From assembly GCF_000003815.2 (NCBI RefSeq), contig NC_049990.1, positions 16,388,003 through 16,452,002 of the forward strand: a stretch of 64,000 bases of DNA, read 5' to 3'. The notes under the pieces were generated by a model that did not search any database, had not been told where the DNA came from, and saw only the letters and a program-made list of their open reading frames with translations. Source of the stretch: Branchiostoma floridae. Lineage: Eukaryota > Chordata > Leptocardii > Amphioxiformes > Branchiostomatidae. This document shows, one piece after another, positions 1 to 64,000 of this stretch. Position numbers and translations under genes: made by a program. How positions within the stretch are numbered: the first letter of the stretch is position 1; every line of letters starts with the position of its first letter.

Positions 1-72
1 ATATGACTATATATCTATTAGATACAACTGTATACGTACTTACTCAGACATTGTTTTCTCCATCTGTTCCAG

Positions 73-3000
73 TGGTTTTGGGCAAGCATTCAGATCGAAG
101 CCAGAGCTGACGAAATGATCTACCAGTTCAAGAGGGTATGATTTTTTTTTGAGTCCCTTGTTTACGGTTGTTATCAGACTCTGCTTTATTTGTAGTTGAG
201 AATGATACCAAATGTGTACTCGACATCTGTAACTTGGAAAACAAAAATTTTTACTTCTTTTGGACATAAAAAGGGTAATGTCAGATACCATCTTGTTCAG
301 GAGAATGTACATTTACCATGTGTAGTATTCCTTCAAATTGCTAGGTGGCATTGTCTGCATTATCTCATTAGTTATCAACTTGAAACAAAACATCCTGAAT
401 ATGAAAATATGCAATGTTAGCAAATGTTCAAGAAAAACGTCTTTGTTGTCCCAACAGATGGAAACGCCGGCAAGAGACCTGAAGCCTCCTCTCGGAAGGA
501 CGCCCACTTCCCGCGGTAGGAAGCGCCCGCGCCTGAAAGAAACGACGGCCCTGCTCGCTCAGGACAGCGACAACGATTCCCCGCTGCTTCCCGCGAGGAA
601 ACGACGTTCGGGCGCCGGCACGACAGGAAACGATGCCAAGGCTATGATGTCCATGTCTGGATCCTTCCTAGACTACACGGAAACACCGGAACGAATCTTA
701 GACGACGACGGTTGGTTTTCTTTTATTCTTATCATATAGTGTACATGTTTGGTGATGATTTTTCCCATTCTGTGCCAGACATTGTATAGCCACGTAAGAG
801 AGAAAATATTTGATAAAAAATTAGCGAAGAAAGTCAAAGTTATCGGCTGTTTCACAATTGAGTGTACCCATTTATTTTTCCACATGTTACCAGTTGATAA
901 GAAAGTCTACATAAGATATTACTGTTTTTGACTGTTATTTTCCAAAAGCTGGTGTAACAAGGAACACAACAAAAAAAGAAATAGAGAAATCCATCAATAT
1001 TTGGCGAAACTATTGTAAAAAATGTTGCCTAAAAATGTCCCATTTTTAGTGTTACCAGGGGTCATTCAGTTTTTTCACATTCTGAACATTGCAACTGACT
1101 TTAAAAACATGACTGCTACCTTAAAATTCTTTATTTTGTACATGCAGTCATATGTTAACTTGAGATTTATTACAATTTTTTGAAGATATTCCAACTTTTT
1201 TTTGCCAGCAGGGTTATTTTGCATTTTCACCCACATGTTACCAATTTTAATGTAATATTTACTTATAGATTACAAAGTATGTAGCATTGTTCTAATGTAC
1301 TGTAATAAGTGTTAATTTGACATGTAAAGTTTTGATATGATTTATGTAACTGAACAAAAGTGGAATGAGATCATTCCTACTTTCCTCTGACTCACAGCGA
1401 AGGATCAAAGTATCGGCTGTCATTTTCCGAAAAATTCTGTCCCGTCCGTACCCCCCCTCAATTTCTATACTAGGCTAATATTACAAGCTTTTAATTGTGA
1501 TGGTTTACAAGTCTCTTTGACTAGATACCAAACCACTATATAAACCATATCTGTGATAAAGACCTTGGCTGATACAGCACTGTATAACTTCAAATGTCCC
1601 GTCCGTACCCCTGTCCCGTCCGTACCCCCCACCTGTCCCGTCCGTACCCCCACTTCTAGTTTTAAGCAAAATACTGGGGAAAATGACATCCCAATTGCTA
1701 AAATAAGACATGATAAATACTAAATAGATACAAACAATTAATCTCCTGACTAAAAATAGTACTTTTTAATGAATTTGCCAGTATTTTCTTTGTCAGGTTT
1801 TTCATTAATGCCCATAAACTGCCTGGGATTGGTATGAGATGAAATCTGATATTCCCCCAAAGCTACCGTCTCATTTTGCCCAGTATGTGCTCTCCTCTAG
1901 CCCAGCTCACTCTCCCAGATCATCATCATGATGGTGATGACCCATTCTCCTCATCTCCCAGTGCAGGTAGTGTACATGAAAAGAACAGGCACTACCTGGG
2001 ACACCAAGGAGAAAGGCAAAGGTTCTGGAGAGACTGTCAAGTCTCCTACTCAAAATAAAATGAGAAGAAAGTGGTACTAGTACTTGCTGTGACAAAAGAG
2101 AGCAGAAGAAATCTGCAAATAGGTTAAGAAATTACAGATTCCCTGACAGAACAGATACATCCCTTCAAGTTCACCGATTGAGCATGGCCTTCAAAGAAAA
2201 TAAGCTCTAATCATGGCATTTTTAGATCACTCTAGATCAGATCAGATCTAATAATAATGTCTATCTCCTTTTTCTCTTAGTTTAAACAATATTGCAGTAA
2301 TTGTAGATGCTTTTAATTTAACCTGTATTTAGTGAACAAATGTGTTCCAAAATGTTTGGACAAGTCCCTGCTATATCAGTCTGTTGTCTGGTTGTGTCCC
2401 GTCCGTACCCCCATCTATTATCATATTCATGAAATCATCAAGTCTCTTGATGTGTTGCCCAAGTTTGAATGCTAGAATCTTATGTAGGGGTATATAAAGG
2501 ATGGAATTCTAACAAAGTTTAGCTATCAAAGTGCTTGAACTTAAAAAAATTGTATTTGATCTGTCCCTCGACATGAAATGACAGCAAGGTGTTATTATCA
2601 CCTTACAATAAATGACCAGAAAATGACACAACAAGGTGCTACTGCAAATAAAATTTAGTTTTCTGGTCTTGTGGATACTAGTGATGGAAGATAACATGGA
2701 AGAGTGTTTATCTTTAGTTCTTCATGTGGGTGTACTGTATGTACTACCTTTACATACAGTCTTACAGTTGTCCCGTCCGTACCCCCTCAGTGCCCCATTA
2801 AAGAAAGACCTATATTATAGTAACCGGGAGGTGTTGTGCAGAGATCTTTCAGAATATTAAGCCACAGGCATGTACCTTTGAACTGCCAATATCAGTTTTG
2901 ATATATATCAAAGTTGATTTTTCAACCTAAGTGACCCCTGTTTGGTACACTCAATTGTGAAACAGCCGTATGTTTAAAGAGAAATGGTTTTGCAAAAGAC

Positions 3001-6000
3001 AGATTTAAATTGTGAAGCGCTAGATAAGTTGTCACTTTTTGCAAAGCACAAAAATTGCTTGTTTTGCATGTTCCATTGCTATGGACAAGGCTTCAATCCA
3101 TCTTTTAAAAAGCTAGTCTTCATAGCCACTTTTGAAAGTCAAAATACAGGGCTCGAAATACTGGGTGCATGTGCACCCAGGTTCACCCAAAATTGAAGCT
3201 GTGCACCCAATTATTTCCTGTGGGTGCACAGGATGCACCCAAATATTTACATAGGCTTATGTATGTAAAGATATCAAAGTATACTAGTAAACATCATATT
3301 CTTGACATCTAAGTGTTAGAAAGATAATAAAAATGTCTGCCATGGTACTTGTTTAAGAATTCGACAGCTTGTAACTAAGTTTTATTATCAGGTTTTTATG
3401 ACACTCTACAACTACTTAAATTTAAGGTGTGCACCCAAAATTTTTTTGGTGCCCCCAATTTTTTAAGCTGGGTGCACCAGTGCACCTAATCCCAAAAATG
3501 AATTTCGAGCCCTGAAATATCTCAGTTTAGACTTTTTTTAATACGAACATGACTTTTTGATACTGAATGACTTTGCTTGCTAACTTGAGTTTTTTTTTGT
3601 TCTAACCACAACACATTTTCCCTCTACAGATCTCGGATTGGATGATTCCCCAGCCCCCACACCCGTGCCCCCCACCCCACAGAAACCCCTCTCAGCCAGG
3701 CACCAGCGGGTCCTGGAGCTCACACAAACAGAGAAGAACTATGTCAACATTCTGCAGACTATCGTCAGGGTAAGTAAGCATTTTCAGACCTTGAAGCTAC
3801 TTGCCACCAAACTTTGGTGCAGGACAACTCAAAGTGCTGTGGGACAATTTTGGGACACCCCTTGTGTGCCACTTGCATTGTCCACTGTGAGTAATGCCAT
3901 ATCATACATAGCACCAGTAATAGCTTGGGACAATTGGATCTCACCTCAGGATGGTTTGCATTTCTTTTCGGAACACTTTTGGGACACTATAATTAGAAAA
4001 CATTATTCTCGAGTCCTTTTTTTCATGTTTTTACAAAGAAAAGTGTTATTGAGAGGGATACTTCTATGTTTATTTGCATCTCTGACGGCAGGGTTCTAGC
4101 TAGTGCATTTTGGCGTAGTGGTCCACTACGCTAAAATTTGTGACCCCTAAGCTAAAATAAGGGCCACTACGCTAATTTTTAACTAGTGTAATGGTGCTTT
4201 GCTATCATTTGCTTGTTCAACAATGACAAATAAATGTCTGAACAATGAAAAATGATGATATGCTACTCAAAACTGACCCAAAAATTCTAACTTTTAACTC
4301 TACATCTTCAAATCTCACTGTGGAAGGACCAAGACCCCCCTTCCACACCAATCTCCTGATTAATCGCTTTGCTACCATGCCATTCCCACTACGCTAAAAT
4401 GAAATCCTGGCTAGAACCCTGGACGGAATGGTAAGGCTAGCGGACATACATGTAGGATCAAGGGGTCATGAGTGTGATCCGTTCCTGACTACATTTAGAG
4501 GTTTTGTCCCAAGGAAACACAGAACTTTCCTCGCTCCACCCAAGACCTGAAGTGTAAATGGAGGTAAAAGGCCATGGAAGGACAGTCACTGGCCTTTTTT
4601 TATTAAAGTACGGTGCCCAAGACACAACTTGGATCAGCAAGTTCTGAGACTTTTCTTATTTCATGTTATTCCTTCAGGTGTTTAAGGAGCCCCTTGAGAA
4701 CAAAGACCAGCTGGGAGGATTGCCGCTGGCCCCGGAGGAAGTGAAGACCATATTTGGCAGCATTCCTGAGATCCTGGATGTTCACACCAAACTCAGGGTC
4801 AGTATAACATTCAAGTACTCTGTACATTTCTCTGGTGTTTTTTTTTTTAATAAAAGCATTTATTGTAGCAGGAAGATCTGGAAGAAAATCACAGAGAACT
4901 GAATTTTTGTTTTAAAAACCAAAATAGCAAGCTTGGCAAAATAACTTTCTTTGTCAAAGGTTGTAAGAAAGACAGGAGTGCCTAAGTATCTGCAGAATTT
5001 TTTTTGAAAAATGCACAAATCACTATGCAAAAGCATAGTTTATATGAAAATATCCGATCATCTTTTGGGACTTGCAACAATCAACATGGGATGGGATGGC
5101 ACAAATCTTATGGGATATGCAGTCTTTGTGTGCAATTGCTGACAAAAAAAGCTGTGGCGACTTCAAAATACAGTGCTTATGCGCCTAAATGAAACAAAAG
5201 CGTAGTTCATACGCTATGAATTACGCCTTCCATATACCACAAGAATCGTATGGATTCTTGCACAAATTTGTATAATTTCATAACATTTGCGTGAATGATT
5301 AGAAAAAATTCTCCTAACTATATTTCTTCTTGCAATCTGGGATGTCAAAGTAGACATTTTTATAACAATTTACATGGTGAACTCTTTCATTTCCCAGGAC
5401 TCCTTGACTGAGATGGTTGGTGACTGGTCAGAAGAAAAGTCTGTTGGTGACATCATCTGTAAATACGTAAGTATTAACAAAGCACAACTTTCTCTCTCAA
5501 GCTACATTTTACGTAGAAAAACCTGGTATTTTAACATTCTATTTTTAACTACAGGGAAAACTGCCCATTACAATTCATATACGCCTGCATCATAAGACAT
5601 TTATGTATGAAACCCTGTACATGGATCAGTGCAGGTTAGGTGCAGGTAGACACCAGAAATACCCGCACAGCTCCAGTTTTACTTGCACTAACCTGCATAT
5701 GCAGGTGGTATTTCGAGCCCTATATGCTAAAAGGAAGTATCTACGGGACCACCAAAAAGTTTTTATATTTGGTAAGTGGTCCATATGTAGAGGTAGTCTA
5801 TTACACATATTTTTGTTATTTTTCAATAGAAGTCTACAGTAAATGATGGTGATTTAATCGTCTTTATTTTTACTTCTCCAGAAACCGTTGTTGCTGAAGG
5901 CGTACCCCAAGTTTGTCAACTTTTTCGAGATGAGTAAAGAGACCCTGCAAAAGTGTATGAGAACACAGCCACGTTTCCATGCTTTCCTCAAGGTTAGTGT

Positions 6001-9000
6001 TAATTGAACCTCGACACCTACTGTCAGTCAAATCATCATGCCACCCTCTCTTTCCATACGTTTCAGTTGCCCTTAGGCTAAAGGGAAAAAATGTTGTGTT
6101 TCCTGTTTCAGTCGTGAAATAATTAGGGTCTGTAGGTAGGAATTATCTTTTGTCCCCCCTTACTAACATTTTCCCCCCTTACTAAGTCCTTAGCATTCTT
6201 CAGATCCTTGAAGCTCCAGTTTGTTGTATTGCCATATCCTGGTTTGTACTAAAGGTTATTACAAGCTGCTTATCCAGACAGATTTTGTTGATCCACTCAC
6301 ACCGGAAAAAGATATATTTTTTTTATTAGTACATTAGGATGTCCAGATTAATATACAGCAGTACTAGTGGAATAGAAGAAATAACTGTGGCGTGATAATG
6401 CAAGGATTGAGCTATTCGATGGCAGTAATTTGATTCTATTGTGTCTGTTTCAGATCCAGCAGAGCAAACCTGAATGTTGTCGGGAGACACTGGGAGACCT
6501 GCTGATCCGACCTGTACAGAGGTTACCCAGCATCATTCTTCTGCTTAGTGGTAAGGCTTGCAACATCAGACTTTTTCTTTTACTCTAGCCATGTTCACTT
6601 ACCAGGCTTTTAGCTAGGATTTTATAATAGGGAGTCCAAATTTATTGGTGAGTCGCTGTAAGTGACTATTGTAGAGGGGATCTGGGGGCATCCACCTTCC
6701 ATGGTGCAGAGTTTTTAGAGTTTTTGATGATTTTAAGTTAAAAAAAGTGCATTCTTAGGTATCCCAAGAGGCAAAAATACTGTTCCAGAGGTCACAGTAG
6801 AAGACTGTGACCACAGATGACCTGGTAGCATCCCTGGTCAATCAGAATTTCATGCTTGTCAGATGATTTTCTCCCCAGTGTAAGGCCGTCCAGGGGCATC
6901 AAATTTCTTGTTGTTCTAGGCTAAAAGCCTGTCACTTACTTTGAAACTCACACACTTTCACTCACTCAAACACATTAAAGAATATTTAGACCACAACACC
7001 ACACTCATACAGTCATATGAACAATTTTATTTCAAACCGCAAACCTGTAAAAATGACAACACCAATTCCCATCATACACCACTCCCCTAGCATCATGGGA
7101 AACAAAATGGCGGCACACATGAAACACACCAAACCAATACAGATTTTGCTATAATTGCAAACCTGTAATAATCATGTATAGATGTATACTAGATAGTCAT
7201 CATCCACTTTCTTACATGTAGCCAAAGCATCAAGAGAGTATACAATAGGGTTGACTATTTTCCTACCTTTTATATAATAGCTTTTTGTGTTCCAAAAAAT
7301 AGTTTGGGAAAAATATGTTACAGATAGTAGGTGGTGTCACACAATTAATGTAAAAGACAAATGCTACTTGAAGAACTGTTGCAACAAATATTTTGCAGAT
7401 TTTATTTCTTTTTAGAGAAATTTAACAATTTGGTCATTGTTTTTCCTCTCTCCAGATATCCTGAAGAAAACGGACAAATCCAACCCCGACCACCTGGCCA
7501 TGGAACGCGCCATCGCCGCGATCAAGGACGTGTTGGACCACATCAACGAGGACAAGCGGCGTACGGAGGGTCAGGTCCAGATGTTCGACGTGGTGAACGA
7601 AGTAGAGGGATGTCCCGCGGACGTCCTGTCGTCACACAGACAGTTCATCGGGAGGGTGGATGTGCTGGAGTTAGGGGGAGAGCACGAGCTGTGTGGGAAG
7701 GGAGAATACCTCACCCTGTTTCTCATGTCTGATCTATTAGAGGTAAGGAGAATGTGGTTCTATATCAATGTTAAAACTATGGATGTGTTGGAGCTGGGGG
7801 GAGAGCACGAGCTGTGTGGGAAGGGAGAATACCTCACCCTGTTTCTCATGTCTGATCTATTAGAGGTAAGGAGAATATGGTTCTGTATCAGTGTTACAAC
7901 TCTTTAGGAAGGGAGAATATCTCACCCTGTTCCTCATGTCTGATCTATTAGAGGTAAGGAGAATGTGGTTCTGTATCAATGTTACAACTATGGATGGGCC
8001 CAGGAAAAAGAATAGAGTTTAGGGTTATGTTCATGAAAAGTAAGGATGGTTTGGTAGGGATTCTCTCTTTTAAAAATTTGTAAAAAGATTTTGGCCAAAG
8101 TAAGTAGTGATCCTTCTATAATTAGAGTACATTTTAGCAACGTAAGACTCAAATGCATCAGACACTGGTATTTTCAACATCGTTAAATAACTACACAAAT
8201 GTTCATTAGAACTTATACATATTCTTCCATCAACTGTTCAAAGGTTCAATAGCGTGAAAATACATGCACAGAAAGTCTGCTCTGAATTCAATTGCTCAGA
8301 ATCTGAAATGTCCAATCAAAAATTTTCATATTTTTGCCAGCAGCTGACTCAAAGAAAGTGTTACTCTAGCTATGACATGCTAAAAGGCTCTTCTATGGTT
8401 TTCTAGGTATCCAAGAAGCGACACAGCATGATGGCCGATGTGAAGAGCGTGTTCAAGAGTCCAGGGCTGCTGAAAGCCCCTGCAGGCCCCCTGAAACATG
8501 TGGAACTCTTCAACCTGGCACACATCAAAAGGGTTGTGGACATCAGAGACACAGAAGGTATGTGTTGTATACATAGATCAGTATTATACAGTTTAGAAAG
8601 AAGCAAAATCTGTTCTGTTTTAGCCTTAAGTCAGTGGGTGGCGCCATATTGGTTTATGATGTCACAAATTCGCCATATTTTTTTGTCATTTTACTTAGGC
8701 AAGTATTGCATGATAGGAGTAAAGCAATGTCATATTTTATTCACTTTGATATTCATCATATTAAACATAATGTAAATTGCACCTCAATGATATTATTCAT
8801 TTTACTATTTTTAGAGGTGCGTGCATAGTTCAAATGCTTGTGCCTCAAACATATCATAATACTGGACAATGTACAGTACATACAGTAGCGCTTAGACAAT
8901 AGACGAGCATACCGGACAGAAAAAACATTTTCTTAGCCATTTTTGGAGTTTGCGTTGAAGCAGTCATTGTCAATACTTAGAACATTAAACCACCATGAAC

Positions 9001-12000
9001 ATTTCTGCATGGAATTTACAATATGGGACACATCAGCTCAGTACCTATTACTACTTCTAGTACAGTATTACTAATGTTTGACACTTCTTTTTATGCACAG
9101 ATTGCAAGAATGCGTTTGGGCTAGTTTACCAGGCGCCAGGCACGGGTAGTGACGAGGTGTGCCTGTACATGTTCACCCTGCTGGGGGAGGAGACCACCAA
9201 GAGGGACTGGCTACGGTCGCTGTGCAGGCACATGGCCAACACCACATGCAAGGCTGACTCCGTGAGTAATAGAGTGGCTGTTTTAGACCTAGGTCCTAAT
9301 TCCCAACCCGCGACCCGGCCGGGTAGCTTTCGGAAACGAAAACATTTGATAAGAAAGGCAACAAAAGATACAGGAGCATAATAGGAGCATAATTTGTGTA
9401 TATTCCTTGGTAAACGGTTTTCATTTTTGTTTCCGCAAACATTCCAGCAAGGCCCCATGTCGGAAATGGGACCTAAGTCTTCTCAATTACAGAACGCACT
9501 CCCAATTTAGGGCATGCCACAAAAAAATATGTTGGACTGAGACGTCAAATGGGAAAACTCGAATAAAGTATGCACCTCTTCTCCACCAATCTTGAACACA
9601 TCTAAATCAGAAACATTCAAATTTATGGTGTTTTCTTCTCTTTAACCTTGTGAAATTTGATACAAATCTAGCGCTATCCTTGTTAAAACTTGCAAAAATA
9701 GATAATATTATGAGAGCTACCAGGTTGATAAAGGGACAGAGTCTGTGTTGAAATCTTTCCAAGCTATGAACTATAGTTGTGTGTATGTTTTGTTTAGATT
9801 ATTCTACAAAAATGTTTGATTTCCCTGCCGGCATCACCTCTGCAAACTGAATTTGTGATTAGGAAAAAGTGAAAAAATTTGGTTTTATACCCTTCCTTAG
9901 AACTACAGAGGCAGACATTTATGTCTGTAAACTTTCTCAAGAATGGATTTTGATGACTTATTACCTTGTTTGCAATGTAGTTACTCTCACCTCTCAAATA
10001 GAAGTACCCCCTGGAATAAAAGTACCCCCCGGACAAATCTTCAAAATCTAATAAAAGTACCCCCTGGAATAAAATTACCCCCCGGAAAAATACCAAATTG
10101 ACATGTAAACCGTGTCCATACTACTTCTGTCCAAGAGAAGATGATCAGGTAGGTTCTTTTTACTTATTTATGCCTGAGTACCAATGGTTTTTGGTGTATT
10201 TTTGGCAACTTGTCAGCTCATATCTTTAAGATTTACCTTTACATCTTAAGAATTTGTAGTAAGTAAATAATAAACTAATTTGACATTGTAAAAACACTTA
10301 TGGCAAAAATTATTTTTGGCAAACATGACTATGCATGACTACATGTACATGTTTATAAAATAAATAACCCCCAGTTCAGAAAGAAAGCTGGACAGCTCTA
10401 ACAGTTTCACAGCCTTCCAGAGCAATCCCCAGTGTAATTCGTGCCCTTTCATTCATGCCATTCATTGTACTACATCTATTATCTAGGGGAACAGTTCACT
10501 TGAATGCAGGGAAAGAACACATTTCAAGTTAGAAAAAGGTTCCATGTTTAGAAATACAAAAGGGTATTTTGTAATACTGTATTTCAAAATACTTAGTGGA
10601 AACTTAGAGACAATAGTAAATTGTAATTTGGCCATGTTTATCTTTAGAAAAGGTTACGGAGTAGTGACCAAAATAAACAGAACTTCCCCAAATGTTTCGA
10701 TCATAGACTCAGCACTGTAGCCACTCCCCCAAAAGTGTTACATGCATGAGAGACCTGAGAACTCTGTTGGAGCAAGGATAATCTTTTAGTTTTTAAACAA
10801 CTTCACAAGCAGCATAAACTAGATTTTTTTTCTCTATCCACAACTTTACCCTCAGTTGGTAAAAAGAAATACATTTTAGTGTAGAAGTTACCAGGGGAAG
10901 ATCGACATATAGCTGAGAATGCGACATCTAGCAGAAATGTTGTGATGGTTCCCATGCCAACGGCACACTCCTAGTAGACTTCCCGGCTCCATGATCACAG
11001 GCGGCACCCGGCTCACAAAGCTTGAGATATTAGAACTCCGCCTCCAAGGGAGGCGTGGTCCATTAGGGGAGGCTTACATGGTCTGGCCTCACGTGCCGGC
11101 CTCAAACAATGTAAACAGAGATAAAATGCATCGGAAATTCGAAGAGAACACACTTGAAACCTTTCCATATCTTTATTGGATATTTTTTTTGACTTGTCCA
11201 AGATTAGTTGCACACTTCTAAATTTGCTTGCCGGTTAATGTAAAATCAAGCTAGTGGGTAATTTGAGACTTTTGCTGGAGAAGCTCTCAAGCTCAGTGCT
11301 TCTCTCAAGAAAACTCCGCCCTTCAGGGGGCGTTGGTCTCTGGGCAGGCCCCTGCACGCGCCACTGCTGACTGTCGGCAACTTTCAACAATGTAAACAAC
11401 AGATTTACGTGGGGAAAATGATACTTTTTACATAGATTTAGTAAATTTTGAGCAAAAATACTGCGGAAATATGGGCAGAAAATTCCAACTTTCAATATTT
11501 GTGAGTTCCCTGGTTAGTCAAAAAAGCCCCAATTTGAAAAAAAAATAAACGTACCGTCTAAAATAAGGACGTACCGGGTGGATTCTGAGGCGGAAAAAAA
11601 TAAACGTACCGGTACGTTTATTTGAGAGGTGAGAGTAGTATATTCCGAATGCCAAAGTGTTAAAAAAAAAAGTTAAAGTTTGCCCATGCATCTAAGACGC
11701 GTAGGGTGGCGCCCATCTCCACTTCGAAGCCCTTGGGCCACACATTTGTGCAAGTCACTACAACAGGGGGCTGGTCCGCTGGTAGTGATGTGTGTTTAAC
11801 TTCCATACTCTTCCTCATTAGTGCTGAGTGCTAAGCAGAGAAAGCAGCATGTACCATTTTTAGAGTCTTTGGTATGACTCGGCCGGGGATCGAACTCACG
11901 ACCTACCGAATGCAAGGCGAACACTCTACCCACTCGGCCATTGCACCGGCATGCCATAAAATGCCAAAGTGTCACATCAGAAATTCCCATCTAATATGAC

Positions 12001-15000
12001 TCAACAGCCTGTCTTTAAAATTGTCTTTTGAGTGCACTTGTCCTGATGTTAACTCTCTGTTGTTGTTGTTTCTGCTTACAGGAAAACTTCCTCCACAGTG
12101 TGAACCCAGAGGATGTGGAGTTAGACAGGAGTGCCATTCTCAACACTGTGGGCTTCAACAGAATAGCTAGGTAAGGATGGGTGGGCATCAGACCACAAGG
12201 TTTGGGTCAGATTTAGGGCCATGTACCTTAATACCTGTACCTGTTCTCTACCTATAATTTAGTATACAATTGCAGGGCTCGAAATACTTTTTTCTGCATA
12301 CCTGCACTGGTGCAGGTAACATTGAAAACTACCTGCACCAGACAAATTTTACCTGCACCACTCTGAATTTAGGAAGGATGAATCATACTAAAATTGTTGA
12401 GGAACCATTGCTATTTTTCTTTTATACTTTAATAGGTGGTAACATTCAATGCAGCTAATAACAATCCACATACACTTACATCAATGACATTTATGTACAA
12501 AACCCAATGCATGGACCAGTGCAGGTAAGGTACAGGTAGACACCAGAAATACCTGCACAGCTCCAATTTTACCTGCACTAACCTGCATATGCAGGTGGTA
12601 TTTCGAGCCCTGAATTGTTTAGGTACAGGTCCGGAACTAAACATCTGTGTACCTGCCTGTACCTAGTACCTAAACAAATTAAATCACAATTGAACACCAC
12701 TTATTGAGACTAAAGATAAGTAAATTCCAAATAAAAGATGACAATTTTGATTATCTTGCAGTTGAAAATTAAGAAAACTTTGAGGTTCGAATATCTAAAT
12801 CATCATACAAAGATGACAATTTCTCACTAAAGAAGACAGTTGACTACATTTATAACTTAGTTTAATACAGTCCAGATAATTGATAACCAGCGTTCCCGCC
12901 AGGCATACGTCTTTACGTCTTTGGACGCATTTTTTTCTAGAAAGACGCATTCGGCTCGGCTGAATGCGTCCATAAAAAAATCTGAAAGAAAGGCTGACCT
13001 GTACCACCAGTGTACAAAATGTATCTGGAATCTTTAAAAAAATCTGTGTTTATAAGAAGGAATCCTTTACAATTTATACTTCAAATTGTTCACTTTCCGG
13101 TCATCCCAGTAGTCTGGGCATGGGGCGGAGCGCGGCACGTTTTCAGGTTTTACAACTAGCGGACCCATGTGCGACACACCCAGCCACGCGCCAGTCTGAG
13201 CTGTCCGTTGCGCAATGTAATTTTTGTAGTCCGTGACATACATCTGACAGTCAGCTTTCTCTAACATTCGTCTGGAAGAAATCTTATATAGATTTTATAT
13301 TCTGATTTTAACATGATACTTACTTATCCTCATTTTCACGTATTTGTTAAAGATGTGAAGGTAATACTAGTATTGAGCAAACAAACTGTTCTGTGCGAGT
13401 GCTGCACATCTCAACAAAAGTTCTCACGCTGTGGGCAATTGATTGGCAGTCGGTATCTTTGGCAACAGGCCACCGGCGCCAAGCAGTCTAGATTGGCCAC
13501 CAGGTCCAAATCCAATCATCTTAATAACCAATCAGCGTTTGATAAATGTAATGTTGTACTCTGTCATTGGTCACCGGGAAAAAACAAAAGTTACGGAGTA
13601 TTAGGCGCACGTGACGTTGTTTTGTGATATTGGTAGCCGACCGTGTCGCCTGGCAAGTTTCTTCCCTAGCTGCTAACAATTTACTATTAAAGTTTCCCCA
13701 TTTATCCAAGTTAAAAAAGCGGTGCGCGGTAAATAAGTGAAGAATCCAAAACTGTACACTTTATTTGTTATTTGCAAAATTTCTTATGTTTCAAAAAGAC
13801 AAAATTTGTGGCAGAAAAGGGGCCGCAATATTGTTGTCAAGCGTCTATCGAGTCGGCTGTGCACTGGCACTGGCCTCCGTGGCACATGGCACGGCACGCC
13901 CCCCTCCCCAGACAGATCGTCGATCGCAACGCCCAGCATGTTGGGACGTCTTTCTGGCTACTGTTTTATGGCTACACCGGCACTGATCACTACCAAAGAG
14001 GCAGCATATCGTCCTCCTTCGAGTAATGTATAAAGTTCTTGGTCTATTTAAAAAGAAATCCAGCCAAAGATTTCACGCCGAAAACGGGGTTACCTGAGGT
14101 CGCACGCTCGTGGAAAATGACGGCACGGCCTTGTAAAACCCCACCGATACGAACATTTTGAGTAAAATCATCGGGAAAAATAGAAAAAAACACAAAATGT
14201 GCGTGATGGCGTCGTTATTTTATCGTGTCGGAAAACTATTTGATGCGGGAGGGCGCAACATCGATCGCACGACTCGGTTACGTTAGACCTTTTTTTATTC
14301 AATGACGGAAAAAAGTGGCAAAATTTTTCCATGGGCTGACGAACTGGTTAGAGCCTTGTTGCGAAGCATCAAAAATTTTCATGTCTGGACAAATTATACC
14401 CTGGCCAGATCACGGAAGGCTGATTCCCTGTGCTTATAGTTTTTTTTTTTTCATATAACGTATTTTTTGGGTTCGAGCGGGCGGTCGTCGATTACTGAAT
14501 AACGGGAGTAAAAGAGGCAACCGACATCCAATCTCAAGCGCATGATTTTCCTCTCAAATTGCAGGAAATTGTGTTTTAGAGGGTTTGAAAATCCAAATTT
14601 TCCCGGGGGAGCATGCCCCCGGACCCCCCTAGAAAGCGAGCGCCTGCGGCGCTCGTCTCGCGCCTCCGGCGCTCATTACCCCCCTCCCCAATATTTGGAC
14701 GCATACTTTCAAGAACCTGGCGGGAACGCTGTTGATAACATTCGTATAGGTGTACAGGTAAAGGTCCGGACCTGTACCTAAACCTGTGTACCTTAGGTAC
14801 ACACAGCTAGATGGTCAGATTCAAACTTGAGTGTTACTAGGGACTTTCATGTAATTTAAGGATAGCAGGAAAGCTTGACTTCAAAAAAGCTTAGATATTG
14901 AAAGGTAGTGTATAACTTAGAAACAGAGGAATAGCTAGGCAGTACACAAAAAAAAATGCATTATTATGTTTTCAAAGAAAATTTTTCTTTATAGAAGAAA

Positions 15001-18000
15001 ATGTAAGACACTTGACCTTAACTGAGGGGTGTTGCATACTACCTAAACAAGACAAAATGTAGCAAAAAAAACAGATCAAGATATAATGCCATTTGATAAG
15101 ATCAAACATGTTCTTTTTTCTAGGGGTTTCTCCAAGAAGGCGAAAAGGGTGACTCGGCAGTTTTCTTTCAGCAAGACTCCTCGGAGAATGATCAACCGTG
15201 CGGTATCCATGGTGATGAGCCCGGCCGGCAGGGGGGGCCTGCAGATGCAGCGAGAGGGGGCGGAGACCCCCCTGGGTGACTTACAGGGGGCACGTAACAT
15301 GGCAAGCAGTGTAGACCTACAGGTAAGAAGATTGTGTGATTTATAACCTGTCCATCCCTGTAGGGAAAATGGTTTGGGCCAAAATTTGTTATCACATCTT
15401 GTTAACTGTATCCTTATCAACCAGTAGTTGTAGATTTCTGTCAGCTAAAAGTTTCTACAACTCTGGAAGGTACCATTTCATTACAGGGATGGACATAGCA
15501 TGTAGCACATTAGAACAGATGAAAAAGAATATTATTTTTTTCCAAGAATCTTTATTTTTACTACACTGCAAAAAAAAGCCACCATTTTCACGTATCTTTT
15601 GTTTTTTTATGAATAATTGGTTTGAAGTTGGGGATTTCTTCTTTTCAATAATTTTCTTTCTGAGCATCTGTAACCTGTGCAATTCTGCGTAACTGTTGGA
15701 GAAGGTAGTTTCATCGCCGGTGTGTTTTTTGAATGTCACTCTTGTTTCTGTTGCTTTCTGTGGTGTTCTGCTTGCTGTACATGTAGCTGCCACTTATTTC
15801 CTTTGGCGTAGTGGTACACTTCTTCATTTGCCTCACTGTCTTGTTGTGTGATCTTGTTTAAACGCTTTCTCCATTAACTTATGTTGTAGGTCTGTCTATC
15901 TAATCTATACCAAGTAGCATATAGATGGTGTGCAGCAATTTGATAATCCTAATGATAATCACTTAAAAAGTTGCTATTATGAATTAGCTATCAAACAATT
16001 CTAACACCAGTTAAAATGATTATAGTTTCTCACTGGTGAAGGCTCTAATTAGTCTAAATAGAAATTAAAATGTCTGCATTGATAGCAATATAGTAAGAGC
16101 TGTTATTATATGATGTTAGAGCTAACAAAAAAAATAACATTCTAATACATCCACTATAAAGTCCTTTGCAAAATTAGGCAGTCTGGACTAAAGTACCTTC
16201 ACTCACTTTTAATAAAGAGGCGCTGGGTGCTGGCGGCCATATTGGTGTCCTTGATTTGCATTTCAGTGGATCACAGCTCGTGTACACAGCATCATATCTT
16301 TCGGCATTTGTTTTTGGCAAAGCTAGCGATGCTATTATTGTGTATTCCCACAGATCTGGTAATCTCTTTTTGTCAGATCATGCCTGGGCTACGATTACTG
16401 AAATGTAAATAACTGCATCTGCGTCCGCTTTGGTGTTAGTGGTGTTAGTATGTGAATATGCTAGCTAGCCAGTGTGAGGTGGTGGCTTAGTATTAGAAAA
16501 TTAAAGTTTTAACCTATCACATAAGGCCATGTTGATTTGAATATATGGATGACATCCTTTGGGAACCAAAAAACTAGTCAGTGCAAACATGCAAAAGAAA
16601 TGAAGTTTGGCTGAAGAAAGTTACCTTCATTATTTGAACTAAGTGGTAAGGATTAATTCAAAAAGGTTAAACAAATGACTAAATATATAAATTTTTAGTA
16701 TACTAAACCATAGATTCTTCATTTTTTCGTTTGAATTTGGAATGGCATTCTACATCTTTTTAAAATATTTTTTTCACAATTTATGGCACATATTTGCTCA
16801 ATTTTCAGCTGCTTTGTGCGATTGATCAAAGTATGATCAAAAACTACCTTTTGTGTAAAAAAAAATTGATGTGTGCCCAGATGTCATTCATATAATCCAA
16901 TCCACATGGCCTAAAGTAAAGCTGGATCTGGAATCTTGCATGTATTCCGTCAGGGTTCCTTCAACAGGAGGGTTCAAACCATCGGGGCCAGGCTGGCCGG
17001 GGACAGTAAGGTACGCTTAGGCTTGTGTGTGCTGACTACAATCAATAAGTAACAGCCAACCGCAATCAGATTAACTCAGCAAGTAGCTTAGACTGCTGTG
17101 CTTTTGTGGAATAATTCTGAGCAATAAGAAATTAACATCCAACTGCTGTCAGATGAACTCATGTCATGATCAGCATTAATAACTTGGACCTGCTGTGCTT
17201 TTATGGAATACTTTTGCACAATTAGTAACATCCAACCGCAATCAGATTAACTCAGCAAATAGCTTAGAGGGCTTTGCTTTTGTGGAATAATTCTTTAGTT
17301 AGCAATAAGTAAAATCCAACCGCAATCAGTTTAACTCAGCAAATAGCTTGGACCTGCTGTGCTTTTGCAGAATAATTATTAGCAATAAGTGACATCCAAA
17401 CGCTATCAAATGAACTCAGCAAATTGCTTGGACCTGCTGTGCTTTTGCACAATAATTCTTAGCAATGAAATAAACTGCTACAATTTCTATAGACAAATGC
17501 AGTATATCTCAATCAGTGTGTATAGCTTGAGCCAATGAGAAGTTGATGTAAGTTAATGCAATCAACAAGATTGGTGTGCATAAGTGCAATTGATAAACTA
17601 AGTTCCTGTTGCTATATTAGTGTTTAATTATCTGCTTGAAGATAAACATGACTACCAGAAGACAAACTTTGTGCTAGCTACAACTTCAACATGCAATAAT
17701 ACTTTCCTTGATCTCTACAAAGTAGATAATGTACACTACTGAAAACAAATTTCTAAGTAAAAAAGATTTACCGTAAAGGCAAAAGTAAAGCAAGTCACTG
17801 CACTGCATACTGTTAAACTTTTTGTCACAACAAAAATGATGAGCAAATAATGCTTTCAACTTGCAAGTAGCACTATCATAACTCCTGATATTTCATGTTT
17901 TGCAGAATACCCCAAGATGTCCTATATTCATTAGAAAAAGATGTGTAACTTCAAATGATTTGGTTGGCTAAAACCTTAAAAAAAAAAAGGCTTCCAAAAT

Positions 18001-19597
18001 GACCCGCTTTGTGAAGTAACACAGTTAGAATTGTGACTTATTTAATCATTATCCAACTACTGTGTCATTGTACTACTAACTTACATTGTACATGTACTAA
18101 ACTGTGTGGTCTTACATGTACACCCCATTCCTAACACAAGGTGTCCAAACCTGACTATAACTTAACATGTTGGTGAACTAACTGGCACAATGTTGTAAGC
18201 CTTACCCTCTGTAGTCAAACCCCCCTCCCCCTGTCGCTGTTTCAGATTGTGCGCGCACACGACAGATTGTGGCGGCGGTCGCCGGTTCTAACCGGTGTAG
18301 CACGCAGAAAGTCTGGTCAGGTAGGTCGACTTGGTTGGACACTTGGTGTCTCGGTTTGGCTTGGTGTGGTTTGGCGTTGTAGATTAGTAGTTTGCCGTTT
18401 TGATTAATTGTCGAGATTCGTCGAAAGGATTGTGGTACGTAACAACGATACACCTTGCCTGATTGAATCTCGCTTATAGCAGCCCATCCAACATCCGACG
18501 GTCTCTTAGAGTCCCGGAGAGCAGAGTTTGTGTTACACAGACTAAGATATACCCAATCAAAGCCTAATTTGTAGTACCACTGACGACCGCTGCAGAAAAA
18601 AAAAATCTTGAACACGACCATAAAATCTGGTTTCAGTTTTGTGACAATGACTGCAGTGAGATGAAATTCGACTGTTTTCGACTTAAATCCTCTATCTCAA
18701 GAATGGCACTGAGATTGGACCACTCCTCATTTTTATACCTTTTCAATGCCTCCCCCCCACAGTTCAGGCCACTCTAACTTGAGTTTAAGATATTGACCAA
18801 TCAGCATAGTTAAAGAAATTTAGTCTATTACTTTTAGCTAATGGTGAATAGAGAAAAGATTACAATGGTGTTTGAAGTTTTGAGTGTAATTTGACCTTGA
18901 CCAAAATTTTCAATTCCATGTTAATCAATTAAAAAGATTTTGAGCATTTGCAGACACTGTTGAATGTAACCTTGATGCTATGATGCAGTCATGATTAAAT
19001 CTACATTTGCTAAGTGAAGAGCCGGTTCTTTAAGGTTTTGTCTTTGTAGCAATGATAGTGGATGTCAAGGACGTTAAATATTGTGTATACACAGTTTTGT
19101 GATGTTGGTTGTGTAATGTACTGTGCAATTGTAGCTTGAAGTTTAAGAGAGTGAACTTGTGAGAGAAAAGCTGAGGCTGCCATCCTTCATCCGTAGATGT
19201 CAGATAGTGCCGGCTGAATTCAGCATAATATTGGGCCTCCAACAGTGTTGAGTCAGTGGGTTGTCATCAAATCATCTCATTATTACTAACCATTTGTCAA
19301 GTTATAAACTGTTACTCATGTCACTCTCACATTTCTTCATCCTCACATCCATTGTACTTGCTCCTCTATTGTAAACCTTAATTTCCCTCCTGCCACATTA
19401 TAAAACCACAGTGAAAGTCAAAGAAACTACAGTGACTATGAAAGAATTTGTGAGTTTCTGACATTTAGGTAACCTGTTCCATTATCTGTTTCTCCCTTCA
19501 GCATGTCCCAATGTCTCCCATGGGCACCCTGGTCACCCCCAAGAAAAAGACCATGAAGAGTGCGTCTCTTGGACACAGCGCCACCAAGCGGCTATAA
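73..19597 (+). CDS. ECT2: ECT2-like Rho guanine-nucleotide exchange factor, 3' portion (15 exons)
   Basis: Exons: 73-135, 458-710, 3630-3769, 4678-4797, 5398-5466, 5882-5992, 6454-6550, 7456-7742, 8407-8557, 9101-9261, 12082-12170, 15124-15322, 16954-17010, 18246-18320, 19502-19597 (TAA). All have AG/GT borders, and phases match throughout, giving 655 aa. Residues 1-21 (WFWASIQIEARADE) are the end of a BRCT repeat. Residues 22-105 are a basic linker with an NLS-like RGRKRPRLKE and several TP sites. The DH domain follows (about 125-320), including TQTEKNYVNIL and the conserved LLIRPVQRLPS helix, then a PH domain (about 350-485). The polybasic tail contains SKKAKRVTRQFSFSKTPRR. ECT2 activates RhoA at the central spindle and cell cortex in cytokinesis. 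The BRCT triplet start and the start codon lie upstream of the window. The two short exons at 16954 and 18246 could be alternative. Assignment is by domain order and motif recognition. Confidence 0.93.
844..2968. mobile_element. Non-autonomous DNA transposon with 25-bp TIRs and repeated 18-bp motif
   Basis: A perfect 25-bp inverted repeat beginning CGGCTGTTTCACAATTG lies at 844-868 and, reverse-complemented, at 2944-2968. The flanks read TAT on both sides, consistent with a 3-bp target duplication. The 2.1 kb interior lies wholly in ECT2 intron 2 and has no credible ORF. It holds six same-strand copies of TGTCCCGTCCGTACCCCC (about 1438, 1595, 1612, 1634, 2395, 2769). Superfamily unassigned; a 3-bp duplication and internal motif repeats recall CACTA-type elements, but the tips do not begin CACTA. 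Confidence 0.8.
3147..3514. mobile_element. hAT-like MITE with CAGGGCTCGAAAT termini
   Basis: TIRs CAGGGCTCGAAAT (3147-3159) and ATTTCGAGCCCTG (3502-3514) are flanked by AAATA on both sides (3142-3146, 3515-3519), a 5-bp target duplication. The 368-bp interior is built largely from the word GTGCACCC and its complement in both orientations. No coding capacity. It lies in ECT2 intron 2. Confidence 0.85.
4089..4421. mobile_element. hAT-like MITE with CAGGGTTCTAGC termini
   Basis: TIRs CAGGGTTCTAGCTAG (from 4089) and CTGGCTAGAACCCTG (to 4421) are flanked by GACGG at 4084-4088 and 4422-4426, a 5-bp target duplication. The 333-bp interior repeats CCACTACGCTAAAAT-type words in both orientations near the ends. 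Non-coding, in ECT2 intron 3. Confidence 0.85.
5597..5721. mobile_element. Truncated copy of the CAGGGCTCGAAAT MITE
   Basis: About 125 bp closely match the right part of the element at 12273-12612 (shared ACCTGCAC words, the segment GACACCAGAAATAC and the terminal ATTTCGAGCCCT). No left terminus is present, so this is a truncated remnant in ECT2 intron 5. Confidence 0.75.
6603..6931. mobile_element. hAT MITE, 8-bp target duplication
   Basis: TIRs CAGGCTTTTAGCTAGGA (left) and CTAGGCTAAAAGCCTG (right) enclose 329 bp. TCACTTAC is duplicated exactly on both sides (6595-6602, 6932-6939). An 8-bp duplication is the hAT signature. Non-coding, in ECT2 intron 7. Confidence 0.85.
7659..7990 (+). repeat. 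Tandem partial duplication of ECT2 exon 8 3' end
   Basis: The last 84 bases of exon 8 plus the first 39 of the intron are repeated with a 123-bp period (donors GAG|GTAAGG at 7743 and 7866). A third, shorter copy has its donor at 7954. The reading frame stays open through the second donor and ends at TAG 7905-7907, before the third. Use of donor 2 would insert 41 in-frame residues near the start of the PH domain. No acceptor-like tract is seen between the copies. Confidence 0.9.
9984..11635. mobile_element. TIR DNA transposon (TA-flanked) with subterminal repeats
   Basis: CTCTCACCTCTCAAATA at 9984 is mirrored by TATTTGAGAGGTGAGAG ending at 11635, each next to TA. Just inside the tips are short repeats: AATAAAAGTACCCCC-type words on the left and AATAAACGTACCG-type words on the right. 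The interior holds two related segments (about 11000-11110 and 11300-11395), each with a CCGCC...AAACAATGTAAACA arrangement. No transposase ORF, so non-autonomous. It lies in ECT2 intron 10. The TA duplication is short, so the Tc1/mariner-like assignment is tentative. Confidence 0.7.
11690..11949 (-). mobile_element. tRNA-Ala-derived SINE
   Basis: Read on the - strand, 11949-11874 resembles a tRNA. It has an A-box-like TGGCCGAGTGGGTAGAG, an anticodon loop CTTGCATT (TGC, alanine) and a B box GGTCGTGAGTTCGATCC. The first and last bases can pair (GGT/ACC). About 180 bp of non-tRNA body follows on the same strand. It ends inside a gene intron with no intact cloverleaf or isolated tRNA context, so a SINE is more likely than a working tRNA. 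The body end is approximate. Confidence 0.7.
12273..12612. mobile_element. hAT-like MITE with CAGGGCTCGAAAT termini, ACCTGCAC interior
   Basis: CAGGGCTCGAAAT (12273-12285) and ATTTCGAGCCCTG (12600-12612) are flanked by AATTG on both sides (12268-12272, 12613-12617). The termini and 5-bp duplication match the element at 3147-3514. The interior instead repeats ACCTGCAC/GTGCAGGT. It lies in ECT2 intron 11. Confidence 0.88.
12888..14731. mobile_element. 1.8-kb non-autonomous hAT element
   Basis: CAGCGTTCCCGCCAGG at 12888 and its complement ending at 14731 are bounded by an exact 8-bp duplication TTGATAAC (12880-12887, 14732-14739), diagnostic of hAT. GGACGCAT words lie just inside both ends. The right side has a GC-rich segment (14600-14690) with GGGGGAGCATGCCCCCGG. 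The 1.8 kb interior has only short ORFs with no transposase motif that I recognise. It lies in ECT2 intron 11. Confidence 0.88.
17045..17470 (+). repeat. Minisatellite, about 80-90 bp unit, five copies
   Basis: Degenerate tandem units start near 17051, 17135, 17226, 17311 and 17390. Each contains CATCCAACCGCAATCAG, CTCAGCAAATAGCTT and CTGTGCTTTTG...GAATAATT. Intronic, in ECT2 after exon 13. No coding sense. Confidence 0.85.
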
Positions 19598-19639
19598 CTG
19601 GAAGTGCAGCCTACCAGACTATTCCATCATGTATTACTA

Positions 19640-19745
19640 TTATAGTTGATTCCATGTCTCCAATGGGCACCCTTGCCACCTGCAAGAAGACCATGAAGAC
19701 ATTGGCGCATGGTCACAGCGCCTCCTTACAGTTATAACTGGAAGT
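19640..19745 (+). pseudogene. Degenerate duplicate of the final ECT2 exon in the 3' UTR
   Basis: About 100 bp downstream of the ECT2 stop repeat the terminal exon and the start of its UTR: CCATGTCTCCAATGGGCACC, then AAGACCATGAAGA, GGTCACAGCGCC and TATAACTGGAAGTACAG. They follow the exon at a spacing of about 145 bp. Small deletions and substitutions separate the copies. No splice acceptor leads into it, so it is probably untranslated. Confidence 0.8.
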
Positions 19746-19888
19746 ACAGACTACTCCACCATGCACTACTATACTTGTAGTTCAACCCAGGAGTGTCTTC
19801 ATACAAGGAAAATATGTAAACTACATGTATCAAAGATTGCCCTGTGATATATTTTACAACCTACCAATATAGATTTGGAAAAAGTTTC

Positions 19889-19894
19889 AATAAA
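19889..19894 (+). terminator. Candidate ECT2 poly(A) signal
   Basis: AATAAA lies 292 bases after the stop codon. A second AATAAA-containing stretch occurs near 20560. The true cleavage site cannot be told from sequence alone. Confidence 0.45.
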
Positions 19895-19899
19895 CTAAC

Positions 19900-21175
19900 T
19901 TAGAGTAATACAGTACATGTATCTTAAAGAAACTCGTCAGACGAAAGGATATTATTGTCAGTTATTTTGACAACACAGATTATTTCATAACGCTTTTCCT
20001 ATGGTAACAGTTTCATACCATGAATATACAGTTATCGGTATTTTATATGTGACATTTTCAGTATAAAGTAAAAAGCTCTTCAATCATGTGCAATTAATAT
20101 TAATTGTGGCAATTGCAGTAATACACCACATGCATGGTTGTAAAGCGATCTCAGTTCAGAGCAAACGGTTTCACAGAAAGGTGGATTTGAAAGCCGTTTT
20201 TGACCGCAAGTGTACATAACAATTTCTTGGTAAATTTACTACTAGATTTTCCTTGTATATTTTATCCGTGTATCATAGTTCTTTGGTGTCTAGTCGTAAA
20301 AAAAACAGTAAGATGCTTAATTTACATGTTAGTGTCAATTGTCAACAAAAAACAAAACAAAGCCTACATAACACTTTTTAAGCCTAGTTAAAATGCTCAT
20401 CTACAAGTAGCATTCATTGTATAGGAGAAAGTATAGGAATTTAATGTCCTTGATAGTAATGTTTCTTTTAAAAATGTTTTGTTTGCTGTATTTGTTGCAT
20501 GAAGCCATGTTCTAAATAGGAAATTCTGTATCATTTACAATCTTCTGCACAATGTATTTAATAAATTTATATTAATTTGTTAACTCAACGTACATATGAC
20601 AATATACATTGGCAATGTTCACCCAACACTCAACTTAATGACTTACTGAAAGGGGGAGGGTGTTCAGTTATTGGGAACTAAAACAGTGAAACTACGGAAC
20701 CCACTTATCAAAATAAATGTATCAAGAATTCAAAACATGCTGTTTTCTTTGTAGTACAATATAGTGGCTTAAGCTTGTACATGTGCTGGTATAATTTTAG
20801 GATTAAGGTAAATGGTAGCGTTGGCAATGACTCCTGAATACCAGAAGCCACCAAAATTTTGCTGAGACAAGTCAATGTTAGCTTTGGGACATTTAGAAAC
20901 CAAGCAAAGTCTTCTAAAGGCAATATTGTGCAGAAAAAAAAACAGTCCATTTGCCACTGTTACTGTAGTTATGTCATCTATAGCAAGGCAAGGTTTGAAT
21001 TTCTTGTAGGAAGTTACAGGAAGAAAGTTTAATTTAAAGGCCTGCGATTGGTCTCAAAAATTCATGTCCAGCTCAACGTGTTTTTGTGCTATAGCTCTGT
21101 TTCAGCTGCAATTTTACAACAATCACTGTAAAAGCCTTCTTTCCACTCATACTGTAAGAATAACTGAAATGAGAC
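19900..21175. other. Intergenic, no gene seen
   Basis: AT-rich sequence between the convergent ECT2 and kinase genes. It may hold the remaining ECT2 3' UTR and the kinase 3' UTR. No ORF, TIR pair or RNA gene is supported. Confidence 0.5.
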
Positions 21176-23180
21176 TTAGACCAGATTTGACTCCCTGAGT
21201 TCTTCAACTGAGTCTCGTAGCCTTTCCATACAAGCCTGGTCAGCTACGAAGCAATCGTAGGAGGCCATGCACTGAATAAGTCCTGAAACACGTTCTGAGT
21301 GGTACTCTGCCCGAAGCATGTCCAAACTGTAGGGTGAAAGTTCCAGTCCGCACTTCTTGACCGTCTCGGTCAGGACGCTGTAGTAGTGAGCGAGGATGTT
21401 GTCGATGTGTTGGTGTCGTAGAGTACGGTCTGTGCTCGAGAGGAGAAGGAACGCCAGGTCAGAGGTCGGAGATGCACGGCGTACGCATTGCCAATCCACC
21501 AGCATCGCATCTATTGGTACACCAGCATCATTTACCTGTGAGGGGACACAATAGGTTAGACTGGTCTCTATCCTATATATTTTTGCTCATGTCTTCTTCT
21601 ATGATTGTGGCTTCCAGAGCATTCTGGCACCCTTTCCACATGAAACGTTTTGACCTAATTAACTTCACTAAAACGTTTGTGTTTTTAGGCAAAGTTCATG
21701 AGTGTGTACGTGTTCCGATCTGTGACTATGATATAAACATTATAAACTTAACACAAGATAAAGCCTGGATGGATTGTATTGATATTTGGTATGCAAATAG
21801 GTCTTGTTGAGCCCCTGAACTGCTTGAGTTTGGGCACCCTATCGGCTCGTTATGGTACTGTAGCAGGAATTTTGGTTTTGATATCTCGTGTTCTGGACAA
21901 GCTATGGTCACTATTTTTGATTGGTAGATAGCTGTTGTGCTTGGAAAGAAGTGATGCAAGTTTGCTTGGGTCCCAGTGTCTTTTAATATCGCTGATCTTT
22001 CATCATCATATCGGATAGCAAAACAGCATAGTTTACATCACTTTTCTTACAGCACAGCAGTGTACATCACTTAAGCTTTACTGACAGAAAAACAGTACAA
22101 CACTAATACTTTACTGACAGCAAAGCAGTGTACATCACTCAAGCTTTACCGACAGCAAAGCAGTGTACACAACTTTGCTGGGAGTAAAGCAGTTATTATA
22201 CATCACTGAAACCAAGCTTTGCTAACTGCACGGCAATGTACATCACTAGCTTTACTGGCAGCACAGCAGTGTATATCAGCTTTGCTGACAGCACAGTATT
22301 ATACATCACTAGCTTTCCTGACAGATACCTTAAACATGATGTTGTTAGCCCAGCAGTCTCCATGGCACAACACCATAAATGGTCCCTCTTCCTCGCTTCC
22401 CAGAATGCCTGGCACACGCTCACCCAGCCTCCTCAGGAGAGACACCAGTTCTGATTGGTCAGGAAAGGCCGTTTCGAACTGGCCCACGCCATCATGAAAC
22501 GCCTGCGTGATAGCAGATTTTGCAGCCTCTTCCGATGCATCAAAGAGCCAATCAAAACCAGCGGAAGGCAGCTGGCCCCGTTGCATGGCCGAATAGGAGA
22601 TGGCGTGAAGGTTTGCCAAAGCAGATACAGTCAGCTTTATGTCTTCAAGTCCTAGTCCATCAGAGAACTTCTTGGTGAAGAACCCCTTAGACTGTAGATT
22701 CTCCAACACAAGCACAGACTTTCCTGTACTCTTGTCATATGCAGCATGGTAGCACCTGGGGACTGGTAGTGGTACTGCAGCATCTTCCTCTTCACCTAAC
22801 CTCATAACCTTTGACCCTACACCCTCTGACCTTTCAACTTCTGACCTGAGAGCTGGCACTATCAGGTTATAGTAGTTGACCTCTATACTGTCAAATCGCA
22901 GGTCGTGAACAAGTTCGCGTACAGCTGGATCATCCGTGGACATCTTAACCATCAGGTTGGTTGTCAAGGGTGTGTCGCCGACTGTTCCCGTGGCAACCAA
23001 TGCGATCCGGTTGCTAAGGAACCCTTGCCCTGGGCCCACAGTACCTTGACTGTCCATGCTCGTGACAACAACTTGTGCATCTTCAGTGATTCCTTGGTTG
23101 GAAAAATACCTGCTTAGAACCTCCTGTACCCAGGGCACAGTAATGTTCTCTTTGGAGGATGGGATTTCCATGAAAGACAT
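21176..23180 (-). CDS. CHK/EcKinase-like small-molecule kinase, two coding exons
   Basis: Coding exons are 23180-22329 and 21535-21176 (TAA). The donor AAG|GTATCT and acceptor CACAG|GTAAAT join in phase 0, giving 403 aa, a usual length for the CHK kinase-like / EcKinase (DUF1679-related) family. These fold like aminoglycoside phosphotransferases. Visible features are an N-terminal GQGFLSNR loop, NLMVKM (ATP lysine), the hinge-like SVLVLENL, the catalytic loop CHGDCWANNIMF just before the splice, and LVDWQ in exon 2 in place of DFG. The family phosphorylates hydroxyls of small molecules such as ecdysteroids or choline-like substrates; the substrate here is unknown. The exon has a splice acceptor at 23203-23204 shortly 5' of the ATG, so a non-coding first exon lies upstream, possibly ending near 23703. 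ATG 23180 is the first in frame; another Met lies three codons on. Confidence 0.88.
22013..22325. repeat. Minisatellite in the kinase intron (about 38-bp units)
   Basis: Repeated units of the form GACAGCAAAGCAGTGTACATCACTCAAGCTTTACT occur roughly eight times with drift. The array ends about 4 bases before the exon 1 donor on the - strand. Confidence 0.85.
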
Positions 23181-23210
23181 GTTTTCCTTTTTTTTCAATC
23201 ACCTGAAAGC

Positions 23211-26200
23211 AGAAGAAACTACTTTACACATGATCTTGACCTTCGGCATTGACCATGATGCAAAACGACTATGCATGGTACTCAGAAATGTGAAGCCCCC
23301 AAACACACACACACACACATTAACGTTAAGGCTTTAAGCATCTACGCGAAAAAGAACCCAACACACTCATCGATAAAATGGTGGTGATCCGAAGTGCCAT
23401 GCTAAAACGCGAACTGTGACCTGAAGCAAATTCTTTCACTAAATGGTCTATCAGATTTCCAAAAAGCATATAATAGACCTCAATACAAGACTAGCTCGAA
23501 ATACCACCTGCAGATTACCTTGTAATACTATGTACAACGATAGCTAATTGCCTTAATACAATAATAGTCGGATTTTTTTGCGAAGATTTTGATGTTCGCT
23601 TCGAAATTTGTTTAGCCAATTATTTACAAACATCAGTGAGACCCGGTATACTATTTTTTGATTGTATGTAAAGCAGTATAGATTCTAAAACACCGACCGT
23701 ACCTGAAGTCAGCCAACTTGTAAGCTTCCGCCTTAGCACCTGATTCGCTGGAGGCCAAAGGTCAATGTCCTCATGTGACCCGAGAGCCATGTCCCAAGCT
23801 GACCCGGTGTAACAGCCCAGACTAGACCCCGCTCAAAATATACCCGGATATTACTCAAATGTTTTGTAGACACTGTTCAAGTACATACCGGTAACTTGTG
23901 TAATCCCTCGGTCTATTGGAGGTGGAGAATCTCAAGAAACTTCAAACCATAACTAGAGTTCGGCGACTTCATACCGCCATGAATTATTTAGAGCTTTTGT
24001 AAATTTAATGCAAATGACTTACACATTTACATGATTTATGCATGGTGATGTTCATCATTGACTAACCTACACATGTCAAAAGTATAAAGTTCCCATCATT
24101 AATCATTAAGCGGTTTTGCAATTTTTGTATATATATATGTATTATGTCAATAAGTTCTTCATTTGCACATTTGGTATCTATTGGTATGTGCCACCTATCA
24201 TGATATACATGTGTTGCATTTATTGAAGTCCAGTTATTGAAAACAATGGAATTATGCAATTTCCTCATTAAGTATGCAAATTAAGTCACATGTGCATAAA
24301 ACGTATATTAGTATGAACATCTTAACCTAAGCCACATGCATGCCTAAAATCAGAACAATCAGTCGTTCGTTTCTGCAGTTATCCTCTTTGGAGTGTCTTG
24401 ACAAAACACCCCTGCAGTTTCAAAATTTAATGCTAGGGGGCTGAAACTTGCCCCACCTTGTCATGACGCTGAAAGCTATCTACCACTCAAATTTCAAGAC
24501 TATATCCGGGACAAAAAGTACATTGCTATGATAGAATATTCTAATTAATTATGCAAATGTATCCTATTTTGCATTATTATTCTTGAGTTACGCCTATTAA
24601 GTTTAGACAAAAAAGCCCCTACTATCCCAAAACTTTCCCAAACTATCCCCAAACTATCTCAAGACTATATCCGGGACAAGAAGTACATTGAAAAAATTGC
24701 TATGATAGAATATTCTAATTAATTATGCAAATGTATTCCTATTTTGCATTATTAGTATTTTATCTTGTACAACTAATGAACATCCGCTGTTCCCTTCTTG
24801 AGTTATGCCCTTTAGAAGTTTTGACAAAAATGACCCTGCTATCCGAAAACTTGCCGCTAGGGGGACCAATCTTATGTCACTTCTTCCTGAGCACAAGGGC
24901 TATCTAACACCCAAAAATCGTGACCATAGCATGTTCAGAACATAGGATAACAGAACCGGAAGTTGCGCTGCAGTACCAAGAAAAGCCGCTAGAGGACCCC
25001 AAATCTAATCATTTTCAGCTTTCATCACACCCCACCAACACACCATGAAATCAATCCACCCAAGCGTTCTTGAGTTATCTTGTACACAGTCAGTCAGACA
25101 CACACACAATTTTAGCACAATTTCACCATGATGAGGGTCTGTGAGAAACGTACAACGTTATAGCGTCCTCATTACCTTTGCCAGAATGGCTAAGGTTATG
25201 TTTTAGGCTTGTGAGTCTGTCTGTCTGTCTGTTAACAGCATAACTCAAGAAGTCTTGGATGGATCCCGATAATATTTGGTAGGTGGGTAGGGGTCGGGAA
25301 AACGAAGGTCAAGTTCGATAATGGGCCCCCTAGCGGCTTGCTAAGGTACTGCAGCAGAACCTCAATTTTTGATATCTCTTGTTCTGGACATGCTGTGATC
25401 ATGATTTTTGACTGGTAGATAGCCCTTGAGGCAGAGAGTAAGTGCTGTGAGTTTGGGCCCCCTAGCGGCTTTTTTGGAACTGCAGGCGCCGGTTTCCTTT
25501 CAAACTTTGGATGAGAATAACTCTACAACGTGTTGACGGATCGTCATGATTTTTGGTATGTAGATAGAATGAGTGATGACTTACATAATGGTATACTAGT
25601 TATGCAAATCAGCAGCTAATTTGCATAATTAATGAGGCAAAATTATAAATCCACTACATTCCATGATAGGACTTTCAAACTTGTCACATATGTAGCTGGG
25701 AAGGAGAGAAATGTCGACAGATATCAATTATGCAAATGATGACCTCATTTGCATAATTAATGAGAAAATATGAACATGTTGACGGATCATCATGTTTTTT
25801 TGTATGTAGGTAGCGTAAGTGAAGACCTACATAATGAGATAACAATTATGCAAATCAACAGCTAATTTGCATAATTAATGAGGATATTTTATAAATTCAC
25901 TACATTCCATGATAGGGCTTTAAAACTTGTCACATATGTAGCTGAGAAAAAGAGAAATGTCAATACATATTTATCATGCAAATGATGATCTCATTTGCAT
26001 AATTAATGAGAAAATATTAACGTGTTGACGGATCGTCATGATTTTCGGCATGTAGATAGCCTAAATCAAGACTTATATAATGTGATACTTATTATGCAAG
26101 TTAACAGCTAATTTGCATAATTGATTAGGAAAAGTTCATAAATCCACTGCATTCCATTATAGTACTTTCATCAAAGTTGTCACATACGTAACTGAGAAAG

Positions 26201-26955
26201 AGGGAAGAGAGTAAGAGGTGTATTTAAAGACTTTGAAAGAGAATAAGTCAAGAATGGATCAAAGGATCATCATGATTTTTGGTATACTGATAGCTTAAGT
26301 AATGCTTGATACAATTTGATATCAATTAATTGTAAATTGGGATCTAATTTGCATAATAAATGCCGAAATTTTATAAACCAACTCCAAGCATTTAATTATA
26401 AAGAAAATGAAATGAGTAACGCATTTGTCTACAGACATCATTCTACATAACAAACCTGGTTTATTTGGCAAAGGTATGTTTTTCCAAAGTACTTTTAATT
26501 CGTTTAAAGAGAACGAATAGGGTCCGCATGGTGGTTCGGACAACGAATTACCCTGAATTCAGAAGAACCCCCTACGTATTACGCTAAATCAAGGAAGGCA
26601 ATTGCCATAAATTTGGTCACCTGGCTACGAATTACATGTAGATAAAATGGTTTTCCCTACGAATAACCGGGGAAATGAAAATAATAAGGCTGCCTACGCA
26701 TTATGTAAAAGTGTATGCAGACCCTGATTTTAAGTCATATGAGGCTTAGTGTAAGACGTAAGTCGCCCAATTTTTCTTCTATCGCATTTCAATGGAACCT
26801 TCCAAAAGGGGAATCCCCCTTCCCAGACGCCCCCGCCCAACAGGTGAGGTCACACGGGGACTTCCGCTTTCGTGGTAACTCGCGTACAAAGTTGACACGG
26901 AGTCCTATACCAGTGAAGATTATCAGTTTTACAGGACCTGGTGTTCTCTTAGTAG
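23211..26955. other. Intergenic region filled with dispersed repeats
   Basis: This holds the kinase 5' side, a short AC microsatellite (23299-23318), and segments of a dispersed family recognisable by CTAGCGGCTT, ATAACTCAAGAA and GATATCTCTTGTTCTGGA words. These occur at 24420-25190 in one orientation and 25200-25500 in the other. Related copies lie at 21800-21960, 39087-39390 and 42780-43240. No gene is supported except possible 5' sequence of the next gene. Confidence 0.65.
25550..26400. repeat. Tandem repeat, about 245-bp unit, 3-4 copies
   Basis: Units begin near 25558, 25803, 26050 and 26282. Each carries ATGTAGATAG, a TATGCAAAT...AGCTAATTTGCATAATTAATGAG block and CACTACATTCCATGATAG. Each unit holds two TATGCAAAT/ATTTGCATAA pairs, i.e. 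octamer-like words in both orientations. Confidence 0.8.
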
Positions 26956-29900
26956 ATGCCCGATATGTTGAGGGTCTGTGAGAGACTCCGTGAGGCGGAC
27001 GCGAAGGGCAAGAGGTACGGACTAGCCCGTGCGGAGACAGGCTACCTCCGTGCCCTGGTGGACGCCATAGCTGACATGGACAGGCTTGCGGAAGTGGAGC
27101 TTCTCAAAAGTCTGGGCGACGTGAACTTGGAAAAGGGAAGACTCGGGAAGGACGTAGTGAAGTTCAACATGGCCTTGTCGCTTTACATAGCTGCTGTGGT
27201 CCGGTGTGACAATCAGGATCAGGGAGAAGGTATAGAACACCGATACGAATACGCGGAGAGGCTTTTACAAGGGGTGTCGTCAAAGGGGTCACAGGGTAAG
27301 GAACAGCAAACAAAAGACAGGAAGACGACTACACCTGCAAAGATGGCAGGAAAGTTTCAAGACCTGGACAAGAGACGGGCTGCCGGTGATAACACAGACT
27401 CTGTTCTGGTTGGATACGCACAGTTGATGGTAGAAGGAATAGTAAACGACAACAGTATGTTAGAAACAGAAGCGATCAAGAGTCTCGGTGACGTGTACCT
27501 GAGGAGAGGAACAGAAACTAGGGACACTAGAAACTTGACCAGAGCTAATGCTCTGTACAACAAGGCACTGGCGCGGTGTCACAACGTACAGGGAACAGTT
27601 GCCCTTGTCCACCGCTTACTGTACACCGCAAAAATCAGGCAAGAAATCGTCACAACTAAAACCAAGGTGAGCGATGCAAGCAGCAATGTTTCCCCACATG
27701 AAAAATCAAGGCTAATCTAATAATAAAGACAAAGTTAAGATCTGTCTACCATATAGTTTCTTAGAGGAAAATGATAGAAATTCGGAGATGCGTTAGTTCA
27801 AGGAACATCACCAGGCATAGATGATGTAAATGTTGAGGTGAATTGCATAAATAAGTGTCAAAACGATCACCAGGGCTGATGGGAAGTTCCACAAAGCGTT
27901 ATCAACTTTATGTAAATCATAATCACCGGTGACGTACCTGTAACGAACACGGCACAGAGTGGTTTTAAAATGTATTCCCACTGTATGTTAATGACATAGT
28001 GTAATTGTGTAATAATATTAGTTTAGGATCGATTGATTGACTCATTGATTGATTCATTCATATCATTGATTCATTCATTCATTCGTTCATTCATTCATTC
28101 ATTCGTTCATTCGTTCATCTATTTCTAATGAATGACCTGTGTCCCATGTACATGACTTTCTGCCATTCCCAACGCACGCAGCGACAACGAGGCCGGAAGG
28201 ACCATTTCTTTCCCTTCTCAGCTGCGCCCTCTAGCGACGTCATCAATGACGGCATGGGCCGACGTTACAAGTAGGTACAGGCTGGTGCTTAGTCATAGTT
28301 GTTGACATATCCTTAATGTTTTTGTGTATATTGTTATTTTACAACGTTTTTTTTAAAGAAGAAGGTTTTGACGCATTACATGTACCGATACGAATGGATG
28401 GGTGCATAGGTGTTTCTCTTAGGTGTGAACCCTTCGCTGAACTCATTTGAATTTCCCATCAGAGAGTCCGTTATATTAGGGCCAGGAGATTATGAATGTT
28501 TTGTTGTTTCAGCTCCTACCACAGATACATCCAGACGGCAGACCGTGACTTGGGAAATGGAGACCTGGACGCAGCAGAGCAGAACCTGGCAGCCGCCCTG
28601 AAACTTGTTCACGGTCTGTCATTCATACATAAAATCACAATATTTCTTGTTTAACCCTATTCAGACGGGGGGGGGGGGGGCTTTTTGAGGCCTGCGCCGA
28701 CTTCGATGTCCTATAACGCCAGAACGGCTTACGCTAGAGCCACCAAATTTGGTGAGTTTTTCTAGAATATTGTTGACAACAATTTTACGAAGTTTGACAA
28801 ATTTTCAATTTTTTCGTGTTGCCATGGCAACCGTTTGTTGACAGGCAGTTTGGCCAAAAATCACTATTTTTTGTTCTAACAGTGTATTTTTCACATTTAT
28901 TCGCTATATTACTGCTATTTTGTTACATAAATAAAATCTTACATTATTTAGCATATCTTTCATAATTATATATGCATAAATTATGCTAATTTGATGACGT
29001 CATCAGCCCAAAAACCAAGATGGCGGACCGTCTAGCCAGATCAACAATAACAAGCTAAGTTTCCCTTAAAATTTGTAACTACCTGGTATTTTTTCATCAA
29101 AAACCATCTAAATGAATGAATTTTGTCTATTTCCATTGCCCTTTGTGATTACTTGTTGCAAGAAAGGTATTTTTGAAAATTCAAGGTGGTGGATATGGCG
29201 GAGCCCAACTCGTATCTTGGATGTGCATGACGTCATTTTATGACGTCATTTTGACGTCATTGATGTTGCTATTGGCAACACAAGTCTTAATAAACTTTGT
29301 TATTCTGTTATCTGCACTTCTTGTTACATTTTTTTAGCATAACTTGAAGTTTTTCTGAGAATACCCCTTTTTCATGGTACCGGCCAATATAATCAAATTG
29401 ATGACGTCATAATTACGTCATCGTACGTCAACGTAACGTCAAACGTCACATATTTGTCAAATATTATGTTGAAATTATGTCCTGAAAATTTGGTGGCCCT
29501 AGGCACCTCGTGTTTGAGTTATAGGACTTAGAAGTGGAGGGCCTCAAAAGCCCCCCCCCCCCCCCCCGGTCCAGGGATGACCAAAAAAGCCCGGTCTGAA
29601 TAGGATTAATGCAACAATTGCAGCTGAGAACACACTAGAGTTAAAAAAAATAATTTCTATTATGTAAAATTTAGTTTTGTCATATCCTTAAGTGTTGAAA
29701 TGTTTGAAGTTTTATTATTTGTATATGAATATCCGCCACTTAGAACACAAACATCAGCCTTGAACGTACCGAAGGAGAAAAGTATATAGTCTTGTGGATT
29801 GACCAGTCCTGATATCTATTGATCTTCCTACCTACAGATCGCTATAAACCTGACAAAACTAGAGAAGCCGACTGTCTGTGTAGGTTAGGTGACGTCTACG

Positions 29901-32900
29901 TCGAGCGAGGCAAGCGGACAGGAGAAGGTAGGTCATTCACACAGGCAGCAGCTCTGTATAACGCCTCCATGGCACGGACAGATGGAGACAAACAAAACAT
30001 GATAACAAAGCTGCAAGAAACAGAACAGCAGTTTCTTCGGAACACCTGTCACACAGACTGTGAGCCGTGTCCGTACAGCAGCGCGATAGAGCACATGAAG
30101 GAACTGGACAACATGCGCAACCGTGTAAAATCTCAGCTAGAAATCATTCATGAGGAACACAACCCTTATCAGTATGATGAAGATGATCCCGTCGTGAGAG
30201 AAGTAGAGATCAAACGAGCGGAAGCAATCAAGGACTTGTTCAAGAGGATCACAGCTGACAGACAAAAGTTCATCCAAGTACTGACAAATGAATGTATTGT
30301 AAATCTCGGACCTCCTCCGTGTAAGCACGCTTTCATCGGGTTGGGCTCACAGGCAACAGAACTGGTCACGCCGTACTCCGACCTGGAGTTCGCCATTCTG
30401 ATTGAAGAAGGGAAGGATGATGATGATACACGGAGGTACTTCCTAAACCTCACACACTACTTACATCTAAAAGTCATCAACCTTCGGGAAACCATCCTCC
30501 CAGCCATGGCCATCCCGTCGCTCAACGACTTCCTCTCGGAAGACCCAGAGAAAGACTGGTTCTTCGACTCCGTCACACCTCGCGGCTTCGCCTTCGACGG
30601 CTTCATGCCATGGGCTTCTAAGACCCCTTTTGGAAGAGACAAAACCAGAACCAAAGATTCCGTTAGTCTCGTCCAGACTCCTGATAAGTTAGCGGAATAT
30701 CAACATCTGCACATCGCCCTGGCGGAAGGCTATCACCTGTCAGACATCCTCAGACGGGTGACCTACTTAGCAGGTGACACACCATCTTTGGTGGACGAGT
30801 ATACGGACAGAGTTAAAAACGTTGATCGGTCACATTTTCTGACACGGCAGTCAGCAATGCTAACACTGAGGGATAATATTCAGCAACTAGACGACTTGGA
30901 ACCAACGGGGCAACTTCTGGATGTCAAGAAAGAAATATACCGTTTTCCCAGTGTAGTTGTTGACGTGCTGAGTGTTTGTTCCAGCATTACAATTCCCAGT
31001 GTGTGGGGAGTGATAGAGGAATTGCACAAGACACAGCGGATCAGTCAGGAAGATGCCCACCACTTGACTGTACTGATCAGCATCTCGGCGGAGCTGCGGT
31101 TAAGAACGTACATCGCTAACGGAGGACAGAAGGACAGACTGTCTCCTCTCACTGAGATGAAACTTCAACTTGATGACCATGACGTAGACGACACTTTGGT
31201 TAAGTCAGTATTCTACATAACAGACACAAAAATGCTGTTCAGGTACTACTATACTGCCATTCCGTTAAAAACATGCATTGTTGATACAGTTGCTAAGGAA
31301 AGTCAAATGAAAAAGATATTTCAAAACGCAATCTTTGACAACTCATCTCTAACAAGGGCCCGAATTTCACAAGAGCTATTCCACTTAGATACATCCTTAC
31401 GTCAGTGTGAAGCAGCTCTGAAAGACGCGGGCAGTGATGAGAACAAACAAGTAGAAATACTTTGGCAATTGGGACAGGTATTGCATAAGCGTGGCGACTT
31501 TGAGAAAGCCATGGGATACTATAGGCAAGCACTGGAAGTTGGAAATACTGGACATGGAGAAAATTTATTGCATAGAAACATCGCCTCTTTGCTTGAAAAT
31601 ATTGGGACATGTTGGAGTAAACTTGGTGACCAAAATGAAGCCATAATTCATCTCGAACAGTCACTCAAGATGAGTAAAGCCATCTATGGCGAAACAACAG
31701 CACATCCCGATATTGCTTTATCACTTAACAACATTGGAAACTGTCTGAGCGACCTTGGCGATAAGAGGAAAGCTCTCGGGTATTACGAACAGTCACTGAA
31801 GATGATGAAAGCTATCTTTGGGGAAACAACAGCACATCCCGACATTGCTTCGTCACTTAACAACATTGGAAACCGTTGGAGCGACCTTGGCGATAAAAGG
31901 AAAGCTCTCAGGTATCACGAACAGTCACTGAAGATGAAGAAAGCTATCTATGGCGAAACAACAGCACATCCCGACATTGCTTTATCACTTAACAACATTG
32001 GGTCTTGTTGGAGCGACCTTGGCGATAGGAGGAAAGCTATCAGGCATTACGAACAGTCACTTAAGATGATGAAATCTATCTATGGCGAAACAACAGAACA
32101 TCCTGATATTGCTTCATCACTTAACAACATTGGAAACCGTTGGAGCGACCTTGGCGATAAGAGAAAAGCTCTCAGGTATTACGAACAGTCACTGGAGATG
32201 ATGAAAGCTATCTATGGCGAAACAACAGAACATCCCGATATTGCTTCATCACTTAACAACATTGGAAACCGTTGGAGCGACCTTGGCGATAAGAGAAAAG
32301 CTCTCAGTTATTACGAACAGTCACTGAAGATGAGGAAAGCTATCTATGGCGAAACAACAGAACATCCCGATATTGCTTCATCACTTAACAACATTGGGTT
32401 GTGTTGGAGCGACCTTGGCGATAAGAGGAAAGCTATCATCTATCACGAACAGTCACTGAAGATGAGGAAAGCTATCTATGGCAAATTAACAGAACATCCC
32501 GACATTGCTTCATCACTTAACAACATTGGAAACTGTTGGAGCGACCTTGGCGATAAGAGAAAAGCTCTCAGGTATTACGAACAGTCACTGAAGATGAGGA
32601 AAGCTATCTATGGCAAAACAACAGAACATCCCGACATTGCTTCATCACTTAACAACATTGGAAACCGTTGGAGCGACCTTGGCGATAAGAGAAAAGCTCT
32701 CAGGTATTACGAACAGTCACTGAAGATGAGGAAAGCTATCTATGGCAAAACAACAGAACATCCCGACATTGCTTCATCACTTAACAACATTGGAAACCGT
32801 TGGAGCGACCTTGGCGATAAGAGGAAAGCTCTCAGCTATTATGAACAGTCACTGAAGATGAGGAAAGCTATCTATGGCGAAACGACAGAACATCCCGATA

Positions 32901-33340
32901 TTGCTTCATCACTTAACAACATTGGAGCGTGTTGGGGCGACCTTGGCGATAAGAGGAAAGCTCTCAGGTATTACGAACAGTCACTGGAGATGATGAAAGC
33001 TATCTATGGGGAAACAACAGAACATCCCGATATTACTTCATCACTTAACAACATTGGATTGTGCTGGAGTGACCTTGGCGATCAGACAAAAGCTATCAGA
33101 TATCACGAACACTCACTTAAAATGAAGAAAGCTATCTATGGCAAAACGACAGAACATCCCGACATTGCTTTGTCACTTCACAACATCGGAGTATGTTGGA
33201 ATGAAATTGGTAATCAGAGTAGAGCTCTTAGTTACTTCGAACAGTCAGTAAAAATCATGAAAGTTATTTATGGGCCGGAACATCCCACCGTTGCAAACAT
33301 ACAGCACAGCATTCGAATATGTAGGAATGCCGTCCGTTAA
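26956..33340 (+). CDS. TPR-nucleotidyltransferase-like protein, copy A (four exons, intact)
   Basis: Exons are 26956-27666, 28182-28270, 28513-28613 (or from 28525) and 29838-33340, totalling 1467 aa. The N-terminal third holds three divergent TPR-like units marked by LGDVNLEKG, LGDVYLRRG and LGDVYVERG, each ending ALYxxAxxR-like. A nucleotidyltransferase-like motif follows: GS (470-471), spaced eleven residues from D482-L-E484 in YSDLEF. This is the hGS..DhE signature of the polymerase-beta superfamily, as in GlnD/DUF294-type domains. A conserved region (DWFFDSVTPRGFAFDGFMPW) follows. Residues about 835-1440 are roughly 14 TPRs of 42 aa, kinesin-light-chain/nephrocystin-3-like. No signal peptide or membrane segment, so cytosolic. 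The start ATG has no upstream check, and additional 5' exons are possible. Enzyme activity is inferred, not shown. Confidence 0.85.
28022..28125 (+). repeat. ATTC-type microsatellite in intron 1 of copy A
   Basis: A run of ATTGATTG/ATTCATTC words with GTTC interruptions. An equivalent tract occurs in intron 1 of copy B (40695-40805), so it predates the duplication. Confidence 0.85.
28655..29605. mobile_element. TTAA-flanked TIR element (piggyBac/Kolobok-like, non-autonomous)
   Basis: CCCTATTCAGAC at 28655 and GTCTGAATAGG near 29605 lie between TTAA at 28651-28654 and 29606-29609. Inner inverted arms carry a G run (from 28667) and a C run (29551-29568), each next to GAGGCC/GGCCTC. Intron 3 of copy B lacks it and shows a single TTAA at the matching place, so it inserted after the gene duplication. 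The interior has no transposase ORF but five TGACGTCA sites. Confidence 0.9.
31660..33270 (+). repeat. 126-bp coding TPR array, copy A
   Basis: About 14 units of 42 codons, of which roughly eleven (31690-33080) are near-identical at DNA level. The consensus blocks are HPDIASSLNNIG, WSDLGDKRKAL and YEQSLKM. Differences cluster after NNIG, before YEQSL and after QSLKM. Most units read TTEHPD. Confidence 0.92.
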
Positions 33341-33677
33341 GTGTAAAGCCGTTAGTTATTGCAAACATCTATCAATATATACTATGGAGACACCATGACA
33401 CAAAGCCAATTCGTCTTGTATAGGTATATGGAATAATTATGAAGGAAGAAAGTCTTTTAAGGGTTTTGATTGAGCTCTTCACAGCAAGTACATGTGTGAG
33501 ATGGAAAGACGGTGCAATTGCGCACGCGCGGACAAAGTGCTATGTAATTTCGGGAATTTTTGCTGCAAACTAGATATAACTTTAACAGTAAGCTTAATAT
33601 TTCGTTCATTTAGAGTGCAAAATGAAATAAAATGCATTATATTTGTAAACTATCCTCATTAATTATGCAAATCATCC
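33341..33677 (+). other. 3' flank of copy A
   Basis: The first 170 bases (GGAGACACCATG, GGAAGAAAGTCTTTTAAGG, GCAAGTACATG) match the 3' flank of copy B at 48031-48220, so the duplicated segment extends past the coding region. The remainder holds the candidate poly(A) signal and an AT-rich repeat containing TTAATTATGCAAAT. Confidence 0.75.
33626..33631 (+). terminator. Candidate poly(A) signal of copy A
   Basis: AATAAA lies about 290 bases after the TAA stop, in sequence that has diverged from copy B. Plausible only by position. Confidence 0.35.
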
Positions 33678-33688
33678 CTCTATTGCAT

Positions 33689-36600
33689 CTTGTTCGTCCG
33701 TCGGCATCGACGATGACCAATGACATCACATCACGTCATGGTTTGTGAGTCCTGCTGTGGCTGATGAGTCCAATGCGAGCTCTAAAGGTTCTGCCACAGA
33801 CAGGACACAGGTGGGTTGCTGAAGTAGTAGTAGGTGATGCGGGAACAGCTCTGGACGCTCGCTTTCTAACAGCATCAGCGATTCTGTTCTGTTCGTGAGA
33901 AGTGGCGCCACTATTGATGTGGCTTCGCCAGGCAGAGCGGTCAAGGGCTGATGCTTCCGAAGACTGGGTGTCTATGTTGAAGCCCTTTAGAGCGGCTTTA
34001 GCGTGTCCTTAAATCGCTTTTTCTGTCCCCCCTGCGTACGCTGGCCTTCTGCAAGCTCACCATAGAGGAGTCTCTTGGGTAGGCGTGTGTCTGGCATTCT
34101 TACCATGTGGCCCGCCCATCTCAGTTGGGCTCTCCTTAGCAAGGTGTGGATGCTCCACATGTTGGCTCGGGAGAGAACTTCTGTGTCAGGTATCTTGTCT
34201 TGCCATGTGATCTTCATCAACTTTTTCAGACAGTTTATGTGGAAGCGATGAAGTTTTCTGGCATGACGTGCATAGACAGTCCATGTCTCGCAGGCGTAAA
34301 GTAGGGTTGGTAGTACAACTGCTTTATACACTTTCAGCTTCGTGGACAGTCTGATGCCTCTCCTCTCCCAGACTGAGGCACGTAGCCGACCGAAGGAGGA
34401 ACTTGCCAGGGCAATTCTTGCATCTACCTCACTGTCTATGTTGGCAGATCTGGACAGCGTGCTACCAACTTGAAGGTACCTGAACTTTTCAACTGCTTTC
34501 AGAGTTTCTCCATTGACAGTGATTACTGGTTCTAGGTAGGGCTTTTGTGGTGCAGGTTGGTACAGGACCTCCGTCTTCTTTGTGCTTATTGTCAGACCAA
34601 AGTTGTCTGAGGCAGTGGAGAAGCGGTCCATGCTCTGCTGCATCTTCACCTCTGAGGCAGCATTCAGTGCGCTGTCATCCGCAAAAAGGAAGTCCCGCAC
34701 TGACGTCTCCTGGACCTTCGTCTTCGCCTTGAGCCTCTGCAGGTTAAAGAGCCTGCCATCAGTCCGGAAGCGTATGTCGTCATCGTCAGCGTAGGCATTT
34801 GACAACATGGCTGTAAACATCATGCTGAAGAGCGTGGGCGCGAGAACGCAGCCCTGCTTGAGTCAATTTGTCACTGCAAAAGCGTCGGATGAGTCACCAG
34901 CATCTAGCACTCTGGCCTGCATTCCGTCATGGAATTGACGCACCATGCTGATGAATTTGCTAGGGCAGCCATACTTTCCCATAATCTTCCACAATCCCTC
35001 TCGATTCACATTGTCGAAAGCTTTTGTCAGATCGACAAATGTTGTGTAAAGATCCCTGTTCTGCTCTTGACACTTCTCTTGAAGCTGCCTCGCAGCAAAT
35101 ATCATGTCAGTTGTTCCTCGTCCTTTACGGAAACCACACTGACTCTCAGGCAGGTGTGCATCCATGTGCTGGATGAGTCGGTCCAGGAGAACTCTAGCAA
35201 GAATTTTCCCTGCTATGACGAGTAAGGAATTTCCTCTGTGGTTATCACAGGACTGTCTGTTACCTTTCCTTTTGTAAAGGTGTACAATTGACGCATCTTT
35301 AAATTCCTGCGGGATTTCATTCTTCTGCCACTGGGACTGAAATAGCTCTGTAAGTTTCTCCACCAAGACTGGTCCCCCTGCCTTGTATACTTCGGCTGGG
35401 ATGGAGTCAGAACCCGGTGCTTTGCCGTTTGAGAGACGCTGAATTGCATGATGGACCTCCAGTTCAGTTGGAGGTTCATCCAGAGAGCTATTGACAGGTA
35501 CTTGAGGCATGTCGTTGATGACATCATCATCAATGGAGGAGGGTTGATTTAAGACCTTTATGAAGTGCTCAGCCCACCTTGCCAGGATTTTATCCTTGTC
35601 GGTCAGTAGGGTGGCACCATCTGCGGCTAGCAGTGGTGAAGTTCCAGAACGGGGAGGCCCGTAGATGGCCTTCAGGGCATCGTAGAAGCACTTTGTGTTG
35701 TTCTGGTCTGCAAACTTCTGTATCTCGTCTGCCTTGCCACTGAGCCACGAGTCCTGCATTTCCCTCAACTTGGCCTGTAATCTGTTCTTGATGGCATTGT
35801 AGACTGCTTTCTTTGCAGCAGACTTGGAGAGCTCTGTATCTTTTACGGAAAGGTCCAGATCCCTGAGCTTGCTGTCAAGGTTGTCACTGAGTGTGCTCCT
35901 CACAGAGTCTTGCTTAAGCATGCTAATGTTCAGTCTCTTGTTGGCTGGTTTGCCTTGTGGGCGGCGCTTGGGTTTCACGTGCATGTTGAGCTTTGACCGG
36001 ATAAGCCTATGATCCGGATCCGTCCAACAATCTGCACCACACATGGACTTTGTCACTCTGACATCCTGAATATCCCTTTTCCTGACAATGACATAATCAA
36101 TGAGATGCCAATGTTTGCTGCGTGGGTGCATCCAGGACGTCTTATTACGGTTTGGCTGGCGAAAGATTGTATTAGTTATGACAAGGTCATGGGTTGCACA
36201 GGTCCTCAGCAGTAGGTGACCATTACTGTTGCTTTTGCCTATACCATGTCTACCAAGGATCCCCTCCCATGTTTGGTAATCTGAGCCAACCCTGGCGTTA
36301 AAATCGCCAAGAATAACTAGCTTGTCTTCCTTCGGTACTTCTGTTATGAGAGCCTCTAAGTCTTCATAGAATTTGTCTTTGGTTTCCTCAGAATTAGTCA
36401 TTGTTGGGGCGTAGGCGCTGATGAAAGTGGCCTGACATTTTCCTGTGACCGGGAACCGAATTGTCATGAGCCTATCATTCACAACTTTGGGTAGGCCTGT
36501 GAGCCTGTTGATCAAGTTTGACTTGATGGCAAAGCCCACCCCAGCTTCACGGCGTTCCTCACTACTGCGCCCGCTCCCAAAGAATGTATAGCCGGCTTTG

Positions 36601-37627
36601 ACTTCAGTCAGTTGCCCTTCATTTGCAAACCTAGTCTCACTAAGGGCTGCAATTTGGATATTGTATCTTTCAAGTTCCCTCGCGACTAGTGCTGTACGTC
36701 TCTCGGGTCGATCTACCCTGGAGCTGTCCATGAGCGTCCGAACATTCCATGTGCCTATGGTGAGGGGTCTCACCAGCGTTTTCTTCCTTGTGTGCTTACC
36801 GCTGTGTTGGGATACCCTCCTGCCACGGCGAGCAGGCCAGGGAAGGTGAAGCAGACTATTTTTAGGGCACCTTTTCTAGCCCCTTCCTCAGGCTATGGAG
36901 GTGAGCAGAGTGATCCTAAAGAGGGCTGCTCAGACACCCAGGGGGCTGCCGAGCTCTACTGCTGCTTCGGTCCAGTAGGGAGCGACCATATGGCCTGGGC
37001 CGCCTGTGTGGGGGTTTGTGACTACAGCTCCCAGTGCATCCTCACCTGCTGCTTCACCACTCTCCCCTCGCCACAGGACTTGAGATATGTAGGTTTAAGT
37101 GCACGTGATGTCTTGACTAGCGCGTGACTTTGATTTAAGTGAGGGAGAGTTGCACTTAGTCGTCAGCCTCACTCTCTCTTCCCGCTTCCCATCCGGTTCC
37201 AGTGGCAGGACACGCGTCGAGACGACTGGGGATGAGATGGGCGCAGTGGATGACCAGGACGCTTTCCATGCCTTGCCCTGCTCTTTAGCGCTCCACAGCA
37301 CTGTGCTGTCCCCGCTTTCCTGCCCGTTGGACCTACATGTAGGTCTCATTCGCACCTTCCACCGAGTCCAGTCTTCGCATGCAGGGATAGGCATTCCCGC
37401 CGTCATTCACCGGAGGGTTTACGACCCAACCGGCTACCCTCTACCTGGTTTAGCCCGCCTGCCAAAGCGGTTGCCCGGGGTGTGGCCGCTGCGCATGCTA
37501 CAGCTTCTAGGAGCCACAGGTGAGAGCTGGGTATCAGATGGGAGCCAAAGCAGGATGAGCTACCCGAACGGGCATGGCAGCCCCCCCTGCAGAGGTACTG
37601 ACCCTACCTGACACCCCATACACCCCT
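33689..37627 (-). mobile_element. Full-length-looking non-LTR retrotransposon (APE-RT LINE)
   Basis: A 3.9-kb insertion bounded by an 11-bp direct repeat CTCTATTGCAT (33678-33688 and 37628-37638). The 5' end is at the right. About 850 bp of leader (36774-37627) lies before the coding region, and a short 3' end follows the last stop. Removing it restores a continuous AT-rich repeat with TATGCAAAT and TTGCATAATT. It sits between the two TPR gene copies. Confidence 0.88.
33736..36773 (-). pseudogene. LINE endonuclease-reverse transcriptase ORF, two lesions
   Basis: One frame runs from about 36773 to 33987, interrupted only by TGA at 34865-34863 where related proteins would have VTNG-type Gly before KQGCVLAP. 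The N-terminal apurinic endonuclease domain shows GTWNVRTL, ALSETR, GDFNAR and DPDHRLI. The reverse transcriptase shows NGKAPGSD, the catalytic FVDLTKAFD, and FADD as the second catalytic block. Near 33995 a 1-base loss shifts frame. The shifted frame continues to a C2H2 finger (CPVCGRTFRARIGLISHSRTH) and a stop at 33738-33736. No ATG is evident at the 5' end: the first listed codon is GTG and the frame is open further upstream. Total about 1010 codons. It resembles proteins often mislabelled craniofacial-development-protein-2-like; clade not assigned. Confidence 0.88.
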
Positions 37628-37638
37628 CTCTATTGCAT

Positions 37639-38169
37639 AATTGGCATTTAATCATGTAAGGCATCTCTGAAGCTATCTACATTCCAAATATCATGAAGAT
37701 CCGTTAACCCATTCACGAGTTATTCCCCTATAAACGAATAATGCAACTACATACATGCCTGTAGAAAAATTCCTGACATGCCTGCGAGATTTTGGGAATT
37801 CTTGCCAAACAGTAGCAAACTATACTATTAGGCTCGCCCATAAGGCGTCATCAAGAACTAATCCTTAAATTGTAAATTGTTCTGTCAAATGTCATCAAGC
37901 GCAAAGCGCATTGTTGTGAGCGATGGTAAGGCTATTGAAGAATTGTAAATAACTGGCCGCACACTGGATGTTTGAGGAGCTACATACTTTAATGTCTTGC
38001 GTCCAGGATTCTTAGCACCAGAATGAGGTCACAGGACTAGTCTACTTCTAAAATATGGGGGTTGGGGTAGGAGTGATCACATGGTTCACAGTGGGTTCAT
38101 AACACGCAATTCCAAGTAACTCTACCTCTAGTCAGTCCTAAACACACAAACATACACACACACACACAC

Positions 38170-38207
<38 letters not shown>

Positions 38208-39392
38208 ACACACACACCATCGACCCCCTTACATTTGTGCTGTAGGCTCTGGCCATATGGCGATGATTCCAAAATGTCATGGAGGTAAGGAAAACCCCAG
38301 ATGGAGAAAATGTAAATGATTCAATACGTCACCACTTCAAAACTAGTAACTACCAAGATGTTATGAAATCACCAAGAAATAATTTTCAATGGTTTAAAGC
38401 CTTGTTTTATTTGATGCCCCCCATATAACTGACCCAATAGGAAATGATTATGTTTTTGTTTAGATATAGATTTGAAGCAGAATTCCAAATATCACGCACG
38501 ATTTCTGTTAAATGATTTTATCCCCTTTAACACCGAATTGTACATGAAAATCGCTAGCAGTGAATCATGGATTAGATATGGCTCAATAATGAAAAAAAGT
38601 AGAACTTTGTTAAAAACTATATGCTGTATGAATCTGGTTGTCATATTTACTAAACTGATATTTTGAGGAACCCCAACAGGACATTGGGTGTCTTACTTAC
38701 AGTTAGTTAATTTCATCTGCTAGTGGTCACTGTTGTGGATTCAAAAATACAGTCTTTAACCAATTATAGCAAAGGTGTAAATTACCTCCTGTTGGTCCTG
38801 CTGCTATTCTATTGGTGGGGATTTTGTCCACTATTTGGGCAAACTAAGAGAAATGCCTATCTGGTCTGACCACACCCCCAAACAATGGATATTTCTTAAG
38901 ATCGGGCTGGGGTCTGGTATCCAGGCTAAACGGTGATGGGAAAGTAGCCTGCCCGCCCATGGCTGGTTTATTAGCGCACGGCGGGAGATTTTTAGGGGGT
39001 TGAATTTAAGACCGGGGAGAGAAGCCAAACAGAAGCGGACTGCCGGATACCGCGGGTGTACCTCTATCCCTTTTCACGGGTATGTCACGGCGTTGTTCCC
39101 TTCTTGAGTTATCCCTTTTAGAAGTTTAAAAAACTCCCCTGCTATCCCAAAAGTTAGCGCTAGGGGGGGGGGGCAGATTAATGTCACTTTTTCCTGAGCA
39201 TAAGGGCTATCTAACACCCAAAAATCGCGAACATAGCTTGTTCCGAACACGAGATAGCAAAACCGGAAGTTATGCTGTAGTACCAAGAGAAGTCGCAAGG
39301 GGGGGCAACATTTAACCATTTCCAGCTTTCATCTCCCCTACCAACACACCTAGTATAACACCAATCTACCCAAGCGTTCTTGAGTTAACTTG

Positions 39393-39461
<69 letters not shown>

Positions 39462-39690
39462 CGCAAGTGGAAATATAACCTCCATGACATTCCATGGTAG
39501 CAAATACACTTTCAATCATATTAAACGACATTGAAATGCAATTTTCTTTTAGCTTGTCATTCATACAATACAGCTAAAAGCTTGTGAAGGTGTAGAAGTG
39601 TGCCAATGTTTATTCCATACATCCGTTTCTTAGCTCAATTTCACCATGATGAGGGTCTGTGAGAAACGTATCACGTTTTAGCGTCCTAAT
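37639..39690. other. Intergenic repeats upstream of copy B
   Basis: Contains one arm of a dispersed repeat (37739-37856) whose inverted copy lies at 41010-41125, AC microsatellites at 38149-38217 and 39395-39460, and a dispersed-family copy at 39087-39390 similar to 24760-25090. The region 39640-39690 matches 25126-25180. No gene is supported. Confidence 0.65.
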
Positions 39691-41267
39691 TTTCCAAAGT
39701 ACGGACTAGCCCGTGCGGAGACAGGCTACCTCCGTGCCCTGGTGGACGCTATAGCTGACATGGACAGGCTGGCGGAAGTGGAGCTGCTCAAAAGCCTGGG
39801 CGACGTGAACTTGGAAAAGGGAAGACTCGGGAAGGACGTAGGGACGTTCAACATGGCCTTGGAGATTTACATAGCTGCTGTGGTCCGGTGTCACAATAGG
39901 GATCAGGGAGAAGGTATAGAACACCGATACGAATACGCGGAGAGGCTTTTACAAGAGGTGTCGTCAAAGGGGTCACAGGATAAGGAACAACAAACAGAAG
40001 ACAGGAAGACGACTACACCTGCAAAGGTGGCGGAGAAGTTTCAAAACCTGGACAAGAGACGGGCTGCCGGTGGTAACACAGACTCTGTGCTGGTTGGATA
40101 CGCACAGTTAATGGTTGAAGGAATAGTAAACGACAACAGTATGTTAGAAACAGAAGCGATCAAGAGTCTCGGTGACGTGTACATTTGGAGAGGAACAGAA
40201 ACTAGGGACACTAGAAACTTGACCAGAGCTTCTGCTCTGTACAACAAGGCACTGGCGCGGTGTCACAACGCACAGGGAACAGTTGCCCTTGTCCACCGCT
40301 TACTGTACACCGCAAATATCAGGCAAGAAATCGTCACAACTATAACCAAGGTGAGCGATGCAAGTAGCAATGTTTCACCACATGAAAAATCAAGGCGAGC
40401 TATCTAAGAATAAAGACAAAGTTTGCGTCTGTCTACCATCTAGTTTCTTAGAGGGAAATGATAGAAATTCTGAGATGCGTTAGTTCGAGGTGAACATCAC
40501 CAGGCATATATGATGTAAATGTTGAGGTGAATTACATAAATAAACGGTCACTGATGGTAAGTTCAACAAAGCGCTAACAACTTTATATAAATCACCGGCG
40601 ACGTACCTGTGACAAACACAGCACAGACTGGTTTCCAACTTTATTCCCACTGCATTTTAATGACCTTGTGTAATCGTGTAATAATCTTAGTTTAGGATTG
40701 ATTCATTCATTTGTGCATTCATTCATTTAATGATTTATTCATTCATTCATTCATTTATTTATTTATTTCATTTTAATTCATTAATCAATTAGTTCATTCA
40801 TTCATCTATTTCTAATGAATAACCTGTGTTCCATGTTCATGACGTCCTGCCATTCCCAACTGCTGCAGCGACAAGGCCGGAAGGACCACTTCTTTCCCTT
40901 CTCAGCTGCGCCCTCTGGCGACGTCATCAACGATGGCATGGGCCGACGTTACAAGTAGGTACAAGGAAGGCTGGTGCTTACTCATTGTTTTTGACATTTT
41001 CTTAATGTTTTTGGCGACGCCTCATGGGCGAGCCTAATAGTATAGTGAGTGACTGTTTGCAAAGAATTCCAAAAACTGTACAGGAATGTCAGGAATGCAA
41101 AAGTCCGCGCGTGCGTAGTTGCATCATGCCGGACTGAACCATTACCTCCACGGGTAAGCTTTTCAGTCACAGGGCACATACCGGTATAGGCATATACGTG
41201 TGCACAGCAGTGTTAGTTTTCTGAATTCAAAATTGAGGAAAGCCTAGGACTTCAGACGTACCGGAGA

Positions 41268-41394
41268 TAAATAAATAATAAATAAATAATAAACAAATAA
41301 TAAATAAATAATAAATAAATAAATAGTAAATAAATAATAAATAATAAATAATAAATAATAAATAATAAATAATAAATAATAAATAATACAAAAC
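41268..41394 (+). repeat. AAT/AAAT microsatellite, intron 2 of copy B
   Basis: Mixed AATAAAT/AATAAT units. On the + (sense) strand it contains many AATAAA hexamers. Confidence 0.95.
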
Positions 41395-42099
41395 AAATAG
41401 AGTCCATTCCAAGACACCATGCGGATGTTTGTTACCATTGTTTAGAATTGATTTTAAAGTTTTGTAATTATATGTCTAGGACATTTGATACTTCAGAAAT
41501 ATTTTTAACACTGTTTCAACTTTATAAATATTTCCCTGGTCCTGTAAAACTTTGGAAATATTCATGGTGTGGAATTGGATACTTCTAATGGTTTCTAAAT
41601 AATGATAACAGCATTCTACCATTATTTACAATTTTCTACCATTTTCTACCATTTTTGTAAATTGTTCGGTGGGCTGGGAAGATAGCAATTCACATATCCT
41701 TGCAAAGTATGGTTGGGTGCCATGCATCAATGGCCCACCACAAAGGACCCACCAGTGCCCAGCAGTGAAATCTAAAAATATACAGATGCAACAATAGGGC
41801 TTACTTTTATGGGGGCAATAAAATAATTTTACCATTTGGCCAGGTTTACAATTTTTTGTAAATATTTGTAAATGTGAAATAATCACAGAGAGGTTTCACA
41901 ATTATTCTAAATGAATTTTGTACAGTTACTTTCAAAATGTTTCTAAAATATTTAAAGAAATTCTCAGTATAAGTATTTTCTTAGTCAATTTTTTGAAAAT
42001 AATTTAATCATTGTGGCTCAGATATTCTTTTATTCAAAATAATTCAGACTAATTATAAATATCGCCTAAAAACCCTCATGGTGTCTTAGAATGGACTCT

Positions 42100-42496
42100 A
42101 ACAAATAATAAATAATAAATAATAAATAATAAATAATAAATAATATATAATAAATAATAAATAATAAATAATAAATAATGATTAATAAATAATAAATAAT
42201 AAATAATAAATAATAAATAATGAACAAATAATAAGCAAATAATAAACAAATAATAAATAATAAATAAATAATAAATAAACAATAAATAAACAATAAATAA
42301 ACAATTAATAAACAATTAATAAATAATAAATAATAAATAAATAAATAATAAATGTATAATTAATAAACAATAAATAAATATATTAATGAGTAATAAATGA
42401 GTAATAAATAAGTAACAAATAGATAATAAATAAATAATAAATAAATAATACACAAATAATAAATAAGTAACAAATAAATAATAGATAAATAAATGC
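42100..42496 (+). repeat. Second AAT/AAAT microsatellite, intron 2 of copy B
   Basis: About 400 bp of AATAAATAAT with scattered AACAAAT and AATGAGT variants. Like the first tract, it follows an AATGGACTC/AGAGTCCATTCC-type junction: GAATGGACTCTAACAAATAA at 42090 and CAAATAGAGTCCATTCCAAG at 41394 are inverted relative to each other. Confidence 0.92.
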
Positions 42497-42779
42497 TCTC
42501 TGAACATTAATCGTCAGGCGAATGAAATACGACTATGAAAATCCATTAATAACAACAATCTTTTTTACTAATAAACACTAAAACCGTCGCCATGGCAATA
42601 ATTTTAATTGCCACACTTTTTGTGTTTACTGTTGATTTACAACGTTTTTAAGAGGAATGGTTTTGACATAGCAATGTACCGATACCAATGGATGGATGCA
42701 TAAAAGTTTCTATTAGGTTTAAATGCTGAACTCATTTCAATTTGCCATCATAGCGTCCGTTAGGGCCAGGAGATAATAA

Positions 42780-43800
42780 GTTATCTCCATGAAATGCCAT
42801 GAAGGTTATATTTTCACTAGCGTTTGTGTGTCTGTGTGTCTGTCAACAAGATAACTCAAGAACGGCTGGGTGGATCGGTTTCATACTTCATGTGTTGGTA
42901 GGGTGTGACGAAAGCTGGAAATGGTTAGATTTTGGATCCCCTAGCGGCTTTCATTGGTACTGCAGTGCAACTTCCGGTTTTGCTATTTTTCGTGTTCTGA
43001 ACAATCTATGGTCACGATTTTGGGTTGTTTGGTAGCTCTTGTGCTCAGGAAGAAGGGCCATAAGTTTGGTCCCCCTAGCGACTAGGTTTGGGATAGCAGG
43101 GGCATTTTTGTCAAAAACTTCTGAAGCAAATAACTGAAGAAGGCAACAACGGATTTTCATGATTTTTTGGAATGTAGGTACCTTAGATAATGTTGTACAA
43201 AATGAAATACTAATCATGCAAATATTTGCATAGTAATTAAGAATATTCTAATATAGCAGTTTTATCAATGTATCTCTTGTCCCGGACATGATATGGTCTT
43301 GCTATTTGTAGGGTTGATAGTTATAAGCGTCATGACATAGTGGTCCAAGTTTCAGTCCCCTAACATTTGATTTTGCAACTGCAGGGGCATTTTTGTCAAG
43401 ACATTCAAAGGAGGATAATTGCAGAAAGGATTGATGAATTGCCATTATTTTTGACACGCGGGTAGCTTAGGCAAAGATGTTCATAATGATATGCATGTTA
43501 TGCAAATGAGGACTTAATTTGCAAAATTCATGAGGAAACTGCATAATTCTATAATTTTAATAACTGAACTTCAATAAATGTAACATGTAAATTATGATAG
43601 ATGGCACAAAAATAGATACCAAATATGCAAATGAGGAACTAATTTGAATAACATATGCAAAATTGCAATTCCGCCTAATGATAAATATGAGGGGAATTTC
43701 ATACTTTTGACATGTGTACGTTAGTCAATAATGAACAGGCCATGCATAAATTATATAGATTTGTAAGTCAAATGTATAAAATTTTCAAAAGCTCTTAATA
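42780..43800 (+). repeat. Dispersed repeat in intron 2 of copy B
   Basis: Matches the inverse of the 24440-25130 segment (CTAGCGGCTTTCATTGGTACTGCAG, TAACTCAAGAACGGCTGG words) and carries TATGCAAATGAGG blocks as in 25550-26400. It is absent from intron 2 of copy A, which is only about 240 bp. Confidence 0.7.
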
Positions 43801-46059
43801 TTACATTGTGGAATGAGGTCGCTGAACTCTAGTTTTTTTGTTGGTTCAGCTCCTACCACAGGTACATTCAGACGGCAGACCGTGACTTGGGAAACGGAGA
43901 CCTGGACGCAGCAGAGCAGAACCTAGCAGCCGCCCTGAAACTTGTTCACGGTCTGTTATTCAAACTTAAAATCATAACACGTCTTGTTTAATGTTACAAT
44001 TGCAGCTGAGAACACACTAGAGTTAAAATGATAATTTCTATCATGTACAATTTACCTACCTACCTAGTCCCTGTACAATTTAGTTTTGTCATATTCTTAA
44101 GTGTTGAAATGATTGAAATGTTATCATTTGTATATGCATATCCACCACTTATTAGAACACATTGTCAAACATCAGCTTTGATCATACCGAAAGAGCAAAG
44201 TATTTAGTGTTGTAGATTGGCAAATCCTGATATCCATTTATCTTCCTACTTACAGATCGCTATAAGCCCGACAAGGCTAGAGAAGCCGACTGTCTGTGTA
44301 GGTTAGGTGACGTCTACGTCGAGCGTGGCAAGCGGACAGGAGAAGGTAGGAAATTCACACAGGCAGCAGCTCTGTATAACACCTCCATGGCACGGACAGA
44401 TGGAGACAAACAAAACATGATAACAAGGTCAAGGCTGCAAGAAACAGAAAGGCAGTTTCTTAGGAACACCTGTAACCTAGACTGTGAACCGTGTCCGTAC
44501 AGCAGCGCGTTAGAGGACATAAAGGAACTGGAGAACATGCGCAACCGTGTAAAATCTCAGCTAGAAATCATTCATGAGGAACACAACCCTTATCAGTATG
44601 ATGAAGATGATCCCGTCGTGAGAGAAGTAGAGATCAAACGAGCGGAAGCAATCAAGGACTTGTTCAAGAGGATCACAGCTGACAGACAAGAGTTCATCCA
44701 AGTACTGACAGATGAATGTATTGTAAAACTTGGACCTCCTCCGTGTAAGTACGCTTTCATCGGGTTGGGTTCACAGGCCACAGAACTGGTCACGCCGTAC
44801 TCCGACCTGGAGTTCGCCATTCTGATTGAGGAAGGGAAGGATGATGATGATACACGGAGGTACTTCCTAAACCTCACACACTACCTACATCTAAAAGTCA
44901 TCAACCTTGGGGAAACCATCCTCCCAGCCATGGCCATCCCGTCACTCAACGACTTCTACTCAGAAGACCCAGAGAAAGACTGGTTCTTCGACTCCGTCAC
45001 ACCTCGCGGCTTCGCCTTTGATGGCTTCATGCCATGGGCTTCTAAGATTCCTTTTGGAAGAGACAAAACGTGGAACAAGGATTCCGTTAGTCTGATCCAG
45101 ACTCCTGCTAAGTTAGCGGAATATCAACATCTGCACATCGCCCTGGCGGAAGGCTATCACCTGTCAGACATCCTCAGACGGGTCATCTACTTAACAGGAG
45201 ATGAATCTTTGGTGAACGAGTATACGGACAGAGTTAAAAACGTAAATCGGTCACCTTTTCTGACACGGCTGTCAGCAATGCTAACACTGAGGGATAATAT
45301 TCAGCAACTAAAAAATTTCGAACCAACGGGGCAACTTCTGGATGTCAAGAAAGAAATATACCGTTTTCCCAGCGTAGCCGTTGACGTGCTGAGTGTTTGT
45401 TCCGGCATTACGATCCCCAGTGTGTGGGGAGTGATAGAGGAATTGTATAAGAAACAGCGGATCAGTCAGGAAGATGCCCACCACTTGACTGTACTGATCA
45501 GCATCTCAGCGGAGCTGCGCTTAAGAACGTACATCGCCAACGGAGGACAGAAGGACAGACTGTCTCCTCTCACTGAGATGAAACTTCAACTGGATGACCA
45601 TGACGTAGACGACACTTTGGTTAAGTCAGTTTTCTACATAACAGACACAAAAATGCTGTTCAGGTACTACTATACTGCCATTCCGTTAAAAACATGCTTT
45701 GTTGATACAGTTGCTAAGAAAAGTCAAACGACAAAGACATTTCATAACGCCATCTTTGACAACTCATGTCTAACAAGGGCCCGAATTTCACAACAGCTAT
45801 TCCATTTACATGCATCCTTACGTCTGTGTGAAGCGGCACTGAAAGACGCGGGCAGTGATGAGAACAAACAATTCGAAATACTTCGGCAATTGGGAGGGGT
45901 TTTGGAACAGCGTGGCGAGTTTGAGAAAGCGATGGGATACTATAGGCAAGCACTGAAAGTCGGAAATACTGTATATGGAGAAAGTTCAGTGCATCGAAAC
46001 ATCGCCTCATTGCTTGGAAGTATTGGTGCATGTTGGAGTAAACTTGGCGACCAAAATGA

Positions 46060-47960
46060 AGCCCTCATTCATTTCGAACAGTCACTGAAGATGAAGAAAG
46101 CTATTTATGGCGAAACTGCAGTACATACCGATATTGCTTCATCACTTAACAACATTGGGTTGTGTTGGAGTGACCTTGGCGATCAGAGGAAAGCTCTAAG
46201 GTATCACGAACAGTCACTGAAGAAGATGAAAGCTGTTTATGGTGAAACGGCAGTACATCCCGATATTGCATCATCACTTAACAACATTGGGTCGTGTTGG
46301 AGCGACCTTGGCGACAAGAGGAAAGCTATCAGTTATCACGAAAAGTCACTGAAGATGAAGAAAGCTATCTATGGTGAAACAACAGCACATCCCGACATTG
46401 CTTCATCACTTAACAACATTGGGTCGTGTTGGAGCGACCTTGGCGATCAGAGGAAAGCTCTCAGGTATTACGAACAGTCACTGATTATGAGGAAAGCTAT
46501 CTATGGCGAAACAACAGCACATCCCGATATTGCTTCATCACTTAACAACATTGGAAACCGTTGGAGCGACCTTGGCGATAAGAGGAAAGCTCTCAGGTAT
46601 TACGAACAGTCACTGAAGATGATGGAAGCTATCTATGGCGAAACAACAGCACATCCCGATATTGCTTCATCACTTAACAACATTGGAAACCGTTGGAGCG
46701 ACCTTGGCGATAAGAGGAAAGCTCTCAGGTATTACGAACAGTCACTGAAGATGATGGAAGCTATCTATGGAGAAACAACAGCACATCCCGATATTGCTTC
46801 ATCACTTAACAACATTGGAAACAGTTGGAGCGACCTTGGCGATAAGAGGAAAGCTCTCAGGTATTACGAACAGTCACTAAAGATGATGAAAGCTATCTAT
46901 GTCGAAACAACAGAACATCCCAAAATTGCATTATCACTTAACAACATTGGGTCGTGTTGGAGTGACCTTGGCGATAAGAGGAAAGCTCTCATGTATCACG
47001 AACAGTCACTGAAGATGATGAAAGCTATCTATGGGGAAACAACAGCACATCCCGATATTGCTTCCTCACTTAACAACATTGGAAACCGTTGGAGCGACCT
47101 TGGCGATAAGAGGAAAGCTCTCAGGTATTACGAACAGTCACTGAAGATGAGGAAAGCTATCTATGTCGAAACAACAGCACATCCCGATATTGCTTCCTCA
47201 CTTAACAACATTGGAAACCGTTGGAGGGACCTTGGCGATAAGAGGAAAGCTCTCAGGTATTACGAACAGTCACTGACGATGAGGAAAGCTATCTATGGCG
47301 AAACTACAGCACATCCCGATATTACTGCATCACTTAACAACATTGGGTTGTGTTGGAGTGACCTTGGCGATAAGAGGAAAGCTCTCATGTATCACGAACA
47401 GTCACTGAAGATGATGGAAGCTATCTATGGCGAAACAACAGCACATCCCGACATTGCTTCATCACTTAACAACATTGGGTCGTGTTGGAGCGACCTTGGC
47501 GATAACAGAAAAGCTCTCAGGTATTACGAACAGTCACTGAAGATGAGGAAAGCTATCTATGGCGAAACAACAGAACATCCCGATATTGCTGCATCACTAA
47601 CAACATTGGGTCGTGTTGGAGCGACCTTGGCGATAACAGGAAAGCTCTCAAGTATTACGAAAAATGACTGAAGATGATGAAAGCTATCTATGGCGAAACA
47701 ACAGAACATCCGAAAATTGATTCATCACTTAACAACATTGGGTTGAGTTGGAGTGACCTTGGCGATAAGAGGAAAGCTCTCAGGTATTACGAACAGTCAC
47801 TGGAGATGAGGAAATCTATCTATGGCAAAACAACAAAACATCCCGACATTGCTCTATCACTTAACAACATTGGAACATGTTGGAATGAAATTGGTAATCA
47901 AAGTAGAGCTCTTAGTTACTTGGAACAGTCAGTAAAGATGATGAAAGCTATCTATGGGCC
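46060..47960 (+). repeat. 126-bp coding TPR array, copy B
   Basis: About 16 units counting the two interrupted ones, versus about 14 in copy A. Most units read TTAHPD, whereas copy A units mostly read TTEHPD. The last unit (WNEIGNQSRALSY) is diverged and shared with copy A, marking the fixed end of the array. Confidence 0.9.
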
Positions 47961-48030
47961 GGCACATCCCAACGTTGCAAAAATGCAGCGCAACATTCGA
48001 ATATGTAGGAATGCCGTCCGTAAAGTGTAA

Positions 48031-48480
48031 CGTCGTTAGCTATTGCAAACATTAATCAATATAAACTAACTGCGGAGACACCATGGCACAAATACAATAC
48101 GTCTTGCCGCATCATCCTAGTATATGGAATAATTATAAAGGAAGAAAGTCTTTTAAGGTTTTTTTACTGAGCTCTATACAGCAAGTACATGGGTGAGATG
48201 GAAGAACATCAATGATCAGTTGTTTTGTAAGAACCGACATTTAAGATAGTGAACGATGTGGAAAACCGTCAAGACGATGACATTGAACGAACAATTGCTG
48301 CTCTGGCGGTGTTGAGTCAACTGGTTGTTCATCATCATCCTTTATTGCTTTCAACATAGCAGACATAATAACAGCCTGAATAGCGTTGAAATTTACAACA
48401 TAAAACCGTATATATATACAATAAGAAACAATATTTTAAAATAATAAGCAACATCTCCGACATTAAGTAGCCATCGTGAT
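48031..48480 (+). other. 3' flank of copy B
   Basis: The first 190 bases match the 3' flank of copy A; the rest is unique-looking, with no ORF or repeat structure that I can support. Confidence 0.6.
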
Positions 48481-48806
48481 AGGGCCTTCACACTGAAATC
48501 GAATCAGCAGGAATCAAGCAGAACCAGCCGGAATGAAGTATTTGCAAAATTCGTGCCACATTCGGTGCCATTTCCGAGTGGCTATTCCAAATAAGCCTTA
48601 AATCCCCTTCACACGAGAAGGAATGAGCCCAAATGCCGTCAGAATGAAAATCCTTTTCTATTCCTGTGAATTCGTGGTCTATTCTAGACATTCTCACTGC
48701 ATTCGAGATATTCTTTCGGCCACATTCTGGCAGGATTCGAGATGGCTTGCCGTTTCGGTTCTCCATCGAATGAGATAAGAATGTTTCGAATAATGTTGGA
48801 ATGCCG

Positions 48807-51313
48807 AGTACAAGCCGTCACAAATCGACTATGTTCTTATATCGTCCCGCTGGACAACCTTCGTCCAGGACAGTAAGGTGAAATGGGGCATGACCTGTAA
48901 ACGCTGGGGTCGGCATTATGATCACGGTATGATCAGCTGCCTGCTGAAAACTCGGATCAAAATGCAACACAAAGCAACAAGACCGCCAGATTTCAGCATA
49001 CTACAACAAGACGCCCAGATACAACAGGAATTCGACTGCAGGGTTAGAAGCAACATCGCTAACCATAATTTCAACCCAAGTGACCCCGCCGACTCTCTAG
49101 AAAACCTTCAGAAGTCTGTGTCTGAGGCAGCATCCGCCGTGCTACCGAAACGAACCTCTCGCCCTCTGCGTAAACGGTTCGTCAGCAACAGGACTAAAGA
49201 TCTTTATTCACACAGACAGGCAAACTTCCAAAACATGAACAGTCAACAGCGTAAGGAAGCATCTAGGGCGATTTCACAATCAGCCCGGTCGAGAAGACTA
49301 CCGAAGTTACGTTGATAGCATAATCAGGGACTTGGAGGTAGCGGAGCAAACAGGAAACTCACGAGAGATCACCCGTCTAACCAAGATGCTCAGCGGTAAG
49401 ACAAACAGCCCAGTGAAAATGCCATCCAAGGACTTAGCAGGAGTACCAATCGTGTCTCCAGAGCAACTTTTGTCAGCATGGAACACATTCCTCGCCCAAA
49501 AGTTTGCTGCACCACCCACAGACTCTCACCGACAGCGTGGAACTACGGTCAGTCAGACCATCTCAGCGAAAATGAACTAGAAGAGTGCCTGAAAGCTCTT
49601 AAAAGTGGCAAAGCACCAGGATATGACAATATCCCAATAGAGGCCTACCAGCACTCTCCCGCAGCAAAATGTGAACTATTCAGAGTAGTACACCTCATCT
49701 GGGAGTCCGAGGTCATACCACAAGAACTTGTCAAAGGCATCTTCATAATGCTTTACAAGAAAAGCGACCGTGATAACTTCAGCAACTACAGAGCAATCTG
49801 TCTCCTGAGTCACGCCTACAAACTCCTCTCTGCTGTGATCGCCCATCGCCTGCATGTCCAACTTGAGCCACTCATCCCAGACAGTCAGGCTGGGTTCAGA
49901 CCTGCAAGGGGCACCCGCGACAACGTCTGCATCTTGAAGTGGACAATAAACATGTTGCTACGCGAGTCGAAACCGGCAGTTGTCACATTCATTGACTACG
50001 CAGCTGCTTTTGACACGGAAAGTCAAGTCTTTCTCGACGAAGCACTCAGTTCTGCTGGTGCATCTCCCAAGGTGCGCAGAATCATCCAAGCCGTATTTAA
50101 TGTAGCCAGTGGATGCGTTTGCATGACAAACCCTAACGGAAACCAAGTGCTCTCAGAACCGTTTAAGATCTCGCGAGGGGTTCTGCAAGGAGACATCTTC
50201 TCTCCCGTCGCCTTTATCATCGGCCTCATGAGCATATTTGCACTTCATGACAATCCTGACTCAGGGGTGACGGTAGGCAGTCCTCCCTACCAGGTAACCA
50301 TCAGTCGCCTGGAGTACGCTGACGACGCGGGGCTGCTGGATGAAAGTGTCCAGGTCGCCTCTGAACGCATCTCTGCAATAGCCAGAGGTTCCAGGGACGA
50401 TGCAGCCATGGAGATATCAGTCCCTAAAACCAAAACTATGCACATACACAAGAAAGACCGAGTATCAAAGACGACTGCGGCTGAGATAGCTGCTCTGAAC
50501 CTCAAACACAGCTGCCCAGAGTGTACTAGAGACTTCCCCACCAAAAGGGGCCTAGCCATCCATCGGAGCCGCTGGTGCCTACATCATCCTTCTACCTCCA
50601 ACATCCGGTCACGCGCCGGTAGCCTGGCAGACAAGGAAGTACAGCGCCTGAAGAGACTCGCGAAAGAGAAAGAACGTGACAACGTCGTCCTACAGGGCCA
50701 ACAACTAGAGAATGTCCACACATTTGACTACCTTGGAAGCCGCATGCAGTGTGACGGTGACCAAAAAGCAGATGTGAAATATAGAATGGACATAGCACAA
50801 TCCCGCTTCAGTTCCCTGCACCATATATGGAGGGACCACAGACTTCCGCACACAATGAAATTACGTCTGTACAAAACCTCTGTCTGTTCAACCCTCACGC
50901 ACAGCTGCGAAGCATGGGATCTTACGCAGGACGTCACAAAAATGATCAATGGCTTCAACAGCAGATGCCTACATGTGATCACAAAGAAACATTTCCGGGA
51001 CACAGCTACAAACCCAGACTACAACCTGTTGACAACCATCCGCCGGAGAAGACTCCGGTACCTGGGCCACATCCTCCGCATGGACCCGTCCAGACTGCTC
51101 AGGCGAACCCTGAAGGCCTATGTGAGCGGAGGCCAAAACCCGCCTGAAGGTTCCTTGCTGATGGATTGCGAACACTCATCCTTCGAACAGTTAGCTGGAC
51201 AAGCTAGGAACAGACGGCTGTGGACTGCTAGAATTAATAAGTTAAAGTGATTCTATACCATAGTTTGTAGACATGTAGCAAAAGGCCTAGGGTCTGTAAA
51301 TGTAAAACATACA
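48807..51313 (+). mobile_element. 5'-truncated LINE inserted in the foldback element
   Basis: Flanked by an 11-bp direct repeat TTGGAATGCCG (48796-48806 and 51314-51324). Coding sequence begins at the tail of the endonuclease domain (HYDHGMISCLLKTRIK), as expected for target-primed insertion that stops early. The 3' end after the stop is about 60 bp, finishing in TGTAAATGTAAAAC. Confidence 0.85.
48878..51250 (+). pseudogene. LINE reverse transcriptase ORF, two frameshifts
   Basis: Frame one covers 48878 to about 49295, frame two about 49296-49560, frame three from about 49545 to TGA 51248-51250. The two shifts near 49296 and 49555 cancel. Reverse transcriptase blocks: SGKAPGYDNIPIEAY, AGFRPARGTRDN, VTFIDYAAAFD (catalytic Asp), RGVLQGDIFSP and EYADDAGL (catalytic YADD). 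After the palm comes a zinc-finger-like C-x2-C-x12-H-x5-C segment (CPECTRDFPTKRGLAIHRSR, then WC), then a basic stretch and the thumb-like region ending LLRRTLKAYVSGGQ. It differs in family from the LINE at 33689-37627. Confidence 0.85.
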
Positions 51314-51568
51314 TTGGAATGCCGCAGAATGCGGTCAGACTGCAGTTAGAATAGTTAGAATCCACTTAGAATCCACTATGAATGTCATTCGATATTTCTC
51401 CACTCCGAATGCACCTCGACAGTTTTTGACATGTCAAAAACTTTCGAGCCAGCCAGAAGAACAGGGACGAATATCTGGAATGCATGCAGTAAGAATGTTT
51501 AGAATACAGCACGAATTGCCAAGAACTGCCACGAATAGAAAAGACTGTTTATTCCGACGGCATTCCGG

Positions 51569-52717
51569 TGTGACAGCGATCTCGCCCCCCCGTGATCTCG
51601 CCCCCCCGGGGGCGAAATCACTAGCGATCTCGCCCCCCCGGGGCGAAATCACTAGCGATCTCGCCCTCCCCGGCTAGTGATCTCGCCCCCCTACCTCGCC
51701 CCCCTTTAGCGATTTCGCCCCCCCCCCAAAAAAAAACGGGTTTACATGACATTTTAGAAGTTGATTGGTATAAATCACAAAATGCAGTTTCATAATGATA
51801 TAAGTACACGAGTTTGATACATAAATCCATTCATAGTATCAATATTAACGTAATTACATGGTAATAAGATAGTTGAACTTGTTTCAGACAAGGAGGGTTG
51901 GGTCCCTTGTATTCCCATTATTGCATATACCTGAGTCTTGACATAAGATGTATTTCATTGTATTCACCTGTCCTCAAACAACCTATATATCTCCAATATG
52001 AAGTCTCTACCATGAAGTGACCACAAAAGAACTATGTAATGTCTTTATTAATTATGCAAATATTAGGTATTAATTAGAATAACGCACATTTTGGTATATG
52101 CACCTGGCCAAGGGATATCTTCACCTCCAACATGACTGTTTTTTCTAGTATTTAGGAACTGATGCATTTACCCGTGTTTCTTAAGACTGGTACTTTACCA
52201 GTGTTTGTGTAGCATTTAGCAACAGCTATATCAACTTGCGCGTAGATAGTGTTTATAATGAGAAACTATTATTCACGTGTGTTTTTGTTAGTGCTTTGGA
52301 AATGTTTCCAGCACAAGAAAGAAAACACTGTGACAAATTGAAAACATATAGCTGACGTATTCCGTACCATAGACGGTGTTGATTTATACGTTCGCAGTAG
52401 CACTGTTTTTATGCCACCTCAGCTGCAAAAATTGTCTTTTTCATTTCAATGTCATGTTTGCACCGAACAATATAGTATCGACTTTCGAGGTATGACAGGC
52501 ATCTTACGGTACGGTAATAAGGTGCCATAAGGTACCAGGTAACACACCATACACGTTACTCCCCAGGTGCAGTATAGTACCAGGTAGCGCACCTGTAATA
52601 TGTAGTAACCAGCTGCTCTTGGGGGGGGGGGGCGAAAACGCTAAAGGGGGGCGAAAACGCTAGTGATCTCGCCCCCCGGGGGGGCGAGATCGCCGGGGGG
52701 GCGAGATCGCTGTCACA
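51569..52717. mobile_element. TIR element with TGTGACAGCGATCTCGCC ends and CCGG duplication
   Basis: TGTGACAGCGATCTCGCCCC at the left tip is mirrored by GGGGCGAGATCGCTGTCACA at the right tip. CCGG flanks both sides (51565-51568, 52718-52721). Deleting the element and one CCGG restores the host element's arm at exactly the length seen in the opposite arm. Each tip holds a stack of GCGATCTCGCCCCC words in alternating orientation (51584-51727, 52619-52709). The 900-bp middle is AT-rich with no ORF. Confidence 0.88.
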
Positions 52718-53068
52718 CCGGCTCATTCATGCTCTCGTGTGAAGGGGGCTTTACTAACTACGTGTCTACAGTCTTGTTGTACAGCTTGATAGCTGTGTGT
52801 AGTAAAGAGTTCTGAAGTATTTTAGTTCTGGCTGGGGAAATGTAGAAAGTATTTTTGTTTCTTAGTGAGCGTCCCGTGTAGTGATAAAGAGAGATATCTG
52901 TTTATTCGGCGCTGTGCCAGTCAACAAGCTTGGAGGTCTCGACCGATTCTCTAAAACTCTTCTGACTACAACTCTTTATCAGATAGCGGTTCAATATGGC
53001 CACAGAAAAGGACGCCTTTTTTTATACAGAGTCGCTGTTGTAGGTTAGACATCCAGGTAAAACACACA

Positions 53069-53202
53069 CCAAAAAGTAGTTACTCAAGCAACTGGATATA
53101 GTCAGTGTCACTGACAAAAACTACAAGATGCAAGTTGAAACGTCTGACCGTTTTCAAAACCATATCCAGTTGCGTGAGGATTTTTGAGTAACTTCTTTTT
53201 GG
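53069..53202. repeat. Short hairpin (foldback) repeat
   Basis: CCAAAAAGTAGTTACTCAAG...CAACTGGATAT (53069-53099) pairs with ATATCCAGTTG...TTGAGTAACTTCTTTTTGG (53162-53202), leaving a loop of about 62 bases. MITE-like; target duplication not clear. Confidence 0.7.
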
Positions 53203-54205
53203 CGTTGATGTTTTTATTTACAGATTTTATTAAGCAGTGCCTGCAATATTTTCGGGCAGTGTGTGACAATGCTGGGGCAGCCCCAGGAAGCTACGCTTTC
53301 ATGCACGCAAAACACGGCTTTCTCACTGTAGTGGACTCTTTCTTCTTTTGTTCAAGAATCATCATTTTGTACAGTATTACGTGCAAAACATCTCACTTTG
53401 AAAAAGTTGTTGGGGGTTGGGATTGGGAAGGGTATTATATCGTATTCTGGTAGTATTTTGCCTATTTAGCATGATATATTATATATATAGAGAGAGATAA
53501 GAAGTACGACAAACGAATGTGTTCAAATTTAGGGTATGATGACATATATAATGTGAATGAGAACCCAAAAATTGCTTTATTTGTTGAAATTTGAGGTTCT
53601 CTTTTAACTTAAAAGTCTTGCATGAATGCTTCTCCTAATGGTGTAATTTCTGATCACGACGTGCGCCCGTGGACCAACAGATCCTGTACTACTCCGGAAA
53701 AATGACAAGCTGTACCGTTGTAACCGTCACATAAGGATTATTCAATGTCTGTCCGTATAAGCGAATGATTCTAGGTACGGCACACAAGCGCCACAGTGCG
53801 ACGAATGACAGTAGTGCACGAGAACAAGATCATGGCACTGAGCAGGAAGTGATCGCTAGGGGTCGTTTATGATGTGGGATTACCTTCGCTAGAAGGATAT
53901 GTTTTCAGTTGTTCTATGTTGCAGTAGCTATGGCCAGTGTTGGCCTGTATGTATTTCCACAGATATGATATTTGGTAGGTGAGTGCCCGGTTTTGAAAAG
54001 GAAGGTCAGTTCGAAAATGGATTACCTGGCGCTATCCTACGGTACTGCAGCTGGCAGTGTATGTACGTTTGTTTGTCTATGGACAACCTAACTCGAGAAG
54101 ATGTGCCTGGACGCGTTGGTCGAGAAAATGCCACCCCAGGAGTGAAACACAGTTTTTAAAACAGCATGTCCTATACCCTTGCAACTCTACGCTGCATCAT
54201 AACTT

Positions 54206-54373
54206 TCACTCGCTCGCTCGCTCACTCACTCACTCACTCACTCACTCACTCACTCACTCTCACTCACTCACTCATTCAGTCACTCACTCTCTCACTCATT
54301 CACTCACTCACTCTTTCATTCACTCACTTACTCAATCACTCACTCACTCATTAACTCACTCACTCACTCACAA
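54206..54373 (+). repeat. CTCA tetranucleotide microsatellite
   Basis: About 168 bp of CACT/CTCA units with occasional T and G substitutions. Confidence 0.97.
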
Positions 54374-55908
54374 CACAATCTCTGTGTAGCTCAATCGCAA
54401 ACACATCATAGGTATCGCACCCTCATGCCTCTTGTGGTTTTAATCGTCAGTGTCCAAAAGGTGTGTTACCAGTTTATACGGAACGGAATTCATTCTCACT
54501 CGCGCTATCTGACATATTTGTTTGTTTGTTTGTTTGTTTGTTTGTTTGTTTGTTTCACACTACAGTCACTCCTCAGATTGACAGCCGGAGCCGCATAAGT
54601 CACGTTCACAACTTTTATTCAGTCGGTCACAAGGACCGTTTTCATCAATGTGGCTTCTTCAGTGATCCAGGCTCAAATGAGCACAGTATACAATTACAGT
54701 CTAGAGAACAACAAGAAAATCTCTATAACGTTCAGTTCTATAACAAAGGGACTTTTACCAATAAATACTAGTGTAGTGGCACTTTTAATTTTTCGTCCAT
54801 TTACTACAACAAATCCTACTATAAAAAAATGAAGTAAGGTGTTGTTTTTCAATCGCTTACATTTAGTCTGCCCTGTCTTTTCAGCATTTTGTAGGAAACG
54901 TCACAAAGCAGGAAATGAACTTGATAGGACCAAACCAGGAGCTTTTCCCTTGCTACAAATATTTCACATGAAAGAACTTCTGGCTGATAATGCAAAAAGA
55001 GCTACAAAATACTATATATATAAAAACTGAGGGTGACTACAATTGAACAGTACTGCTTCATTGCTTTGGTGCTTATGCACGGTTTCTCATATAATATTTT
55101 ACTACTAGATAAAATTTTGAGAATATTTAAAAAAAAGTCCTGTTTTGGTTCAGTTTTTTTTACCAGACTCCTCCGAATGACAGACTCTGTAATTCCAACC
55201 GTATAGAAAATGAAGTCCATTTTTAGAGAAGTGTTAGTATATACAGTGATATACGCAATTATTTCAGTTGTAGACACACTTGGTAACAGTTAACCAAACT
55301 ATTTATATGTATAATGACAGACACGGACAACATTGTACAATAAAAACTATTTGAGTTCGTATAAACCTGTATTAAGAAGAAGGAAGAGGCATGCAGACAA
55401 TAGTCATAGTGATAGCATAGCTCCAGATGTTTTGTTTATCCTCCAGCTGTTCGCTTGAATCACTGCTTGTACTAGTATTTAGTCTTTAGTATTCAATGTA
55501 ATACTACCGAGTCACTACTTTTAGCCCGTGTGGTCAAGAACATGCAAATAAAGTTCTCTCTCTTTAAAGTTTTACTAGTACAGTAGTTAGTCTTACTTCG
55601 GATGGGCAGAGAGCCGTTGTACAGTGGTGGTGAGACTTCCGTCTGTTGCCTATGGACGTCCTGAAAAAAATGAGCAGAATGTTTATTAGCAGGGGTGAAG
55701 AGCGATAAACAACCCAGAAGAAGTAACAGGAATGAGATGTACATGTGTTCTGACGTTCTGACATGGTTTGAGGCAAGAGCTGGGATAATATAACATGATA
55801 AGTATGATACGAAAATATGTGAATATGTGATACTTAATGATTGTATAATAAACAGTGCACTATATGAATATATAACAGACATTGCCATATGTACTAGACG
55901 GAAATGTT

Positions 55909-57910
55909 TCAGGAAATGGTACAGTTATTAGAAGTACCTGGAACAGTCTGGCATATGAAGGGACTGTGCCTGTGGCATGGTGTGTCGTTCCATTTCTCTT
56001 TCCAGCCTTTCCGGAGACCGCCCCAGGATGACTTTGTGGAGTAATGAACGCAATCTTCGAAGCCAATTTTGTTGTCCGGTTGTCCGTCAGCCCATGAGTT
56101 GTACGTCCCTAGTGCAGAACCATCCACCCACTCAAACCTTCCCTCTTCGCGCCGATCGTGCAGGCCGAACCAAAAGCGACGGCTACCAGCGGTGCTCACG
56201 GACTTGTACAATGAGATCAGGAAGTCGTTGGTCTCGGCGTCTCGGGGCATGGCCAGGGTGCCGCCGTCTTGTCGACAAGCCTCGGCCGCTTCGCTGAAGG
56301 TGAACAATTTGTTGATGACCTTGTAGCAGATTCCACTGAACACTGTGTAACCTTGAAGACAAGATACTGGAAAAAAATTGAGTCAAGAACAGTCGTGTGG
56401 ATAGACATCGATGATATTGAAAATTTTCCAAACTTCTACCTATAAAAAATCATCACATTTGCTTTATCAGAAGACAATATCATATCCTCCTTAGGTTATG
56501 TAGTTTTATTTGATACCAGCGTAACTAACAATTAATTTGAGGTATAATTAATGCAACAAGATGTGCTTTATTCATTGATGTAAAATAACTGCATAGGAAT
56601 TATAGTAAAATAGTATCATTTAATGATAAAATGATAGTGTCACACATTTTCATTGCGGTTTTTATTTTAATGCTGATGCTCAATAAACTATCACAAATAG
56701 TCACGTAACAACGTAAACCAACATACCTGGTACCTTAGTCATCTCATGAAAGGGCTGTTCAAAGGTGGCGGTTCGGCTACGCACATTGTCTAGGTCGCGC
56801 TTCAAGGCGTCAACAGTGGTGGACAGTTGGCTCATGTCGTCTTCGTCACGCTTTAAGGCGTCAACAGTGGTGGACAGTTGGCGCATGTCGCCTTGGTCAA
56901 GCTTCAAGGCGTCAATAATGGTAGGCAGTTGGCGCATGTCGTTTTGGTCGCACTTCAAGGCGTCAACAGTGATGGACATGTTGTCTTGGTCGCGCTTCAA
57001 GGCGTCAAGAATGGTGGACATGTTGTCTTGGTCGCGCTTCAATGCGTCAACAGTTTTGGGCAGTTTGCGCATGTCGTCTTGGTCGCGCTTTAAGGCGTCA
57101 ACTGTAGTGCACATGTCGTTTTGGTCACGTTTCAAGGCGTCCACAACGGTGGACATGTTGTCTTGGTATCGCTTCAAGGCGTCAACAGTGGTGGACAGTT
57201 GGCGCATGTCGTCTTGGTCGCGCTTCAAGGCGTCCAAAACGGTGGACATGTTGTCTTGGTATCGCTTCCAGGCGTCAACAGTGGCGGACAGTTGGCGCAT
57301 GTCGTCTTGGTCGCGCTTCAAGGCGTCAAGAACGGTCGACAGTTCGCGCAAGTCATCTTGGTCGCGCTTCAATGCGTCAAGAACGGTCGACAGTTCGCGC
57401 AAGTCATCTTGGTCGCGCTTCAAGGTGTCAGCAGTGGTGGACATGTCGTCTTGGTCGCGCTTCAATGCGTCAACAGTTTCGGGCAGTTTGCGCATGTCGT
57501 CTTGGTCGCGCTTTAAGGCATCAACAGTGGTGGGCAGTTGGCGCATGTCGTCTTGGTCGCGCTTCAGGGCGTCAACAATGGTGGACATGTTGTCTTGGTC
57601 GCGCTTCAAGGCGTGAACAGTGGCACCAATGTTGTCTTGGTCGCGCTTGAAGGTGTCAACGGCGGTGGACAGTCCAGATATCTCCTGCAAACGTATACAC
57701 GTGTCATAATACAAAACGTACAAAAAAATTGAAAAAGCAGGCATTGTTTTACAGTGGTCTTTACCTCTTTATTCATGAACGTCAGAGGGGCGAGTCCAAC
57801 AGCAACCAGGCTTAGCAGCAAGGCAATTCCGGCGGTCATGTAGATTTTGTGGGAGCAGATGAAGATACATGGAGTATGTTGGCCGCTCGCTGCATCTGAA
57901 TACGTGTAGT
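55909..57910 (-). CDS. Type II membrane C-type lectin with coiled-coil stalk (5' end not found)
   Basis: Exons are 57910-57765, 57684-56727 and 56366-55909 (TGA). Phases match, giving 519 residues from the first recognised exon. Exon one encodes a short cytoplasmic piece and the membrane segment AGIALLLSLVAVGLAPLTF. Exon two (319 codons) is a charged coiled-coil stalk of 19 units based on DALKRDQDDM. Exon three is a long-form C-type lectin domain with six Cys and Ca-site motifs QPD (in DGQPDNK) and WND. QPD predicts galactose-type binding with calcium. The acceptor of exon one needs one more base from an upstream exon, which I could not identify with confidence up to about 58.4 kb. Likely a cell-surface receptor or adhesion lectin; the ligand is unknown. 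Confidence 0.87.
56770..57670 (-). repeat. Coding minisatellite of the lectin stalk
   Basis: Nineteen units of either 42 or 51 bp (14 or 17 codons). The longer form adds three codons, RQL, RKL or REL. High DNA similarity among units also creates long open frames on the other strand, which are shadows. Confidence 0.92.
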
Positions 57911-58936
57911 CTGTAAGAAAACAAGAGCTTTTCAAAACAAGACAGGCTTTTCTTAAAACGTTTAAGTGTAATTTTCAACACAATGTCGGACTTTTCAAGA
58001 AATGACAAAGTTAGACTTTTGAATTTCTGTGTTGGAATTTACAGTTTTGATTTTGAACCTAGATAAATCGGGAATAATATTGCAGTAAAAAAAGGATCCG
58101 GAACGAGCCCACTAGTACACTGCTGAGATAAACAACACGGTAGATACAGGTAAATTCAGAAAACAATCGTGTTTGATATATGATTGAATAGGTAATCAAT
58201 CTTGTCGCTATTAAGATTGCTATGACTTTTTGAAAACAACTAAATATTTTCTTAAAACGAAGCAGAAGAGAAGAGAGATCTGCCAGAAGAGAACGTTTGA
58301 TCATCACGCACATGATATGCTCTTTTAACTTTACGGGCCGTTTGTTGCAGTTTTTTTAATCAAAGATGGCGTCAAAAGATTGTATTTGAAGTCAGATTTG
58401 TCTGAATTGCAGTCGAGTTAATGTGGTATCTCACTGCACTTGGGGCACGCTTGCGTCACTACGGGGTTGACTAATGCAGATGTACTTTCACAGAACCTAG
58501 AGGCAACGCAAGCGAACCTATAGCTAGAGGTGCCGGGTACAAGCGCGTCGACGTTTTTTTGAAAGTTAAAAAAAAACGCAAGTGGCAAGATACCCCAATA
58601 GTGATCCAGCAGTGCCCCAATAATGCCACTGCCAAGCCATAAACAGTATCAAGTTTATATTTTGTCTACTTTGCACCAAGTATCAAAATGAAACATCCTT
58701 TTGTCACTGAAAAGCTATTTTGTATGCATTTCTAATCATTTTACAGTTTTTAAGTCAGTTACAACACTTAACTAGTATGTGTATTCAGAAAATCTTAAGA
58801 ATACATTTTTTTATTTATCTAATAGGAAGTAGGTCAGTATTGTATACTTAAAAACACCAACAAATTAACGTCAGTCTTGCTATTTTCTTTGACCAATAAG
58901 CATCAAAACACGTGGCCGCCTGCCGCCGTAGTGCCG
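57911..58936. other. Upstream of lectin gene, no feature supported
   Basis: Probably holds the missing first lectin exon(s) and promoter. No convincing start exon, repeat pair or RNA gene was seen. Confidence 0.4.
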
Positions 58937-59482
58937 GTATAATTATATTTCAGCCATACATAGTATGGTGAAATATATTGTATTCGTAATGTTTCTTCTT
59001 TCTTCTTTCTTTCTCCTGTCAAATCTTCAAAGTGATTCATCTCCGCCGTTCCTGGACCGAATGACTTGAAATTTGGCACAGGGGTAGAATGGGCCAATAC
59101 CTTGATGCTTTTTTCTCAGTTTTTTTTCATATCTGCCTCTAAAATGATTTTATTGAGGTTTAAAGGTCATGTTTTGACCAAAATAAAATATATTGTCCCC
59201 CTGTACCCTGGTCTTACAATGGAATGGCCTGAAATTTGGTGTAGATAGGCATTAGATAGTTGGTAAAATGATCCAAGTAAAAGTTTTGACATAAACTACT
59301 TTAAAATAATTAATTTTGGCACTTTTCTGAGGGGTAATTTGTTTTCTTTTGGCCTCCTGGCGTGACCTTCCGTGACCCCGCACAGAGCCCACACCTGTGC
59401 GCGAAGAGGGCGAAGGCTAATTAATATTCATAAGCGGGGCCCCACGATTCCGTATATACTGCAGTGTTCCCGCCAGAATTTT
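58937..59482 (+). repeat. Dispersed repeat, copy 1
   Basis: Runs from ATATTTCAGCCATACATAG through a short TTCTTTC tract, then CTCCTGTCAAATCTTCAAAG to GTGTTCCCGCCAGAATTTT. It is highly similar to 61301-61799 over about 470 bp. Its right limit is CAGTGTTCCCGCCAG, a hAT-like tip related to the element at 12888. Confidence 0.85.
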
Positions 59483-59920
59483 TTTCGGGGGCCGCCGAAG
59501 AACGCCGAAGGCCCCGGCCCGGCAGGGTCCAGAGGCAGAGCCCCGTTGGGGGTCCCAGGGGGGCGTAGCCCGCCTGAAACTCTTGCACTTTAGGCTATTC
59601 AGAAGGCTTATTGTATCAGTTTTTAGGGGCATTTCTGTAATAATCACAGCAGTCACTTAACTTCTCTTCAGGAGTTTAGCGTAACAGTATTTCAGGTCAA
59701 ACCGTCAAAGGCAACTAAAAACAAACTTTAACGTTAATGACTTCAACAGTACTTATAACTTTTGTCCGGTTTGCCATCCGAAGTTGAATCGCTATCGATG
59801 GTATTTTCGCTGCACTGTTAGCTCCGTACGTTTTTAGAAGGTTCCGTTTATCACGGAACTGCTGTTGTTTCAGAAATCTCACGGACTTATGCTTACAAAC
59901 ACGTAAATTCCTAACTTGTG
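59483..59920. other. Spacer between repeat copies
   Basis: Starts with a GC-rich GGGGGCCGCCGAAG...GGTCCCAGGGGGG segment of transposon character, then unique-looking sequence with no gene. Confidence 0.4.
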
Positions 59921-60240
<320 letters not shown>

Positions 60241-61170
60241 AATTACGGCATGTGACACGGCGGTAGACATGGTAAAATGGGTATATGCTTATAAAATCCG
60301 ATAGCATGATCGTATTGCAATGAAATTTCACAAGGTGCTAGTAGTAATGAAATGAAATTAAAAAACTGGGCACATAATGTTCATATGATGGATTTTTGGG
60401 GTTAAAAACACACATTTTGGTTAGAAATATCAGATTTATTTCATGTGCCCTGTCCTCGGTGGAGACAACGTTCTGGACCCTCATATTTCACAGGATGACA
60501 GATTACCTCATGTAGATTTAGTTTGTCCGTCGCTATTTTGTTGTAAATCAATTCATCATAACTTTTTTTTGGGTAATAATAGGTAAAATGGGGATTTTTT
60601 TCTCATTTTTGGTTAATAATCCGCTCTAGAGGAAATCCTTTTATGATTAAACCAAATAGCGATGGATAAAGTTCTTTGGAAAGGGATTGTAAATGCAAAT
60701 TTACCTATATTGTCAGCAAAATTACTGTTGTCACCGAGTACGAAGCCCGTAAATGTGATGGTAACGGTTCTTCAGAACCGCTGCCAGCGCCGCTGCCGTT
60801 TTCCCGCCATTTCACATCCCGGTGGTTCGGCCGTTCGATCGAACGGGGCTCGGACGGTACCATTATGCGGCTTCCGCGAGGGCCCCTTTTTGTCATTCAC
60901 ATCGAATTATGTCAATATTTGATAAATTCTTAATTAATATTTAATACTGTTAGCATTCTGACGTTTTACCAAAAGTACTTAGTGTGCCCCATATATGGTG
61001 AGTTCCTGTTTTCGCAATGTAACGTTACATTATGACATTGCACCGTTCTAAAAACGTTGCGGTCATGCGGGATCAACTGCGGTCACGGAGTGGTTCGAAT
61101 TTCATGTTCAGTTCCATCGCCCTGGTAACCTTGCAGGGCCGCGCCCTTTTTTCACTCCTCGGCGAGCTCC
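60241..61170. other. Spacer, no gene seen
   Basis: AT-rich, with a local imperfect palindrome ACGGTTCTTCAGAACCG near 60764-60780. No coding or RNA feature is supported. Confidence 0.4.
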
Positions 61171-61799
<629 letters not shown>

Positions 61800-63030
61800 C
61801 TTGGCGGAAATCGCGGGAAAATTGGCCAGTTTAGTTTTGATAAGTAAGTTTAACAATGGCGAGAATGATTATTTCCTCATCAATATTTATTGTTAGAATG
61901 TTTTGAAATGTAAATCTAAACAATTGTGTTACCTGTGCAATGTTTATATGAATAAACATACATTTTGCCAGCACGATGTTGCAGCAACATGTTAACTTTG
62001 TGTCTGTATTATGCCACTTTTATTGTTGAAGGCGCGTGAGCAAATGAACAAGCATGACAAAAGAAATATTATGATACTATTTATTCCGTAACATTCACTT
62101 TTATTCACGATTCTAATTTGCAATGCCTGCAAACTCCGATCGGAATCACCCGGACCTTGTACGATTTAAAATGCATTTAACGGGAAATTGGAATTTATGA
62201 CGAATCCGACACGTTAGTTCAAGGAGCTTTTATCAGATAAAATCCTTGGTTAGTTCAGATTCTTTTCTCAGTAGTCACGCTTCCTATTTTCATACTTTAA
62301 AAACAACCGACAAAGGAATCGTTAAAGGATGTTTTTCTCCTGGTGCAAACTGTAAACACACGTCATACACCACTAGTCTCCAATGCGACTAAGCCACTGC
62401 CGCCTCTTGCGCCATTTTTCTTGGATTTGAGACGGGCTCGACAGTCCACCGCGGCCCTGGCGTCGTTTCCTCGCGATCTGTGTCAGCCCTGACTGCACCG
62501 CTGCCCCTTGTCCTTGTCGCTCAACAGTTGTAGAAGCAATAGTTTCCGCGTCGTCCACTTCCTCACAGGTCGACGCCTTAGCGAGATACTTGTGTATGTT
62601 ATCCAGTCCCAAACATCGCAGTTTCTCGGTTTATTTTCGCAAAGTTTCGTGCCTCTTCTTGATTGACGTTATGTTACCGCCTTTGTTGGAGCCGCTGCTG
62701 GCTGTGATTGGTCGCAAGTTAATTCGATTTTTCGCATAAAGTGGCACGCCCTGTCTAATCGGTATATCTAAAGACTGCAGCCAAGGCTGTTGTTATGGTA
62801 ACGACACGTATGACAACATTTCCCACATGCGAATCGGGTTGGGCACGTCTTGTACTGCGTGTGTTTGATTTGAGCTCAAGTCGCTGAATTTACAAGTCTT
62901 ACCGTCGGTTTCACAGACAGCACGTGCACTTACTTTGTCACCAATCGTCTTCCAGAGCGTTCAAAATTATGAAAGAAAAGAGGCTTTTTCCTGTCATTTT
63001 TTCGGTAAAATCTTAGGAAAATACCGACAT
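61800..63030. other. No gene firmly supported
   Basis: One open stretch on the - strand (62612-62373, 79 codons) is Gln/Arg-rich (ARKRRQGRGG, EKWRKRRQWL) and CpG-rich. It has no ATG in frame at its start and no splice context, so it is at best a candidate exon. Confidence 0.3.
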
Positions 63031-63130
63031 NNNNNNNNNNNNNNNNNNNNNNNNNNNNNNNNNNNNNNNNNNNNNNNNNNNNNNNNNNNNNNNNNNNNNN
63101 NNNNNNNNNNNNNNNNNNNNNNNNNNNNNN
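63031..63130. other. Assembly gap (100 N)
   Basis: Exactly 100 N, a conventional size for a gap of unknown length. Open frames across it are artefacts. Confidence 1.
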
Positions 63131-64000
63131 CAGTTTTTACGTCGCATTTTGGTAACTTTATCGAGAACTTATTATACCATACAGGAGAACTTCGGCTTCA
63201 TGTCTTTGCCGCGCCAGCTGTCAAAAGAAAGGTAAACAAATTTAACCGATATTTTCTCCGCCCACCTTTATACCAGCGTTAAAACAGTAAATACTATTGT
63301 AACATCAATAGTTTTACAACGTTGTAGCGGTGTTTAAAAGAGATAGAGTCAAAGGCGCGGCAGGAAAATATTACTGAGTGAATACTGAGCAAATTTCAGC
63401 ATATGGAGCGCCGAAGCCACCAACTTTTCTTGCCTTGCCGGGCGCCGAACGCAGGCGCGAGGCGTCTCAAGCTTGTTGAGGCACGGGGAAATTTTGAAAT
63501 CTTGATCCTCTGAATCGCCATTTCCGGCATTTGGACGAACAAATTTCACTTATATATAGTCCGAGCAAAAAATTTTTCCTAGGCCGTCCCCCCCGCTCAA
63601 AATTTTTTTCCTAGGCCCTGCCCCTGGCTCACATTTTTTTCCTAGGCCCATACCCCCCCCCCCCCCACTCAAAGATTAGATCAGACAAATGTTCCAACTA
63701 TTTTGCTTCTGAATAGACAAAAATGCATCAGCTACCATGTAAGGTCACAGAAGAATTTGGATGACTAACCTCAGTGTGGAAGGAAACAGTCCTCAGTCAC
63801 CAAACTCCTTAAAGTCTCGGAGAGTGAGTTGTGACTGTGTCTTTCAGTGTCCTTCAACTCTGCACTGAGGTGGTTGGACTACCTGAGGTTAATTTTAGAC
63901 ATTAGGTTCGGCTGACACTGCCTTTTGTCTTACATGCCCCAAGGTGATACCTGTGGCAGATACGTGTGTCGGGCAAGCGAACGTAATGAGTTGTTTTGAT
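63131..64000. other. No gene seen; short degenerate tandem repeat
   Basis: Three units of about 35 bp at 63565-63660 contain AATTTTTTTCCTAGGCCC, ending in a C run. Otherwise unique-looking, with no coding feature. Confidence 0.5.

Follow-up and report, generated by a model that had tools for sequence, protein, structure and literature searches.

An expanded amphioxus gene family joining a predicted DrrA/GlnE-type nucleotidyltransferase to TPR arrays, with relatives in intracellular bacteria

Introduction

DrrA (SidM) is a Legionella effector that AMPylates Rab1, and the bacterial nucleotidyltransferases GlnE and GlnD act on glutamine synthetase or PII. To our knowledge, neither DrrA nor GlnE and GlnD possess a TPR array. 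The union of the two elements has been described in Neochlamydia: the NEX2 family, reported in 2014, is characterized by a DUF294 domain with C-terminal TPRs, and the available part of that study records an N-terminal F-box in the majority of members, an OTU domain in some, and secretion predicted by the programs used there for only two (PMC4209131). The first-pass annotation of the amphioxus locus, which proposed an undescribed system, has to be corrected in this respect. Among animal proteins, FICD is an AMPylase guided by TPRs (PMC8065156).

The DNA analysed here, referred to as the window, is a 64-kb stretch of the amphioxus genome that harbours two copies, A and B, of a gene in which a nucleotidyltransferase (NTase) is followed by a long TPR array (Table 1).

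The locus

Copy A is an intact gene of four exons: every intron has GT-AG boundaries, and the 1,467-aa reading frame is uninterrupted by stops. TPR-like units of the LGDV type, three in number, lie at residues 53, 177 and 317 of the protein and are followed by the NTase, a DUF294_C-like helical domain and approximately 14 TPRs. The LGDV repeats, the GS..DLE motif and the kinesin-light-chain-type array on which the first-pass annotation was built were all found again, and its residue numbers hold. At E<=1, Pfam has no match for the exon 1 frame of copy A and only SmAKAP (0.13) and TPR_16 (0.23) for its counterpart in copy B. Neither NACHT nor NB-ARC appears among the best 25 of 33 Pfam families for copy A, the best 25 of 29 for copy B, or the matches of the exon 1 frames. 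PADLOC returned HerA for copy A only (E 7e-4, 16.2 bits) and Cas5 for copy B only (E 0.024); each was confined to a single copy and both were taken as chance.

Copy B is a tandem duplicate of copy A and carries two lesions that had escaped earlier notice. Its apparent start reads MRVCEKRITF followed by a stop, just upstream of 39682, and a 1-base deletion lies within the TPR array, because of which the main frame ends at 47671. A third copy is located ∼75 kb downstream of copy B, with exon 1 from C12:16503303 and an NTase that is 92% identical.

Table 1. Parts of copies A and B, in coordinates of the 64-kb window
Feature	Position	Strand	Remarks
Copy A exon 1: start and two LGDV-type helical (TPR-like) units, residues 1-237	26956..27666	+	
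Copy A exon 2	28182..28270	+	phase-matched GT-AG exon, kept in copy B
Copy A exon 3	28513..28613	+	phase-matched GT-AG exon, kept in copy B
Copy A exon 4: third LGDV unit, nucleotidyltransferase, DUF294_C-like domain, TPR array, stop	29838..33340	+	one open frame; Pfam DUF294 and TPR matches
Copy A nucleotidyltransferase core, residues ~465-588	30329..30700	+	
Copy A core residues	G470 at 30344, D482 at 30380, E484 at 30386, E518 at 30488, D554 at 30596	+	
Copy A DUF294_C-like helical (putative substrate-binding) domain, residues ~660-737	30914..31147	+	dN/dS 0.14; family Pfam matches; inside DrrA structural match
Copy A TPR array, ~14 units, mostly 44 aa	31415..33273	+	
Copy B exon 1	39682..40350	+	in-frame stop directly upstream; start seen in A replaced
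Copy B exon 2	40869..40954	+	
Copy B exon 3	43850..43950	+	
Copy B exon 4: third LGDV unit, intact nucleotidyltransferase and DUF294_C-like domain, TPR array	44256..47671	+	array shortened by 1-base deletion
Copy B TPR array, remainder	47668..48030	+	out of frame

Catalytic motif and fold

The motif of copy A, G470-S471...S481-D482-L483-E484, can be written G470-S-x10-D482-x-E484 or, in the form defined for this class of nucleotidyltransferases (PMC8097203), G470-x11-D482-x-E484. It had been noted as identical in the two copies, which is confirmed and extends to its surroundings. As the string GSx9SDx[DE] turns up in 9 of 2,000 shuffles of the copy A protein, the motif alone is weak evidence. 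Profile matches add to it. Pfam DUF294 (PF03445) scores 20.4 bits in copy A (E 5e-4), slightly under the curated cut-off of 21, and 25.0 bits in copy B (E 2e-5), over that cut-off; all 22 amphioxus members in the alignment match it at E<=1 (best 1.7e-6). DUF294_C (PF10335) is matched at E<=1 by 15 of these 22 (best 0.003) and by 14 of the 20 members of a mixed set, with 15.0 bits in copy B, below the cut-off of 22.5, and the predicted structure agrees with these matches in displaying a DUF294_C-type helical domain. Two further acidic residues are candidates for the third metal-binding carboxylate: D554 is present in 20/20 mixed and 22/22 amphioxus members, and E518 in 20/20 and 21/22, the one departure being a Lys in the third local copy.

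Prediction of the fold, a check named in the first-pass annotation, returned a nucleotidyltransferase; together with the Pfam matches to DUF294 and TPR, this bears out the proposal of a polymerase-beta-type enzyme fused to a TPR array. The predicted structure, modelled from an alignment that includes bacterial rows, is closest to DrrA and GlnE. DrrA is the best structural match over the whole NTase and helical unit, at 14% identity across the structural alignment, and the best PDB match of the mixed family profile. The same PDB list contains the unrelated Med15 at E 0.19 and Vipp1 at E 0.38, so that only the DrrA rows clearly exceed noise. Built from the 22 amphioxus rows alone, a profile retrieves nothing from the PDB at E<=10; the link to DrrA thus rests on the bacterial relatives and the model. 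SidM_N (PF20879) is matched weakly by 20 of the 22 amphioxus rows at E<=1 (best 0.0034), and copy A taken singly scores 13.4 bits (E 0.046), below the cut-off of 27. By this profile copy A falls outside the DrrA/SidM sequence family. Its modelled structure is an adenylyltransferase fold of the DrrA/SidM kind.

The amphioxus family compares with its closest described counterparts in different ways. It shares with DrrA the Gly-x11-acid-x-acid motif, but is remote in sequence and does not keep the DrrA metal ligand Asp249 (numbered by our own offset from D110/D112): of 22 amphioxus rows, 21 have Ser or Gly at the equivalent position and only one has Asp. The likeness to GlnE, GlnD and other DUF294 nucleotidyltransferases resides in the Pfam matches to DUF294 and DUF294_C and in the fold. 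With FICD there is a functional parallel, as its TPRs direct the AMPylase to the target; FICD adopts the Fic fold, which is unrelated to that of the amphioxus NTase.

The amphioxus family and its repeats

The search of amphioxus yielded 116 matched stretches, of which 24 copies were read, and the family amounts to about a hundred or more genes with an NTase and a long TPR array. Many invertebrate proteins are automatically annotated as 'Protein-PII uridylyltransferase N-terminal domain-containing'. All 24 copies read, which are 55-100% identical to copy A, keep the same G, S, D and E in the motif; the pair of acids, whose general presence the first-pass annotation had named as a second check, is thus found in every one of these 24.

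The repeats are under relaxed constraint. Between copies A and B, dN/dS is 0.46 in the array, 0.17 in the NTase core and 0.14 in DUF294_C; the value for exons 2-3, 0.04, is based on 8 changes. Tandem Repeats Finder reports 12.3 and 14.3 units of 132 bp in the two arrays, with 90% match. Unit identity is 0.859 within A, 0.869 within B and 0.864 between A and B, and as these values are equal within and between copies, homogenisation particular to each copy is not visible. The earlier statement that the repeats turn over is accordingly sustained as regards unit number and the higher dN/dS of the array, but not as regards copy-specific homogenisation. Within the 44-aa unit, position 9 is the most variable, followed by 40, 22, 31, 24 and 10.

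Bacterial relatives

Within the non-eukaryotic databases searched, the nearest relatives are multicopy TPR proteins of Neochlamydia, with 37% identity over 91% of the NTase region. Ten members on a Neochlamydia S13 plasmid are homologous over the NTase and DUF294_C, at 35-41% identity to copy A, and their architecture suggests that they belong to NEX2. One Neochlamydia protein, P0001, displays a kinesin-light-chain-type TPR array C-terminal to the NTase, an F-box (E 8.4e-9) and, by eye, an LGD-type helical unit upstream. The amphioxus copies resemble NEX2 in the order of DUF294 and C-terminal TPRs and in being multicopy; in contrast to the mostly F-box-bearing NEX2 proteins, copy A carries LGDV units and introns and gives no F-box match.

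Full-length relatives are present in 1 of 296 sampled Bacteroidota genomes and 1 of 289 Alphaproteobacteria, both of symbiont type. The N-terminal parts of ten symbiont proteins contain no Pfam domain at E<=0.01 apart from TPR in L016; a C48-type protease read by eye in part of L011 was unconfirmed by the Pfam search and dropped. The available parts of a Cardinium transcriptome paper and of a polymorphic-toxin survey hold nothing on an NTase-TPR family. As to the direction of transfer, the tree, in which amphioxus is the sole eukaryote, unites the amphioxus copies in a long-branched clade next to Parachlamydiaceae and Neochlamydia, with a support of 87/88 that is not decisive. A viral origin was set aside, as pattern-seeded scans of viral contigs and tblastn of the copy A NTase region against phages gave no relatives.

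Proposed mechanism and alternatives

We favour, at a probability of about one in two, the reading that the amphioxus genes encode a family of TPR-guided protein nucleotidylyltransferases, AMPylases or UMPylases, that is expanded in amphioxus and also represented among symbiont effectors. Each protein is probably intracellular. By prediction, its middle is a complete nucleotidyltransferase of the DrrA/GlnE/DUF294 type, in which the catalytic beta-sheet, bearing G-x11-D-x-E, is preceded by a helical bundle and followed by a C-terminal helical domain; after this unit comes the long kinesin-light-chain-type TPR superhelix. Most likely, the enzyme takes a nucleoside monophosphate, AMP or UMP, from an NTP and attaches it to a hydroxyl group on a partner protein; the TPR superhelix, and probably the extra LGDV units as well, would choose this partner. 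A repertoire of amphioxus writers with different targets would fit the conserved catalytic motif and the changing recognition repeats. The same core is present in bacteria that live inside cells, in multicopy proteins some of which have a demonstrated secretion signal, and the amphioxus proteins may have a role in dealings with intracellular microbes, perhaps an immune one. Against this reading weigh the weak sequence link to DrrA, the changed Asp249 equivalent, the Lys in place of E518 in one copy and the prediction of secretion for only two NEX2 members; in addition, a common fold does not establish the reaction, and copy B is damaged.

The NTase might instead be a pseudoenzyme, its fold retained as a structural module while the TPRs do the work. 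The change at the Asp249 equivalent and the loss of the Arg of the symbiont motifs (GSLAREE becomes GSQATEL) speak for such a scaffold, which is nonetheless unlikely in view of the invariant motif residues and the low dN/dS in both the NTase core and DUF294_C. The NTase of the family is probably active.

A TPR-borne enzyme of the toxin-antitoxin-like or RNA/tRNA-directed kind (MNT or tailing type) is quite improbable. The PDB profile search gave weak matches to an MNT antitoxin (E 0.39) and to HI0073 (E 0.03), which we take to be an MNT-like protein, and DUF294_C shares a Pfam clan with HEPN-related domains (PMC3710099); the NCBIfam model of MntA, the type VII MntA/HepT antitoxin, yields however scores of just 12.7 and 13 bits, where 60 would be needed to reach its cut-off. 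Less probable still is a second-messenger synthase of the OAS/cGAS kind, in which a ligand on the TPR array would trigger the production of an oligonucleotide signal. In animals, cGAS-like receptors form large families, and these enzymes share the polymerase-beta superfamily and the paired acidic residues; yet OAS, cGAS and Mab-21 profiles are absent from the 8 families matched at E<=1 by the 22 amphioxus members and from the 18 matched by the 20 mixed members, and both structural and profile matches point to DrrA and GlnE and include a helical domain of the DUF294_C type. Of the three options originally offered, GlnD/DUF294 is the one retained. Finally, although copy B is damaged and amphioxus is highly heterozygous, an assembly artefact or unmerged haplotypes can hardly account for two copies that stand in tandem on one 22.97-Mb contig, at dS 0.157, with unlike intron lengths, a retrotransposon frame in between and relatives at 49-92% identity on many other contigs.

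Implications

A wider proposal is offered tentatively and is less likely than the enzymatic reading itself: amphioxus may possess a hundred or more TPR-guided DrrA/GlnE-type protein nucleotidylyltransferases, and horizontal transfer would account for the presence of their module both in amphioxus and in the effector arsenals of intracellular bacteria associated with protists and animals. According to the consulted portion of a 2021 review, metazoan AMPylases fall into two classes, Fic and SelO (PMC8097203), and a 2015 survey, likewise available in part, limits DrrA-like proteins to gammaproteobacteria, specifically Legionella pneumophila strains (PMC4454073). Both statements would have to be revised in the face of a large animal family in which a conserved motif and a catalytic fold of DrrA type are coupled to a more rapidly changing recognition array. 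Such a family would also make it possible to test the sharing of an enzyme module between animals and intracellular-bacterial effectors. If the proposal is true, Fic and SelO would be joined by another class of animal enzymes that AMPylate or UMPylate proteins, and one kind of protein mark would be written, and perhaps fought over, by host and microbes alike.

Gene structure and surroundings

Copies A and B share one layout. In copy A, LGDV-type TPR-like units at residues 53, 177 and 317 precede a nucleotidyltransferase (NTase) core with the motif GSQATELVTPYSDLEF, which includes G470, S471, D482 and E484; a DUF294_C-like helical domain and a TPR array composed mostly of 44-aa units follow. 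In copy B the region matching the start codon of copy A has been replaced and contains a stop, and the main frame is cut by a 1-base deletion. The window spans C12:16388003-16452002, and a third copy lies ∼75 kb downstream of copy B. The two introns listed below, each much longer in one copy than in the other, probably gained insertions after the duplication, and the two flanking non-LTR retrotransposon frames may have helped the duplication.

Features of the window, in window coordinates
Feature	Position	Strand	Remarks
Exons resembling an ECT2-kind RhoGEF	326-8775	plus	judged by eye
Tandem duplication, 123 bp	7657-7901		94% match; overlaps a long open frame in the RhoGEF-like region
Exons resembling a choline/ecdysteroid-kinase-like phosphotransferase	21176-23198	minus	judged by eye
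Copy A gene, four exons	26956-33340	plus	introns all GT-AG; 1,467 codons without stop
Copy A intron 3	28614-29837		1,224 bp; 305 bp in copy B
Non-LTR retrotransposon reverse-transcriptase frame	33987-36875	minus	between copies A and B; identified by eye
Copy B intron 2	40955-43849		2,895 bp, with AT-rich repeats; 242 bp in copy A
End of copy B main frame	47671		1-base deletion
Second non-LTR retrotransposon reverse-transcriptase frame	48794-51250	plus	directly after copy B; identified by eye
C-type-lectin-like frame adjoining a coiled-coil frame	55909-57768	minus	by eye only
51-bp tandem repeat forming the coiled-coil frame	56788-57623		∼17 copies

Enzyme identity

Both copies match the Pfam family DUF294, copy B over the curated cut-off and copy A slightly under it. 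When a mixed profile of 20 members (copies A and B with 18 bacterial sequences) was searched against the PDB, the top matches were three chains of DrrA (SidM), a Legionella effector that AMPylates Rab1, with a best whole-sequence E of 4.9e-9 comprising an NTase stretch (E 0.063) and a C-terminal stretch (E 0.0012). GlnE (0.018) and HI0073 (0.03) came next, and the unrelated Med15 (0.19) and Vipp1 (0.38) appeared further down together with an MNT antitoxin (0.39). An amphioxus-only profile of 22 rows retrieved no PDB match at E≤10, so that the link between the amphioxus proteins and DrrA is partly transitive. In Pfam at E≤1, the mixed members all match DUF294 and the DrrA family SidM_N (20/20 each), and 14/20 match DUF294_C; the corresponding figures for the amphioxus rows are 22/22 for DUF294, 20/22 for SidM_N (best E 0.0034) and 15/22 for DUF294_C.

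The G, S, D and E of the motif are invariant in all 22 full amphioxus NTase regions (A, B and 20 others) and are kept in both short pieces from divergent copies (59% and 55% identity); these 24 copies are a sample of the 116 matched stretches, in which the 20 further regions were all taken from the top 36 rows (64–92% identity) and only two copies stand for the divergent half. E518, a candidate third carboxylate, is Glu in 21 of 22 rows. The position aligned with the metal ligand Asp249 of DrrA (numbered by our own offset from D110/D112) reads Ser (12 rows), Gly (9) or Asp (1) in the 22, and Asp in six bacterial loci (L007, L008, L009, L011, L012 and L013).

Expansion and divergence in amphioxus

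A six-frame search of the window's own genome, 513 Mb in 431 contigs, with the copy A NTase region detected at least 116 NTase stretches at E≤1e-5, a lower bound as 112 of 319 candidates were scored, and a count of NTase matches rather than of complete gene structures. Four row pairs resemble two pieces of one gene, leaving ∼112 places among the matches listed. Stretches other than copy A are 49–92% identical to the query, and an in-frame stop is found in four of the 116. They are distributed over 17 of the contigs C1–C19 and five smaller contigs, with clusters for example on C7 (17.9–18.1 Mb), C8 (22–25 Mb) and C15.

Comparison of copy A with copy B gives dN/dS values of 0.17 for the NTase core (residues 459–582) and 0.14 for the DUF294_C-like domain (660–737), rising to 0.46 in the TPR array and 0.57–0.81 in the N-terminus, middle and linkers; the value for exons 2 and 3 jointly is 0.04, resting on 8 changes only. 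The arrays differ in unit number, and copy-specific homogenisation was not seen, as TPR units within one copy are no more similar than across A and B. The catalytic half is therefore the more fixed and the recognition half the faster-changing. Within the unit, Asn 6 shows no variation (25/25 units) and the highest variability falls at position 9. This pattern resembles the asparagine-ladder TPR superhelices that bind peptides, OGT being one example, and suggests a generic grip whose specificity lies in a variable position.

Bacterial relatives

Plasmid records searched with the copy A NTase region yielded a single matching record, pS13 of Neochlamydia sp. S13, at 11 places (the best with E 3e-39 and 36.9% identity across 91% of the query). 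The motif GSLAREEMTPYSDLEF is present in nine of the ten places aligned with A and B, the tenth differing by one change; the alignment also shares the block INLGETILPAL and, slightly altered, FFD..TPRGFAFDG. In P0001, one of the ten, an F-box (E 8.4e-9) is joined to DUF294 and a long TPR array. On this plasmid (L001:4372-8152), two adjoining annotated genes encode a DUF294 protein and a DUF294_C-bearing TPR protein; they match the two parts of a single family member, which a frame break seems to have divided.

Among 84,980 species genomes, a scan seeded with two exact peptide patterns, one of which had to be present, picked up at least 15 loci, in Parachlamydiaceae and other Chlamydiae, Amoebophilaceae, a Cytophagales MAG, Rickettsia or Rickettsiaceae MAGs and two Alphaproteobacteria MAGs. 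Leaving aside the Cytophagales MAG and the two Alphaproteobacteria MAGs, most of these lineages are known intracellular symbionts. The MAGs of L009 and L011, which carry very long TPR-NTase proteins, are titled 'Rickettsia typhi', which may be a loose automatic label.

Profile surveys covered groups of Chlamydiota, Bacteroidota and Alphaproteobacteria, the group names being taken from the record titles of the loci at their centres. Matches at E≤1e-3 occur in 18 of 151 Chlamydiota genomes, four with 14 scored matches apiece. A Parachlamydia-like genome has 31 matches by itself. Among Bacteroidota, 40 of 296 genomes match, full-length (E≤1e-127) in the Amoebophilaceae genome only; the matches in the other 39 are short and weak (best E 3e-14 to 5e-4), and many of them lie in frames of ∼480, 640 or 970 aa, the sizes expected of ordinary DUF294 and GlnD proteins. 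The alphaproteobacterial survey (class of genome G003) gave 14 of 289 genomes: one is strong, and the other 13 are weak, with best E values between 4e-6 and 8e-4. At E≤1e-10, six of 174 genomes matched in the order of G003, five strongly (best E≤1.2e-74), and one of 194 in the order of G002. The order of G003 also includes a relative (G863:C17:32003-32662) whose surrounding open frame spans 11,442 codons and would encode a giant protein.

Origin and proposed function

Bacterial contamination does not account for the amphioxus genes, because they have introns and retrotransposon neighbours and lie on a 22.97-Mb contig. An earlier tree of 22 rows did not settle their placement. All 13 amphioxus rows group in one clade (100/100) of a 31-row tree, and a branch with 87/88 support places this clade on the same side as Neochlamydia and one Parachlamydiaceae genome. 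This grouping is only suggestive: long branches meet there. Amphioxus is the sole eukaryote in the tree.

The fold, motif, conservation and expansion are observed; among the possible readings, an NTP-dependent protein nucleotidylyltransferase that finds its target through the TPR array has the best support. The predicted NTase would be active, the acceptors of the nucleotide would be proteins, and the TPRs would choose among them. The range of organisms sharing the family and its repertoire-like expansion suggest, and only suggest, a putative role against, or in contact with, intracellular bacteria.

The joining of DUF294 to TPRs is already on record for Neochlamydia: in PMC4209131, the NEX2 family numbers 50 Neochlamydia proteins, and its architecture is that of P0001. 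Among the published open full-text papers searched, none was found to describe the amphioxus family or its DrrA link. An animal family of such size and fold would add another class to the nucleotidylylating enzymes of animals.
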